Source: Macrocystis pyrifera (Eukaryota > Sar > Phaeophyceae > Laminariales > Laminariaceae). Taken from it: 64,000 bases of DNA. The stretch covers positions 5,830,667 to 5,894,666 of the forward strand of contig JASSKH010000020.1 of assembly GCA_031763025.1 (NCBI GenBank), given 5' to 3'. The position numbers and the translations under genes are program-made. Shown one piece after another: positions 1 to 64,000 of this stretch; within the stretch, counting starts at the first letter, position 1, and each line of letters starts with the position of its first letter. The notes below the pieces were generated by a model. It searched no databases. It saw only the letters and a list, made by a program, of their open reading frames with translations, and was not told the origin of the DNA.

Positions 1-1519
1 CATGCGAACTAGTCTGCAGCAATGATTAATGCCAGGAGTATAACGTGTACCAGGCATGTGGGAGATGCCAGGGTCAAGTAAAGACAGGCCCTCCCCCCTT
101 CCCCCCCCCCCCCCCCTCCTTCTTTCCCACCAATCTTACTTGACAAATCATACACCCGTCTGCACCTGAAGCCAACGCCATCAACAGGGCATTCCAGTCT
201 CACGAAAGCAATTCCTGCCCATTAGTATTTGTCACAAGACAGACACGAAAGGTTAAGTGCCCCTAAACGCAGGGGAAAAATCGATTTCTGAGCACGGTAG
301 ATAGAGTACATGTATTTATAGTGTGACGACAGAGCACACACGTTACTCATAGCATTTATTCTCGTGGAAACCGCCCCCCCGCCTGTTGAATTCGTGCTCA
401 CGTGGTGGGAGAACAAATTCTCGTTGACTGCTCAAACAGCTACACGCACACTGCACAATAAAAACGCTTTTTTGTTGCAGCAAGAGAGCACCTCGAAAAG
501 CGCGCCCATGCATACACATGAGCACAGCGTGCAACACAAAGGACAAGAAAGGGCGGGAGGGGGCCTTCGCGCGACGGGCTATGTCACTGGTCCCTATACT
601 CCAACGCAGCCAATGTCTAGGCAATGTGCACATTGTGCCAGCGATCAATATCCCACCGACGTATATGTGTATACCACGTACACAGAGGACCCCCCAAGTG
701 TACACGCCGACACGCCAGGGTCAAAAGCTTCTACCACCCTTTTCAGGCAACTTCCACCAACCTCATCGATGGATAGACATCTCTGCTCATCCCCATGTGA
801 TCTGGCCAAACACGAAGACTTGCCCTCTCACGAATTACTGTTGTACGCACATCATCAAAACCGTACCACAGGACTATGATTTAGTCACGCGGCACCAATA
901 TACCATGCACGAAAATTAGCACCTGCCATAAATATAACCGAGGGAATGTTGTACCTTCAAGGGAGAAGAGGAGGTGGGCATGGCGTGCCTATCAGAATAG
1001 ACATGGTTAACCCAGGAGACACAATGTGCTCCGTCCCGGAGGCATGCCTTAACCTTTCCCGTTCCCCACATGTCCCAATAACACACGCGTTTTCATCCGT
1101 GCCGCTGAAACGTGCAATGTCGATGCCGCCAAAGCAAAATACATGCAGGCTAGTGAAACAGTCTCGCGTTGTCTTCCTCTTCCTGGCATCTACTTTCCAA
1201 ACGAAGCTGGCTACCCTCCGAACGAATCTGGTTGTAACGTGCGTAATGCTATGTCTTTTAGTCAGTTCTGTAACTATCAGCACCGTGGAGATATTAGTGC
1301 ACCCCACGGTGGGAGAATGCACCACCACCTTCATGTTCAACGCTGATGCCTACGGTCAAACGCGTGAGTGAACACTCATTTGATGCTTCCCCTTGGCGAT
1401 TACACGCCTTTCTCTGCCCTTGGATATTCTAGAAGCCCCTGCATATTAAACGCTGCTGGCTGTCTATGTCAAAAGGCGTGGTTGGCCACTAAGACGGCGT
1501 TCCCCGACCACAACATGTC
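1..1519. other. Inverted 3' flank of GDPH gene, no gene recognised
   Basis: This is the left-arm copy of the 3' flank seen at 3940-5448, 20205-21740 and 46287-47800. Open frames of 60-170 codons exist on both strands, but their reading differs between copies through indels and none resembles a known protein. I see no RNA gene. Confidence 0.6.
101..116. repeat. Poly-C tract (left-arm copy)
   Basis: An uninterrupted C run in a pyrimidine-rich stretch, the inverted counterpart of the G tract at 5343-5373. Length differs between unit copies, as expected of an unstable homopolymer. Confidence 0.9.
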
Positions 1520-1520
1520 T

Positions 1521-2424
1521 TTATTTCTCGTGCAGCTTTTCGAAGTCCCGAGCATAGGCACCGGCCACGCGGTAGCTCTCGACGGGGGCGTGGAGGGCGC
1601 CGACGCCGCTGGTCACGGGCGTCCCCTCGCTGTCGAGAGCCGAGCGAGAGGTGTCACCCAGCAGACCAGTAACGCCGTCAGACAGCTTGAGCACGTCGAA
1701 CCCGAGGTCTCTCTCAGAATTACAGCTCGGGAAGCACCGTGGTACCGTCGGGGGCAATCTCGAGGTCCTGATAGTTCACGCCAACGTCGATCCTCACAAC
1801 AGCCACCGGGGTTTCCACGCGGAAGGTGGCATGCTCTGAGCGCGTGGCGAGAAGCCCAGCGATTCTTCCCTCTTGCAGGTAATGGGCGCACCAGGTCGGA
1901 GCGGCCAGGGTTTCGGGCTTTAGGAGCCACGGCGAAGGAGACGGCGCCGAGACGGATGTTTAAGCGGCGGGCGGCTCGGCGAAGTACGCCGCCCAGATAC
2001 GGTCCCCGCCGAACGGCCGGCACTCCGCGGGTAGGTTGGCGGCAGAGACAATGACGTCGGATGACCCTGGCTCGCCCGAAAGGACTACGTTCTCGGCGGG
2101 CGATTGAAGGGCGTCGGAGTCAATCTCGTCAACCTGGATACGGAGGCCTCCGTCGGCCAAGCAGGGGGCCGCCGGGCAGCCTTCGGTGACCGTGCTGTAG
2201 GGGTCCTTCACCTCGACGAGCAGGGAGTGGAGGCCGTTGTCGGTGATGATGCTCACCGCGGAGACGAGCTGCCTTTCGGGAAACTCCGCCGGCATGGGGG
2301 CGGTGAGGCGCACGTTGAGGTGGAAGTCGGGCCCGTTAGAGATGAGGCAGTACCAAGCGCCGTCCTCTCCGGCCCAGTCGATTCTCTGGCCCAACAGGCC
2401 GGTCATGTGGGGGTCACCGGCCAG
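1521..2424 (-). pseudogene. GDPH protein exon 3, broken inverted copy
   Basis: On the minus strand this matches the 915-nt exon 3 at 3024-3938. It begins in frame with LAGDPHM and ends with the shared EKLHEK stop. Three deletions relative to the forward copies break it: 7 nt near 1970-1985, 2 nt near 1930, and 2 nt near 1715-1725, where two in-frame stops also appear. The deletions sum to 11 nt, which accounts for 904 rather than 915 nt. Exons 1 and 2 are absent because the palindrome junction lies in intron 2. There is no intact product, signal peptide or start codon. I infer loss of constraint after the inverted duplication. Confidence 0.9.
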
Positions 2425-2690
2425 CTGGTTGGTATTGATGTTCGTCACGGCAAAAGGTGTACAAGTGGGGCAACGTGGCTGTGAGGCGGGACCGGGTGAG
2501 GAAGGGTGGGGGTGTGGCCGTATTCAGGTGGGCAGTTTGAGTTGGCACCGAGGGTGCAGTGTTGGTTTGAGGTGTGCTGGTGCAAGGGAACGAGAACAGT
2601 GGGGAAAGTGATACACGACGGTCTACTTGAAGTATATTCGGGGCACAAATCCTATCATATGGTAACGAGCATGACAATAGCCGAAAAGCG

Positions 2691-2757
2691 GAGTATTATC
2701 GAGGTACGAGAAAATGTGTGTTTTGTCGAGTACCGGTAAAATTTGATTCAGATGTGT
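2691..2757. other. Palindrome junction with filler DNA
   Basis: Left-arm homology ends at about 2690 and unit-2 homology resumes at about 2728 (GTCGAGTACCGGT, also found at about 18992 and 45073 in intron 2). The roughly 37 bp between (2691-2727) match neither arm and look like filler inserted when the inversion formed. Bases 2728-2757 belong to the right arm's intron 2 and have no partner on the left. Confidence 0.75.
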
Positions 2758-3023
2758 TGCTTTTCGGCTATTGTCATGCTCGTTACCATATGATAGGATT
2801 TGTGCCCCGAATATACTTCAAGTAGACCGTCGTGTATCACTTTCCCCACTGTTCTCGTTCCCTTGCACCAACACACCTCAAACCAACACTGCACCCTCGG
2901 TGCCAACTCAAACTGCCCACCTGAATACGGCCACACCCCCACCCTTCCTCACCCGGTCCCGCCTCACAGCCACGTTGCCCCACTTGTACACCTTTTGCTG
3001 TGACGAACATCAATACCAACCAG

Positions 3024-3938
3024 CTGGCCGGTGACCCCCACATGACCGGCCTGTTGGGCCAGAGAATCGACTGGGCCGGAGAGGACGGCGCTTGGTACTG
3101 CCTCATCTCTAACGGGCCCGACTTCCACCTCAACGTGCGCCTCACCGCCCCCATGCCGGCGGAGTTTCCCGAAAGGCAGCTCGTCTCCGCGGTGAGCATC
3201 ATCACCGACAACGGCCTCCACTCCCTGCTCGTCGAGGTGAAGGACCCCTACAGCACGGTCACCGAAGGCTGCCCGGCGGCCCCCTGCTTGGCCGACGGAG
3301 GCCTCCGTATCCAGGTTGACGAGATTGACTCCGACGCCCTTCAATCGCCCGCCGAGAACGTAGTCCTTTCGGGCGAGCCAGGGTCATCCGACGTCATTGT
3401 CGCTGCCGCCAACCTACCCGCGGAGTGCCGGCCGTTCGGCGGGGACCGTATCTGGGCGGCGCACTTCACCGAAATGATGGCCGCCCGCCGCTTAAACATC
3501 CGTCTCGGCGCCGTCTCCTTCGCCGATTGGCTCCTAAAGCCCGAAACCCTGGCCGCTCCGACCTGGTGCGCCCATTACCTGCAAGAGGGAAGAATCGCTG
3601 GGCTTCTCGCCACGCGCTCAGAGCATGCCACCTTCCGCGTGGAAACCCCGGTGGCTGTTGTGAGGATCGACGTTGGCGTGAACTATCAGGACCTCGAGAT
3701 TGCCCCCGACGGTACCACGGTGCTTCTCGAGCAGGAATTCTGGCAGACAGACCTCGGGTTCGACGTGCTCAAGCTGTCTGACGACGTTACCGGTCTGCTG
3801 GGTGACACCTCTCGCTCGGCTCTCGACAGCGAGGGGACGCCCGTGACCAGCGGCGTCGGTGCCCTCCACCCCCCCGTCGAGAGCTACCGCGTGGCCGGTG
3901 CCTATGCTCGGGACTTCGAAAAGCTGCACGAGAAATAA
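3024..3938 (+). CDS. GDPH (VWD-like) protein, exon 3 only, 5'-truncated
   Basis: An open 305-codon exon encoding the C-terminal two thirds of the secreted GDPH protein. It starts after the predicted CAG acceptor (3021-3023) with LAGDPHM, followed by GLLGQRIDWAGEDGAWYC, the hallmark of VWD-like domains. It ends in EKLHEK. The in-frame codon at 3000 is GTG, not ATG, which fits an exon rather than a gene start. Exons 1 and 2 are missing because unit 2 begins at 2728 inside intron 2, so no signal peptide or promoter is present. Unlike the inverted copy, the frame is intact. Either the loss is recent or the exon is used in some other transcript. I consider it a probable dead fragment with an intact reading frame. 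Confidence 0.8.
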   Translation: MAGDPHMTGLLGQRIDWAGEDGAWYCLISNGPDFHLNVRLTAPMPAEFPERQLVSAVSIITDNGLHSLLVEVKDPYSTVTEGCPAAPCLADGGLRIQVDEIDSDALQSPAENVVLSGEPGSSDVIVAAANLPAECRPFGGDRIWAAHFTEMMAARRLNIRLGAVSFADWLLKPETLAAPTWCAHYLQEGRIAGLLATRSEHATFRVETPVAVVRIDVGVNYQDLEIAPDGTTVLLEQEFWQTDLGFDVLKLSDDVTGLLGDTSRSALDSEGTPVTSGVGALHPPVESYRVAGAYARDFEKLHEK

Positions 3939-3939
3939 A
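3934..3939 (+). terminator. AATAAA overlapping the stop codon
   Basis: The stop TAA (3936-3938) is embedded in AATAAA. The arrangement recurs at 20199-20204 and 46281-46286, and inverted at 1520-1525. Its use as a polyadenylation signal is inferred. Confidence 0.4.
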
Positions 3940-5790
3940 GACATGTTGTGGTCGGGGAACGCCGTCTTAGTGGCCAACCACGCCTTTTGACATAGACAGC
4001 CAGCAGCGTTTAATATGCAGGGGCTTCTAGAATATCCAAGGGCAGAGAAAGGCGTGTAATCGCCAAGGGGAAGCATCAAATGAGTGTTCACTCACGCGTT
4101 TGACCGTAGGCATCAGCGTTGAATATGAAGGTGGTGGTGCATTCTCCCACCGTGGGGTGCACTAATATCTCCACGGTGCTGGTAGTTACAGAACTGACTA
4201 AAAGACGTAGTATTACGCACGTTACAACCAGCTTCGTTCGGAGGGTAGCCAGCTTCGTTTGGAAAGTAGATGCCAGGAAGAGGAAGACAACTCGAGACTG
4301 TTTCACTAGCCTGCATGTATTTTGCTTTGGCGGCATCGACATTGCACGTTTCAGCGGCACGGATGAAAACGCGTGTGTTATTGGGACATGTGGGGAACGG
4401 GAAAAGTTAAGGCATGCCTCCGGGACGGAGCACATTGTGTCTCCTGGGTTCACCATGTCTATTCTGATAGGCACGCCATGCCCACCTCCTCTTCTCCCTT
4501 GAAGGTAAAACATTCCCTCGGTTATATTTATGGCAGGTGCTAATTTTCGTGCATGGTATATTGGTGCCGCGTGACTAAATCATAGTCCTGTGGTACGGTT
4601 TTGATGATGTGCGTACAACAGGTAATTCGTGAGAGAGCAAGTCTTCGTGTTTGGCCAGATCACATGGGGATGAGCAGAGATGTCTATCCATCGATGAGGT
4701 TGGTGGAAGTTGCCTGAAAAGGGTGGTAGAAGCTTTTGACCCTGGCGTGTCGGCGTGTACACTTGGGGGGTCCTCTGTGTACGTGGTATGCACATATACG
4801 TCGGTGGGATATTGATCGCTGGCACAATGTGCACATTGCCTAGACATTGGCTGCGTTGGAGTATAGGGACCAGTGACATAGCCCGTCGCGCGAAGGGCAC
4901 CTCCCGCCCTTTCTTGTCCTTTGTGTTGCACGCTGTGCTCATGTGTATGCATGGACGCGCTTTTCGAGGTGCTTTCTTGCTGCGACAAAAAAGCGTTTTT
5001 ATTGTGCAGTGTGCGTGTAGCTGTTTGAGCAGTCAACGAGAATTTGTTCTCTCACCACGTGAGCACGAATTTAACAGGCGAGGGGGCGGTTTCCACGAGA
5101 ATAAATGCCATGAGTAACGTGTGTGGTCTGTCGTCACACTATAAATACATGTACTCTATCCACCGTGCTCAGAAATCGATCTCTCCTTTGGGTTTAGGGC
5201 ACTTAACCTCTCGTGTCTGTCTTGTGACAAATACTAATGGACAGGAATTGCTTTCGTGAGACTGGAATGCCCTGTTGATGGCGTGGGCTTCAGGTGCAGA
5301 CGGGTGTATGATTTGTCAAGTAAGATTGGTGGGAAAGAAGGAGGGGGGGGGGGGGAGGGGGGGGGGGGGGGGGCTGTCCTTACTTGACCCTGGCATCTCC
5401 CACATGCCTGGTACACGTTATACTCCTGGCCTTAATCATTGCTGCAGACTAGTTCGCAAGTACTGTACTCGAACTGCGGGGAATTCATGCACGGCGGCGA
5501 TAATTCTTAGTCGTGCTCTACGCCGGTGGCACATGCGAGTTTCGGGTGCACTGGCGAGTGCGGAGTGATGTGTGGTCGAGAGGGTGCAGGAACGTCTACA
5601 GCGCCGATGATATTCTTCGCATAATGATGTTTACTTGAATACACCGGTTGGAGAAATGGAACCGGGATGAGGAGTGACCGAGCCGGGGACAAGATAGCGC
5701 AATCAACCGGCTATTACCCCCCACCCTCCGCTGGTTTTTCTGCAAACTCTAACGCATGTTGCTTACTCAGATACCAGTATGCTCTACCAT
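3940..5790. other. 3' flank of unit 2, no gene recognised
   Basis: Non-coding as far as I can see. It has overlapping short open frames on both strands (for example 4119-4502 plus and 4088-4513 minus) without recognisable motifs. A CACTATAAATAC sequence near 5139 looks TATA-like but no gene follows it. A long G tract lies at 5343-5373. The same segment recurs in units 3 and 4. Confidence 0.55.
5343..5373 (+). repeat. Poly-G tract
   Basis: Thirty-one positions that are all G except one A at 5356. Homologous tracts lie at 101-116 (as C), 21617-21639 and 47692-47714, with different lengths. It could form G-quadruplex structure and is prone to length error in sequencing. Confidence 0.9.
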
Positions 5791-5799
5791 TACGAATGT

Positions 5800-7740
5800 T
5801 ATAATTTGACATTTCGAACGGACGTTCATCACACGCTGAGACGAGAGCCCATGCAGGAACTACCATGCCCAGCAGTTCGAGTACACCAATTTATACATCG
5901 CTCTCATCTGCAACGGACTTGCTCAATCCACAAAATCGAGACGGCTCCTCTGCGTCAAGCTCGTATCGCCAGTACACACCAGTTTCAAGGCTAAACCCCC
6001 CGACAGTGGTTTTAGATGCGTCCGGAAACAGAGTATGGCTAGGGGGGCGCTCAAGCAAGTGATACATCGGAGCCGACAAAGTTCCTCCGCGCACGTGCAA
6101 CCCTTCCTCAACGAACCACCGCCAAAACACGAGGTCACCATGGAACTCGGGTCCCAGGGCGAGCCGCCGCCCGGGGTTAGCCATACGACAATCAAAATCA
6201 GCTTCGGCGGCAATGCGCGGCATACCGACCGAAGCCAACAAGCGGTTAACAAAGAAACGCCCCGGACGCACAGCACAAGAAACGGAAACATGCATGAGAA
6301 AGCCAACTAACTGCGACACCTGCTTCGCGGAAGCGGATGCACCAGACGAGGGCCACTCCGCGAGGGTATTGTGCAGCTTGAGGCGCTTGTGAGACGGCGA
6401 CGTGATCGTAAGCGTTTCAATATCAATGATCCATCCCAACACTTTGAGTTGCGTGTCTCAGTTTGTTTTTTTTCTTGGCTGACAAGAGGGGTGGATCGGA
6501 AACACCACGTTCGCCCAACAAGCGAAAATGGTCCGACGCCAGCGACTGTACAGCACGCAAGCAACGGCGGCCGACCGGCCACCATTGCAACTCGACGAGA
6601 ATGCCATCGTCTACGTAGCACCTCACAAACAAAATGCTCCCGGTGTTGCCCCCTGAACCAGGAACGGGCCCACAATCACGCGGAATAGCAACAACCCGAA
6701 CCCCCCGCGGCGGGGAGAGTTCAACGTGCGCAACGGCGGCAGTCCCTTGTTGGGAAACGTCTGCGCCTTGAGACGCAGAGTAGGTGTGAGCATGCGCGCA
6801 GAGGCCATCAAGCCCCAACAATCAGGACTATTACGCCAACCAAACTGCAAGCGCAAATCCACGACAACGTGAATGCCGAAAACGTATCCAAAGGTCGATG
6901 CGCCTGCCGGAAAAAACAAAAAAACTGTCGAAAAGCGTCTTTGACGTCAATACGGCACAGGAGGATCCGAGTGCGAATACCGTGCGTCTGTGGCAAAAAC
7001 TGTTAAAAGCACATCACGAAGCACATGGCCGAGCTCGCACGATGGCGTGAAGTCAAAGTCAGTGTCATCGTTAACACTGGGTCGGCCGCCCTCGCGCGCA
7101 AACGTAAGATCGTGAATAATCCTTCACTTAGGTTCGCGAACGATGCTCAGCGGTGAAATGCGAAGACCCCGGATCTCGTCTGCAAAACGCAAACCAAACA
7201 CCACCGTTCGGCCATGCACAACGTCTGCGCATATCATATTATGGATAGCCACAGTATGCGTGTCAACACCCGGGTGGTTACCATACGCGAGTTCTGTGGT
7301 CAAATCCCTCCCCCGTGCGACGCCGACAGGCGCGCCCGGCGCCAGCACACGAAGCAACAAAGAAGTACCGGGGAATTGCTTGATATCACCAAACCAGTGC
7401 TGTATGACGGCAACGTTAATATACGGAGAGAACAATGAGGAGCCGATGGGGGACAGGAAAAGGGGAACACTGCCTTGACACTGTCGCAAGAGTGAGGAGC
7501 TGAGCGAAGCGACCTGATCGAGGCTCGCTGAGCCTCGCCCGGACACTGCCTGTGCCACTACCTCCCGAGCGGCAAGCCACGCACCTACTTCATTTATTCT
7601 CGACGCTTCCAAACGCGCGTCACCGACCGCACTCTGCACACACACCGTGTCAACGGGCAAATAACTCGCACGCACGCCCATACCCGTACCTTTCTCTGAG
7701 AAGGGAACCGAACCTGGAGTCACAGCAACGCGATCGCGCC
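5800..7740 (-). pseudogene. Reverse transcriptase-RNase H remnant, copy 1
   Basis: Motifs in order on the minus strand: SPYINVAVIQHWFG region; an in-frame TGA at 7124-7126 just before RIIHDLTF; RT motif A as IDVKDAFRQ near 6925-6951; the catalytic YVDD at 6606-6617; LGWIIDIE and SPSHKRLKL; GRFFVNRLLASVGMP; and the RNase H start LFPDASKTTVGGF. After DESDV a TAA (5891-5893) interrupts, yet homology continues as IGVLELLGMVVPAW. Several frameshifts separate these blocks, one in an A-rich run after YVDD. RT and RNase H would copy element RNA into DNA. This copy is clearly inactive. Confidence 0.85.
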
Positions 7741-7778
7741 CGACGCCGCCATCGCCAGCCAGAGTACCTAAAACACGC

Positions 7779-9433
7779 CTACGCAACCCCCCCGCTCCTT
7801 CGCGGGTGGCCAGCCGAGTCCCAGCTCCGCCGCTGGCGACAAGCGCCGTCGCCGCTCCGCCACCTGCTCGAGCCGCCGCCGCACCGCCCGGTGTTGGCCC
7901 AACCGACAGGAAGGGCCCGTGTCTTCATCCCGAACCAGAACCGCCACCACCCCCGGCCCCCCCCACGACCCCCACTTGGGCGGAGAACCAGAGCGCGCGA
8001 CCCACCAGCCTGCGCCGCCGCGCCACCTTGCATTCCCCAAGCTGGTGCCGCCGATCCACCGTCGAAGAGAGCTGCAGGAGACGAGGCGTCGGCCGGGGTA
8101 TTCGCATGCACGAATTTGCAGTCGGAGAACCGGCGTTCGCCCGTGGACGAAAACATCCAGCACAGCGCGGCATTCTTCTTTCTGGCCGGGCCCATCTTGG
8201 CGGGGCCGAGGCTTTGGCTCCGCTTGGGTGCCCCATCCCGGCTGTCGCGTGGAACTTGGAGACCCTCGACGAGCCTGAGAACGTCGCCACCGGACGAGCA
8301 AAAGCAGGGCGTGCGACTAAGCGCAGGGGCGAGAGGCGCGTCAAACACGGCGTTAAACTGCGGGGGAACAGTCAACAGACGATCTTGCTGGGCGAACCTC
8401 ATGAAGTCGTTCACTCAACGACGTAGGTCGTCGTTCACCATTTCGCTCATAACAACCCGCGTCGCGGAGTCGGAAAGCAAAACGATGTTGCTGAGAGTGT
8501 AACCGCGAAGACCAGCAGCCGCGGATATGAAAGAGGCGTCGACGGGTGCCAACCGGTCAAGGCACGCGCGGTCGTCGGCGACGTCAGCCGAGAGTCCAAC
8601 TGTATGAACCGCCATAAGAGCCTGACGCAAGAGGTCCAGGCGGTCCGCGACCATCACCAGGTGGTCGACCGGGCGTTCGGTACGTGGCCCATACGAGGGC
8701 ACGTTAAAATTGCTGACGGCACGAAGCTGAACCGCCACCACCGCCGTAACATTGACGCCCTCACCCACGAACGACTGGATATCCGCGACTGACTCGCCGA
8801 GGTTCGGGGGCAAGCGTCCCCGAAGCAGCCAATGTTTGCGAGACGACCTTTTCTTCCACATGGCCGTGTCGTCAGTAAGCTGCGATTTCTGTATGTGGCG
8901 CTGCCTCGCGTCTCCGCTGTCCCGCACCGAAGGCTTACGGTCGATAACGTTGTCCGCAAACTGCTGGAGGAGTACTTCGTTGTGGGCGATCTTGGATGCG
9001 CTGCTGGTGACAACGTCCCGAAGGCCAGCCACAGACAGAAGCACGTTGTCCAGTGTAGATTTGACGCCGAGGATATCCGTGTCTTTGCGGGAAAACTCGG
9101 ATGCCACCTGGTTCTGCCAATGCAGAACGTCAGCCTTCGATACCGCTCCTCCCGAGGCTGTCGGCATAGATGGAGGACCAGCCGCAGTCGCAGTGGTAGC
9201 AGCAGCAGCAGCAGCATTGGCCTGGCGAGCGGCCGCAGCAGCGTCTGTGGCCGGCGAGCCTTGGCCTCGGCTCTCCCAGATCGGCGTGCGTCGACCTCCG
9301 CTTGCAAAGCAGCTACAGCAGCATGAGCATTCGCCTCAGCTTGTGTTTGCGCGGCAAACAACGCAGCCTGCGCCTCGCGTGCGGCAGTAGCTGCGTTGGC
9401 CGTGGCCTCCGGCGACTTGCTCTCGCCGGACAT
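7779..9433 (-). pseudogene. gag-like gene remnant, retroelement copy 1
   Basis: The protein starts MSGESKSPEATANAATAARE, an Ala/Glu-rich region likely to form a coiled coil. Then come a conserved central region (LLRGRLPPNL; VDHLVMVADRLDLLRQALMA) and a CCCH-type zinc finger. In this copy the finger reads CWMFSSTGERRFSDCKFVH: the second Cys found in copies 2 and 3 is Arg, so the finger is broken. A frameshift lies near 9250 after about 60 residues. An in-frame TGA near 8415 replaces the Trp codon (LRLWVND) of copies 2 and 3. Gag would package the RNA template. This copy cannot make a full protein. Confidence 0.82.
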
Positions 9434-10952
9434 CCTGAACTCAACCTAGTCTGTATCACACCTTGGACCTGTAGCTTTGCCTCTGCTCCACTGCACTGTT
9501 ACTTGTAGGTTGCGGCTACGTGCCAGACAAGGTGTGTGTATCAAGGGCTACGATCCATGCTACCGTGAATCACCGCGGTCATCTGATTGGCTAAACTTCT
9601 TACGTACGTACAAAACTCACATTCTCTCACCGAGAATACTCTGCACTATCTCTGCGCTGAAAATCTCAATAATTTTGGAATCGCCCGTCTGTATTATGAA
9701 CTTCACTCAGCAGTAGTAGATACAGCAGCAGATATAGCAGCAGCAACGCAAGTCTGTCGAGCTGTCGAGCGTCATACATGTTTAACCTGAGCCCTTTGAC
9801 GTACACCACACACCTCACACCGAGCACGTACGTGAACACGAAACTGACTCTCTCGGCCCGTTTACCTCTGCATACTGCTTCTACCTGGCCAATAGAAGCA
9901 GTAGTAGATAGATGCCCTCAACCGTATATAATACGTAGCCTGTACATTTTACAAAATCATCAGTATAGTCGCAGTAGTATAGTAGTATCAGGTAGTTTGT
10001 GGCGTGCATGCTGCTTCTACTTTTACTGCAGTACATCATCTATCTGCGTAGTAGTTGTAGTGGTGTACATTAATAGTAACAGTATTGTAGTAGTCATGCC
10101 CCCAACTCGTGGTACGGCTTGCATGCTACGTCGCCGTTGTATCGAAGTTATAGTATTATAAGAACAACAGCAGTATTATAGGAGGTATTGCATTGTAGTG
10201 TAATATTTATTCATGCTGCTTCTACCTGTACTGCGTCTACGTATTTCTGGGGGTAGTGTATGTGTATATATAATAGTAACAATATTATATATAACAGTCA
10301 TGCCCCAGTCCATGGTATCGCGTGGTTATTTGACCTTTCTGAGGTCGTCTGTATATTGTATGAGCGTTTGGTCGGCAGTAGTACTTAGAAGTAGTATAGG
10401 TAGTAGTCGTAGTGGTAGTAGTACTACTGTAGTAGTAGTGTACTAGGCTGTATTTTGTAGAGTGTATGCTGCTGCAACCTGTACTACTACATCTGCGTAG
10501 TAGTGGTAGTGGTGTGTGGTGACGGTATATATAGTAGTCAACCCATGCTACCGCGTGCATATAGTAGTGTAGTATCCACCACAGGAAGAGTAGTACTTAG
10601 TGACTGCCGACTAGTATTAATACTTATTACTCTTTCTTTCGAGCAACACGCTAACCCATGGCTCCCGTTTCCGCCAGGAACAGCTATACCGGTGTTACTT
10701 GTGGCTCCCTTTTCGCCCTGCGACGCCCCCGGGATTTCACGTTACCCACGTTCCGAAGGGGAATCTTGTGTATGTGGTACCAAATGGGTGGCAGGCCTCG
10801 TCCAGTTTCATGTATACAGAGAAGCTCTTCGTAAGGATCTCACATACATATATCTTGATCTAACATGCACGCATGGTATCAACTGTTTCATCCGGTCTCT
10901 GGTCGTAAAATTGATGTTCGTCTCTTTTATTATCGATAATCGTACAAGTATT
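9434..10952. other. TAG-rich flank of unit 2, no gene seen
   Basis: Contains short (CAG/GCA)n clusters near 9720-9750, TAG/GTA-rich stretches and a partial copy of the 2-kb block that is expanded in units 3 and 4. Short open frames here are microsatellite translations. No protein or RNA gene is recognised. Confidence 0.6.
10376..10446 (+). repeat. Imperfect (TAG/GTA)n microsatellite
   Basis: A run of TAG/AGT/GTA triplets with an internal TAGTAGTACTACT inversion able to fold on itself. Homologous runs lie near 26640-26710, 28630-28715, 52700-52770, 54700-54770 and 56700-56772, with different lengths. Confidence 0.8.
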
Positions 10953-10954
10953 TA

Positions 10955-11053
10955 CGGGGGACCATAGTAAAGAGGACCGAATATTGTTGGTAAGAATATG
11001 TATATATAAAGTTTTGTGTGCGTACCGTAGGTCCTATTTAATAGGTTCCCCCG
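10955..11053 (+). mobile_element. MITE copy, 99 bp, locus A of unit 2 (uninterrupted)
   Basis: Terminal inverted repeats begin CGGGGGACCATAGTAA and end in the complement, with TA on each side (10953-10954 and 11054-11055). There is no coding capacity. It occupies the same locus as the interrupted MITEs at 29228 and 57292 and is therefore the empty site for both later insertions. Confidence 0.85.
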
Positions 11054-11403
11054 TAAATAGCTGTGGCATCAAGATCTCCCAAGATGATATCCTGCGTAAT
11101 AATATCTCAGTACGTACAGCAATCCTTCGTCGACGGGAGCATCAATCGTGATTCGTAGGATTGTTGATGCGAGACGATCCGATGCAATATATCAAGCTGG
11201 TTCACGCTCGCTTCCTTGCCAACTCATATTCTCGTTCGTCAGCCTTGTCGTTAAGTCTGCATACCCTCTATTGTTTCCGCCCTACGCGCGTGTGCTAGTT
11301 GGGAACATATTGTTGCAGCCCTTAAGCCGGACCTGAGACCGTGCTCTCACAGTGGCGTCGACCGCAGCACCCTCATGTACCACCTGGTATATACCTCGTA
11401 CTA

Positions 11404-11502
11404 CGGGGGACCATAGTAAGTAGGACAAAATATTGTTAGTAAAGGTGGGGAAATGTATAGGTTTTTGTGTCTACCATAGGTCCTATTTACTATGGTCCCC
11501 TG
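11404..11502 (+). mobile_element. MITE copy, 99 bp
   Basis: Same family, flanked by TA. The right end carries one change (CCCCTG for CCCCCG). Orthologous copies are at 33663-33761 and 58089-58187. Confidence 0.85.
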
Positions 11503-13283
11503 TAATAGTACATGAATCATGAAACACTGGAGATAGACTACAGCAGTGCAAAAAAAAAAGCGTGTGCACTCCGGGTGTTGGTTTTCTTTCCTTGGTTCCC
11601 CTTGGTGTTTTTAGTTTGTTCTCGGGTTCTGACGAGGGTGTTTTCCGGTGATCGACGAGAGTAGCCTCATTTCTGCTTCGTTGTTTCTGGGGATATTATT
11701 TTGGGGTCGATCGACGTTGAATCTCATCGTGCACGTAAAAGCGTGTCGTCTCCTAAAAAATAGCTCGTAGCGAATATACTCCACCCGTAGCCGTTTCACC
11801 CCTCACCTTGGTAGCCCTACAGCTTTACGTCAGCATATGCTACTGTTTGTGCTGTCCTCGTACAAACGGTATCGTGTACAATAAATACCAAGTACGCGGT
11901 GGCATGTTATCTTTCTTGTCCCTGGATCGCGAGAAATGATCATGCACACCACTTTAAAATAAAGAATTCATTCAAATATCTCGATCTTCAGAGCCACTCA
12001 CTCGTTCATCTTAGTCACAGATAGTTCGTCCCGATAGAGACCAAGATGCCCTCACCTACCGAAGGTGATACCATATTACTGTACTCTCGGGTATCAGCTG
12101 CAACTCATTTGGTTCGTGTGTGTGTTTCAAAGCGTTCACATGGGGACGAGGTTTTTTTCATTCGAGTCGGCACCTTTCGTCGTATGTCCCTCGAAGTACG
12201 TGCTGACGTTGGCCACGACCGCTCTCAACGCATCATCGCACATACACACATGGAGGCACAGGACGTGTCAAAACGAAGAAATTAATGTGCATGCCTCGTA
12301 CAGCACTACGAGAATGTCTGACTCCTCAACCAGACATCGGGATAGCGAACGTACTACCACATGAATCATGCGGCAGAAGTGCCAAAGTAGATCAGTTGTG
12401 GTAGGCATCCATCCATGGAGGACGTGCCTCACCCCCACCGCGCACTAAATCTTTCGTTCCCTCCTTCCTCTTCACATCGAAGCGGCTGAAGTCGAGACAA
12501 GGCAAACCCCAGGTGCGTCTATTAATAGACTGCTGTTGTGCGCGGAGGTCAGGTGAGGGTATTCACGTGACGAAGAGATTTTTGTTCGTTGAGAGGGCAT
12601 TGACCGAAGGAAGCGGGCGTCGAGACTATATCCAAAGTAGGAGTTGCCCATACCACCCCCTCGTTAAACGTCATCACGGCCAGGCCCGAATATCATAGCG
12701 CAGACAGAAACCAAGCAGATAGACCACTGCTGCAAAACCTGTTAAGCAAACCTCCTCCGACCTCCTCTCGAAGGGTCAGATAGTCCCGTGGCGCGCAAAT
12801 GAATCGGTAACGCGGCCGTCTTACAAAGGGGATAATCAGCACTACACCCCCCCCTTCGATCATTACCGTTTTGTTCCGGAGAACAGGTGGGCCGCGGTCA
12901 CTCCCGATACCTACCGAGAGCGGGCGAGACGTGTACCTTGTAACTTTCCGCCACACGTCATCTGGAGGGATTTTCTGTGTTTGCCAACACAACTAATATT
13001 TATACCGTTTGCGCAGATTTCCGCAGGGTCTAAGAATTGTACCGGAATGGATGTTTAGCCAATCGATCCCGATCCCGCCGAGCCGGGCAGCCAAAATACC
13101 TTAAACAAGAACACGATAGCAAGAGTAGAGTATGTTGGCGCCTCGTAATAATTAAACACCAGACAACAAAAAGAGTAGGAAGCGTTGTCTCGAGCGATTG
13201 CGGTGCGTTCGGACGACGACGACTGCGCGAGCTGCGCCCGCACCTGTGCAGCATGACGATGATCTGGAGCAATTGGGCTATTA
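11503..13283. other. Unit 2 spacer between MITEs, no gene recognised
   Basis: About 1.8 kb repeated at 33762-35502 and 58188-59924. Candidate frames (for example 12046-12285) change reading between units through 1-bp indels in a GT-rich stretch near 12120, so they are unlikely to be proteins. No RNA gene seen. Confidence 0.6.
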
Positions 13284-13381
13284 CGGGGGACCATAGTAAC
13301 TAGGACCTACGGTACAGACAAAAACCTACATATTTCCCTATTGTTACTAACATTATTTGGTCCTACTTACTATGGCCGCTT
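13284..13381 (-). mobile_element. MITE copy with decayed end, locus B of unit 2
   Basis: Reverse orientation relative to copy A. The terminus near 13381 is degraded (GCCGCTTTACCG in place of the usual end). The same degraded end is seen at 60020 and 39170, so the decay predates unit duplication. This is the empty site for the 3.6-kb insertion at 35552-39117. Confidence 0.8.
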
Positions 13382-13407
13382 TACCGTGGTGTGCACCCCT
13401 TTTATTA

Positions 13408-13506
13408 CGGGGGGGCATAGTAATTAGAGCCAAATATTGTTGGTAAAAATAGTGTAATATACAGGTTTTTATGTATACCATAGGTCCTGTTAACTATCGT
13501 CCCCCG
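13408..13506 (+). mobile_element. MITE copy, diverged
   Basis: Begins CGGGGGGGCATAGTAATTAG and ends CCCCCG. Orthologues are at 39195-39292 and 60049-60146. Confidence 0.8.
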
Positions 13507-14369
13507 CAATAATACTCACGTTTGCTCCTTGATGTACAAGCATACGGTAATAATGTTGCTATATAATTGCACCATACACCAAAAATCTGGCAAAAGTGCA
13601 AAGATATACGCGATCGTGTGTACTTCGGCGTAGATGTCTCGAAAGACGGCTCTTGGGATACACACAGAGCAAGAGCGGTATGAATATTACTAGGAAAGGG
13701 TAAAGCACACGTACGTAGGTGTGTTCACATTTTTATTTATTTACAAAGGTTATTTCTATCACACCCATCGACATCCAGCACACGCACTCAGCGTCCGTGC
13801 TGATACTCGTCCTGCTGCAAGGAAATGCAACAAGCTGCGATGTACTGCATGATACGTAGTCAGGAACTACGAGACGGAGATGAGCCGAAGCTAACAACCG
13901 ATAGCGCTGTGTGAACAGGCAATCGATGCAGTTTTGCATGCGTATTCCGTAGCAGAGACGGGAACCTGTATGCTATTGCTGCATTGAGTACTATTAACAC
14001 TGCTGCAACTTCTGATCGGCCTTATTTTTGTTTTTCAGTGTTTCGTTCGTATTTCTTCTTCTCCGTCCTTCTGCAGTGTTTATCTTTGTCTGGGATCTTT
14101 TGCTTCTTTCGTGCTTTTCTGTCCCTTCCACGTGTGTGTGCTATTGTTCATATTACATCAGTACCATAATATTGTGCTCTTCTTGCGTCATGTTATCCTA
14201 TCTCAATTCAGCACTTACTCCATTTATGTTCGTCTGCTTTTACATTGCAGCAGTACGTACAGAAGAAGTAACTTGTGCCATGATAAGTGTACCCTGGTTT
14301 ATAGTATGTTGACCAACCACCAGTAGGGACCGTTACACATTATTCTAGTAATTGGATCTTACTCCTTTT
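13507..14369. other. Unit 2 spacer, no gene recognised
   Basis: AT-richer DNA with pyrimidine-rich runs near 14030-14130 and no recognisable protein. Repeated at 39293-40156 and 60147-61010. Confidence 0.55.
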
Positions 14370-14539
14370 ACCGTCTGGAGGAAGATATCTTGTACTCGTA
14401 ATACCGGTGCCCGGGTTGGTATTCCTCCGTACACGTATTCCGTTTACCGTCTAGGAATATGGAATAAGATATCTTGTATTTATAATACCGGTGCGCAGGT
14501 TCGTATTCCACCGTACACGTATCCCGTTTACCGTCTAGG
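14370..14539 (+). repeat. 84-bp minisatellite, two copies
   Basis: Successive ATACCGGTGC sequences are 84 bp apart, with ACCGTCT bounding each copy. Two copies here, three in unit 3 (40157-40410) and two in unit 4 (61011-61180). Confidence 0.85.
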
Positions 14540-14640
14540 ATAATATATTTGTATTTGCGGAAAGGATACGCAGACTATCATCTATAAATAGCCGAGGAGA
14601 CAGAGATGTACGCACGTGGTATGTCCATACGTCGGGTTTT

Positions 14641-14775
14641 ACGGGGGGTTGTACTATTGGAGTTGAAGGTAACGCTTGCACCCTTACGGGGTGTTGTACT
14701 CTTGGAGTTGAGGGTAACGCATGCACCCTTACGGGGTGTTGTACTATTGAAGTTGAGGGTGGCGAATGCACCCTT
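14641..14775 (+). repeat. 45-bp minisatellite, three copies
   Basis: ACGGGG(T/G)GTTGTACT recurs at 14641, 14686 and 14731. The period is a multiple of three, so an open frame runs through it giving a 15-residue repeat (RGVVLLELRVTHAPL). Copy number is 3, 3 and 2 in units 2, 3 and 4. A protein is not otherwise supported. Confidence 0.85.
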
Positions 14776-14796
14776 GCCAGTAGATTATAGCCGGTT

Positions 14797-14821
14797 GAAG
14801 CCAGATGATACCTCTGGCTTC
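14797..14821 (+). other. Short hairpin, 9-bp stem
   Basis: GAAGCCAGA and TCTGGCTTC pair perfectly around a 7-nt loop, followed by CAAAAA. Unit 3 has a 10-bp stem (40668-40692). Unit 4 (61393-61417) has A to G in the 5' arm, leaving a G-T pair. Function unknown. Confidence 0.6.
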
Positions 14822-15180
14822 AAAAAGCATCTGCTTCCCCCCCCCCTCCCTTCTCCCTCTTCTCACTTGCCCCTTCGAGCAAGCCTTGCATCAATAAAAT
14901 AAGAGAACGCCTATAAGAACTAGGTCTGAGTTTGACCAAGCACAGACACCTGTGTCACACCTCTTCTGTGGATCCTCATCCCTTGGAACCCTTAGTGCTC
15001 TCTCACATCACACTTGGCGTCGTCGACAGGACAACATCTCTGCTCGTGGCCACCGCTTCGACCTTTTCTTCGAGCCTTCTCCTCCCTTTAGGTGTGAGCC
15101 TTCCTCCTTTTTCTTTGTTTTGGCATGAGTCGAGCCACTGTATTTTAGAGTACCTTGTCTTTCTTCCGTGTAACCTATTA
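14822..15180. other. Unit 2 spacer, no gene recognised
   Basis: Pyrimidine-rich sequence between the hairpin and the next MITE. An AATAAAAT motif lies near 14892. No gene seen. Confidence 0.5.
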
Positions 15181-15284
15181 CGGGGGACCATACGGTAGTA
15201 AATAGGACCAAATGTTGTAGGTTAAAATAGGTAACTATATAGGTTTTTGTGTGTAGCGTAGGTCCTATTTACTATGGCCCCCCG
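15181..15284 (+). mobile_element. MITE copy, 104 bp
   Basis: Same termini with TA on both sides. A small insertion (ACGGTAG) lies near the left end. Orthologues are at 41051-41154 and 61779-61882, sharing the insertion. Confidence 0.85.
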
Positions 15285-16978
15285 TAATACTGTTGTTGTC
15301 GTGTCCCTTCGTATCCCATACGTTGGAATCTCATTGGCGGTTGCTCCTTGTGTAACCTGCTACTTACTGTTGTCGTGTCCTTTCGTATCCCCATACGTTG
15401 GCATCTCATTTGTCGACCTCGACCAAATTGCTCTGATTTTGGTATTCTCTGTGTCACTAACACATTCGTAACTTGTGGTGGTATCTTTCTGGAATGAAGA
15501 ATCTATGTAGAGACGGACACTGGATGTGCTCGTTCCGTTACTGTAGGTAGAAAAAACAGAGTAATATGAAGTGAACACAACATGCCTATTCATGGCTGGG
15601 ATGACCAGCAGGCAAGGATTTCACGCCCTACCTTGATGACTCGTGTCCGTCTATCATTCCCTCTCTTTTACTACCGTACGTCGTATCTGTTTTCTTCTAC
15701 ATGTCCACAATAAGCACATGAACGCATAACAACGTAGTATAACAAGTAGATTAGAATCTCTCTTCGTGCAGTCAATCTCGTTTTCCCCCCGTCATCAAAG
15801 CAAGTGTTTCTTCGGAGACACTTACTTGGTGCCACTCTGCATATTGCGCATATCTTCCCAGAACGATAGCCTCGACACGCATCCTTCCAACGAATGCAAT
15901 ACATGCGTTGGGATTTTGCGTCTGTCGATAGACGAGGAAGGTCATTCGCTTTGGCCATAGGAGTGGGTATGAAAAAACTCTCTGAGATCGGTAGAACATG
16001 CCAATGTATGTTTACTACTATGGAACAGCGACCCGTTCTTTTGATTGTTCTACTGAGGATTTGCTCGTAAAATAACACGCTTTGTGGGAGATCTATCAAA
16101 GCCGTCGCGGATAATGAAGACGAAAGCATAAGCTCGCATGCCACCGTTGAAGATCGTGTCGCTTTTGCGGCCGAACGGAAGCCGAGAATGACGACGGTCG
16201 TTGATTCAATTTGTCAAGCAGTATGTAAAATATAAACTACCAGATAGCTTAAGCTCGTCCTGTAAATATCAAACGAAACACTTCACGAAAGAAACAGTTT
16301 TCTGTGGCAGTAGATTCACTATAAATGATAGGCGCGTATCTCCCAAGGCGCCGGGTAGGGTTTTCGAATGGAGCAAAAAAAGCGTTTTCATCCGTCTGTC
16401 TGACACCATCAGCTTGACGATTGGCCTGGTGACACCCCCCCCCTTCTTTTGTGGTCATACCCCCACGGTCGTGCATGATAATGAGTACACCCCTCTCCCT
16501 TTGTCACCTATGTTTTTTTCTTCCTCAAACGTACCTCAGTACATGTCGCCCGCGCGTGTTCTACATTCATTCCTCGTTACATGTTTTGACTTATTCCAAG
16601 TACTGCGTCAGCTGTGCATAGGTTACGCGTATGGGCCTTCGTTCAGCAGTAGCGAAAACCTAGCAAAATAATGGGCCATGGAGAATAGATTGGCGCTTCT
16701 TGACGCATATACCCGCATTCGTGACAGCGTGAATCTAGGGCAAGTGTGCAGAATTAAAGGAGACAGAGTGGGCTGAAACTTGTTTCGCCTCTTGCCACTT
16801 AACCGCGGTGACAGCGATAAAATCTTACCTGGTACGTATATGATCTCTCGAACGTCCTTGAACTATATTTGACACACGCTCTGCACCACCTCCTGCCCCC
16901 CCTCGCAAATATTTTCATTTGTCTCCTTTTACTACCTTCCCTGCCGTGCCGCTTAAGGCCGCCGAAAACTCGCAAATT
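15285..16978. other. Region upstream of GDPH gene exon 1
   Basis: About 1.7 kb that must hold the promoter of the gene starting at 16979. No clear TATA box just before the start. A 157-codon minus frame (15671-16144) is shared only in part with units 3 and 4: an indel near 15835 changes its C-terminus, so I do not call it. Confidence 0.5.
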
Positions 16979-19900
16979 ATGCGGGCGGCTCTCGGGCTTT
17001 TGGTGGCGGGTCTGTCCGCTCAGGCGGTCGTCGGCAAGGTAAACAAACCTCCTGCTCTCGGTTTCTTCGCGAATATCCACCTATGCGATGAGTAGACCTG
17101 TGTGCCGGAAGGCTCTCACGACATACAACCATTCGATAAGAGTACCGTTGGCGAACTTGCTGGCTTCAGTCCGCAAGCCGTTAGCGAAGCCAGCAGATGG
17201 CCAGCGGGCTTGCCGACTTGACTCAGCTCTTCAGTAATGAGACGTGCTCCGTAGGGGTAAACCTAATGTTTCGGAGGGTCTTCACTTGAGGTGGCGCTTT
17301 ATGCCCCACCCAAAGCTTGATTTTGACTAAACGTCATTTCAGGAAATGAAGGCGCTCCGCTGGTTGAGAAAATCTCGTTCGCTAAGATATCATGTCGTAC
17401 GCAAACTACTTTTTTTCTGGTGAAACACAAATGGGATTCCAACGGTTTTGAATGGTCCCTCAGTTTGGTATATTGCCCCGCCAGGCAGAAAGGTCTGGGC
17501 CCGAACGTACCCCCCTCCCTACCGCACTGTAGTGGCCCTTACCTCACTGCTGTAGTGATCCTTACCGCACTGCAATGGCGTGACTCGCACGCTGTATACC
17601 TATCGCCTCTCCGCAGTCCTCCACCACCCCAATACATTACCACGCCGGCCGATTGCTTTTTTTTTAAATACCACGGTCGACACATTTTCGTGAGAGGACC
17701 ATAAACAACGTCAAAACCTACAATAGAACACGTTATTCTGTGTTTTCTGTTCGTTTGTATGTGAATCTGCTTCATTTTACACCTGTGTGGCACATAATTT
17801 ACAGCCGGATCTGCCTCCAGTTGTCGGGCCGTGCAGAGATGTTCGGACTTACAAATGCTGATACGCCTCGTCCATCCACCCTCCCGACCAGCAAGTTGTT
17901 TGCGCGGTCTGCGGACACAACTATGTTGGAGAGTCTCGCTCGAAACCCAGAGATAGCGACTGATTTTGGCCTTCATAGCGACTGTTTTTGGGCCTTCATT
18001 GTTGACTGTTTTCATTGGTCTTCATCGACCGTTAGTGTGAGCACGAAGTAACACGAGTAGGACCATGCCTCCAACCAAAGCAGTGGTCGAGACTACTGCA
18101 GTCCGTCATTTCATGCCGCCACTTCTTCCGTCGAAAGTTCGATAATTGCCCATTGTAGCCGTGCTTTTACTGCTGTGAAGTCCACACCCCGTCCAGGTAC
18201 GATAGTTGCCCACAGACTGCATCTGCCGTAGCCTTCCTCACTCACACCCCGAAATCGTATCCCGCGTAGCTGTCGTACTTTATCCCCCAAGACTGCGTTC
18301 GGTTTGCAACAAAGCACTGCCCCATAATCTCTCCCATTCACCCCCCCCACCCCGAACAAACTTGTCCCCGCTGTATGTCGTACTTTGGCCATCAGGTAGA
18401 TGGCTCCCACGACAAGGACAGCGTTGTCCACTACGAAGACGTCGTGTCAGGGACCTACCACCGGAACCTGCAAGGGCTCGGCGGGCCACCTAGACCCCCC
18501 GGGGGGGGGGCACCCCGACCGGGAGGACCACCCTCGCCGGTAGGTGGTGTCCCGTCGATCTTCAGGTTCTCCGGAGTCGTCCTCAATATCGCTCCGGGTT
18601 CCACCGTTACCATCAGGTGCATCGTAACGGTAACAAGCCCCGACGGGACTACTGAACAGTACGAGGAGGACGTTGTAGTTGGCCCTGACGGCACCGGGAA
18701 CTTGGAAATCGGTACGAATGTGTGCGACGGCTGCACCGCAACAGTGGTAGCGGGGGAGTGCCTCGCCGGAGACTGCGACGGATACGACGAGGACGAAACC
18801 AACCAAAACCTTGTCGCTAACGTGAGTGCGGTTCGGTTCAGCGGAGTGATGCTCAGATTGGAAAGGCCACTTGTCCCTATTTTGTGTCGGGGCCGGGTCG
18901 AGGGTCGAGGCTACCAACGCAGCCCGCACACATTATTCAAACCACATTGTCCCAACGGAACAGCCAACCTAATAGTTTCGACATTGACAGTCGAGTACCG
19001 GTGTAATTTGATTCAGATGTCTTGCTTTTCGGCTATTGTCATGCTCGTTACCATATGATAGGATTTGTGCCCCGAATATATTTCAAGTAGACCGGCGTGT
19101 ATCACTTTCCCCACTGTTCTCGTTCCCTTGCACCAACACACCTCAAACCAACACTGCACCCTCGGTGCCAACTCAAACTGCCCACCTGAATACAGCCACA
19201 CCCCCACCCTTCCTCACCCCTTCCCGCCTTACCACCTCCTTGTCCCACGTGTACACCTTTCGCCGTGCCGAACATCAATATCAACCAGCTGGCCGGTGAC
19301 CCCCACATGACCGGCCTGTTGGGCCAGAGAATCGACTGGGCCGGAGAGGACGGCGCTTGGTACTGCCTCATCTCTAACGGGCCCGACTTCCACCTCAACG
19401 TGCGGCTCACCACCCCCATGCCGGTGGAGTTCCCCGAAAGGCAGCTCGTCTCCGCGGTGAGCATCATCACCGACAACGGCCTCCACTCCCTGCTCGTCGA
19501 GGTGAAGGACCCCTACAGCACGGTCACCGAAGGCTGCCCGGCGGCCCCCTGCTTGGCCGACGGAGGCCTCCGTATCCAGGTGGACGAGATTGACTCCGAC
19601 GCCCTTCAATCGCCCGCCGAGAACGTAGTCCTGTCGGGCGAGCCAGGGTCATCCGATGTCATTGTCTCTGCCGCCAACCTACCCGCGGAGTGCCGGCCGT
19701 TCGGCGGGGACCGTATCTGGGCGGCGCACTTCGCCGAAATGATGGCCGCCCGCCGCTTAAACATCCGTCTCGGCGCTGTCTCCTTCGCCGATTGGCTCCT
19801 AAAGCCCGAACCCCTGGCCGCTCCGACCTGGTGCGCCCAGTACCTGCAAGAGGGAGGAATCGCTGGGCTTCTCGCCACGCGCTCAGAGCATGCCACCTTC

Positions 19901-20203
19901 CGCGTGGAAACCCCGGTGGCTGTTGTGAGGATCGACGTTGGCGTGAACTATCAGGACCTCGAGATTGCCCCCGACGGTACCACGGTGCTTCCCGAGCTGG
20001 AATTCTGGCAAACAGACCTCGGGTTCGACGTGCTTAAGCTGTCTGACGACGTTACCGGCCTGCTGGGTGACACCTCTCGCTTTGCTCTCGACAGCGAGGG
20101 GGCGCCCGTGACCAGCGGCGTCGGTGCCATCCACGCCCCCGTCGAGAGCTACCGCGTGGCCGGTGCCTATGCTCGGGACTTCGAAAAGCTGCACGAGAAA
20201 TAA
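16979..20203 (+). CDS. Secreted GDPH (VWD-like) protein, complete copy spanning units 2-3
   Basis: Predicted three-exon gene: 16979-17038, 18396-18821, 19289-20203 (466 aa). Exon 1 starts at ATG and encodes a signal peptide (MRAALGLLVAGLSAQAVVGK). Its donor is AAG|GTAAAC. Exon 2 follows a pyrimidine-rich CAG acceptor and encodes an acidic stretch (VDGSHDKDSVVHYED), a Gly/Pro-rich linker (residues about 47-73) and a beta-rich Cys-containing domain (CDGC, GECLAGDC). It ends at AAC|GTGAGT. Exon 3 opens with LAGDPHMTGLLGQR, then WAGEDGAWYC, a VWD-like signature. All junctions are phase 0. VWD domains mediate assembly of extracellular proteins; a cell-wall or secreted role is inferred. Splice sites are predicted and extra small exons in the 1.36-kb intron 1 cannot be excluded. 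Confidence 0.72.
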
Positions 20204-20204
20204 A
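20199..20204 (+). terminator. AATAAA overlapping the stop codon
   Basis: Same arrangement as at 3934-3939: the TAA stop lies within AATAAA. Confidence 0.4.
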
Positions 20205-22029
20205 GGCATGTTGTGGTCGGGGAACGCCGTCTTAGTGGTCAACCACGCCTTTTGACATAGACAGCCAGCAGCGTTCAATATGCAGGGGCTTCAAGAATGT
20301 CAGAGGGCAGAGGAAGGCGCGTAATCGCCAAGGGGAAGCATCAAATGAGTGTTCACTCACGCGTTTGACGGTAGGCATCAGCGTTGAATATGAAGGTGGT
20401 GGTGCGTTCTCCCACCGTGGGGTGCACTAATATCTCCACGGTGCTGGTAGTTACGGAACTGACTAAAAGACGTAGCATTACGCACGTTGCCAGCTTCGTT
20501 CGGAGGGTAGCCAGCTTCGTTTGGAAAGTAGATGCCAGGAAGAGGAAGACAACGCGTGACTGTTTCACTAGCCTGGGGGTATTTTGCTTTGGCGGCATCG
20601 ACATTGCACGTTTCAGCCGCTCGGATGAAAACGCGTGTGTTATGGGGACGGGTGGGGAACGGGAAAGGTTGAGGCATGCCTCCGGGACGGAGCACATTGT
20701 GTCTCCTGGGTTCACCATGTCTATTCTGATAGGCACGCCTTGCCCACCTCCTCTTCTCTCTTGAAGGTACAACATTCCCTCGGTTATATTTATGGCAGGT
20801 GATAATTTTCGTGCATGGTATATAGGTGCCGCGTGACTCAATCATAGTCCTGTGGTACGGTTTTGATGATGTGCGTACAACAGGTAATTCGTGAGAGGGC
20901 AAGTCTTCGTGTTTGGCCAGATCACATGGGGATGAGCATAATTATTTATCCCAGTGTTTTCGATCGATGAGGTTGGTGGAAGTTGCCTGAAAAGGGTGGT
21001 AGAAGCTTTTGACCCCGGCGTGTCGGCGTGTACACTTGGGGGGTCCTCTGTGTACGTGGAATGCACATATACATCGGTGGGATATCGATCGCTGGCACAA
21101 TGTGCATATCGCCTAAACATCGGCTGCATTGGGGTATAGGGACCCGTGACATAGCCCGTCCTGCGAAGGGTCCCTCCCGCCCTTTCTTGTCCTTTGTGTT
21201 GCACGCTGTGCTCATGTGTATGCATGGAAGCGCTTTTCAGTGTTTTCTTGCTGCAACAAAATGCGTTTTTATTGTGCAGTGTGCGTGTAGCTGTTTGAGT
21301 AGTCAACGAGAGTTTGTTCTAGTTTGTTCTCCCACCACGTGAGCACGAATTCAACAGGCGGAGGGGCGATTTCCACGAGTAAAATGCCATGAGTAACGTG
21401 TGCGCTCTGTCGTCACACTATAAATACATGTACTCTATCCACCGTGCTCAAAATCGATCTCTCCTTTGCGTTTAGGGGCACTTAACCTTTCGTCTCTGTT
21501 TTGTGACAAATATTAATGGGCAGGAATTGCTTTCGTGAGACTGGAATGCCCTGTTGATGGCATGGGCTTCAAGTGCAGACGAGTGTATGATTGCCAAGAT
21601 TGGTGGGAAAGAAGGAGGGGGGGGGGGGGGGGGGGGGGGAAGGGCCTGTCCTTGCCTGACCCTGGCATCTCCCACATGCCTGGTACACGTTATACTCCTG
21701 GTATTAATCGTTTCTGTAGACTAATTTCGCAGGTACTGTACCAGAACTGCGGGGAATTCATGCACGGCGGTGATAATTCTTAGTCGTGCTCTACGCCGGT
21801 GGCACATGCGAGTTTCGGGTGCACTGGCTAGTGCGGAGTGATGCGGTCGAGAGGGTGCAGGAACGTCTACAGCGCCGATGATATTCTCCGCATAATGATA
21901 TTTTCGTGAATACACTGGTTGGAAAAATGGGACCGGCATGAGGAGTGACCGAGCTAGGGACAAGGGAGCGCAACCAACCGGCTATTACCCCTTACCCTCC
22001 GCTGTTTTTTCTGCAAACTATAACGCATG
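20205..22029. other. 3' flank of unit 3, no gene recognised
   Basis: Homologous to 3940-5790, with indels that alter the short frames (for example a 3-bp loss near 20490). A CACTATAAATAC TATA-like sequence lies near 21416. No gene seen. Confidence 0.55.
21617..21639 (+). repeat. Poly-G tract, 23 bp
   Basis: Pure G run homologous to 5343-5373 and 47692-47714. Confidence 0.9.
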
Positions 22030-24000
22030 TTGCTTACTCAGATACCAGTATGCTCTACCATTACGAATGTTATAATTTGACATTTCGAACGGACGTTCAT
22101 CACACGCTGAGACGAGAGCCCATGCAGGAACTACCTTGCCCAGCAGTTCGAGGACACCAATTCATATATCGCTCTCATCTGCAACGGACTTGCTCGATCC
22201 ACAAAATCGAGACCGCTCCCCTGCGTCAAGCTCGTATCGCCAGTACACACCAGTTTCAAGGCTAAACCCCCCGACAGTGGTTTTAGATGCGTCCGGAAAC
22301 AGAGTACGTCTAGGGGGGCGCTCAAGCAAATGATACGTCGGAGCCGACAAAGTTCCTCCGCGCACGTCCAACCCTTCGTCAACAAACCACCGCCAAAACT
22401 CAAGGTCACCATGGAACTCGGGTCCCAGGGCGAGACGCCGCCCGGGGTTTGCCATATCGCAATCAAAATCAGCTCCGGCGGCAATGCGCGGCATACCGAC
22501 CGAAGCCAACAAGCGGTTAACAAAGAAACGCCCCGGACGCACAGCACAAGAAACAGAAACATGCATGAGAAAGCCAACTAACTGCGACACCTGCTTCGCG
22601 GAAGCGGATGCACCAGACAAGGGCCACTCCGCGAGGGTATTGTGCAGCTTGAGGCGCTTGTGAGACGGCGACGTGACCGTAAGCGCTTCAATATCAATGA
22701 TCCATCCCAACACTTTGAGTTGCGTGTCTCAGTTTGTTTTTTTCTTGGCTGAAAAGGGGGGTGGATCGGAAACACCACGTTCGCCCAACAAGCGAAAATG
22801 GTCCGACGCCAGCGACTGTACAGCACGCAAGCAACGCCGGCCGTCCGGCCACCATTGCAACTCGACTAGAATGCCATCGTCTACGTAGCACCTTACAAAC
22901 AAAATGCTCCCGGTGTTGCCCCCTGAACCAGGAACGAGCCCACAATCACTCGGAATAGCAACAACCCGAACCCCCTGCGGCGGGGAGATTTCATCGTGCG
23001 CAACGGTGGCAGCCCCTTGTTGGGAAACGTCTGCGCCTTGAGACGCAGAGTAGGTGTGAGCATGCGCGCAGAGGCCATCAACTCCCAAAACCCAGGACTA
23101 TTACGCCAACCAAACTGCAAGCGCAAATCCACGACAACGTGATTGCCGATAACGTTACCAAAAATCGATGCGCCTGCCGGATAAAAAAAAAAAAACTGTC
23201 GAAAAGCGTCCTTGACGTCAACACGGCACAGGAGGATCCGAGCGCGAATACCGTGCGTCTGTGGCAAAAACAACATCCGTAAAAGCACATCACGAAGCAC
23301 ATGGCCGAGCTCGCACGATGGCGTGAAGTCAAAGTCAGTGTTACCGTTAACACTGGTTCGACCGCCCTCGCGCGCAAACGTAAGATCGTGAATAATCCTT
23401 CACTTAGGTTCGAGAACGACGCTCAGCGGTGAAATGCGAAGACCCTGGATCTCGTCTGCAAAACGCAAATCAAACACCACCGCTCGGCCATGCACAACGT
23501 CTGCGCATATCATATGATGGATAGCCACAGTATGCGTGTCAACGCCCGGGTGGTTACCACACGCAAGTTCTGTGGTCAAATCCCCCCCCCGTGCGACGCC
23601 GACAGGCGCGCCCGGCGCCAGCACACGAAGCAACAAAGAAATACGGGGGAATTGCTATATCTCACCAAACCAGTGCTGTACGACGGCAACGTTAATATAC
23701 GGAGAGAACAATGAGGAGCCGATGGTGGACAGGAAAAGGGGAACACTGTCTTGGCACTGTCGCAAGAGTGAGGAGCTGAGCGAAGCGACCTGATCGAGGC
23801 TCGCTGAGCCTCGCCCGGACACTGCCTGTGCCACTACCTCCCGAGCGGCAAGCCACGCATCTACCTCATTTATTCTCGACGCATCCACAAACGCGCGTCA
23901 CCGACCGCACCCTGTACACACACCGTGTCAACGGGCAAATAACTCGCACGCACGCCCATACCCGTACCTTTCTCTGAGAAGGGAACCGAACCCGGAGTCA
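22030..24000 (-). pseudogene. Reverse transcriptase-RNase H remnant, copy 2
   Basis: Carries the TGA before RIIHDLTF (23400-23402) shared with both other copies; VDVKDAFRQ at 23196-23222; YVDD at 22876-22887; LGWIIDIE; and the RNase H start LFPDASKTTVGGF. A TGA at 22162-22164 is followed by IGVLELLGKVVPAW in the same frame. Frameshifts lie between the VDVKDAFRQ and YVDD blocks and at the A-run before LGWIID. Inactive. Confidence 0.85.
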
Positions 24001-24202
24001 CAGCAACGCGATCGCGCCCGACGCCGCCATCGCCAGCCAGAGCACCTAAAACACGCCTTGGTAACCCCCCCGTTCCTTCGCGAGTGACCAGCCGAGTCCC
24101 AGCTCCGCCGCTGGCGACAAGCGCCGTCGCCGCTCCGCCACCTGCTCGAGCCGCCGCCGCACCGCCCGGTGTTGGCCCAACCGACAGGAAGGGCCCGTGT
24201 CT

Positions 24203-25711
24203 TCATCCCGAACCAGAACCGCCACCACCTCCGGCCCCCCCACGACCCCCACCTGGGCGGAGCACCAGAGCCCGCGACCTACCAGCCTGCGCCGCCGCGC
24301 CACCTCGCATTCCCCCAGCTGGTGCCGCCGATCCACCGTCGAAGAGAGCTGCAGGAGACGAGGCGTCGGCCGGGGTATTCGCATGCACGAATTTGCAGTC
24401 GGAGAACCGGCATTCGCCCGTGGATGAAAACATCCAGCACAGCGCGGCGTTCTTCTTTCTGGCCGGACCCATCTTGGCGGGGCCGAGGCTTTGGCTCCGC
24501 TTGGATGCCCCATCCCGGCTGTCGCGTGGAACTTGGAGACCTTCGACGAGCCTCAGAACGTCGCTACCGGACGAGCAAAAGGAGGGCGTGCGACTAAGCG
24601 CAGGGGCAGGCGGCGCGTCAAACACGGCGTTGAACTGCGGGGGAACAGTCAACGGACGATCTTGCTGGGCGAACCTCATGAGGTCGTTCACCCAAAGACG
24701 TAGGTCGTCGTTCACCATTTCGTTCGTAACAACCCGCGTCGCGGAGCCGGAAAGCAAAACGATGTTGCTGAAAGTGTGACTGCGAAGACCAGCAGTCGCG
24801 GATGTAAAAGAGGCGTCGACGGGTGCCAACCGGTCAAGGCACGCGCGGTCGTCGGCGACGTCAGCCGAGAGTCCAACTGTATGAACCGCCATAAGAGCCT
24901 GGCGCAAGAGGTCCAGGCGGTCCGCGACCATCACCAGGTGGTCGACCGGGCGTTCGGTACGTGGCCCATACGAGGCCACGTCAAAATTGCTGACGGCACG
25001 AAGCTGAACCGCCACCACCGCCGTAACATTGACGCCCTCACCCACGAACGACTGGATATCCGCGGCCGACTCGTCGAGGTTCGGGGGCAAGCGTCCCCGA
25101 AGCAGCCAATGTTTGCGAGACGACATTTTCTTCAACATGGCCGTGTCGTCAGTAAGCTGCGATTTCTATACCTGACGCTCCCTCGCGTCTCCGCTGTCCC
25201 GCAGAGAAGGCTCACGGTCGGAAACGTTGTCCACAAACTGCTGGGGGGGTACTTCGTTGTGGGCGATCTTGGATGCGCTGCTGGTGACGGCGTCCCGAAG
25301 GCCAGCCACAGACAGAAGCACGTTGTCCAGTGTAGATTTGACGCCGAGGATATCCGTATCTATGCGGGAAAACTCGGATGCCACCTGGTTCTGCCAATGC
25401 AGAATGTCATCCTTCGATACCTCTCCCCCCGATGCTGCCGGCATAGATGGAGGACCAGCCGCAGTCGCAGTGGTAGCAGCAGCAGCAGCAGCGTTGGCCT
25501 GGCGAGCGGCCGCAGCAGCGTCTTTGACCTGGCGAGCCTCGGCCTCGGCTCTCCCAGCACGGCCTGCGTCGACCTCCGCTTGCAAAGCAGCTACAGCAGC
25601 ATGAGCATTCGCCTCAGCTTGTGTTTGCGCAGCAAACAACGCAGCCTGCGCCTCGCGCGCAGCAGTAGCCGCGTTGGCCGTGGCCTGCGGCGACTTGCTC
25701 TCGCCGGACAT
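24203..25711 (-). pseudogene. gag-like gene remnant, copy 2
   Basis: The N-terminal Ala-rich helix is intact (QVKDAAAAARQANAAAAAA). The central region and a complete C-x8-C-x4-C-x3-H finger (CWMFSSTGECRFSDCKFVH) are present. One in-frame TAG follows RERQV near 25166, where copy 1 has a Gln codon (RHIQKSQ); copy 3 shares the TAG. Apart from that codon the frame is open for about 500 residues, so this is the best-preserved gag. The finger suggests RNA binding, as in other gag proteins. Confidence 0.82.
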
Positions 25712-28700
25712 CCTGAACTCAAACTAGTCTGTATCACACCTTGGACCTGTAGCTTTGCCTCTGCTCCACTGCACTGTTACGTGTAGGTTGCGGCTACGTA
25801 CCAGACAAGGTGTGTGGATCAAGGGCCACGATCCATGCTACCGTGAATCACCGCAGTCATCTGATTGGCTAAACTTCTTACGTACGTACAAAATTCACAT
25901 TCTCTCATTCTTCCGAGAATACTCTGCATTATCTCTGCGCTGAAACTCTCAATAATTTTGAAATCGCCCGTTGGTATTATCAACTTCACTCAGCAGCAGC
26001 AGATACAGCAGCAGATATAGCAGCTGCAACGCACGTCTGTCGAGCTGTCGAGCGTCATACATGTTTCACCCGTGAGCCACCACACACCTCACACCGAGCA
26101 CGTACGTGAACACGAAACTGGCTCCCTCGGTCCGTCTACCTCTGCATACTGCTTCTACCTGGCCAATAGAAGCAGTAGTAGATGGATGCCCTCAACCGTA
26201 TATAATACGTAGCCTGTAAATTATACAAAATCATCAGTGTAGTCGTATTAGTATAGTAGTATCAGGTAGTTTGTGGCGTGCATGCTGCTTCTACCTTTAC
26301 TACAGTACATCATCTATCTGCGTAGTAGTTGTAGTGGTGTGCATTAGCAGTAACAGTATTATAGTAGTCATGCCCCATCTCATGGTACCGCTTGCTTGGT
26401 ACGTCGCCGTTGTATCGAAGTTATAGCATTATAAGAACAACAGTAGTATTATAGTAGGTCTTGTACTGTAGTGTAAAATTTATTCATGCTGCTTCTACCT
26501 GTACTGCGTCTACGTATTCCTGGTGGTGTATATATAATAGTAACAGTATTATATATAACAGTCATGCCCCAATCCATGGTATCGCGAGGTTATTTGACCT
26601 TTCTGAGGTTGTCTGTATATTGTGTGAGCGTTTGGTCAGCATGAGTACTTGGTAGTAGTATAGTTAGCAGTCGTAGTAGTAGTAGTAGTAGTACTGCTGT
26701 AGTAGTAGTGTACTAGGCAGTATTTTGTAGAGTGTATGCTGCTGCAACCTGTACTACTACATCTGCGTAGTAGTGGTAGTGGTGTGTGGTGACGGTATAT
26801 ATAGTAGTCAACCCGTGCTACCGCGTGCATATAGTAGTAGTGTGGTGATCACCACAGGAAGAGTAGTACTTAGTTCCTGCCGACTAGTATTAATAATTAT
26901 TACTATTTCCTTCGAGCAACACGCTAACCCATGGCTCCCGTTTCCGCCAAGAGCAGCTATACCGGTGTTACTTGTGACTCCCTTTTCGCCCTGCGACGCC
27001 CCCGGGATTTCACGTTACCCACATCCCGAAGGGGAATCTTGTATTACTTTGTACCAAATGAACTTTTTTTTACCGAATACTTTACTTTTCTCGTCCGGCC
27101 GCGGGTCTTCTCTCGCACTCTAGGCTGCGTGACACACAGGAAGCCCGCGTGTACACCACGGCGCAAGTGCGAGCCCCGCCTGAGGTCCGTGGCGCGTGCT
27201 CTGGGCCTCCGAAGTCGAGAATTCTGGCAAATAACTACGGGGAGTCATTCCGATCTGCTAGAGCCAAGCAGGACAATGGAGACCCCACAAGTTTTAATAT
27301 TTTTGCCTGCTGCTGGCTACTGCTGTATCATGTCTGATCACACCGTCCCTTGAGCTCTCTGCAGAGGCAGCCACGGCACAGCAACAGTCGTTCATCAAGC
27401 TCTCCCTTTCGTGACGGCCACAGACAGGGCATTTTTTTGTGTGTGTGGGCCGTGATTCCAGTCGACCTAGGAAGTAGGAACGAACGCATACATAATCTCG
27501 AGAAAGGTGCAACTATTTGGATGCTGCGCAGGGGCAGGACGATTCGTACGAACTTCTTCCGTATTGCAAAAGCAACGCCCAGCCACGGTGCGCACTACAA
27601 CAGCAGTAGCAGTACAACAGCAGTGTTCGAATAGTATGTGTGTGTGCAGTGTTCACCAGGTCGAGCAACCGAGTATTCGTGGTCTCGTGTTCTTTTTATC
27701 GGTGCAATAGGCTGGGAAGCCTACCCGTCGTGGCCAGCAGTCAACAATAATCCCGCACGAGCACGAGAATTTCCTCTGCCGAAATTCCTCTGCGTTGAAA
27801 ATCTCAATAATTTTGAAATCACCCGTTTTTATTACCAACCTCACTCAGCAGCAGCAGATAGATACGACAGCAGCAGATACAGCAGCAGGGACAGCAGCAG
27901 CCATACACGTCTGTCGAGCTGTCGAGCGTCATACATGTTTCACCGGTGAGCCCTTTGACGTACACCACATACCTCACACCGAGCACGTACGTGCAAACGA
28001 AACTGGCTCCCTCGGTCCGTCTGCCTCTGCATGCTGCTTCTACCTGGCCAATAGAAGCAGTAGTAGATAGATGCCCTCAACCGTATATAATACGTAGCCT
28101 GTGCATTTTACAAAATCATCAGTATAATAGTCGTAGTAGTATAGTATCAGGTAGTTTGTGGCGTGCATGCTACTTCTACCTTTACTACAGTACATCAGAT
28201 TATGTCTGCGTAGTAGTAGTGGTGTACATTAACAGTAACAGTATAGTAGTCATGCCCCCAGCTCATGGTACCGCTTGCATGCTACGTCACCGTTGTATCG
28301 AAATTTTTGTATTATTGGAACAACAGTAGTACTAATAGTAGGTATTATTGTTATGCTGGCCATCCAACAACCTGTGGTGCTGTTCTAAAAGGGACTAACA
28401 GAAAGTGAAGAACACTCCAGAACAAAAGCGCGCAGTACCAGCAGTAGTAGGTATATTGTAGTGTAACATTTATTCATGCTTCTACCTGTACTGCATCCAT
28501 CTACGTATTTCTGGTGATGGTGTATATATAATAGCAACAGTATTACATATAGCAGTCATGCCCCAATCCATGGAACCGCGTGGTTATTTGACCTCTCTGA
28601 GGTTGTCTGTATATTGTATGAGCATTTGGTCAGCAGTAGCATTAGTATTAGTAGTAGTATAGTTAGTAGTCGTAGTAGTAGTACTACTACTGCTGTAGTA

Positions 28701-29227
28701 GTAGTGTACCAGGCAGTATTTTGTAAAGTGTATGCTGCTGCAATCTGTACTAATACTACATCTGCGTAGTAGTGGTAGTAGTGTATAGTGGCGGTATATA
28801 TAGTAGTCAACCCATGCTACCGCGTGCATTTTAGTGACGTACAATCCACCACAGAATGAGTAGTACTTAGTTCCTGCCGGCTACTATCAATACTTATTAT
28901 TCTTTCCTTCTAGCAACACGCTAACCCATGGCTCCCGTTTCCGCCAAGAACAGCCATACGGGTGTTACCTGTGACTCCCTTTCTTGATGTGCGACGCCCC
29001 AGGGATTTCACGTTACCCACATCCCAAAGGGGAACCTTGTATCTGTGGTACCACATGGGTGACAGGCCTCGTCCAGTTTCACGTATACAGAGAAAAGCTC
29101 TTCGTAAGGATCTCCCATACATATATCTTGATCTAACATGCACGCATGGTATCAACTGTTTCATCCGGTCTCCGGTGATAAATTTGATGTTCGTCTCTTT
29201 CATTATTAATAATCGTACAACTATTTA
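25712..29227. other. Unit 3 TAG-rich repeat region, no gene seen
   Basis: Partial block equivalent to 9434-10950, followed by one full 2-kb block (26809-28807) and then the shared tail. Numerous CAG, TAG and GTA triplet clusters. No protein or RNA gene recognised. Confidence 0.6.
26809..28807 (+). repeat. 2-kb tandem block, single extra copy in unit 3
   Basis: The sequence CAACCC(A/G)TGCTACCGCGTGC at 26809 recurs at 28808, a period of 1999 bp. The block is absent from unit 2 and present twice in unit 4. It is built from the same TAG-rich sequence as the flanking partial copy plus about 0.75 kb (about 27055-27800) not found in unit 2. Confidence 0.8.
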
Positions 29228-29241
29228 CGGGGGGCCATAGT

Positions 29242-29578
29242 GCCGGCGTCCCCGGTGCCTTGGTAGGTGGTCCGCGTACCTATCAAGATCAATTTCGTGG
29301 GTTCAAGTCTCACCGCGTGCATGCTCGTAGGGGCTTTTTCTTGCATAAAAGAGATTGATTATTAGCGGAAAGCGCGAGAGCGTGAGTTAGCTATTCGATG
29401 ACAATCGACGAGCAGTGGGAATGCTGAGCCCTGTGCGCGATAAAAAATAAAGGCACGAACCGGGGGGGAGAAGGGAAGACACCTGTGACCACGGCTTGTC
29501 CAGAAGGTCGTCGAGGGTAAAATCTCTTACGAATTAGGCTGGAAAGTGAAAGTGATGAGTAAAAAAAAAAAAAAAAAA
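29242..29578 (+). mobile_element. tRNA-headed SINE, copy 1
   Basis: About 337 bp ending in an 18-A tail (29561-29578). Its first 85 bp contain A-box-like TGCCTTGGTAGG and B-box-like GGTTCAAGTCT promoter elements, and a T-arm that folds (GTGGG, loop, CTCAC). The acceptor stem does not pair, so it is tRNA-derived and not a tRNA gene. It splits the MITE after CCATAGT. The only visible target duplication is 2 bp (GT). The same insertion is at 57306-57646 and absent at 10967. Confidence 0.8.
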
Positions 29579-30552
29579 TGTAAATAGGACCAAATATTGT
29601 TGGTAAGAATAGGTAAATACAAGGCTTTCCTTCGGAGTGGGTATTCCGTCGTTTCGTGTACATATAACTGCAATTAATTGGCGACATAGCCCAAAGCCAA
29701 CCAAACTAAATGTATTTGTGTAAGAAACGGTGAAGGATGTAATAATCGCGTTTATTTATGAATGTAATGTGAAACGAAAGATCGGGTGACGCAAGAGTAA
29801 GAATGACATTCGTCTAATAATAAGAACATATTTCATCAGTGTGGGGAGAGAGTGGAGTAGTGCTGGGCATGTGGATGATATACAACATACAGGCTGTTGT
29901 TTAAAGGAAGGTTTGGCACAGGAGAGAAAGCAGCAGTGCCGGCAACGACAACGGTTATGGAAATGTTGTATAGTTTGTTGCTGGGCGGCCGCGATTTCGA
30001 TGTAGCCAGCATAGGAGTTTGGATGAGACATGATATATGTGTAAATAGTCTTCCAGGACGCTGTAGTAACGAGGCGGGAGGCCCAGAATGTGGATATGTT
30101 CGCTGTTGAACCCGTTGGATATGTGTAGGAAGAAATAATCATGATTTTGGGAAATGTGGGAAACAAATTGTTTCCTTTCGTTCGTCCTGGATGGTGACAA
30201 TCTGCTTGGCGTACTGCTTCGGAATTCCGCGAAGCCCTGGAGCAGGCGAAATGGAAGGGAGTCTTTTTGCGCTTGATGACGATGTCTCCGTCTTTGGTGG
30301 TGGAGTCCGTCAGGCGGCAGTTGTAGCACTTGCCACGGACCTGGTCGAAGTAAACATATAGGGTGCGCGGGGCGGGAGTGGCGTGCAGGGAATGGCGGGG
30401 GAGGGGGGGGGGCAGAGTTCATTATTTGTACTACTCTACAGCGGCACAACAGCAGCACGTAATCGCTTGCTATACGACGGCAGCAGCAGCAGCAGAAGCA
30501 ACAAGTACGTAATTTCATTGACGATACAGAAATATGTAGACACACAAGTGTA

Positions 30553-30890
30553 CCGGCGTCCCCGGTGGCTTGGTAGGTGGTCCGCGTGCCTATCAAGATC
30601 AATTTCGTGGGTTCAAATCTCACCGAGTGCATGCTCGTAGGGACTTTTTCTTGCATAAAAAATTGATAAGCGGAAAGCGCGAGAGCGTGAGTTAGCTACA
30701 TTCGATGAAAATCGATGAGCAGTGGGAATGCTGAACCCTATGCGCGACAAAAAATAAAGGCAAGTAAGTACCGGGGGGGAAAAGGGACGACACCTGTGAC
30801 CACGGCTTGTCCAGAAGATCGTCGAGGGTAAAACCTCCTACGAGTGGGCTGGAAAGTAAAAGTGATGATGAAAAAAAAAAAAAAAAAAAA
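30553..30890 (+). mobile_element. tRNA-headed SINE, copy 2 (inside the 3.6-kb element)
   Basis: Same family, with A-box TGGCTTGGTAGG, B-box GGTTCAAATCT and a 20-A tail (30871-30890). GTAC lies on both sides. The other 3.6-kb copy has the uninterrupted site near 38170-38185, so it inserted after the two copies separated. Confidence 0.85.
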
Positions 30891-31129
30891 GTACAGTACA
30901 CACACAAATCACGTCCAGCATGATGTACGGCAACAACGCAGCAGCACCACAAAAAAAATCACTGACGATACAGAAATATATACACACGCACAAGTTTAAG
31001 TGTAATAGCTACACAAATCATGTCCAGCATGATGTACGGCAACAACTCAGCAGCGCCACAAAACGACCACGAAACACAATTATCGAGTACATACAAACAT
31101 TCAGTGAATATTGCGGCAACACTAAAAGC

Positions 31130-31133
<4 letters not shown>

Positions 31134-31178
<45 letters not shown>
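31134..31178 (+). repeat. (CAG)15 microsatellite
   Basis: Fifteen uninterrupted CAG units. The homologous segment in the other copy (about 37880-37935 as CTG) is interrupted by CTT, with the longest pure run about five units. Expansion or interruption loss in this copy is likely. Confidence 0.9.
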
Positions 31179-31183
<5 letters not shown>

Positions 31184-33307
31184 GCAACGGATCGCCACAG
31201 CGTTGGCAGCAGCAGCATAGCAGCGATATGAAAAGAAGGGAGAAAAAAAGTATGTACCCCGAGGCCGTCCGAAAAGTATTTTCGGTACCTCACTATAGAC
31301 CCACCTCCGCATGCTGTACGGCAACAACGCAGCAGCAGCATAGCAACAACACGAAATACGAGAAAAAGTAGTACGTACGCAAAATGCAGGAGCAAAACGA
31401 CCAAAATATTTTTTTTACGTATAAAAAAAAACATTTGGGTACAAAAATGGCCAATAAAAACAATAATCCGCGTTGGCAGCAACCGCATACGTAGCAACGA
31501 TATGAAAATAAGGAAGAAAAAAAGTATGTACCCTGGTATGCCGCAATCGCAAAACCTACGGAATTTCATTGACGATACCGAAATATGTACGCACAAAAGT
31601 ACAGCATGATGTACGGCAACAAAAAACGCAGCAGCACCACAGCAGCATAGCAACGATATATATGAAAATAACCAAGCCAAAAACGAGAAATTGCAGTACG
31701 TACGCAAAATGCAGGAGCAAAACGACAAAAATATTTTTTCACGTATCAACAGGAACCATTTGGGTACAAAAACTACCAAGAAAAACAGTAATCCGAGTAC
31801 ATACGAACATTCAGTGGATATTGCGGCAGCACATTAGCAGCAGCAGCAGCTACAGCAGCTACAGCATTAGCAGCAGCAGAAGCTGCAACGAATCGCCGCA
31901 GCGTTGGCAGCAGCAGCAGCACCAGCAGCAGCAGCATAGCAACGATATGAAAATAAGGAAGAAAAAAAGCATGTACCCTGGTATGCCGCCATCGCAAAAC
32001 CTACGGAATTGACGATCCGAAAATATGTACGCTTCCAGCATGATGCACGGCAACAACGCAGCAGCACTACATACAGCAGCAGCAGCAATTGCACAGGAGC
32101 AGCAGGTGAACAGCACGGCAACAACGCAGCAGCACTGCAGCAGCAGCGAGTGCACAGGAGAAGCAGGTGCACAGCAGCAGCAGCACTCATGGCGTGGCGC
32201 TGACAGCAGCAGCAGCAGCAGCGGCAGCCGAAAACGAGCAAAAAATGAGTACGTGGGGTCACCAAAACATGTACACACAGAAATCGTGTGCATGCACCGA
32301 AAATGCACCACAGTAGCAGCAGCACTCACGTCGTTCGGTGCAGCGGTGATGGCGACAGCTGAATCCTCCGTTCCTTCGTTCACGTCCCGCAAACAGTTGT
32401 GCATGTGCGCGTTCGCGTGCACTGTGCGTAAGAGGAGCCGACGCAACGCACGAAGGGGAAAGAACGAGCATGGATGAGTCAAAAAAAAAAAAAACGCTTT
32501 GACGTAGGATTGCATGCAAAAAGGCAATTGAAAACCCCAAAAAAACGTACTGGCAACAAACAGCATGCACAATAGACGTAAGACACTCACCACTGTCAGC
32601 AGTCTCGAGGGAGTACGAGACAGTCCCTTCCTTGATCGGGCGAGCACAGAACTCGCAGTCGGTTGCCCTGTCAGGATGATCCCGCCACCACGCACGTGAG
32701 ATCCTTGCAGGTGGCGAAGGCCACGTTTTTGCCACCAGGCGCGGAGTTCTTGACCAAGTGCTGATCCGTGCACTGGTCGCAAACAGCCGGCACCAGGTCG
32801 GTCTTTGTCGTTGCCGCTCTCTTGCCAGAGGGCGAGGACCACGCACCTCTCGACGAGGGGGAGGTGAGCTTAGGGGGCGTGGAGAAGTGAGAGGCGGGGG
32901 TTGCAGCACCAGCAGGTTCGCCACCGACAGCAGCAGCTTGGCTGCCGACAGCTGCACCTATCTATGCCGTTCGTCGAAGGCGAGACGGCTCTTTTAGGCG
33001 CCGTGCGAAGAGCTGTCTTTGGTTGGCAGTTTGCGGAAGAAGAAAGAAGAAAAGGTCGTTTGGCTGTTCGGCTGTTTCAAAGAAGGAAGAAAGGTTGTTT
33101 GTGGCATTTCGGCTGTTTCAAAGAAGGAAGAAAGGTTGTTTGGCTGTTCGGCTGTTTCAAAGAAGAAGGGTTGTTTGCGAAGAGCTGTCTATCAGTCGGT
33201 CTGTCTGCCAAGAGCTAGCAAGTGACAACGACCTCAAAAATCGTAATTATAGTTGTATCTATACAAGTTTTGTGTGTACCGTAGGTCCTATTTACTATGG
33301 TCCCCCG

Positions 33308-35502
33308 TAAATAGCTGTAGCATCAAAATCTCCCAAGGTGCTATCTTGCGTAATAAGATCTCAGTACGTACAACAATCCTTCGTCGACGGGAGCATCAAT
33401 CGTCATTCGTAGCATTGTTGATGCGAGACGATCCGATGCAATATATCAAGCTGGTTCACGCTCGCTTCCTTAGCAACTCATATTCTCGTTCGTCAGCCTT
33501 GTCGTTAAGTCTGTATACCCTCTATTGTTTCCGCCCTACGCGCGTGCTGTACTGTAGTTAGGAACAAATTGCTGCAGCCCTCAAGCCGGACCTGAGACCG
33601 TGCTCTCAAAGTGGCGTCGACCGCAGCACTCTCACATGCCATCTGGCATATACCTCGTATTACGGGGGACCATAGTAAATAGGACCAAATATTGTTAGTA
33701 GAGGTGGGGAAATGTATAGGTTTTTGTGTCTACCATAGGTCCTATTTACTATGGTCCCCCGTAATAGTACATGAAATCATGAAACACTTGAGATAGACTA
33801 CAGCAGTGCAAAAAAAAAGCGTGTGCACTCCGGGTGTTGGTTTTCTTTTCTTGGTTCCCCTTGGTGTTTTTAGTTTGTTCTCGGGTTCTGACGAGGGTGT
33901 TTCCCGGTGATCGACGAGAGTAGCCTCATTTCTGCTTCGTTGTTTCTGGAGATATTATTTTGGGGTCGATCGACGTTGAATCTCATCGTGCACGTAAAAG
34001 CGTGTCGTCTCCTAAAAAATAGCTCGTAGCAAGTATACTCCCCGGTAGCCGTTTCACCCCTTACCTTGGTAACCCTACAGCTTTACGTCAGCATACGCTA
34101 CTGTTTATGTTGTCCTCGTACAAACGGTATCGTGTACAATACCAAGCACGCGGTGGCATATTATCTCGTCCCTGGATCGCGAGAAATCATTATGTACACC
34201 ACTTTAAAGTGAAGAATTCATTCAAATATCTCGATCTTCAGAGCCACTCACTCGTTCATCTTAGTTAGGCAGTTCGTCCCGATAGAGACCAAGATGCCCT
34301 TACCTACAGCAGGTGATACCATATTACTGTACTCTCGGGTATCAGCTGCAACTCATTTGGTTCGTGTTTGTGGTTTCAAAGCGTTCACATGGGGAAAGGG
34401 TTTTTTTCATTCGAGTCGGCACCTTTCGTCGCATGTCCTTCGAAGTACGCGCTGACGTTGGCCACGACCGCTCCCAACGCATCATGACACATACACACAT
34501 GGAGGCACAGAACGTGTCAAAACGAAGAAATTAATGTGCATGCCTCATATAGCGCTACAAGAATGTCTGATTCATCAACCAGACGTCGGGATGGCGACCG
34601 TACTACCACATGAATCATGCGGCAGAAGTGCCAAAGTAGATCAGTTGTGGTAGGCTTCCATCCATGGAGGACGTGCCTCACCCCCACCGCGCATAAACCT
34701 TTCGTTCCCTCCTTCCTCTTCACATCGAAGCGGCTGAAATCTAGACAAGGCAAACCCAAGGTGCGTCTATTAATAGACTGCTGTTGTGCGCGGAGGTCAG
34801 GTGAGGGCATTCACGTGACGAAGAGATTTTTGTTCATTGAGAGGGAATTGACTGAAGGAAGCGGGCGTCGAGAGTATATTCAAAGTAGGAGTTGCGCGTA
34901 CCACCCTCTCGTTAAACGTCATCACGGCCAGGCGTGAACATCATAGCGCGGACAGAAACCAAGCAGATAGACTACTGCTGCAAAACCTGTTAAGCAAACC
35001 TCCTCCGAAGGGTCAGATTACGCGGCCGTCTTACAAAGGGGATATTCAGCACTACCCCCCCCCCCCCCCCCGATCATTACCGTTTTGTTCCGGAGAACAG
35101 GTGGGCCGCGGTCGCTCTCGATACCTACCGAGAGAGAGCGAGACGTGTACCTTGTAACTTTCCGCCACACGTCATCTGGGGGGATTTTCTGTGTTTGCCA
35201 ACACAACTAATATTTATACCGTTTGCGCAGATTTCCGCAGGGTCTAAGAATTGTACCGGAATGGATGTTTAGCCAATCGATCCCGATCCCGCCGAGCCGG
35301 GCAGCCAAAATACCTTAAACAATAACACGATAGCAAGAGTAGAGTAGAGTATGTTGGGGCCGCGTAATAATTAAACACCAGACAACAAAAAGAGTAGGAA
35401 GCGTTGTCTCGAGCGATTGCGGTGCGTTCGGACGACGACGACTGCGCGAGCTGCGCCCGCACCCGTGCAGCATGACGATGATCTGGAACAATTGGGCTAT
35501 TA
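33308..35502. other. Unit 3 spacer between the two 3.6-kb elements
   Basis: Ordinary unit sequence equivalent to 11054-13283 and 57734-59924, left between the two insertions. It contains one intact MITE and no recognised gene. A C-run lies at 35056-35071. Confidence 0.7.
33663..33761 (+). mobile_element. MITE copy, 99 bp, near-consensus
   Basis: Both ends are intact (CGGGGGACCATAGTAAATAG and its complement) with TA on each side. It is one of the best-preserved copies and could serve as the family reference. Confidence 0.88.
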
Positions 35503-35829
35503 CGGGGGACCATAGTAACTAGGACCTACGGTACAGACAAGAACCTATATAGATACAACTATAATTACGATTTTTGAGGTCGTTGTCACTTGCTAGCTCT
35601 TGGCAGACAGACCGACTGATAGACAGCTCTTCGCAAACAGCCCTTCTTCTTTGAAACAGCCGAACAGCCAGCCAAACAACCTTTCTTCCTTCTTTGAAAC
35701 AGCCGAACAGCCAAACAACCTTTCTTCTTTCTTCTTCCGCAAACTGCCAACCAATAGACAGCTCTTCGCACGGCGCCTAAAAGTGACGTCTCGCCTTCGA
35801 CGAACGGCATAGATAGGTGCAGCTGTCGG

Positions 35830-36186
35830 CGGTCAAGCTGCTGCTGTCGGTGGCGAACCTGCTGGTGCTGCAACCCCTGCCTCTCCCTTCTCCACGCCCC
35901 CTAAGCTCACCTCCCCCTCGTCGAGAGGCGCGTGGTCCTCGCCCTCTGGCAAGAGAGCGGCAACGACAAAGACCGACCTGGTGCCGGCTGTTGTTTGCGA
36001 CCAGTGCACGGACCAGCACTTGGTCAAGAACTCCGCGCCTGGTGGCAAAAACGTGGCCTTCGCCACCTGCAAGGATCTCACGTGCGTGGTGGCGGGATCG
36101 TCCTGACAGGGCAACCGACTGCGAGTTATATGCTCGCCCGATCAAGGAAGGGACTGTCTCGTACTCCCTCGAGACTGCTGACAGTG
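35830..36186 (+). pseudogene. Cys-rich exon remnant of the 3.6-kb element
   Basis: One frame gives a Pro/Ser-rich stretch then VVCDQCTDQHLVKNSAPGG and FATCKDLTCVV before a stop. A second frame continues ATDCE(F/L)(C/Y)ARPIKEG and SYSLETADSG up to a GTGAGT donor-like site at 36187. Paired cysteines suggest a zinc-binding domain. The left copy keeps DCEFCARPIKEG where this one reads DCELYARPIKEG. The frame shift between blocks means either a small intron or decay. I do not recognise the family. Confidence 0.45.
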
Positions 36187-37391
36187 GTGAGTGTCTTATG
36201 TCTATTGTGCATGCTGTATGTTGCCAGTACGTTTTTTTGGGGGTTTCAATTGCCTTTTTGCATACCAAACTTAAGTCAAAGCGTTTATTATTTTTTTTAC
36301 TCATCCATGCTCGTTCTTTCCCCGTCGTGCGTTGCGTCGGCTCCTCTTACACACAGTGCACGCGAACGCGCACATGCACAACTGTTTGTGGGACGTGAAC
36401 GAAGGAACGGAGGATTCAGCTGTCGCCGTCACCGCTGCACCGAACGACGTGAGTGCTACTGCTACTGTGGTGCATTTTCGGTGCATGCACACGACTTCTG
36501 TGTGTACATGTTTGGGTGACCCCACATGCTCATTTTGCTCGTTTTCGGCTGCCGCTGCTGCTGCTGCTGCTGTCAACGCCACGCCATGAGTGCTGCTGCT
36601 GCTGCTGTACACCTGCTTCTCCTGTGCACTCGCTGCTGCTGTAGTGCTGCTGCGTTGTTGCCGTGCTGTGCACCTGCTGCTCCTGTGCACTTGCTGCTGC
36701 TGTATGTAGTGCTGCTGCGTTGTTGCCGTGCATCATGCTGGAAGCGTACATATTTTCGGATCGTCAATTCCGTAGGTTTTGCGATGGCGGCATACCAGGG
36801 TACATGCTTTTTTTCTTCCTTATTTTCATATCGTTGCTATGCTGCTGCTGCCAACGCTGTGGCGATTCGTTGCAGCTTCTGCTGCTGCTAGTGCTGTAGC
36901 TGCTTCTGCTGCTGCTGCTGCTAATGTGCTGCCGCGATATCCACTGAATGTTCGTATGTACTCGGATTACTGTTTTTCTTGGTCGTTTTTGTACCCAAAT
37001 GGTTCCTTTTGATACGTGAAAAAATATTTTTTGTCGTTTTGCTCCTGCATTTTGCGTACGTACTGCATTTTCTCGTTTTTGGCTTGGTTATTTTCGTATA
37101 TATCGTTGCTATGCTGCTGCTGTGGTGCTGCTGCGTTGTTGCCGTACATCATGCTGCACTTGTGTGTGTACATATTTCGGTATCGTCAATGAAATTCGTA
37201 GGTTTTGCGATTGCGGCATACCAGGGTACATACTTTTTTTCTTCCTTATTTTCATATCGTTGCTATGCCGCTGCTGCCAACGCGGATTATTGTTTTTATT
37301 GGCCATTTTGGTCCCCAAATGGTTTTTTTGATACGTAAAAAAAATATTTTGGTCGTTTTGCTCCTGCATTTTGCGTACATACTACTTTTTC

Positions 37392-37700
37392 TGTGAGATG
37401 GGTGTATCTCAGGTTCGACCTGGGTCTGCAGCAAGCTTCTCTTTCGGTAAGGTGTAGCGTGGAGGACACGCCAGGTATAGGTGAGGCTCGGCACGGTCAG
37501 CCGAGCAGAAGTGATCATGAAGCATGACGCAAGTCATCTCACATGACAGTCATCAGCAATTACTTGGTGATGGAGGCTGGTAATTCCCCGCCTCAACTAT
37601 CATCAGATCTACGGAGATCTGCGGCCACTTTTAGTACAAGTGTCAATATCCACGATAACGGATGAACCACTGACTGTAGAGTAACGACCTGAGACTCACA
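37392..37700. mobile_element. Solo-LTR-like insert, 309 bp
   Basis: Begins TGTGAG and ends CTCACA, flanked by TTTC on both sides (37388-37391 and 37701-37704). The other element copy shows the uninterrupted site near 31360. TG...CA ends and a 4- to 5-bp duplication are typical of a solitary LTR. No internal retroelement is present. A small TIR transposon is the alternative. Confidence 0.65.
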
Positions 37701-37895
37701 TTTCTCGTATTTCGTATTGTTGCTATGCTGCTGCTGCGTTGTTGCCGTACAGCATGCGGAGGTGGGTCTATAGTGAGGTACCACAAATACTTTTTTCGGA
37801 CGGCCTCGGGGTACATACTTTTTTTCTTTCTCCCTTCTTTTTTCATATCGATGCTATGCTGCTGCTGCCAACGATGTGGCGATCCGTTGCTGCTT

Positions 37896-37926
<31 letters not shown>

Positions 37927-38407
37927 TGCTCTGCTTTTAGTGCTGCCGCAATATTCACTGGATGTTTTTTTATGTACTCGGATAATTGTGTTTCGTGGTC
38001 GTTTTGTGGCGCTGCTGCGTTGTTGCCGTACATCATGCTGGACATGATTTGTGAGTCTATTATTACACTTAAACTTGTGCGTGTGTACATATTTCTCTAT
38101 CGTCAATGATTTTTTTTGTGGTGCTGTTGCGTTGTTGCCGTACATCATGCTGGACGTGATTTGTGTGTGTACTGTACTACACTTGTGTGTGTACATATTT
38201 CTGTATCGTCAAGGAAATTACGTACTTGCTGCTTCTGCTTCTGCTGCTGCTGCTGCCGTCGTATAGCAAGCGATTACATACTGCTGTTGTGCCGCTGTAG
38301 AGTAGTACAAATAATGAACTCTGCTTCCCCCCCACCCCTTCCCCCTCCCCCGCCATCCCTGCACGCCACTCCCGCCCCGCGCACCCTATGTGTTTACTTC
38401 GACCAGG

Positions 38408-38640
38408 TCCGTGGCAAGTGCTACAACTGCCGCCTGACGGACTCCACCATCAAAGACGCAGACATCATCATCAAGCGCAAAAAGACTCCCTTCCATTTCG
38501 CCTGCTCCACGGCTTCGCGGAATTCCGAAGCAGTACGCCAAGCAGATTGTCGTCATCCAGGACGAACGAAAGGAAACAAATTGTTTCCCACATTTCCCAA
38601 AATCACGATTATTTCTTCCTACACATAATCAACGGGTTCA
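38408..38640 (+). pseudogene. CxxC exon remnant of the 3.6-kb element
   Basis: Preceded by a 90-nt pyrimidine-rich tract without AG ending CGACCAG, a strong acceptor-like context. Translation after it reads VRGKCYNCRLTDSTIKDADI then KRKKTPFHFAC. Downstream, other frames hold protein-like text (INGFNCEQIHFLGLPPRYY; YADYIEMAATQQLNNI) up to about 38780, so frameshifts or introns split the gene. Possibly the element's own protein. Family not recognised. Confidence 0.4.
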
Positions 38641-39194
38641 ACTGCGAACAGATCCACTTTCTGGGCCTCCCGCCTCGTTACTACAGCATCCTGGAAGACT
38701 ATTTACATATCATGTCTCATCCAAACTCCTATGCTGACTACATCGAAATGGCGGCCACCCAGCAACTAAACAACATTTCCATAACCGTTGTCGTTGCCGG
38801 CACTGCTGCTTTCTCTCCTGTCCCAAACCAACAGCCTGTATGTTGTATATCATCCACATGCCAAGCACTACTCCACTCTCTCCCCACACTGATGAAAGAT
38901 GTTATTCTTATTATTAGACGAATGTCATTCTTACTCTTGCGTCACCCGATCTTACGTTTCACATTGCATTCATAAATAAACGCGATTATTACATCCTTCA
39001 CCGTTTCTTACACAAATACATTTATTAATAGTTTGGTTGGCTTTGGGCTATGTCGCCAATCAATTGCAGTTATATGTACACGAAACGACGGAATACCCAC
39101 TCCGAAGGAAAGCCTTGTATTTCCCTATTGTTACTAACATTATTTGGTCTTATTTACTATGGCCGCTTTACCGTGGTGTGCACCCCTTTTATTA

Positions 39195-39292
39195 CGGGGG
39201 GGCATAGTAATTAGAGCCAAATATTGTTGGTAAAAATAGTGTAATATATAGGTTTTTATGTATACCATAGGTCCTACTAACTATCGCCCACG
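39195..39292 (+). mobile_element. MITE copy, diverged
   Basis: Orthologue of 13408-13506. The right end is further altered (GCCCACG). Confidence 0.78.
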
Positions 39293-40156
39293 TAATAATA
39301 CTCACGTTTGCTCCTTGATGTACAAGCATACGGTAATAATGGTGCTATATAAATGCACCATACACCAAAAAATCTCGCAAAAGTGCAAAGATATACGCGA
39401 TCGTGTGTACTTCGGCGTAGATGTCTCGAAAGACGGCTCTTGGGATACACACAGAGCAAGAGCGATATGAATATTACTGTTAATAGGAAAGGGTAAAACA
39501 CACGTACGTACGTGTGTTCACATTTTTATTTATTTACAACCGTTATTTCTATCACACCCATCGACATCCAGCACACGCACTCAGCGTCCGTGCTGATATT
39601 CATCCTACTGCAGAGAAATGCAACAAGCTGCGATGTGCTGAATGATATGTAGTCAGGAACTACCAGACGGAGATAGGCCGTCGCTAACAACCGATAGCGC
39701 TGTGTGAACAGGCAATCGATGCAGTTTCGCATGCGTATTCCATAGCAGAGACGGGAACCTGTATGCTATTGCTGCATTGAGTACTATTAACACTGCTGCA
39801 ACTTCTGATCGGCCCTATTTTTCTTTTTCAGTGTTTCGTTCGTATTTCTTCTTCTCCGTCCTTCTGCAGTGTTTATCTTTCTCTGGGATTTTTCGCTTCT
39901 TTCGTGCTTTTCTGTCCCTTCCACATGTGTGTGCTATTGTTCATATTACATCAGTACCATAATATTGTGCTCTTCTTGCGTCATGTTATCCTATCTCAAT
40001 TCAGCACTTACTCCATTTATGTTCGTCTGCTTTTACATTGCAGCAGTCGTACAGAAGAAGTTACTTGTGCCATGATAAGAGTACCCTGGTTTATAGTATA
40101 TAGACCGACCACCAGTAGGGACCGTTACATATTAGTAATTGGATCTTACTCCTTTT
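39293..40156. other. Unit 3 spacer, no gene recognised
   Basis: Equivalent to 13507-14369. A perfect short palindrome (ACACGTACGTACGTGT) lies near 39499. Confidence 0.5.
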
Positions 40157-40410
40157 ACCGTCTGGAATAAGATATCTTGTATTCGTAATACCGGTGCGCA
40201 GGTTAGTATTTCTCCGTACACGTATTCCGTTTACCGTCTAGGAATATGGAAAATGATATCTTGTATTTATAATACCGGTGCGCAGGTTCGTATTTCTCCG
40301 TACACGTATTCCGTTTACCGTCTAGGAATATGGAATAAGATATATTATATTTGTAGTACCGGTGCGCAGGTTCGTATTCCTCCGTACACGTATCTCGTTT
40401 ACCGTCTAGG
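40157..40410 (+). repeat. 84-bp minisatellite, three copies
   Basis: CCGGTGCGCAGG occurs at about 40191, 40275 and 40359, exactly 84 bp apart, one copy more than in units 2 and 4. Confidence 0.87.
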
Positions 40411-40511
40411 ATACGGTATTTGTACTGGCGGAAAGGATACGCAGACTATCATCTATAAGTAGCCGAGGAGACAGAGATGTACGCACGTGGTATGTCCATA
40501 CGTCGGGTTTG

Positions 40512-40646
40512 ACGGGGTGTTGTACTATTGGAGTTGAGGGTAACGCTTGCACCCTTACGGGGTGTTGTACGATTGGAGTTGAGGGTAACGCATGCACCCT
40601 TACGGGGTGTTGTACTATTGAAGTTGAGGGTGGCGAATGCACCCTT
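40512..40646 (+). repeat. 45-bp minisatellite, three copies
   Basis: Copies start at 40512, 40557 and 40602. Same family as 14641-14775. Confidence 0.85.
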
Positions 40647-40667
40647 GCCAGTAGATTGTAGCCGGTT

Positions 40668-40692
40668 GAAGCCAGATGATAAATCTGGCTTC
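40668..40692 (+). other. Short hairpin, 10-bp stem
   Basis: GAAGCCAGAT pairs with ATCTGGCTTC around a 5-nt loop. The stem is longer than in unit 2 because the loop-side bases changed from CC to AA. Confidence 0.6.
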
Positions 40693-41050
40693 AAAAAGCA
40701 TCTGCTTCCCCCCCCATCCCTTCTCACTCTTCTCTCTTGCCCCTTCGAGCAAGCCTCGCATCAATAAAATAAGAGAACGCCTATAAAACTAGGTCTAAGT
40801 TTGACCAAGCACAGACACCTGTGTCACACCTCTTCTGTGGATCATCATCCCTTGGAACCCTTACTGCTCTCCAAACATCACACTTGGCGTTGTCGACAGG
40901 ACTACATCTCTGCTCGTGGCTACCGCTTCGACCTCTTCTTCGAGCCTTCTCCTCCCTTTAGGTGTGAGCCTTCCTCCTTTTTCTTTGTTTTGGCATGAGT
41001 CGAGTAAACGTATTTTAGAGTACCTTGTCTTTCTTCCGTGTAGCCTATTA
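40693..41050. other. Unit 3 spacer, no gene recognised
   Basis: Equivalent to 14822-15180. Nothing identified. Confidence 0.5.
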
Positions 41051-41154
41051 CGGGGGACCATACGGTAGTAAATAGGACCAAATGTTGTAGGTTAAACTAG
41101 GTAACTATATAGGTTTTTGTGTGTAGCGTAGGTACTATTGACTATGGCCCCCCG
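41051..41154 (+). mobile_element. MITE copy, 104 bp
   Basis: Orthologue of 15181-15284 with the same ACGGTAG insertion near its left end. Confidence 0.85.
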
Positions 41155-42840
41155 TAATACTGTTGTTGTCGTGTCCCTTCGTATCCTATACGTTGGAATC
41201 TCATTGGCAGTTGCTCCTTGTGTAACCTGCTACTTACTGTTGTCGTGTCCTTTCGTATCCCCATACGTTGGCATCTCATTTGTCGACCTCGACCAAATTG
41301 CTCTGATTTTGGTATTCTCTGTGTCACTAACACATTCGTACCTTGTAGTGGAATCTTTCTGGAATGAAGAATCTATGTAGAGACGGACACTGGATGTGCT
41401 CGTTCCGTTACTGTAGGTAGAAAAAACAGAGTAATATGAAGTGTAGACAATATGCTTATTCACAGCTGGGATGACCAGCAGGCAAGGATTTCACACCCTA
41501 CCTTGATGACTCGTGTCCGTCTCTCATTCCCTCTCTTTTACTACCGTACGTCGTGTCTGTTTTCTTCTACATGTCCACAATAAGCACATGAACGCATAAC
41601 AACGTATTATAACAAGTAGATTAGAATCTCTCTTCGTGCAGTCAATCTCGTTTTCCCGTCATCAAATCAAGTGTTTCTTCGGAGACACTTACCTGGTGCC
41701 ACCTCTTGCATATTGCGCTTATCTTCCCAGAACGATAGCCCCGACACGCATCCTTCCAACGAATGCAATACATGCGTTGGGATTTTGCGTCCGTCGATAG
41801 ACGAGGAAGGTCATTCGCTTTGGCCATAGGAGTGGGTATGAAAAAACTCTCTGAGATCGGTAGAACATGCCAATGTATGTTTACTACTATGGAACAGCGA
41901 CCCGTTCTTTTGATTGTTCTACTGAGGATTTGCTCGCAAAACAACACGCTTTGTGGGAGATCTATCAAAGCCGTCCCAAATATCGAAGACGAAAGGCTCG
42001 CATGCCACCGTTGAAGATTGTGTCGCTTTTGCGGCCGAACGGAAGCCGAGAATGACGACGGTCGTTGATTCAATTTGTCAAGTAGTATGTAAAATATACA
42101 CTACCAGATAGCTTAAGCTCGTCCTGTAAATATCAAACGAAACACTTCACGAAAGAAGTTCTCTGTGGCAGTAGATTCACTATAAATCATAGGGGCGTAT
42201 CTCCCAGGGCGCCGGGTAGGGTTTTCGAACGGAGCAAAAAAAGCGTTGTTCATCCGTCTGTCTGACATCATCAGCTTGACGATTGGCCTGGTGACACCCC
42301 CCCCCTTCTTTTGTGGTCATACCCCCACGGTCGTGCATGATATTGAGTACACCCATCTCCCTTTGTCACCTATGTTTTTTCCTTCCTCAAACGTACCCCA
42401 GTACATGTCGCCCGCGCGTGTTCTACATTCATTCCTCGTTACATGTTTTGACTTATTCCAAGTACTGCGTCAGCTATGCATGGGTTACGCGTATGGGCCT
42501 TCGTTCAGCAGTAGCGAAAACCTAGCAAAATAATGGGCTATGGAGAATAGATTGGCGCTTCTTGACGCATATACCCGCATTCGTGACAGCGTGAATCTAG
42601 GGCAAGTGTGCAGAATTAAAGGAGACAGAGTGGGCTGAAACTTGTTTCGCCTCTTGCCACTTAACCGCGGTGACAGCGATAAAATCTTACCTGGTACGTA
42701 TATAATCTCTCAAACGTCCTTGAACTATATTTGACACACGTTCTGTACCACCTACTGCCCCCCCCCACAAATATTTTCATGCGTCTCCCTTTACTACCTT
42801 CCCTGCCGTGCAGCTAAAGGCCGCCGAAAACTCGACAAAT
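41155..42840. other. Region upstream of GDPH gene exon 1 (unit 3)
   Basis: Equivalent to 15285-16978. The minus frame 41642-42073 (143 codons) is shared with unit 4 but its ends differ from the unit 2 version, so coding is doubtful. Confidence 0.5.
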
Positions 42841-45800
42841 ATGCGGGCGGCTCTCGGGCTTTTGGTGGCGGGTCTGTCCGCTCAGGCGGTCGTCGGCAAG
42901 GTGAACAAACCTGCTGCTCTCGGTTTCTTCGCGAATATCCACCTATGCGATGAGTAGACCTGTGTGCCGGCAGGCTCTCACGACATACAACCATTCAATA
43001 AGAGTACCGTTGGCGAACTTGCTGGCTTTAGTCCGCAAGCCGTTAGCGAAGCCAGCAGATGGCCAGCGGGCTTGCCGACTTGACTCAGGCGAGCGAAGCA
43101 AGGCAAATCACCATTCCCCGGCCGGGAGAATCCCGCCCGAAAATAAACAAATGTAAGCCGCATTCAACAAGCCTTCCGACAAGTATGGAGACCTCAGATG
43201 TCCGATAGTCGGCACCTTGCGGAAATGACTAACTATTAGTATGACTAATATCTTCTGTATTTGGGGACTTGAGTCGTGCCGACCCACAGCTCTTCAGTAA
43301 TGAGACGTGCTCCGTAGGGGTAAACCTAATGTTTCGGAGGGTCTTCACTTGAGGGGGCGCTTTATGCCCCACCCAAAGCTTGATTTTGACTAAACGTCAT
43401 TTCAGGAAATGAAGGCGCTCCGCTGGTTGAGAAAATCTCGTTCGCTAAGATATCATGTCGTATGTAAACTATTTTTTTCTTCTGAAACACCAATGGGATT
43501 CCAACGGTTCTGAATGGTCCCTCAGTTTGGTATATTGCCCAGCCAGGCAGAAAGGTCTGGGCCCGAACGTATCCCCCTCCCTACCGCACTGTAGTGGCCC
43601 TTACCTCACTGCTGTAGTGATCCTTACCGCACTGCAATGGCGTGACTCGCACGCTGTATGCCTATCGCCTCTCCGCAGTCCTCCACCACCCCGATACATT
43701 ACCACGCCGGCCGATTGCTTTTTTTAAAATACCGCGGCCAACACATTTTCGTGAGAGGACCATAAACAACGTCAAAACCTACAATAGAACACGTCGTTCT
43801 GTGTTTTCTGTTCGTTTGTATGTGAATCTGCTTCATTTACACCTGTGTGGCACATAATTTACAGCCGGATCTGCCTCCAGTTGTCGGGCCGTGCAGAGAT
43901 GTTCGGGCGAACAAATGCTGATACGCCTCGTCCATCCACCCTCCCGACGAGCAAGTTGTTTGTGCGGTCTGCGGACACAACTATGTTGGAGAGTCTCGCT
44001 CGAAACCCAGAGATAGCGACTGATTTTGGCCTTCATAGCGACTGTTTTTGGGCCTTCATTGTTGACTGTTTTTTTTTTTTCGCCTTCATCGACCGTTAGT
44101 GTGAGCCCGAAGTAACACGAGTAGGACCATGCCTCCAACCAAAGCAGTGGTCGAGACTACTGCAGTCCGTCATTTCATGCCGCCACTTCTTCCGTCGAAA
44201 GTTCGAAAATTGCCCATTGTAGCCGTGTTTTTACTGCTGTGAAGTCCACACCCCGTCCACGTACGACAGTTTCCCACAGACTGCATCTGCCGTAGCCTTC
44301 CTCACTCCCCCCCCCCCCCCCCCCCCCCCCCCGAAATCGTATCCCCGCGTAGCTGTCGTACTTTATCCCCCAAGACTGCGTTCGGTTTGCAACAAAGCAC
44401 TGCCCCATAATCTCTCCCATTCACCCCCCCCCCCCAAACAAACTTGTCCCCGCTGTATATCGTACTTTGGCCATCAGGTAGATGGCTCCCACGACAAGGA
44501 CAGCGTTGTCCACTACGAAGACGTCGTGTCAGGGACCTACCACCGGAACCTGCAGGGGCGCGGCGGGCCACCTGGACCCCCCGGGGCGGGGGCACCCCGA
44601 CCGGAAGGACCACCCCCGCCGGTAGGTGGTGTCCCGTCGATCTTCAGGTTCTCCGGAGTCGTCCTCAATATCGCTCCGGGTTCCACCGTTACCATCAGGT
44701 GCATCGTAACGGTAACAAGCCCCGACGGGACTACTGAACAGTACGAGGAGGATGTTGTAGTTGGCCCTGACGGCGCCGGGAACTTGGAAATCGGTACGAA
44801 TGTGTGCGACGGCTGCACCGCAACAGTGGTAGCGGGGGAGTGCCTCGCCGGAGACTGCGACGGATACGACGAGGACGAAACCAACCAAAACCTTGTCGCT
44901 AACGTGAGTGCGGCTCGGTTCAGCGGAGTGATGCTCAGATTGGAAAGGCCGCTTGTCTCTATTTTGTATCCGGGCCGGGTCGAGGGTCGAGGCCACCAAC
45001 CCAGCCCGCACACATTATTCAAACCACATTGCCCCAACGGAACAGCCAACCTAAGAGTTTCAACATTGACAGTCGAGTACCGGTGTAATTTGATTCAGAT
45101 GTGTTGCTTTTCGGCTATTTTCATGCTCGTTACCATATGCTAGGATTTTTGCCCCGAATATACTTCAAGTAGACCGTCGTGTATCACTTTCCCCACTGTT
45201 CTCGTTCCCTTCCACCAACACACCTCAAACCAACACTGCACCCTCGGTGCCAACTCAAACTGCCCACCTGAATACTGCCACACCCCCACTCTTCCTCACC
45301 CGTTCCCGCCTTACCACCTCCTTGCCCCACTTGTACACCTTTCGCCGTGCCGAACATCAATATCAACCAGCTGGTCGGTGATCCCCACATGACCGGCCTG
45401 TTGGGCCAGAGAATCGACTGGGCCGGAGAGGACGGCGCTTGGTACTGCCTCATCTCTAACGGGCCCGACTTCCACCTCAACGTGCGCCTTACCGCCCCCA
45501 TGCCGGTGGAGTTCCCCGAAAGGCAGCTCGTCTCCGCGGTGAGCATCATCACCGACAACGGCCTCCACTCCCTGCTCGTCGAGGTGAAGGACCCCTACAG
45601 CACGGTCACCGAAGGCTGCCCGGCGGCCCCCTGCTTGGCCGACGGAGGCCTCCGTATCCAGGTGGACGAGACTGACTCCGACGCCCTTCAATCGCCCGCC
45701 GAGAACGTAGTCCTGTCGGGCGAGCCAGGGTCATCCGATGTCATTGTCTCTGCCGCCAACCTACCCGCGGAGTGCCGGCCGTTCGGCGGGGACCGTATCT

Positions 45801-46285
45801 GGGCGGCGCACTTCGCCGAAATGATGGCTACCCGCCGCTTAAAGATCCGTCTCGGCGCTGTCTCCTTCGCCGATTGGCTCCTAAAGCCCGAAACCCTGGC
45901 CGCTCCGACCTGGTGCGCCCAGTACCTGCAAGAGGGAGGAATCGCTGGGCTTCTCGCCACGCGCTCGGAGCATGCCACCTTCCGCGTGGAAACCCCGGTG
46001 GCTGTTGTGAGGATCGACGTTGGCGTGAACTATCAGGACCTCGAGATTGCCCCCGACGGTACCACGGTGCTTCCCGAGCTGGAATTCTGGCAGACAGACC
46101 TCGGGTTCGACGTGCTCAAACTGTCTGGCGACGTTACCGGCCTGCTGGGTGACACCTCTCGCTTTGCTCTCGACAGCGAGGGGACGCCCGTGACCAGCGG
46201 CGTCGGTGCCCTCCACGCCCCCGTCGAGAGCTACCGCGTGGCCGGTGCCTATGCTCGGGACTTCGAAAAGCTGCACGAGAAATAA
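42841..46285 (+). CDS. Secreted GDPH (VWD-like) protein, complete copy spanning units 3-4
   Basis: Exons 42841-42900, 44478-44903 and 45371-46285, again 466 aa with phase-0 junctions. Exon 1 is identical in protein sequence to the unit 2 copy; its donor is AAG|GTGAAC. Before exon 2, the tract from about 44400 to 44477 lacks AG. Before exon 3, about 190 nt (45175-45369) lack any AG until the CAG acceptor, strong support for the splice model. The codon equivalent to ATG 18375 is ATA here, so exon 2 does not need its own start. Linker residues differ (GPPGPPGAGAPRPEGPPPPV), keeping the Gly/Pro character. Intron 1 carries a 201-bp extra segment and a 26-bp C run. It belongs to the same family as the other copies and was probably retained by selection on the protein. 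Confidence 0.74.
43089..43289 (+). repeat. 201-bp presence/absence segment in intron 1
   Basis: Present in units 3 and 4 (from 63820), absent from unit 2 where GACTCAG joins directly to CTCTTCAG (17217). CAG stands at both edges (43086-43088 and 43287-43289). Either an insertion with a 3-bp duplication or a deletion in unit 2 between CAG microhomologies. No terminal inverted repeats seen. Confidence 0.7.
44307..44332 (+). repeat. Poly-C tract, 26 bp
   Basis: Pure C run in intron 1 upstream of exon 2. Unit 2's equivalent (about 18246) has only CACACCCC, so this is a recent expansion. Confidence 0.88.
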
Positions 46286-46286
46286 A
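46281..46286 (+). terminator. AATAAA overlapping the stop codon
   Basis: Same arrangement as in the other gene copies. Confidence 0.4.
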
Positions 46287-48099
46287 GGCATGTTATGGTC
46301 GGGGAACGCCGTCTTAGTGGTCAACCACGCCTTTTGACATAGACAGCCAGCAGTGTTCAATATGCAGGGGCTTCAAGAATGTCCGAGGGCAGAGGAAGGC
46401 GCGTAATCGCCAAGGGGAAGCATCAAATGCGTATTCACTCACGCGTTTGACCGTAGGCATCAGCGTTGAATATGAAGGTGGTGGTGCGTTCTCCCACCGT
46501 GGGGTGCACTAACGTCTCCACAGTGCTGGTAGTTACGGAACTGACTAAAAGACGTAGCATTACGCACGTTACAACCAGCTTCGTTCGGAGGGTAGCCAGC
46601 TTCGTTTGGAAAGTAGATGCCAGGAAGAGGAAGATAACGCGTGACTGTTTCACTAGCCTGGAGGTATTTTGCTTTGGCGGCATCGACATTGCATGTTTCA
46701 GCCACACGGATGAAAACGCGTGTGTTATGGGGACGGGTGGGGAACGGGAAAGGTTGAAGCATGCCTCCGGGACGGAGCACATTGTGTCTCCTGGGTTCAC
46801 CATGTCTATTCTGATAGGCACGCCTTGCCCACCTCCTCTTCTCTCTTGAAGGTACAACATTCCCTCGGTTATATTTATGGCAGGTGATAATTTTCGTGCA
46901 TGGTATATAGGTGCCGCGTGACTCAATCATAGTCCTGTGGTACGGTTTTGATGATGTGCGTACAACAGGTAATTCGTGAGAGGGCAAGTCTTCGTGTTTG
47001 GCCAGATCACATGGGGATGAGCAGAATTATTTATCCCAGTGTTTTCGATCGATGAGGTTGGTGGAAGTTGCCTGAAAAGGGTGGTAGAAGCTTTTGACCC
47101 CGGCGTGTCGGCGCGTACACTTGGGGGGTCCTCTGTGTACGTGGGATGCACATATACATCGGTGGGATGTCGATCACAGGCACAATGTGCATATCGCCTA
47201 AACATCGGCTGCGTTGGGGTATAGGGACCCATGACATAGCCCGTCCCGCGAAGGGTCCCTCCCGCCCTTTCTTGTCCTTTGTGTTGCACGCTGTGCTCAT
47301 GTGTATGCATGGATGCGCTTTTCAGTGTATTCTTGCTGCAACAAAATGCGTTTTTATTGTGCAGTGTGCGTGTAGCTGTTTGAGTAGTCAACGAGAGTTT
47401 GTTCTCCCACCACGTGAGCACGAAGTCAACAGGCGGAGGGGCGATTTCCACGAGTAAAATGCCATGAGTAACGTGTGCGCTCTGTCGTCACACTATAAAT
47501 ACATGTACTCTATCCACCGTGCTCAAAATCGATCTCTCCTTTGCGTGTAGGGGCACTTAACCTTTCGTCTCTGTTTTGTGACAAATATTAATGGGCAGGA
47601 ATTGCTTTCGTGAGACTGGAATGCCCTGTTGATGGCGTGGGCTTCAAGTGCAGACGAGTGTATGATTGCCAAGATTGGTGGAAAAGAAGGAGGGGGGGGG
47701 GGGGGGGGGGGGGGAGGGCCTGTCCTTGCCTGACCCTGGCATCTCCCACATGCCTGGTACACGTTATACTCCTGGTAATAATCGTTTCTGTAGACTAATT
47801 TCGCAGGTACTGTACCAGAACTGCGGGGAATTCATGCACGGCGGCGATAATTCTTAGTCGTGCTCTACGCCGGTGGCACATGCGAGTTTCGGGTGCACTG
47901 GCTAGTGCGGAGTGATGCGGTCGAGAGGGTGCAGGAACGTCTACAGCGCCGATGATATACTCCGCATAATGATATTTTCGTGAATACACCGGTTGGAAAA
48001 ATGGGACCGGCGTGAGGAGTGTCTGAGTTAGGGGCAAGGGAGCGCAACCAACCGGCTATTACCCCTTACCCTCCGCTGTTTTTTCTGCAAACTGTAACG
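46287..48099. other. 3' flank of unit 4, no gene recognised
   Basis: Homologous to 20205-22029 and 3940-5790. Short frames on both strands without recognisable motifs. Confidence 0.55.
47692..47714 (+). repeat. Poly-G tract, 23 bp
   Basis: Pure G run, orthologue of 21617-21639. Confidence 0.9.
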
Positions 48100-50060
48100 C
48101 ATGTTGCTTACTCAGATACCAGTATGCTCTACCATTACGAATGTTATAATTTGACATTTCGAACGGACGTTCATCACACGCTGAGACGAGAGCCCATGCA
48201 GGAACTACCATGCCCAGCAGTTCGAGGACACCTATTTTTTATACCGCTCTCATCTGCAACGGACTTGCTCGATCCACAAAATCGAGACCGCTCTCCTCGT
48301 ATCGCCAGTACACACCAGTTTCAAGGCAAAACCCCCCGACAGTGGCTTTAGATGCGTCCGGAAACAGAGTACGTCTAGGGGGGCGCTCAAGCAAATGATA
48401 CGTCGGAGCCGACAAAGTTCCTCCGCGCACGTCCGACCCTTCGTCAACGAACCACCGCCAAAACTCGAGGTCACCATGGAACTCGGGTCCCAGGGCGAGA
48501 CGCCGCCCGGGGTTTGCCATACGACAACCAAAATCAGCTCCGGCGGCAATGCGCGGCATACCGACCGAAGCCAACAAGCGGTTAACAAAGAAACGCCCCG
48601 GACGCACAGCACAAGAAACAGAAACATGCATAAGAAAGCCAACTAACTGCGACACCTGCTTCGCGGAAGCGGATGCACCAGACGAGGGCCACTCCGCGAG
48701 GGTATTGTGCAGCTTGAGGCGCTTGTGAGACGGCGACGTGACCGTAAGCGCTTCAATATCAATGATCCATCCCAACACTTTGAGTTGCGTGTCTCAGTTT
48801 GTTTTTTTCTTGGCTGACAAGAGGGGTGGATCGGAAACACCACGTTCGCCCAACAAGCGAATATGGTCTGACAACAGCGACTGTGCAGCACGCAAGCAAC
48901 GGCGGCCGTCCGGCCACCATTGCAACTCGACTAGAATGCCATCGTCTACGTAGCACCTCACAAACAAAATGCTCCCGGTGATGCCCCCTGAACCAGGAAC
49001 GGGCCCACAATCACTCGGAATAGCAACAACCCGAACCCCCCGCGGCGGGGAGAGTTCAACGTGCGCAACGGCGGCAGACCCTTGTTGAGAAACGTCTGCG
49101 CCTTGAGACGCAGAGTAGGTGTGAGCATGAGCGCAGAGGCCATCAACTTCCACAACCCAGGACTATTACGCCAACCAAACTGCAAGCGCAAATCCACGAC
49201 AACGTGATTGCCGACAACGTTTCCAAAGGTCGATGCGCCTGCCGGATAAAAACAAAACTGTCGAAAGCGTCCTTGACGTCAACACGGCACAGGAGGATCC
49301 GAGCGCGAATACCGTGCGTCTGTGGCAAAAACAACATCCGTAAAAGCACATCACGAAGGACATGGCCGAGCTCGCACGATGGCGTGAAGTCAAAGTCAGT
49401 GTCACCGTTAACACTGGTTCGACCGCCCTCACGCGCAAACGTAAGATCGTGAATAATCCTTCACTTAGGTTCGAGAACGACGCTCAGCGGTGAAATGCGA
49501 AGACCCTGGATCTCGTCTGCAAAACGCAAATCAAACACCACCGTTCGGTCATGCACAACGTCTGCGCATATCATATTATGGATAGCCACAGTATGCGTGT
49601 CAACGCCCGGGTGGTTACCATACGCGAGTTCTGTGGTCAAATCCCCCCCCCGTGCGACGCCGACAGGCGCGCCCGGCGCCAGCACACGAAGCAACAAAGA
49701 AATACGGGGGATTTGCTTGATCTCACCAAACCAGTGCTGTACGACGGCAACGTTAATGTACGGAGAGAACAATGAGGAGCCGATGGTGGACAGGAAATGG
49801 GGAACACTGCCTTGGCACTGTCGCAAGAGTGAGGAGCTGAGCGCGAAGCGACCTGATCGAGGCTCGCTGAGCCTCGCCCGGACACTGCCTGTGCCACTAC
49901 CTCCCGAGCGGCAAGCCACGCATCTACCTCAATTATTCTCGACGCATCCACAAACGCGCGTCACCGACCGCACCCTGTACACACACCGTGTTAACGGGCA
50001 AATAACTCGCACGCACGCCCATACCCGTACCTTTCTCTGAGAAGGGAACCGAACCCGGAG
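48100..50060 (-). pseudogene. Reverse transcriptase-RNase H remnant, copy 3
   Basis: TGA at 49461-49463 before RIIHDLTF; VDVKDAF near 49258-49283, where one A is lost so that RQ is replaced by DSF; YVDD at 48941-48952; LGWIIDIE; then LFPDASKATVGGF. A 12-bp deletion and further changes near 48230-48300 disrupt the RNase H end more than in copies 1 and 2. Confidence 0.84.
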
Positions 50061-50266
50061 TCACAGCAACGCGATCGCGCCCGACGCCGCCATCGCCAGC
50101 CAGAGCACCTAAAACACGCCTTGGTAACCCCCCCGCTCCTTCGCGAGTGACCAGCCGAGTCCCAGCTCCGCCGCTGGCGACAAGCGCCGTCGCCGCTCCG
50201 CCGCCTGCTCGCGCCGCCGCTGTCCCCCGCCGGTGTTGGCCCAACCGACAGGAAGGGCCCGTGTCT

Positions 50267-51776
50267 TCATCCCGAACAAGAACCGCCACCACCCCCGGCC
50301 CCCCCACGAACCCCACCTGGGCGGAGCACCAGAGCCCGCGACCTACCAGCCTGCGCCGCCGCGCCACCTCGCATTCCCCAAGCTGGTGCCGCCGATCCAC
50401 CGTCGAAGAGAGCTGCAGGAGACGAGGCGTCGGCCGGGGTATTCGCATGCACGAATTTGCAGTCGGAGAACCGGCATTCGCCCGTGGACGAAAACATCCA
50501 GCACAGCGCGGCGTTCTTCTTTCTGGACGGACCCATCTTGGCGGGGCCGAGGCTTTGGCTCCGCTTGGATGCCCCATCCCGGCTGTCGCGTGGAACTTGG
50601 AGACCTTCGACGAGCCTCAGAACGTCGCTACCGGACGAGAAAAAGGAGGGCGTGCGACTAAGCGCAGGGGCAGGCGGCGCGTCAAATACGGCGTTGAACT
50701 GCGGGGGAACAGTCAACGGACGATCTTGCTGGGCGAACCTCATGAGGTCGTTCACCCAAAGACGTAGGTCGTCGTTCACCATTTCGTTCGTAACAACCCG
50801 CGTCGCGGAGTCGGAAAGCAAAACGATGTTGCTGAGAGTGTGACTGCGAAGACCAGCAGTCGCGGATGTAGAAGAGGCGTCGGCGGGTGCCAACCGGTCA
50901 ATGCACGCGCGGTCGTCGGCGACGTCAGCCGAGAGTCCAACTGTATGAACCGCCATAAGAGCCTGGCGCAAGAGGTCCAGGCGGTCCGCGACCATCACCA
51001 GGTGGTCGACCGGGCGTTCGGTACGTGGCCCATACGAGGCCACGTCAAAATTGCTGACGGCACGAAGCTGAACCGCCACCACCGCCGTAACATTGACGCC
51101 CTCACCCTCGAACGACTGGATATCCGCGGCCGACTCGTCGAGGTTCGGGGGCAAGCGTCCCCGAAGCAGCCAATGTTTGCGAGACGACATTTTCTTCAAC
51201 ATGGCCGTGTCGTCAGTAAGCTGCGATTTCTATACCTGACGCTCCCTCGCGTCTCCGTTGTCCCGCAGAGAAGGCTCACGGTCGGAAACGTTGTCCACAA
51301 ACTGCTGGGGGGGGTACTTCGTTGTGGGCGATCTTGGATGCGCTGCTGGTGACGGCGTCCCGAAGGCCAGCCACAGACAGAAGCACGTTGTCCAGTGTAG
51401 ATTTGACGCCGAGGATATCCGTATCTATGCGGGAAAACTCGGATGCCACCTGGTTCTGCCAATGCAGAACGTCATCCTTCGATACCGCTCCCCCCGAGGC
51501 TGTCGGCATAGATGGAGGACCAGCCGCAGTCGCAGTGGTAGCAGCAGCAGCAGTAGCGTTGGCCTGGCGAGCGGCCGCAGCAGCGTCTGTGACCTGGCGA
51601 GCCTCGGCCTCGGCTCTCCCAGCACGGCCTGCGTCGACCTCCGCTTGCGAAGCAGCTACAGCAGCATGAGCATTCGCCTCAGCTTGTGCTTGCGCAGCAA
51701 ACAACGCCGCCTGCGCCTCGCGCGCAGCAGTAGCCGCGTTGGCCGTGGCCTGCGGCGACTTGCTCTCGCCGGACAT
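50267..51776 (-). pseudogene. gag-like gene remnant, copy 3
   Basis: Like copy 2 but with one extra base in a G/C run near 51310, which shifts the frame after KIAHNEVPP, in addition to the shared TAG after RERQ. The central region and the CCCH finger (CWMFSSTGECRFSDCKFVH) are intact from 51202 to 50267. Confidence 0.82.
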
Positions 51777-52870
51777 CCTGAACTCAAACTAGTCTGTATC
51801 ACACCTTGGACCTGTAGCTTTGCCTCTGCTCTACTGCACTGTTACGTGTAGGTTGCGGCTACGTACCAGACAAGGTGTGTGTATCAAGGGCTACGATCCA
51901 TGCTACCGTGAATCACCGCAGTCATCTGATTGGCTAAACTTCTTACGTACGTACAAAATTCACATTCTCTCATTCTTCCGAGAATACTCTGCATTATCTC
52001 TGCGCTGAAACTCTCAATAATTTTGAAATCGCCCGTTGGTATTATCAACTTCACTCAGCAGCAGCAGATACAGCAGCAGATATAGCAGCAGCAACACACG
52101 TCTGTCGAGCTGTCGAGCGTCATACATGTTTCACCCGTGAGTCACCACACACCTCACACCGAGCACGTACGTGAACACGAAACTGGCTCCCTCGGTCCGT
52201 CTACCTCTGCATACTGCTTCTACCTGGCCAATAGAAGCAGTAGTAGATAGATGCCCTCAACCGTATATAATACGTAGCCTGTAAATTATACAAAATCATC
52301 AGTGTAGTCGTATTAGTATAGTAGTATCAGGTAGTTTGTGGCGTGCATGCTGCTTCTACCTTTACTACAGTACATCATCTATCTGCGTAGTAGTTGTAAT
52401 GGTGTACATTAGCAGTAACAGTATTGTAGTAGTCATGCCCCATCTCATGGTACCGCTTGCATGCTACGTCGCCGTTGTATCGAAGTTATAGCATTATAAG
52501 AACAACAGTAGTATTATAGTAGGTATTGTACTGTAGTGTAATATTTATTCATGCTGCTTCTACCTGTACTGCGTCTACGTATTCCTGGTGGTGTATATAT
52601 AATAGTAACAATATTATATATAACAGTCATGCCCCAATCCATAGTATCGCGTGGTTATTTGACCTTTCTGAGGTTGTCTGTATATTGTGTGAGCGTTTGG
52701 TCAGCAGTAGTACTTAGTAGTAGTATAGTTAGCAGTCGTAGTAGTAGTAGTAGTACTGCTGTAGTAGTAGTGTACTAGGCAGTATTTTGTAGAGTGTATG
52801 CTGCTGCAACCTGTACTACTACATCTGCGTAGTAGCGGTAGTGGTGTGTGGTGACGGTATATATAGTAGT

Positions 52871-54871
52871 CAACCCATGCTACCGCGTGCATATAGTAGT
52901 GTGGTAATCACCACAGGAAGAGTAGTACTTAGTTCCTGCCGACTAGTATTAATAATTATTACTATTTCCTTCGAGCAACACGCTAACCCATGGCTCCCGT
53001 TTCCGCCAAGAGCAGCTATATCGGTGTTACTTGTGACTCCCTTTTCGCCTTGCGACGCCCCCGGGAATTCACGTTACCCACATCCCGAAGGGGAATCTTG
53101 TATTACTTTGTACCAAATGAACTTTTTTTTTATGGAATACTTTACTTTTCTCGTCCGGCCGCGGGTCTTCTCTCGCACTCTAGGCTGCGTGACACACAGG
53201 AAGCCCGCGTGTACACCACGGCGCAAGTGCGAGCCCCGCCTGAGGTCCGTGGCGCGTGCTCTGGGCCTCTGAAGTCGAGAATTCTGGCAAATAACTACGG
53301 GGAGTCATTCCGACCTGCTAGAGCCAAGCAGGGCAATGGAGACCCCACAAGTTTTAATATTTTTGCCTGCTGCTGGCTACTGCTGTATCATGTCTGATCA
53401 CACCGTCCCTTGAGCTCTCTGCAGAGGCAGCCACGGCACAGCAACAGTCGTTCATCAAGCTCTCCCTTTCGTGACGGCCACGGATAGGGCATTTTTGTGT
53501 GTGTGTGGGCCGTGATTCCAGTCGACCTAGGAAGTAGGAACGAACGCATACATAATCTCGAGAAAGGTGCAACTATTTGGATGCTGCGCAGGGGCAGGAC
53601 GACGATTCGTACGAACTTCTTCCGTATTGCAAAAGCAACGCCCAGCCACGGTGCGCACTACAACAGCAGTAGCAGTACAACAGCAGTGTTCGAATAGTAT
53701 GCGTGTGTGCAGTGTTCACCAGGTCGAGCAACCGAGTATTTGTGGTCTCGTGTTCTGTTTTTCGGTGCAATAGGCTGGGAAACCTACCCGTCGTGGCCAG
53801 CAGTCAACAATAATCCCGCACGAGCACGAGAATTTCCTCTGCGTTGAAAATCTCAATATTTTTGAAATCACCCGTTTTTATTATCAACCTCACTCAGCAG
53901 CAGCAGATAGATACAACCGCAGCAGATACAGCAGCAGATACAGCAGCAGGGACAGCAGCAGCCATACACGTCTGTCGAGCTGTCGAGCGTCATACATGTT
54001 TCACTCGTGAGCCCTTTGACGTACACCACATACCTCACACCGAGCACGTACGTGCACACGAAACTGGCTCCTTCGGTCCGTCTGCCTCTGCATGCTGCTT
54101 CTACCTGGCCAATAGAAGCAGTAGCAGATAGATGCCCTCAACCGTATATAATACGTAGCCTGTGCATTTTACAAAATCATCAGCATAATAGTCGTAGTAG
54201 TATAGTATCAGGTAGTTTGTGGCGTGCATGCTGCTTCTACCTTTACTACAGTACATCAGATTATGTCTGCGTAGTAGTAGTGGTGTACATTAACAGTAAC
54301 AGTATAGTAGTCATGCCCCCAGCTCATGGTACCGCTTGCATGCTACGTCACCGTTGTATCGAAAATTTTGTATTATTGGAACAACAGTAGTACTAATAGT
54401 AGGTATTATTGTTATGCTGGCCATCCAACAACCTGTGGTGTTGTTCTAAAAGGGACTAACAGAAAGTGAAGAACACTCCAGAACAAAAGCGCGCAGTGCC
54501 AGCGGTAGTAGGTATATTGTAGTGTAACCTTTATTCATGCTGCTTCTACCTGTACTGCATCTATCTACGTATTTCTGGTGGTGGTGTATATATAATAGCA
54601 ACAGTATTATATATAGCAGTCATGCCCCAATCCATGGAACCGCGTGGTTATTTGACCTCTCTGAGGTTGTCTGTATATTGTATGCGCATTTGGTCAGCAG
54701 TAGTATTAGTATTAGTAGTAGTATAGTTAGTAGTCGTAGTACTACTACTACTACTGCTGTAGTAGTAGTGTACCAGGCAGTATTTTGTAGAGTGTATGCT
54801 GCTGCAATCTGTACTAATACTACATCTGCGTAGTAGTGGTAGTAGTGTATAGTGACGGTATATATAGTAGT
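52871..54871 (+). repeat. 2001-bp tandem block, first copy
   Basis: CAACCCATGCTACCGCGTGC occurs at 52871, 54872 and 56873, giving an exact period of 2001 bp. By eye this copy differs from the next at only about six positions, so the duplication is very recent. Confidence 0.9.
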
Positions 54872-56872
54872 CAACCCATGCTACCGCGTGCATATAGTAG
54901 TGTGGTAATCACCACAGGAAGAGTAGTACTTAGTTCCTGCCGACTAGTATTAATAATTATTACTATTTCCTTCGAGCAACACGCTAACCCATGGCTCCCG
55001 TTTCCGCCAAGAGCAGCTATATCGGTGTTACTTGTGACTCCCTTTTCGCCTTGCGACGCCCCCGGGAATTCACGCTACCCACATCCCGAAGGGGAATCTT
55101 GTATTACTTTGTACCAAATGAACTTTTTTTTTACGGAATACTTTACTTTTCTCGTCCGGCCGCGGGTCTTCTCTCGCACTCTAGGCTGCGTGACACACAG
55201 GAAGCCCGCGTGTACACCACGGCGCAAGTGCGAGCCCCGCCTGAGGTCCGTGGCGCGTGCTCTGGGCCTCTGAAGTCGAGAATTCTGGCAAATAACTACG
55301 GGGAGTCATTCCGACCTGCTAGAGCCAAGCAGGGCAATGGAGACCCCACAAGTTTTAATATTTTTGCCTGCTGCTGGCTACTGCTGTATCATGTCTGATC
55401 ACACCGTCCCTTGAGCTCTCTGCAGAGGCAGCCACGGCACAGCAACAGTCGTTCATCAAGCTCTCCCTTTCGTGACGGCCACGGATAGGGCATTTTTGTG
55501 TGTGTGTGGGCCGTGATTCCAGTCGACCTAGGAAGTAGGAACGAACGCATACACAATCTCGAGAAAGGTGCAACTATTTGGATGCTGCGCAGGGGCAGGA
55601 CGACGATTCGTACGAACTTCTTCCGTATTGCAAAAGCAACGCCCAGCCACGGTGGGCACTACAACAGCAGTAGCAGTACAACAGCAGTGTTCGAATAGTA
55701 TGCGTGTGTGCAGTGTTCACCAGGTCGAGCAACCGAGTATTTGTGGTCTCGTGTTCTGTTTTTCGGTGCAATAGGCTGGGAAACTTACCCGTCGTGGCCA
55801 GCAGTCAACAATAATCCCGCACGAGCACGAGAATTTCCTCTGCGTTGAAAATCTCAATATTTTTGAAATCACCCGTTTTTATTATCAACCTCACTCAGCA
55901 GCAGCAGATAGATACAACCGCAGCAGATACAGCAGCAGATACAGCAGCAGGGACAGCAGCAGCCATACACGTCTGTCGAGCTGTCGAGCGTCATACATGT
56001 TTCACTCGTGAGCCCTTTGACGTACACCACATACCTCACACCGAGCACGTACGTGCACACGAAACTGGCTCCTTCGGTCCGTCTGCCTCTGCATGCTGCT
56101 TCTACCTGGCCAATAGAAGCAGTAGCAGATAGATGCCCTCAACCGTATATAATACGTAGCCTGTGCATTTTACAAAATCATCAGCATAATAGTCGTAGTA
56201 GTATAGTATCAGGTAGTTTGTGGCGTGCATGCTGCTTCTACCTTTACTACAGTACATCAGATTATGTCTGCGTAGTAGTAGTGGTGTACATTAACAGTAA
56301 CAGTATAGTAGTCATGCCCCCAGCTCATGGTACCGCTTGCATGCTACGTCACCGTTGTATCGAAAATTTTGTATTATTGGAACAACAGTAGTACTAATAG
56401 TAGGTATTATTGTTATGCTGGCCATCCAACAACCTGTGGTGTTGTTCTAAAAGGGACTAACAGAAAGTGAAGAACACTCCAGAACAAAAGCGCGCAGTGC
56501 CAGCGGTAGTAGGTATATTGTAGTGTAACCTTTATTCATGCTGCTTCTACCTGTACTGCATCTATCTACGTATTTCTGGTGGTGGTGTATATATAATAGC
56601 AACAGTATTATATATAGCAGTCATGCCCCAATCCATGGAACCGCGTGGTTATTTGACCTCTCTGAGGTTGTCTGTATATTGTATGAGCATTTGGTCAGCA
56701 GTAGTATTAGTATTAGTAGTAGTATAGTTAGTAGTCGTAGTACTACTACTACTACTGCTGTAGTAGTAGTGTACCAGGCAGTATTTTGTAGAGTGTATGC
56801 TGCTGCAATCTGTACTAATACTACATCTGCGTAGTAGTGGTAGTAGTGTATAGTGACGGTATATATAGTAGT
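54872..56872 (+). repeat. 2001-bp tandem block, second copy
   Basis: Near-identical to 52871-54871. Differences seen include C/T near 53055 versus 55075, C/G near 53663 versus 55655 and C/A near 54685 versus 56685. Confidence 0.9.
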
Positions 56873-57291
56873 CAACCCATGCTACCGCGTGCTTGTAGTG
56901 ATGTACAATCCACCACAGAAAGAGTAGTACTTAGTTCCTGCCGACTACTATCAATACTTATTATTCTTTCCTTCTAGCAACACGCTAACCCATGGCTCCC
57001 GTTTCCGCCAAGAACAGCCATACGGGTGTTACCTGTGACTCCCTTTCTTGGTGTGCGACGCCCCAGGGATTTCACGTTACCCACATCCCAAAGGGGAACC
57101 TTGTATCTGTGGTACTACACGGGTGACAGGCCTCGTCCAGTTTCACGTATACAGAGAAAAGCTCTTCGTAAGGATCTCCCATACATATATCTTGATCTAC
57201 CATGCACGCATGGTATCAACTGTTTCATCCGGTCTCTGGTGATAAAATTGATGTTCGTCTATTTTATTATTAATAATCGTACAACTATTTA

Positions 57292-57733
57292 CGGGGGGCC
57301 ATAGTGCCGGCGTCCGCGGTGGCTTGGTAGGTGGTCCGTGTACCTATCAAGATCAATTTCGTGGGTTCAAGTCTCACCGAGTGCATGCTCGTAGGGGCTT
57401 TTTCTTGCATAAAAGAGATTGATTATTAGCGGAAAGCGCGAGAGCGTGAGTTAGCTACATTCGATGACAATCGACGAGCAGTGGGAATGCTGAGCCCTGT
57501 GCGCGATAAAAAATAAAGGCACGTACCGGGGGGGAGAAGGGAAGACACCTGTGACCACGGCTTGTCCAGAAGGTCGTCGAGGGTAAAATCTCTCACGAAT
57601 TAGGCTGGAAAGTGAAAGTGATGAGTAAAAAAAAAAAAAAAAAAAATGTAAATAGGACCAAATATTGTTGGTAAGAATAGGTAAATATACAAGTTTTGTG
57701 TGTACCGTAGGTCCTATTTACTATGGTCCCCCG
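57292..57733 (+). mobile_element. MITE at locus A of unit 4, interrupted by SINE only
   Basis: MITE pieces 57292-57305 and 57647-57733 join into a standard copy. The second piece is uninterrupted at GTAAATATACAAG, the site filled by the 3.6-kb element in unit 3. Confidence 0.85.
57306..57646 (+). mobile_element. tRNA-headed SINE, copy 3
   Basis: Orthologue of 29242-29578 at the same MITE position. A-box TGGCTTGGTAGG, B-box GGTTCAAGTCT, A20 tail at 57627-57646. Confidence 0.82.
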
Positions 57734-59924
57734 TAAATAGCTGTGGCATCAAGATCTCGCAAGATGCTATCCTGTGTAATAAGATCTCATTACGTACAAC
57801 AATCCTTCGTCGACGGGAGCATCAATCGTCATTCGTAGCATTGTTGATGCGAGACGATCCGATGCAATATATCAAGCTGGTTCACGCTCGCTTCCTTGCC
57901 AACTCATATTCTCGTTCGTCAGCCTTGTCGTTAAGTCTGTATACCCTCTATTGTTTCCGCCCTACGCGCTTGCTGTACTGTAGTTAGGAACAAATTGCTG
58001 CAGCCCTCAAGCCGGACCTGAGACCGTGCTCTCAAAGTGGCGTCGACCGCAGCACTCTCACATGCCATCTGGTGTATACCTCGTATTACGGGGGACCATA
58101 GTAAATAGGACCAAATATTGTTAGTAGAGGTGGGGAAATGTATAGGTTTTTGTGTCTACCATAGGTCCTATTTACTATGGTCCCCCGTAATAGTACATGA
58201 AATCATGAAACACTTGAGATAGACTACAGCAGTGCAAAACAAAAGCGTGTGCACTCCGGGTGTTGGTTTTCTTTTCTTGGTTCCCCTTGGTGTTTTTAGT
58301 TTGTTCTCGGGTTCTGACGAGGGTGTTTCCCGGTGATCGACGAGAGTAGCCTCATTTCTGCTTCGTTGTTTCTGGAGATATTATTTTGGGGTCGATCGAC
58401 GTTGAATCTCATCGTGCACGTAAAAGCGTGTCGTCTCCTAAAAAATAGCTCGTAGCAAGTATACTCCACCCGTAGCCGTTTCACCCCTTACCTTGGTAAC
58501 CCTACAGCTTTACGTCAGCATACGTTACTGTTTATGTTGTCCTCGTACAAACGGTATCGTGTACAATACCAAGCACGCGGTGGCATATTATCTCGTCCCT
58601 GGATCGCGAGAAATCATTATGCACACCACTTTAAAGTGAAGAATTCATTCAAATATCTCGATCTTCAGAGCCACTCACTCGTTCATCTTAGTTAGGTAGT
58701 TCGTCCCGATAGAGACCAAGATGCCCTCACCTACAGCAGGTGATACCATATTACTGTACTCTCGGGTATCAGCTGCAACTCATTTGGTTCGTGTTTGTGG
58801 TTTCAAAGCGTTCACATGGGGACGTGATTTTCTTCATTCGAGTCGGCACCTTTCGTCGCATGTCCTTCGAAGTACGCGCTGACGTTGGCCACGACCGCTC
58901 CCAACGCATCATGACACATACACACATGGAGGCACATAACGTGTCAAAACGAAAAAATTAATGTGCATGCCTCATATAGCGCTACAAGAATGTCTGATTC
59001 ATCAACCAGACGTCGGGATGGCGACCGTACTACCACATGAATCATGCGGCAGAAGTGCCAAAGTAGATCAGTTGTGGTAGGCATCCATCCATGGAGGACG
59101 TGCCTCACCCCCCCACCGCGCATAAACCTTTCGTTCCCTCCTTCCTCTTCACATCGAAGCGGCTGAAATCTAGACAAGGCAAACCCAAGGTGCGTCTATT
59201 AATAGACTGCTGTTGTGCGCGGAGGTCAGGTGAGGGCATTCACGTGGCGGAGAGATTTTTGTTCATTGAGAGGGAATTGACTGAAGGAAGCGGGCGTCGA
59301 AAGTATATTCAAAGTAGGAGTTGCGCGTACCACCCTCTCGTTAAACGTCATCACGGCCAGGCGTGAACATCATAGCGCGGACAGAAACCAAGCAGATAGA
59401 CTACTGCTGCAAAACCTGTTAAGCAAACCTCCTCCGAAGGGTCAGATTACGCGGCCGTCTTACAAAGGGGATATTCAGCACTACCCCCCTCCCCCCCGAT
59501 CATTACCGTTTTGTTCCGGAGAACAGGTGGGCCGCGGTCGCTCTCGATACCTACCGAGAGAGAGCGAGACGTGTACCTTGTAACTTTCCGCCACATGTCA
59601 TCTGGGGGGATTTTCTGTGTTTGCCAACACAACTAATATTTACACCGTTTGCGCAGATTTCCGCAGGGTCTAAGAATTGTACCGGAATGGATGTTTAGAC
59701 AATCGATCCCGATCCCGCCGAGCCGGGCAGCCAAAATACCTTAAACAAGAACACGATAGAAAGAGTAGAGTATGTTGGCGCCTCGTAATAACTAAACACC
59801 AGACAACAAAAAGAGTAGGAAGCGTTGTCTCGAGCGATTGCGGTGCGTTCGGACGACGACGACTGCGCGAGCTGCGCCCGCACCCCGTGCAGCATGACGA
59901 TGATCTGGAACAATTGGGCTATTA
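57734..59924. other. Unit 4 spacer, no gene recognised
   Basis: Equivalent to 11054-13283 and 33308-35502, with one MITE inside. No gene seen. Confidence 0.6.
58089..58187 (+). mobile_element. MITE copy, 99 bp, near-consensus
   Basis: Orthologue of 33663-33761 and nearly identical to it, with TA on both sides. Confidence 0.88.
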
Positions 59925-60020
59925 CGGGGGACCATAGTAACTAGGACCTACGGTACAGACAAGAACCTATATATTTCCCTATTGTTACTAACATTTTTTG
60001 GTCTTATTTACTATGGCCGC
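59925..60020 (-). mobile_element. MITE copy, locus B of unit 4 (uninterrupted)
   Basis: Reverse orientation. Contains AACCTATATATTTCCC intact, the empty site for the insertion at 35552-39117. Degraded right end shared with units 2 and 3. Confidence 0.82.
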
Positions 60021-60048
60021 TTTACCGTGGTGTGCACCCCTTTTATTA

Positions 60049-60146
60049 CGGGGGGGCATAGTAATTAGAGCCAAATATTGCTGGTAAAAATAGTGTAATA
60101 TATAGGTTTTTATGTATACCATAGGTCCTACTAACTATCGCCCCCG
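60049..60146 (+). mobile_element. MITE copy, diverged
   Basis: Orthologue of 13408-13506 and 39195-39292. Confidence 0.8.
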
Positions 60147-61010
60147 TAATAATACTCACGTTTGCTTCTTGATGTACAAGCATACGGTAATAATGGTGCT
60201 ATATAAATGCACCATACACCAAGAATCTGGCAAAAGTGCAAAGATATACGCGATCGTGTGTACTTCGGCGTAGATGTCTCGAAAGACGGCTCTTGGGATA
60301 CACACAGAGCAAGAGCGATATGAATATTACTATTAATAGGAAAGGGTAAAAACACACGTACGTACGTGTGTTCACATTTTTATTTATTTACAACCGTTAT
60401 TTCTATCACACCCATCGACATCCAGCACACGCACTCAGCGTCCGTGCTGATATTCATCCTACTGCAGAGAAATGCAACAAGCTGCGATGTACTGAATGAT
60501 ATGTAGTCAGGAACTACCAGACGGAGATAGGCCGTCGCTAACAACCGATAGCGCTGTGTGAACAGGCAATCGATGCAGTTTCGCATGCGTATTCCATAGC
60601 AGAGACGGGAACCTGTATGCTATTGCTGCATTGAGTACTATTAACACTGCTGCAACTTCTGATCGGCCCTATTTTTCTTTTTCAGTGTTTCGTTCGTATT
60701 TCTTCTTCTCCGTCCTTCTGCAGTGTTTATCTTTCTCTGGGATTTTTCGCTTCTTTCGTGCTTTTCTGTCCCTTCCACATGTGTGTGCTATTGTTCATAT
60801 TACATCAGTACCATAATATTGTGCTCTTCTTGCGTCATGTTATCCTATCTCAATTCAGCACTTACTCCATTTATGTTCGTCTGCTTTTACATTGCAGCAG
60901 TCGTACAGAAGAAGTTACTTGTGCCATGATAAGAGTACCCTGGTTTATAGTATATAGACCGACCACCAGTAGGGACCGTTACATATTAGTAATTGGATCT
61001 TACTCCTTTT
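60147..61010. other. Unit 4 spacer, no gene recognised
   Basis: Equivalent to 13507-14369. Includes the ACACGTACGTACGTGT palindrome near 60354. Confidence 0.5.
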
Positions 61011-61180
61011 ACCGTCTGGAATAAGATATCTTGTATTCGTAATACCGGTGCGCAGGTTAGTATTTCTCCGTACACGTATTCCGTTTACCGTCTAGGAATA
61101 TGGAATAAGATATCTTGTGTTTGTAATACCGGTGCGCAGGTTCGTATTCCTCCGTACACGTATCCCGTTTACCGTCTAGG
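61011..61180 (+). repeat. 84-bp minisatellite, two copies
   Basis: Two copies, as in unit 2. Confidence 0.85.
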
Positions 61181-61281
61181 ATAAGGTATTTGTATTTGCG
61201 GAAAGGATACGCAGACTATCATCTATAAGTAGCCGAGGAGACAGAGATGTACGCACGTGGTATGTCCATACGTCGGGTTTT

Positions 61282-61371
61282 ACGGGGTGTTGTACTATTG
61301 GAGTTGAGGGTAACGCATGCGCCCTTACGGGGTGTTGTACTATTGAAGTTGAGGGTGGCGAATGCACCCTT
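61282..61371 (+). repeat. 45-bp minisatellite, two copies
   Basis: Copies start at 61282 and 61327, one fewer than in units 2 and 3. Confidence 0.85.
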
Positions 61372-61392
61372 GCCAGTAGATTATAGCCGGTT

Positions 61393-61417
61393 GAGGCCAG
61401 ATGATACCTCTGGCTTC
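61393..61417 (+). other. Short hairpin, 9-bp stem with one G-T pair
   Basis: GAGGCCAGA pairs with TCTGGCTTC, one pair being G-T on the RNA level (G-U). Orthologue of 14797-14821. Confidence 0.55.
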
Positions 61418-61778
61418 AAAAAGCATCTACTACTTCCCCCCCTTCCCTTCTCACTCTTCTCACTTGCCCCTTCGAGCAAGCCTCGCATCAATAAAATAAG
61501 AGAACGCCTATAAGAACTAGGTCTGAGTTTGACGAAGCACAGACACCTGTGTCACACCTCTTCTGTGGATCATCATCCCTTGGAACCCTTACTGCTCTCC
61601 AAACATCACACTTGGCGTTGTCGACAGGACTACATCTCTGCTCGTGGCTACCGCTTCGACCTCTTCTTTGAGCCTTCTCCTCCCTTTAGGTGTGAGCCTT
61701 CCTCCTTTTTCTTTGTTTTGGCATGAGTCGAGTCACTGTATTTTAGAGTACCTTGTCTTTCTTCCGTGTAGCCTATTA
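61418..61778. other. Unit 4 spacer, no gene recognised
   Basis: Equivalent to 14822-15180. Nothing identified. Confidence 0.5.
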
Positions 61779-61882
61779 CGGGGGACCATACGGTAGTAAA
61801 TAGGACCAAATGTTGTAGGTTAAACTAGGTAACTATATAGGTTTTTGTGTGTAGCGTAGGTCCTATTGACTATGGCCCCCCG
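61779..61882 (+). mobile_element. MITE copy, 104 bp
   Basis: Orthologue of 15181-15284 and 41051-41154 with the same ACGGTAG insertion. Confidence 0.85.
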
Positions 61883-63571
61883 TAATACTGTTGTTGTCGT
61901 GTCCCTTCGTATCCTATACGTTGGAATCTCATTGGCAGTTGCTCCTTGTGTAACCTGCTACTTACTGTTGTCGTGTCCTTTCGTATCCCCATACGTTGGC
62001 ATCTCATTTGTCGACCTCGACCAAATTGCTCTGATTTTGGTATTCTCTGTGTCACTAACACATTCGTACCTTGTAGTGGAATCTTTCTGGAATGAAGAAT
62101 CTATGTAGAGACGGACACTGGATGTGCTCGTTCCGTTACTGTAGGTAGAAAAAACAGAGTAATATGAAGTGTAGACAACATGCTTATTCACAGCTGGGAT
62201 GACCAGCAGGCAAGGATTTCACACCCTACCTTGATGACTCGTGTCCGTCTCTCATTCCCTCTCTTTTACTACCTTACGTCGTGTCTGTTTTCTTCTACAT
62301 ATCCACAATAAGCACATGAACGCATAACAACGTATTATAACAAGTAGATTAGAATCTCTCTTCGTGCAGTCAATCTCGTTTTCCCGTCATCAAATCAAGT
62401 GTTTCTTCGGAGACACTTACTTGGTGCCACCTCTTGCATATTGCGCATATTTTCCCAGAACGATAGCCCCGACACGCATCCTTCCAACGAATGCAATACA
62501 TGCGTTGGGATTTTGCGTCCGTCGATAGACGAGGAAGGTCATTCGCTTTGGCCATAGGAGTGGGTATGAAAAAACTCTCTGAGATCGGTAGAACATGCCA
62601 ATGTATGTTTACTACTATGGAACAGCGACCCGTTCTTTTGATTGTTCTACTGAGGATTTGCTCGCAAAACAACACGCTTTGTGGGAGATCTATCAAAGCC
62701 GTCCCAAATATCGAAGACGAAAGGCTCGCATGCCACCGTTGAAGATTGTGTCGCTTTTGCGGCCGAACGGAAGCCGAGAATGACGACGGTCGTTGATTCA
62801 ATTTGTCAAGTAGTATGTAAAATATACACTACCAGATAGCTTAAGCTCGTCCTGTAAATATCAAACGAAACACTTCACGAAAGAAGTTCTCTGTGGCAGT
62901 AGATTCACTATAAATCATAGGGGCGTATCTCCCAGGGCGCCGGGTAGGGTTTTCGAACGGAGCAAAAAAAGCGTTGTTCATCCGTCTGTCTGACATCATC
63001 AGCTTGACGATTGGCCTGGTGACACCCCCCCCCCCCTTCTTTTGTGGTCATACCCCCACGGTCGTGCATGATATTGAGTACACCCATCTCCCTTTGTCAC
63101 CTATGTTTTTTCCTTCCTCAAACGTACCTCAGTACATGTCGCCCGCGCGTGTTCTACATTCATTCCTCGTTACATGTTTTGACTTATTCCAAGTACTGCG
63201 TCAGCTATGCATGGGTTACGCGTATGGGCCTTCGTTCAGCAGTAGCGAAAACCTAGCAAAATAATGGGCTATGGAGAATAGATTGGCGCTTCTTGACGCA
63301 TATACCCGCATTCGTGACAGCGTGAATCTAGGGCAAGTGTGCAGAATTAAAGGAGACAGAGTGGGCTGAAACTTGTTTCGCCTCTTGCCACTTAACCGCG
63401 GTGACAGCGATAAAATCTTACCTGGTACGTATATAATCTCTCAAACGTCCTTGAACTACATTTGACACACGTTCTGTACCACCTACTGCCCCCCCCCACA
63501 AATATTTTCATGCGTCTCCCTTTACTACCTTCCCTGCCGTGCAGCTAAAGGCCGCCGAAAACTCTACAAAT
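61883..63571. other. Region upstream of GDPH gene exon 1 (unit 4)
   Basis: Equivalent to 41155-42840, nearly identical. No gene recognised. Presumed promoter region of the next gene copy. Confidence 0.5.
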
Positions 63572-63631
63572 ATGCGGGCGGCTCTCGGGCTTTTGGTGGC
63601 GGGTCTGTCCGCTCAGGCGGTCGTCGGCAAG
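63572..63631 (+). CDS. Exon 1 (signal peptide) of a further GDPH gene copy
   Basis: Identical 20-codon signal-peptide exon (MRAALGLLVAGLSAQAVVGK) with donor AAG|GTGAAC. The remainder lies beyond the window; intron 1 runs from 63632 to the end and contains the start of the 201-bp segment (63820 onward). This predicts exon 2 about 1.58 kb downstream of this exon and hence at least one more unit. Confidence 0.68.
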
Positions 63632-64000
63632 GTGAACAAACCTCCTGCTCTCGGTTTCTTCGCGAATATCCACCTATGCGACGAGTAGACCTGTGTGCCG
63701 GCAGGCTCTCACGACATACAACCATTCAATAAGAGTGCCGTTGGCGAACTTGCTGGCTTTAGTCCGCAAGCCGTTAGCGAAGCCAGCAGATGGCCAGCGG
63801 GCTTGCCGACTTGACTCAGGCGAGCGAAGCAAGGCAAATCACCATTCCCCGGCCGGGAGAATCCCGCCCGATAATAAACAAATGTAAGCCGCATTCAACA
63901 AGCCTTCCGACAAGTATGGAGACCTCAGATGTCCGATAGTCGGCACCTTGCGGAAATGACTAACTATTAGTATGACTAATATCTTCTGTATTTGGGGACT

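What the first reader, a model, noticed from the sequence alone, without database searches (positions are those of the whole stretch)
29620..39117. Two 3.6-kb elements at the same position and orientation in two MITEs
Both elements lie between GG(T/G)AAATA and TATA in MITE coordinates, each with a TA repeat, in two MITEs 2.3 kb apart that are empty in units 2 and 4. Explanations: an element that targets the MITE centre; ectopic conversion copying one insertion into the other MITE; or the long form being the parent from which the MITE arose by internal deletion. None matches a standard element class I recognise.
Basis: partly seen in the sequence, partly recalled or inferred. Interest (0 to 1): 0.85.

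Follow-up and report, generated by a model that had tools for sequence, protein, structure and literature searches.

The report
TA-seeking kelp element landing in MITEs
Two copies of a common giant-kelp mobile element jumped independently into the TA-rich middle of two small repeats; the element seeks TA runs at many places, so the striking match of place and direction is best explained by target preference, though the enzyme that moves it was not found.

Summary
Two elements (29620-33261, +; 35550-39117, inverted) sit at the same point and in the same direction within two MITEs of one unit; the matching MITEs of the two other units are empty. The genome is giant kelp. The family is large: 1,634 places carry its end with the flanking TA, control 0. 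Of 39 loci fetched, 6 are in the MITE; most others lie in (TA)n runs or other TA sites, some against another copy, so the element is not the MITE's parent. The two copies are 96.4% identical and not sisters, so neither was copied from the other. The target is one-sided: 32 of 32 solo sites read TA^T, and at 24 non-MITE sites the CAAGG side is 92% A+T, the other 64%. That accounts for one direction in MITEs (8 of 8) and for head-to-tail stacks. No TIRs, TA at both ends, no recognised intact gene: it looks non-autonomous. A Helitron-like single-strand mechanism fits the insertion pattern best, but the end motifs are not canonical, and no autonomous partner could be sought because the genome search went down.

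The parts
29620..33261 (+). Element copy E1 (CAAGG end at 29620, GTATCTA end at 33261), in MITE 1
   Evidence: Junctions; empty counterparts; same boundaries in 36 of 39 fetched loci
35550..39117 (-). Element copy E2 (CAAGG end at 39117), in MITE 2, same direction in MITE coordinates
29583..29619 (+). Left half of host MITE 1 next to E1, ending GGTAAATA (its outer end lies beyond the insertion at 29240-29582)
33262..33316 (+). Right half of host MITE 1, starting TACAAGTTTT
39118..39166 (-). Left half of host MITE 2 (in MITE direction), ending GGGAAATA
35493..35549 (-). Right half of host MITE 2, starting TATAGGTTC
29240..29582 (+). 343-bp SINE-like repeat with poly(A) tail inserted in host MITE 1; the SINE reading is by eye and recall, Rfam and ARAGORN found no tRNA
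30550..30890 (+). Second copy of the same SINE-like repeat, inside E1; present at this place in E1 and 26 of the 35 long fetched copies, absent from E2 and the other 9
57648..57741 (+). Empty counterpart of MITE 1; insertion point about 57687/57688
59915..60020 (-). Empty counterpart of MITE 2; insertion point at about 59972
10962..11061 (+). Empty counterpart of MITE 1 in the first unit
13274..13379 (-). Empty counterpart of MITE 2 in the first unit
29756..30418 (-). Open frame holding a Cys-rich stretch (KCYNCRLTDS...FHFAC), part of a broken gene-like remnant on the minus strand of the element
   Evidence: for E1; the matching frames of copy L045 gave no Pfam family above cut-off

Best explanation
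E1 and E2 are two independent insertions of one abundant, apparently non-autonomous, TIR-less mobile element of giant kelp. SHOWN: it inserts at TA^T, and the DNA on the side that receives its CAAGG end is an AT-rich, often (TA)n, tract, while the other side soon becomes more ordinary sequence. The MITE centre (AAATA^TATAG) is such a site in one direction only, which explains why both copies have the same place and direction. The element's own GTATCTA end followed by T is another such site, which explains why copies are found head-to-tail with one TA between. INFERRED: the element moves through a single-strand, Helitron-like (HUH nuclease) mechanism supplied in trans. Read on the minus strand it is 5'-TAGATACAAC...AAGGAAAGCCTTG-3', placed between A and T, with the AT-rich flank at its 3' end, no TIRs, and a gene-like remnant inside. 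The enzyme and its autonomous partner are not identified.
For: Family size: 803+831 places match the 20-base end pattern that includes the flanking TA (up to 2 mismatches), reversed-pattern control 0. Precise ends: 36 of 39 fetched loci have both ends (one of them, L024, with an internal deletion); L016 is cut by a retroelement, L034 and L038 lack the CAAGG end. Target: T at -2, A at -1 and T at +1 in 32 of 32 solo sites, 31 if the duplicate pair L015/L020 counts once. One-sidedness: 24 non-MITE solos have A+T 0.92 left against 0.64 right; left higher in 21, right in 0, p = 6e-5; of 15 with six or more TA units the left run is longer in 12, the right in 1, p = 0.003. Direction in MITEs 8 of 8, p = 0.008. 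MITE as an ordinary TA target: 13 of 199 ATATA(T/C) runs in the non-element DNA at hand lie in MITEs; 6 of 30 solos do (p = 0.012), 4 of 28 without E1 and E2 (p = 0.11). Stacking: in the first 100 of 1,634 ends listed, 11 neighbouring pairs within 7 kb are direct and 1 opposite, about 1 same-strand pair expected. Independent events. Helitron-like side: the Helitron Helraiser inserts at AT and prefers AT-rich DNA most towards its 3' flank (PMC4778049, passages); 13 Helitron families are reported in a brown alga (PMC12477816, passages). No TIR: best inverted match of E2's 200-base ends scores 23, maximum of 200 shuffles 24.
Against: The ends are TA(G/A)...CTTG, not the canonical TC...CTRR. The 3' hairpin is weak: the last 30 bases give p about 0.04, but 20, 45 and 85 bases give 0.17, 0.16 and 0.21. 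No Helitron2-type inverted repeats were found in E2. A 2-bp TA duplication by another kind of enzyme gives the same junctions, because the target is itself TA. The search for a RepHel gene did not complete. The long (TA)n on one side could have grown after insertion. One of five tested stacks (L043) is closest to its own neighbour, so not every stack need be a fresh insertion. L010 has the longer uninterrupted TA run on the right.
Confidence: 0.5

Rival explanations
1. A serine-recombinase element of IS607 type: a circle recombines into the genome at a 2-bp TA core, leaving TA at each end and allowing tandem integration at the element's own junction.
For: No TIRs and no longer duplication; TA at both ends; head-to-tail stacks with one TA. 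IS607 lacks TIRs and TSDs (PMC6188088, abstract start in the search listing) and IS607-type elements occur in eukaryotes (PMC3627910, passages).
Against: A dimeric enzyme on a palindromic TA core gives no obvious reason for a target that is AT-rich on one side only and for 8 of 8 one-way MITE insertions. No search for a recombinase gene was run.
Confidence: 0.2
2. A TA-microsatellite-targeting Mutator-like element (like Micron, MuTAnT or SaTar elements of plants), moved by a MULE transposase.
For: Those plant elements sit in (TA)n runs, and SaTar elements stack without nesting (PMC5907723, abstract, passages and one section; PMC4486113, passages).
Against: Those families mostly have TIRs and, where it can be seen, 8-11-bp duplications; here no TIR and at most TA in the two window sites, where the empty sequence is known.
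Confidence: 0.1
3. A Crypton-type tyrosine-recombinase element.
For: No TIRs; Cryptons are reported from oomycetes and a diatom (PMC3212892, passages).
Against: Those passages give 4-6-bp terminal direct repeats; here the shared stretch is only TA.
Confidence: 0.07
4. A retroposed (LINE-dependent) element whose (TA)n is a 3' tail, read on the minus strand.
For: In the direction of the gene remnant the (TA)n follows the end, in variable number.
Against: Frequent loss of the far end is expected but not seen: of the 39 loci, chosen by a match to the CAAGG-end 1,201 bases, all but L016 (cut by another element) keep the far end. The seven MITE insertions whose CAAGG side is visible have exactly one TA there. 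The remnant looks unspliced (GT...AG by eye).
Confidence: 0.05
5. The 3.6-kb form is the parent from which the MITE arose, or one MITE insertion was copied into the other by conversion.
For: Same place and direction in two MITEs.
Against: Most fetched copies have precise ends outside MITEs; E1 and E2 are far apart in the family; MITE-borne copies are scattered through the tree (by eye).
Confidence: 0.02

Closest known systems
Helitrons (RepHel rolling-circle transposons) and their non-autonomous derivatives
   Same: Insertion between A and T, no TIRs, no certain duplication, AT-rich flank strongest at the 3' side, gene-like remnant carried
   Different: Ends TA(G/A)...CTTG instead of TC...CTRR; hairpin weak; specific for TA runs; no RepHel partner shown
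Micron / MuTAnT / TAFTA / SaTar elements of plants
   Same: Home to (TA)n or other microsatellites; SaTar elements stack in non-nested arrays
   Different: Those are Mutator-like, mostly with TIRs, with 8-11-bp duplications at some sites; here neither was found
IS607-type elements
   Same: No TIRs, 2-bp junction, tandem joining possible
   Different: One-sided AT-rich target and fixed direction; enzyme not found
Helentron / HINE / DINE-1 (Helitron2)
   Same: Non-autonomous members can be abundant, no clear duplication, A+T-biased targets (PMC4067079, passages)
   Different: Those prefer T-runs and have subterminal inverted repeats with hairpins; not found in E2

Membership tests
Helitron (canonical) | Insertion between A and T | tested here: met
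   32 of 32 solo sites have A at -1 and T at +1
Helitron (canonical) | No terminal inverted repeats | tested here: met
   E2 only: best inverted match of the 200-base ends (23) is within the shuffled range (maximum 24)
Helitron (canonical) | No target-site duplication | tested here: inconclusive
   At TA targets a carried TA and a duplicated TA look the same
Helitron (canonical) | 5'-TC and CTRR-3' ends | tested here: not met
   Ends are TA(G/A) and CTTG
Helitron (canonical) | Hairpin near the 3' end | tested here: inconclusive
   p about 0.04, 0.17, 0.16 and 0.21 for the last 30, 20, 45 and 85 bases of E2
Helitron (canonical) | RepHel protein in an autonomous partner with the same ends | not tested
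   Search for PF14214 did not complete
Helitron2 / Helentron | Asymmetric terminal inverted repeats with hairpins at both ends | tested here: not met
   E2 only: no inverted match above the shuffled maximum; minus-strand 5' end folds no better than shuffled
IS607 type | No TIR, 2-bp junction sequence | tested here: met
IS607 type | Serine recombinase gene | not tested
   No such search was run; the three open-frame fragments of the element that I scanned match no Pfam family above cut-off
TA-targeting MULE (Micron, MuTAnT, SaTar) | Terminal inverted repeats | tested here: not met
   E2 only
TA-targeting MULE (Micron, MuTAnT, SaTar) | 8-11-bp duplication at non-microsatellite sites | tested here: not met
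   The two window sites with known empty sequence show TA at most
TA-targeting MULE (Micron, MuTAnT, SaTar) | Placement in (TA)n and non-nested stacking | tested here: met
Crypton | 4-6-bp terminal direct repeats | tested here: not met
   Shared stretch is TA only
LINE/SINE | Frequent loss of the far end and a longer duplication | tested here: not met
   38 of 39 loci keep the far end; window sites show TA at most

The most novel reading that the evidence does not exclude
A new kind of eukaryotic HUH or other single-strand transposition unit, with neither Helitron ends nor TIRs, whose transposase reads an AT-rich (TA)n tract on one side of the cut only, so that direction is fixed by the target and copies stack head-to-tail on one another's ends.
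Probability: 0.2. Interest if true: 0.65.

Novelty: new variant of a known kind. Interest (0 to 1): 0.4.

Why it matters
With 1,634 ends found, the family would make up about 1% of the genome if most copies are near 3.5 kb (inference). Its one-sided TA target gives a simple rule that predicts where and in which direction copies land, including inside another mobile element and on their own ends. If the mechanism is Helitron-like, it would show that this class can work with non-canonical ends that motif-based finders would miss; a 2025 survey says that most brown-algal TE families had remained unclassified (PMC12477816, passages).

Tried and rejected
Parenthood of the MITE and conversion between the two MITEs: rejected by flanks, identity and tree. 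Coding element: open frames with Cys-rich stretches exist, but the frames appear to break in the four copies printed, three fragments gave no Pfam family above cut-off (best E 0.098 and 0.19), and variation shows no third-position excess in three stretches (the script phased the third stretch two bases off, so I read its columns as third 47, first 42, second 64 changes). TIR search: nothing above shuffled, E2 only. tRNA origin of the 340-bp insert: by eye it has box A and box B like stretches (recalled motifs), but Rfam and ARAGORN found nothing. Stacks as recent duplications: five of seven stacks tested; the neighbour is not the closest in L019, L033 and L036, second closest in L044, closest in L043. 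A longer, possibly autonomous copy at L016: it is a copy cut by a retroelement with a gag-like frame. MITE preference beyond TA preference: suggestive only, and not significant once E1 and E2, which brought me here, are left out.
Full report
THE OBSERVATION. E1 (29620-33261, +) and E2 (35550-39117, -) interrupt two MITEs at the same point and in the same direction in MITE coordinates. The left junction is GG(T/G)AAATA|CAAGGCTTTCC and the right junction GTTGTATCTA|TA(C/T)A. The corresponding MITEs in the units at 11-13 kb and 57-60 kb are empty. On the + strand the two elements point in opposite directions, because the MITEs do. The window lies in a 537-Mb assembly of 223 contigs; size, contig number and an N50 equal to the length of contig C196 (13,669,674 bases) match the giant kelp Macrocystis pyrifera reference (PMC10498591, passages).

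THE FAMILY. The pattern TACAAGGCTTTCCTTCGGAG, which includes the flanking TA, occurs 803 times forward and 831 times reverse with up to two mismatches; the reversed control occurs 0 times. I fetched 39 loci, the best places for the first 1,201 bases of E1 (that search scored only 40 candidates), so they lean towards copies like E1. Thirty-six of 39 have both ends, one of them (L024) with a large internal deletion; L034 and L038 lack the CAAGG end; L016 is cut by a retroelement. L015 and L020 are the same copy and nearly the same flanks on two small contigs.

NOT THE MITE'S PARENT, NOT A CONVERSION. MITE flanks occur at E1, E2, L029, L032, L035, L042, on the left of L017 and on the right of L043; the other fetched copies lie in (TA)n runs, SINE-like tails, other sequence with TA, or against another copy. 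E1 and E2 are 96.4% identical, the lowest value for E1 among 36 others; E1's nearest copy is L009 (99.3%), in a (TA)n run. E2 lacks the 340-bp insert that E1 shares with 26 of the 35 long fetched copies. On a midpoint-rooted tree of 37 copies the common ancestor of E1 and E2 includes all 37; E2 has a long branch, so the root is uncertain, but the two are not sisters. They are separate arrivals.

THE TARGET RULE. In 32 of 32 solo insertions the bases are T, A before the CAAGG end and T after the final TA. The surroundings are one-sided: 24 non-MITE solos (L020 left out as a duplicate, L024 left out because it was not in the set of long copies) have 92% A+T in the 20 bases on the CAAGG side and 64% on the other; the left is higher in 21, the right in none, three are even. 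Among 15 with six or more TA units in all, the left run is longer in 12, the right in 1 (L010), two are even by the rule used. L014 and L025 share their right flank and may not be independent. In the MITE the AT-rich side is the AAATA side, and the 8 MITE insertions follow it (p = 0.008). ATATA(T/C) runs in the non-element DNA at hand number 199, 13 of them in MITEs. Six of 30 solos in MITEs is more than expected (p = 0.012), but 4 of 28 without E1 and E2 is not (p = 0.11). So the MITE is mainly a ready-made TA target.

STACKS. In L016, L017, L019, L036, L043 and L044 two copies abut head-to-tail with a single TA between them, and L033 has close neighbours on both sides. In the first 100 of the 1,634 listed ends, 11 neighbouring pairs within 7 kb point the same way and 1 the opposite way; about 1 same-way pair is expected. 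In five stacks tested (L016 and L017 not tested) the neighbour is not the closest copy in three, second closest in L044 and closest in L043. The element's end GTATCTA followed by T meets the target rule, so later copies can land on it.

CONTENT. The minus strand holds two Cys-rich stretches separated by repeat-rich sequence with splice-like borders seen by eye, but the frames appear to break in the four copies printed, no Pfam family matches the three fragments scanned above cut-off, and variation has no third-position excess (one stretch was phased two bases off in the script and is read accordingly). I take the element to be non-autonomous with a gene-like remnant.

MECHANISM. Shown: independent insertions, TA^T, one-sided target, no TIRs in E2, at most TA duplicated. 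Inferred: a single-strand, Helitron-like mechanism. Read on the minus strand the element is TAGATACAAC...AAGGAAAGCCTTG between A and T, with the AT-rich flank at its 3' end; the reconstructed Helitron Helraiser inserts at AT and prefers AT-rich DNA most towards its 3' flank (PMC4778049, passages). Against this stand the non-canonical ends, a weak hairpin (p about 0.04, 0.17, 0.16 and 0.21 for 30, 20, 45 and 85 bases) and the lack of an identified enzyme. Symmetric enzymes (serine recombinase, DDE) would need an extra reason for the one-sidedness. I put the Helitron-like reading at 0.5.

COMPARISON. Plant elements that home to (TA)n and stack (Micron, MuTAnT, SaTar) are Mutator-like, mostly with TIRs; this element shares the habit, not the structure. 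Helitron2 elements have hairpins and asymmetric inverted repeats at both ends (PMC3627910, passages), not found here. Cryptons carry 4-6-bp direct repeats, not found here. I therefore do not file it as a member of any of these. In the held library, a search for kelp with Helitron and non-autonomous gave one paper, seen only in the listing, and a search for brown alga with Helitron and transposable element gave 22, of which 8 were listed and the Ectocarpus survey was read in passages; I saw no description of this element, but those searches were narrow and supplements were not read.

LIMITS. From then on the genome search gave no answer, so the size range of the whole family, the MITE copy number, an unbiased sample of flanks and the autonomous partner remain open.

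Noticed in passing
window 2725-10786, 18990-27060, 45072-53119; 3-2689 inverted: The window holds repeated units with a period of about 26 kb and an inverted piece at its left end; open frames include a GDPH-bearing stretch (vWF type D-like, from memory) and a reverse-transcriptase-like stretch (by eye).
   Followed up: no
window 29240-29582 and 30550-30890; tails at L012, L018, L028, L046: A 340-bp SINE-like repeat with poly(A) tail recurs; the same insertion inside the element marks a subfamily (E1 and 26 of 35 long fetched copies).
   Followed up: partly
L016 about 3800-6199 (locus reverse-complemented): A retroelement with a zinc-knuckle gag-like frame (by eye) interrupts an element copy.
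   Followed up: partly
L009, L022, L027, L028 flanks: A palindromic motif like TATACCAGGTATA recurs near several insertion sites (by eye).
   Followed up: no
L015 (C113) and L020 (C1): Two small contigs carry the same copy with nearly the same flanks, perhaps a duplicated or allelic assembly piece.
   Followed up: no
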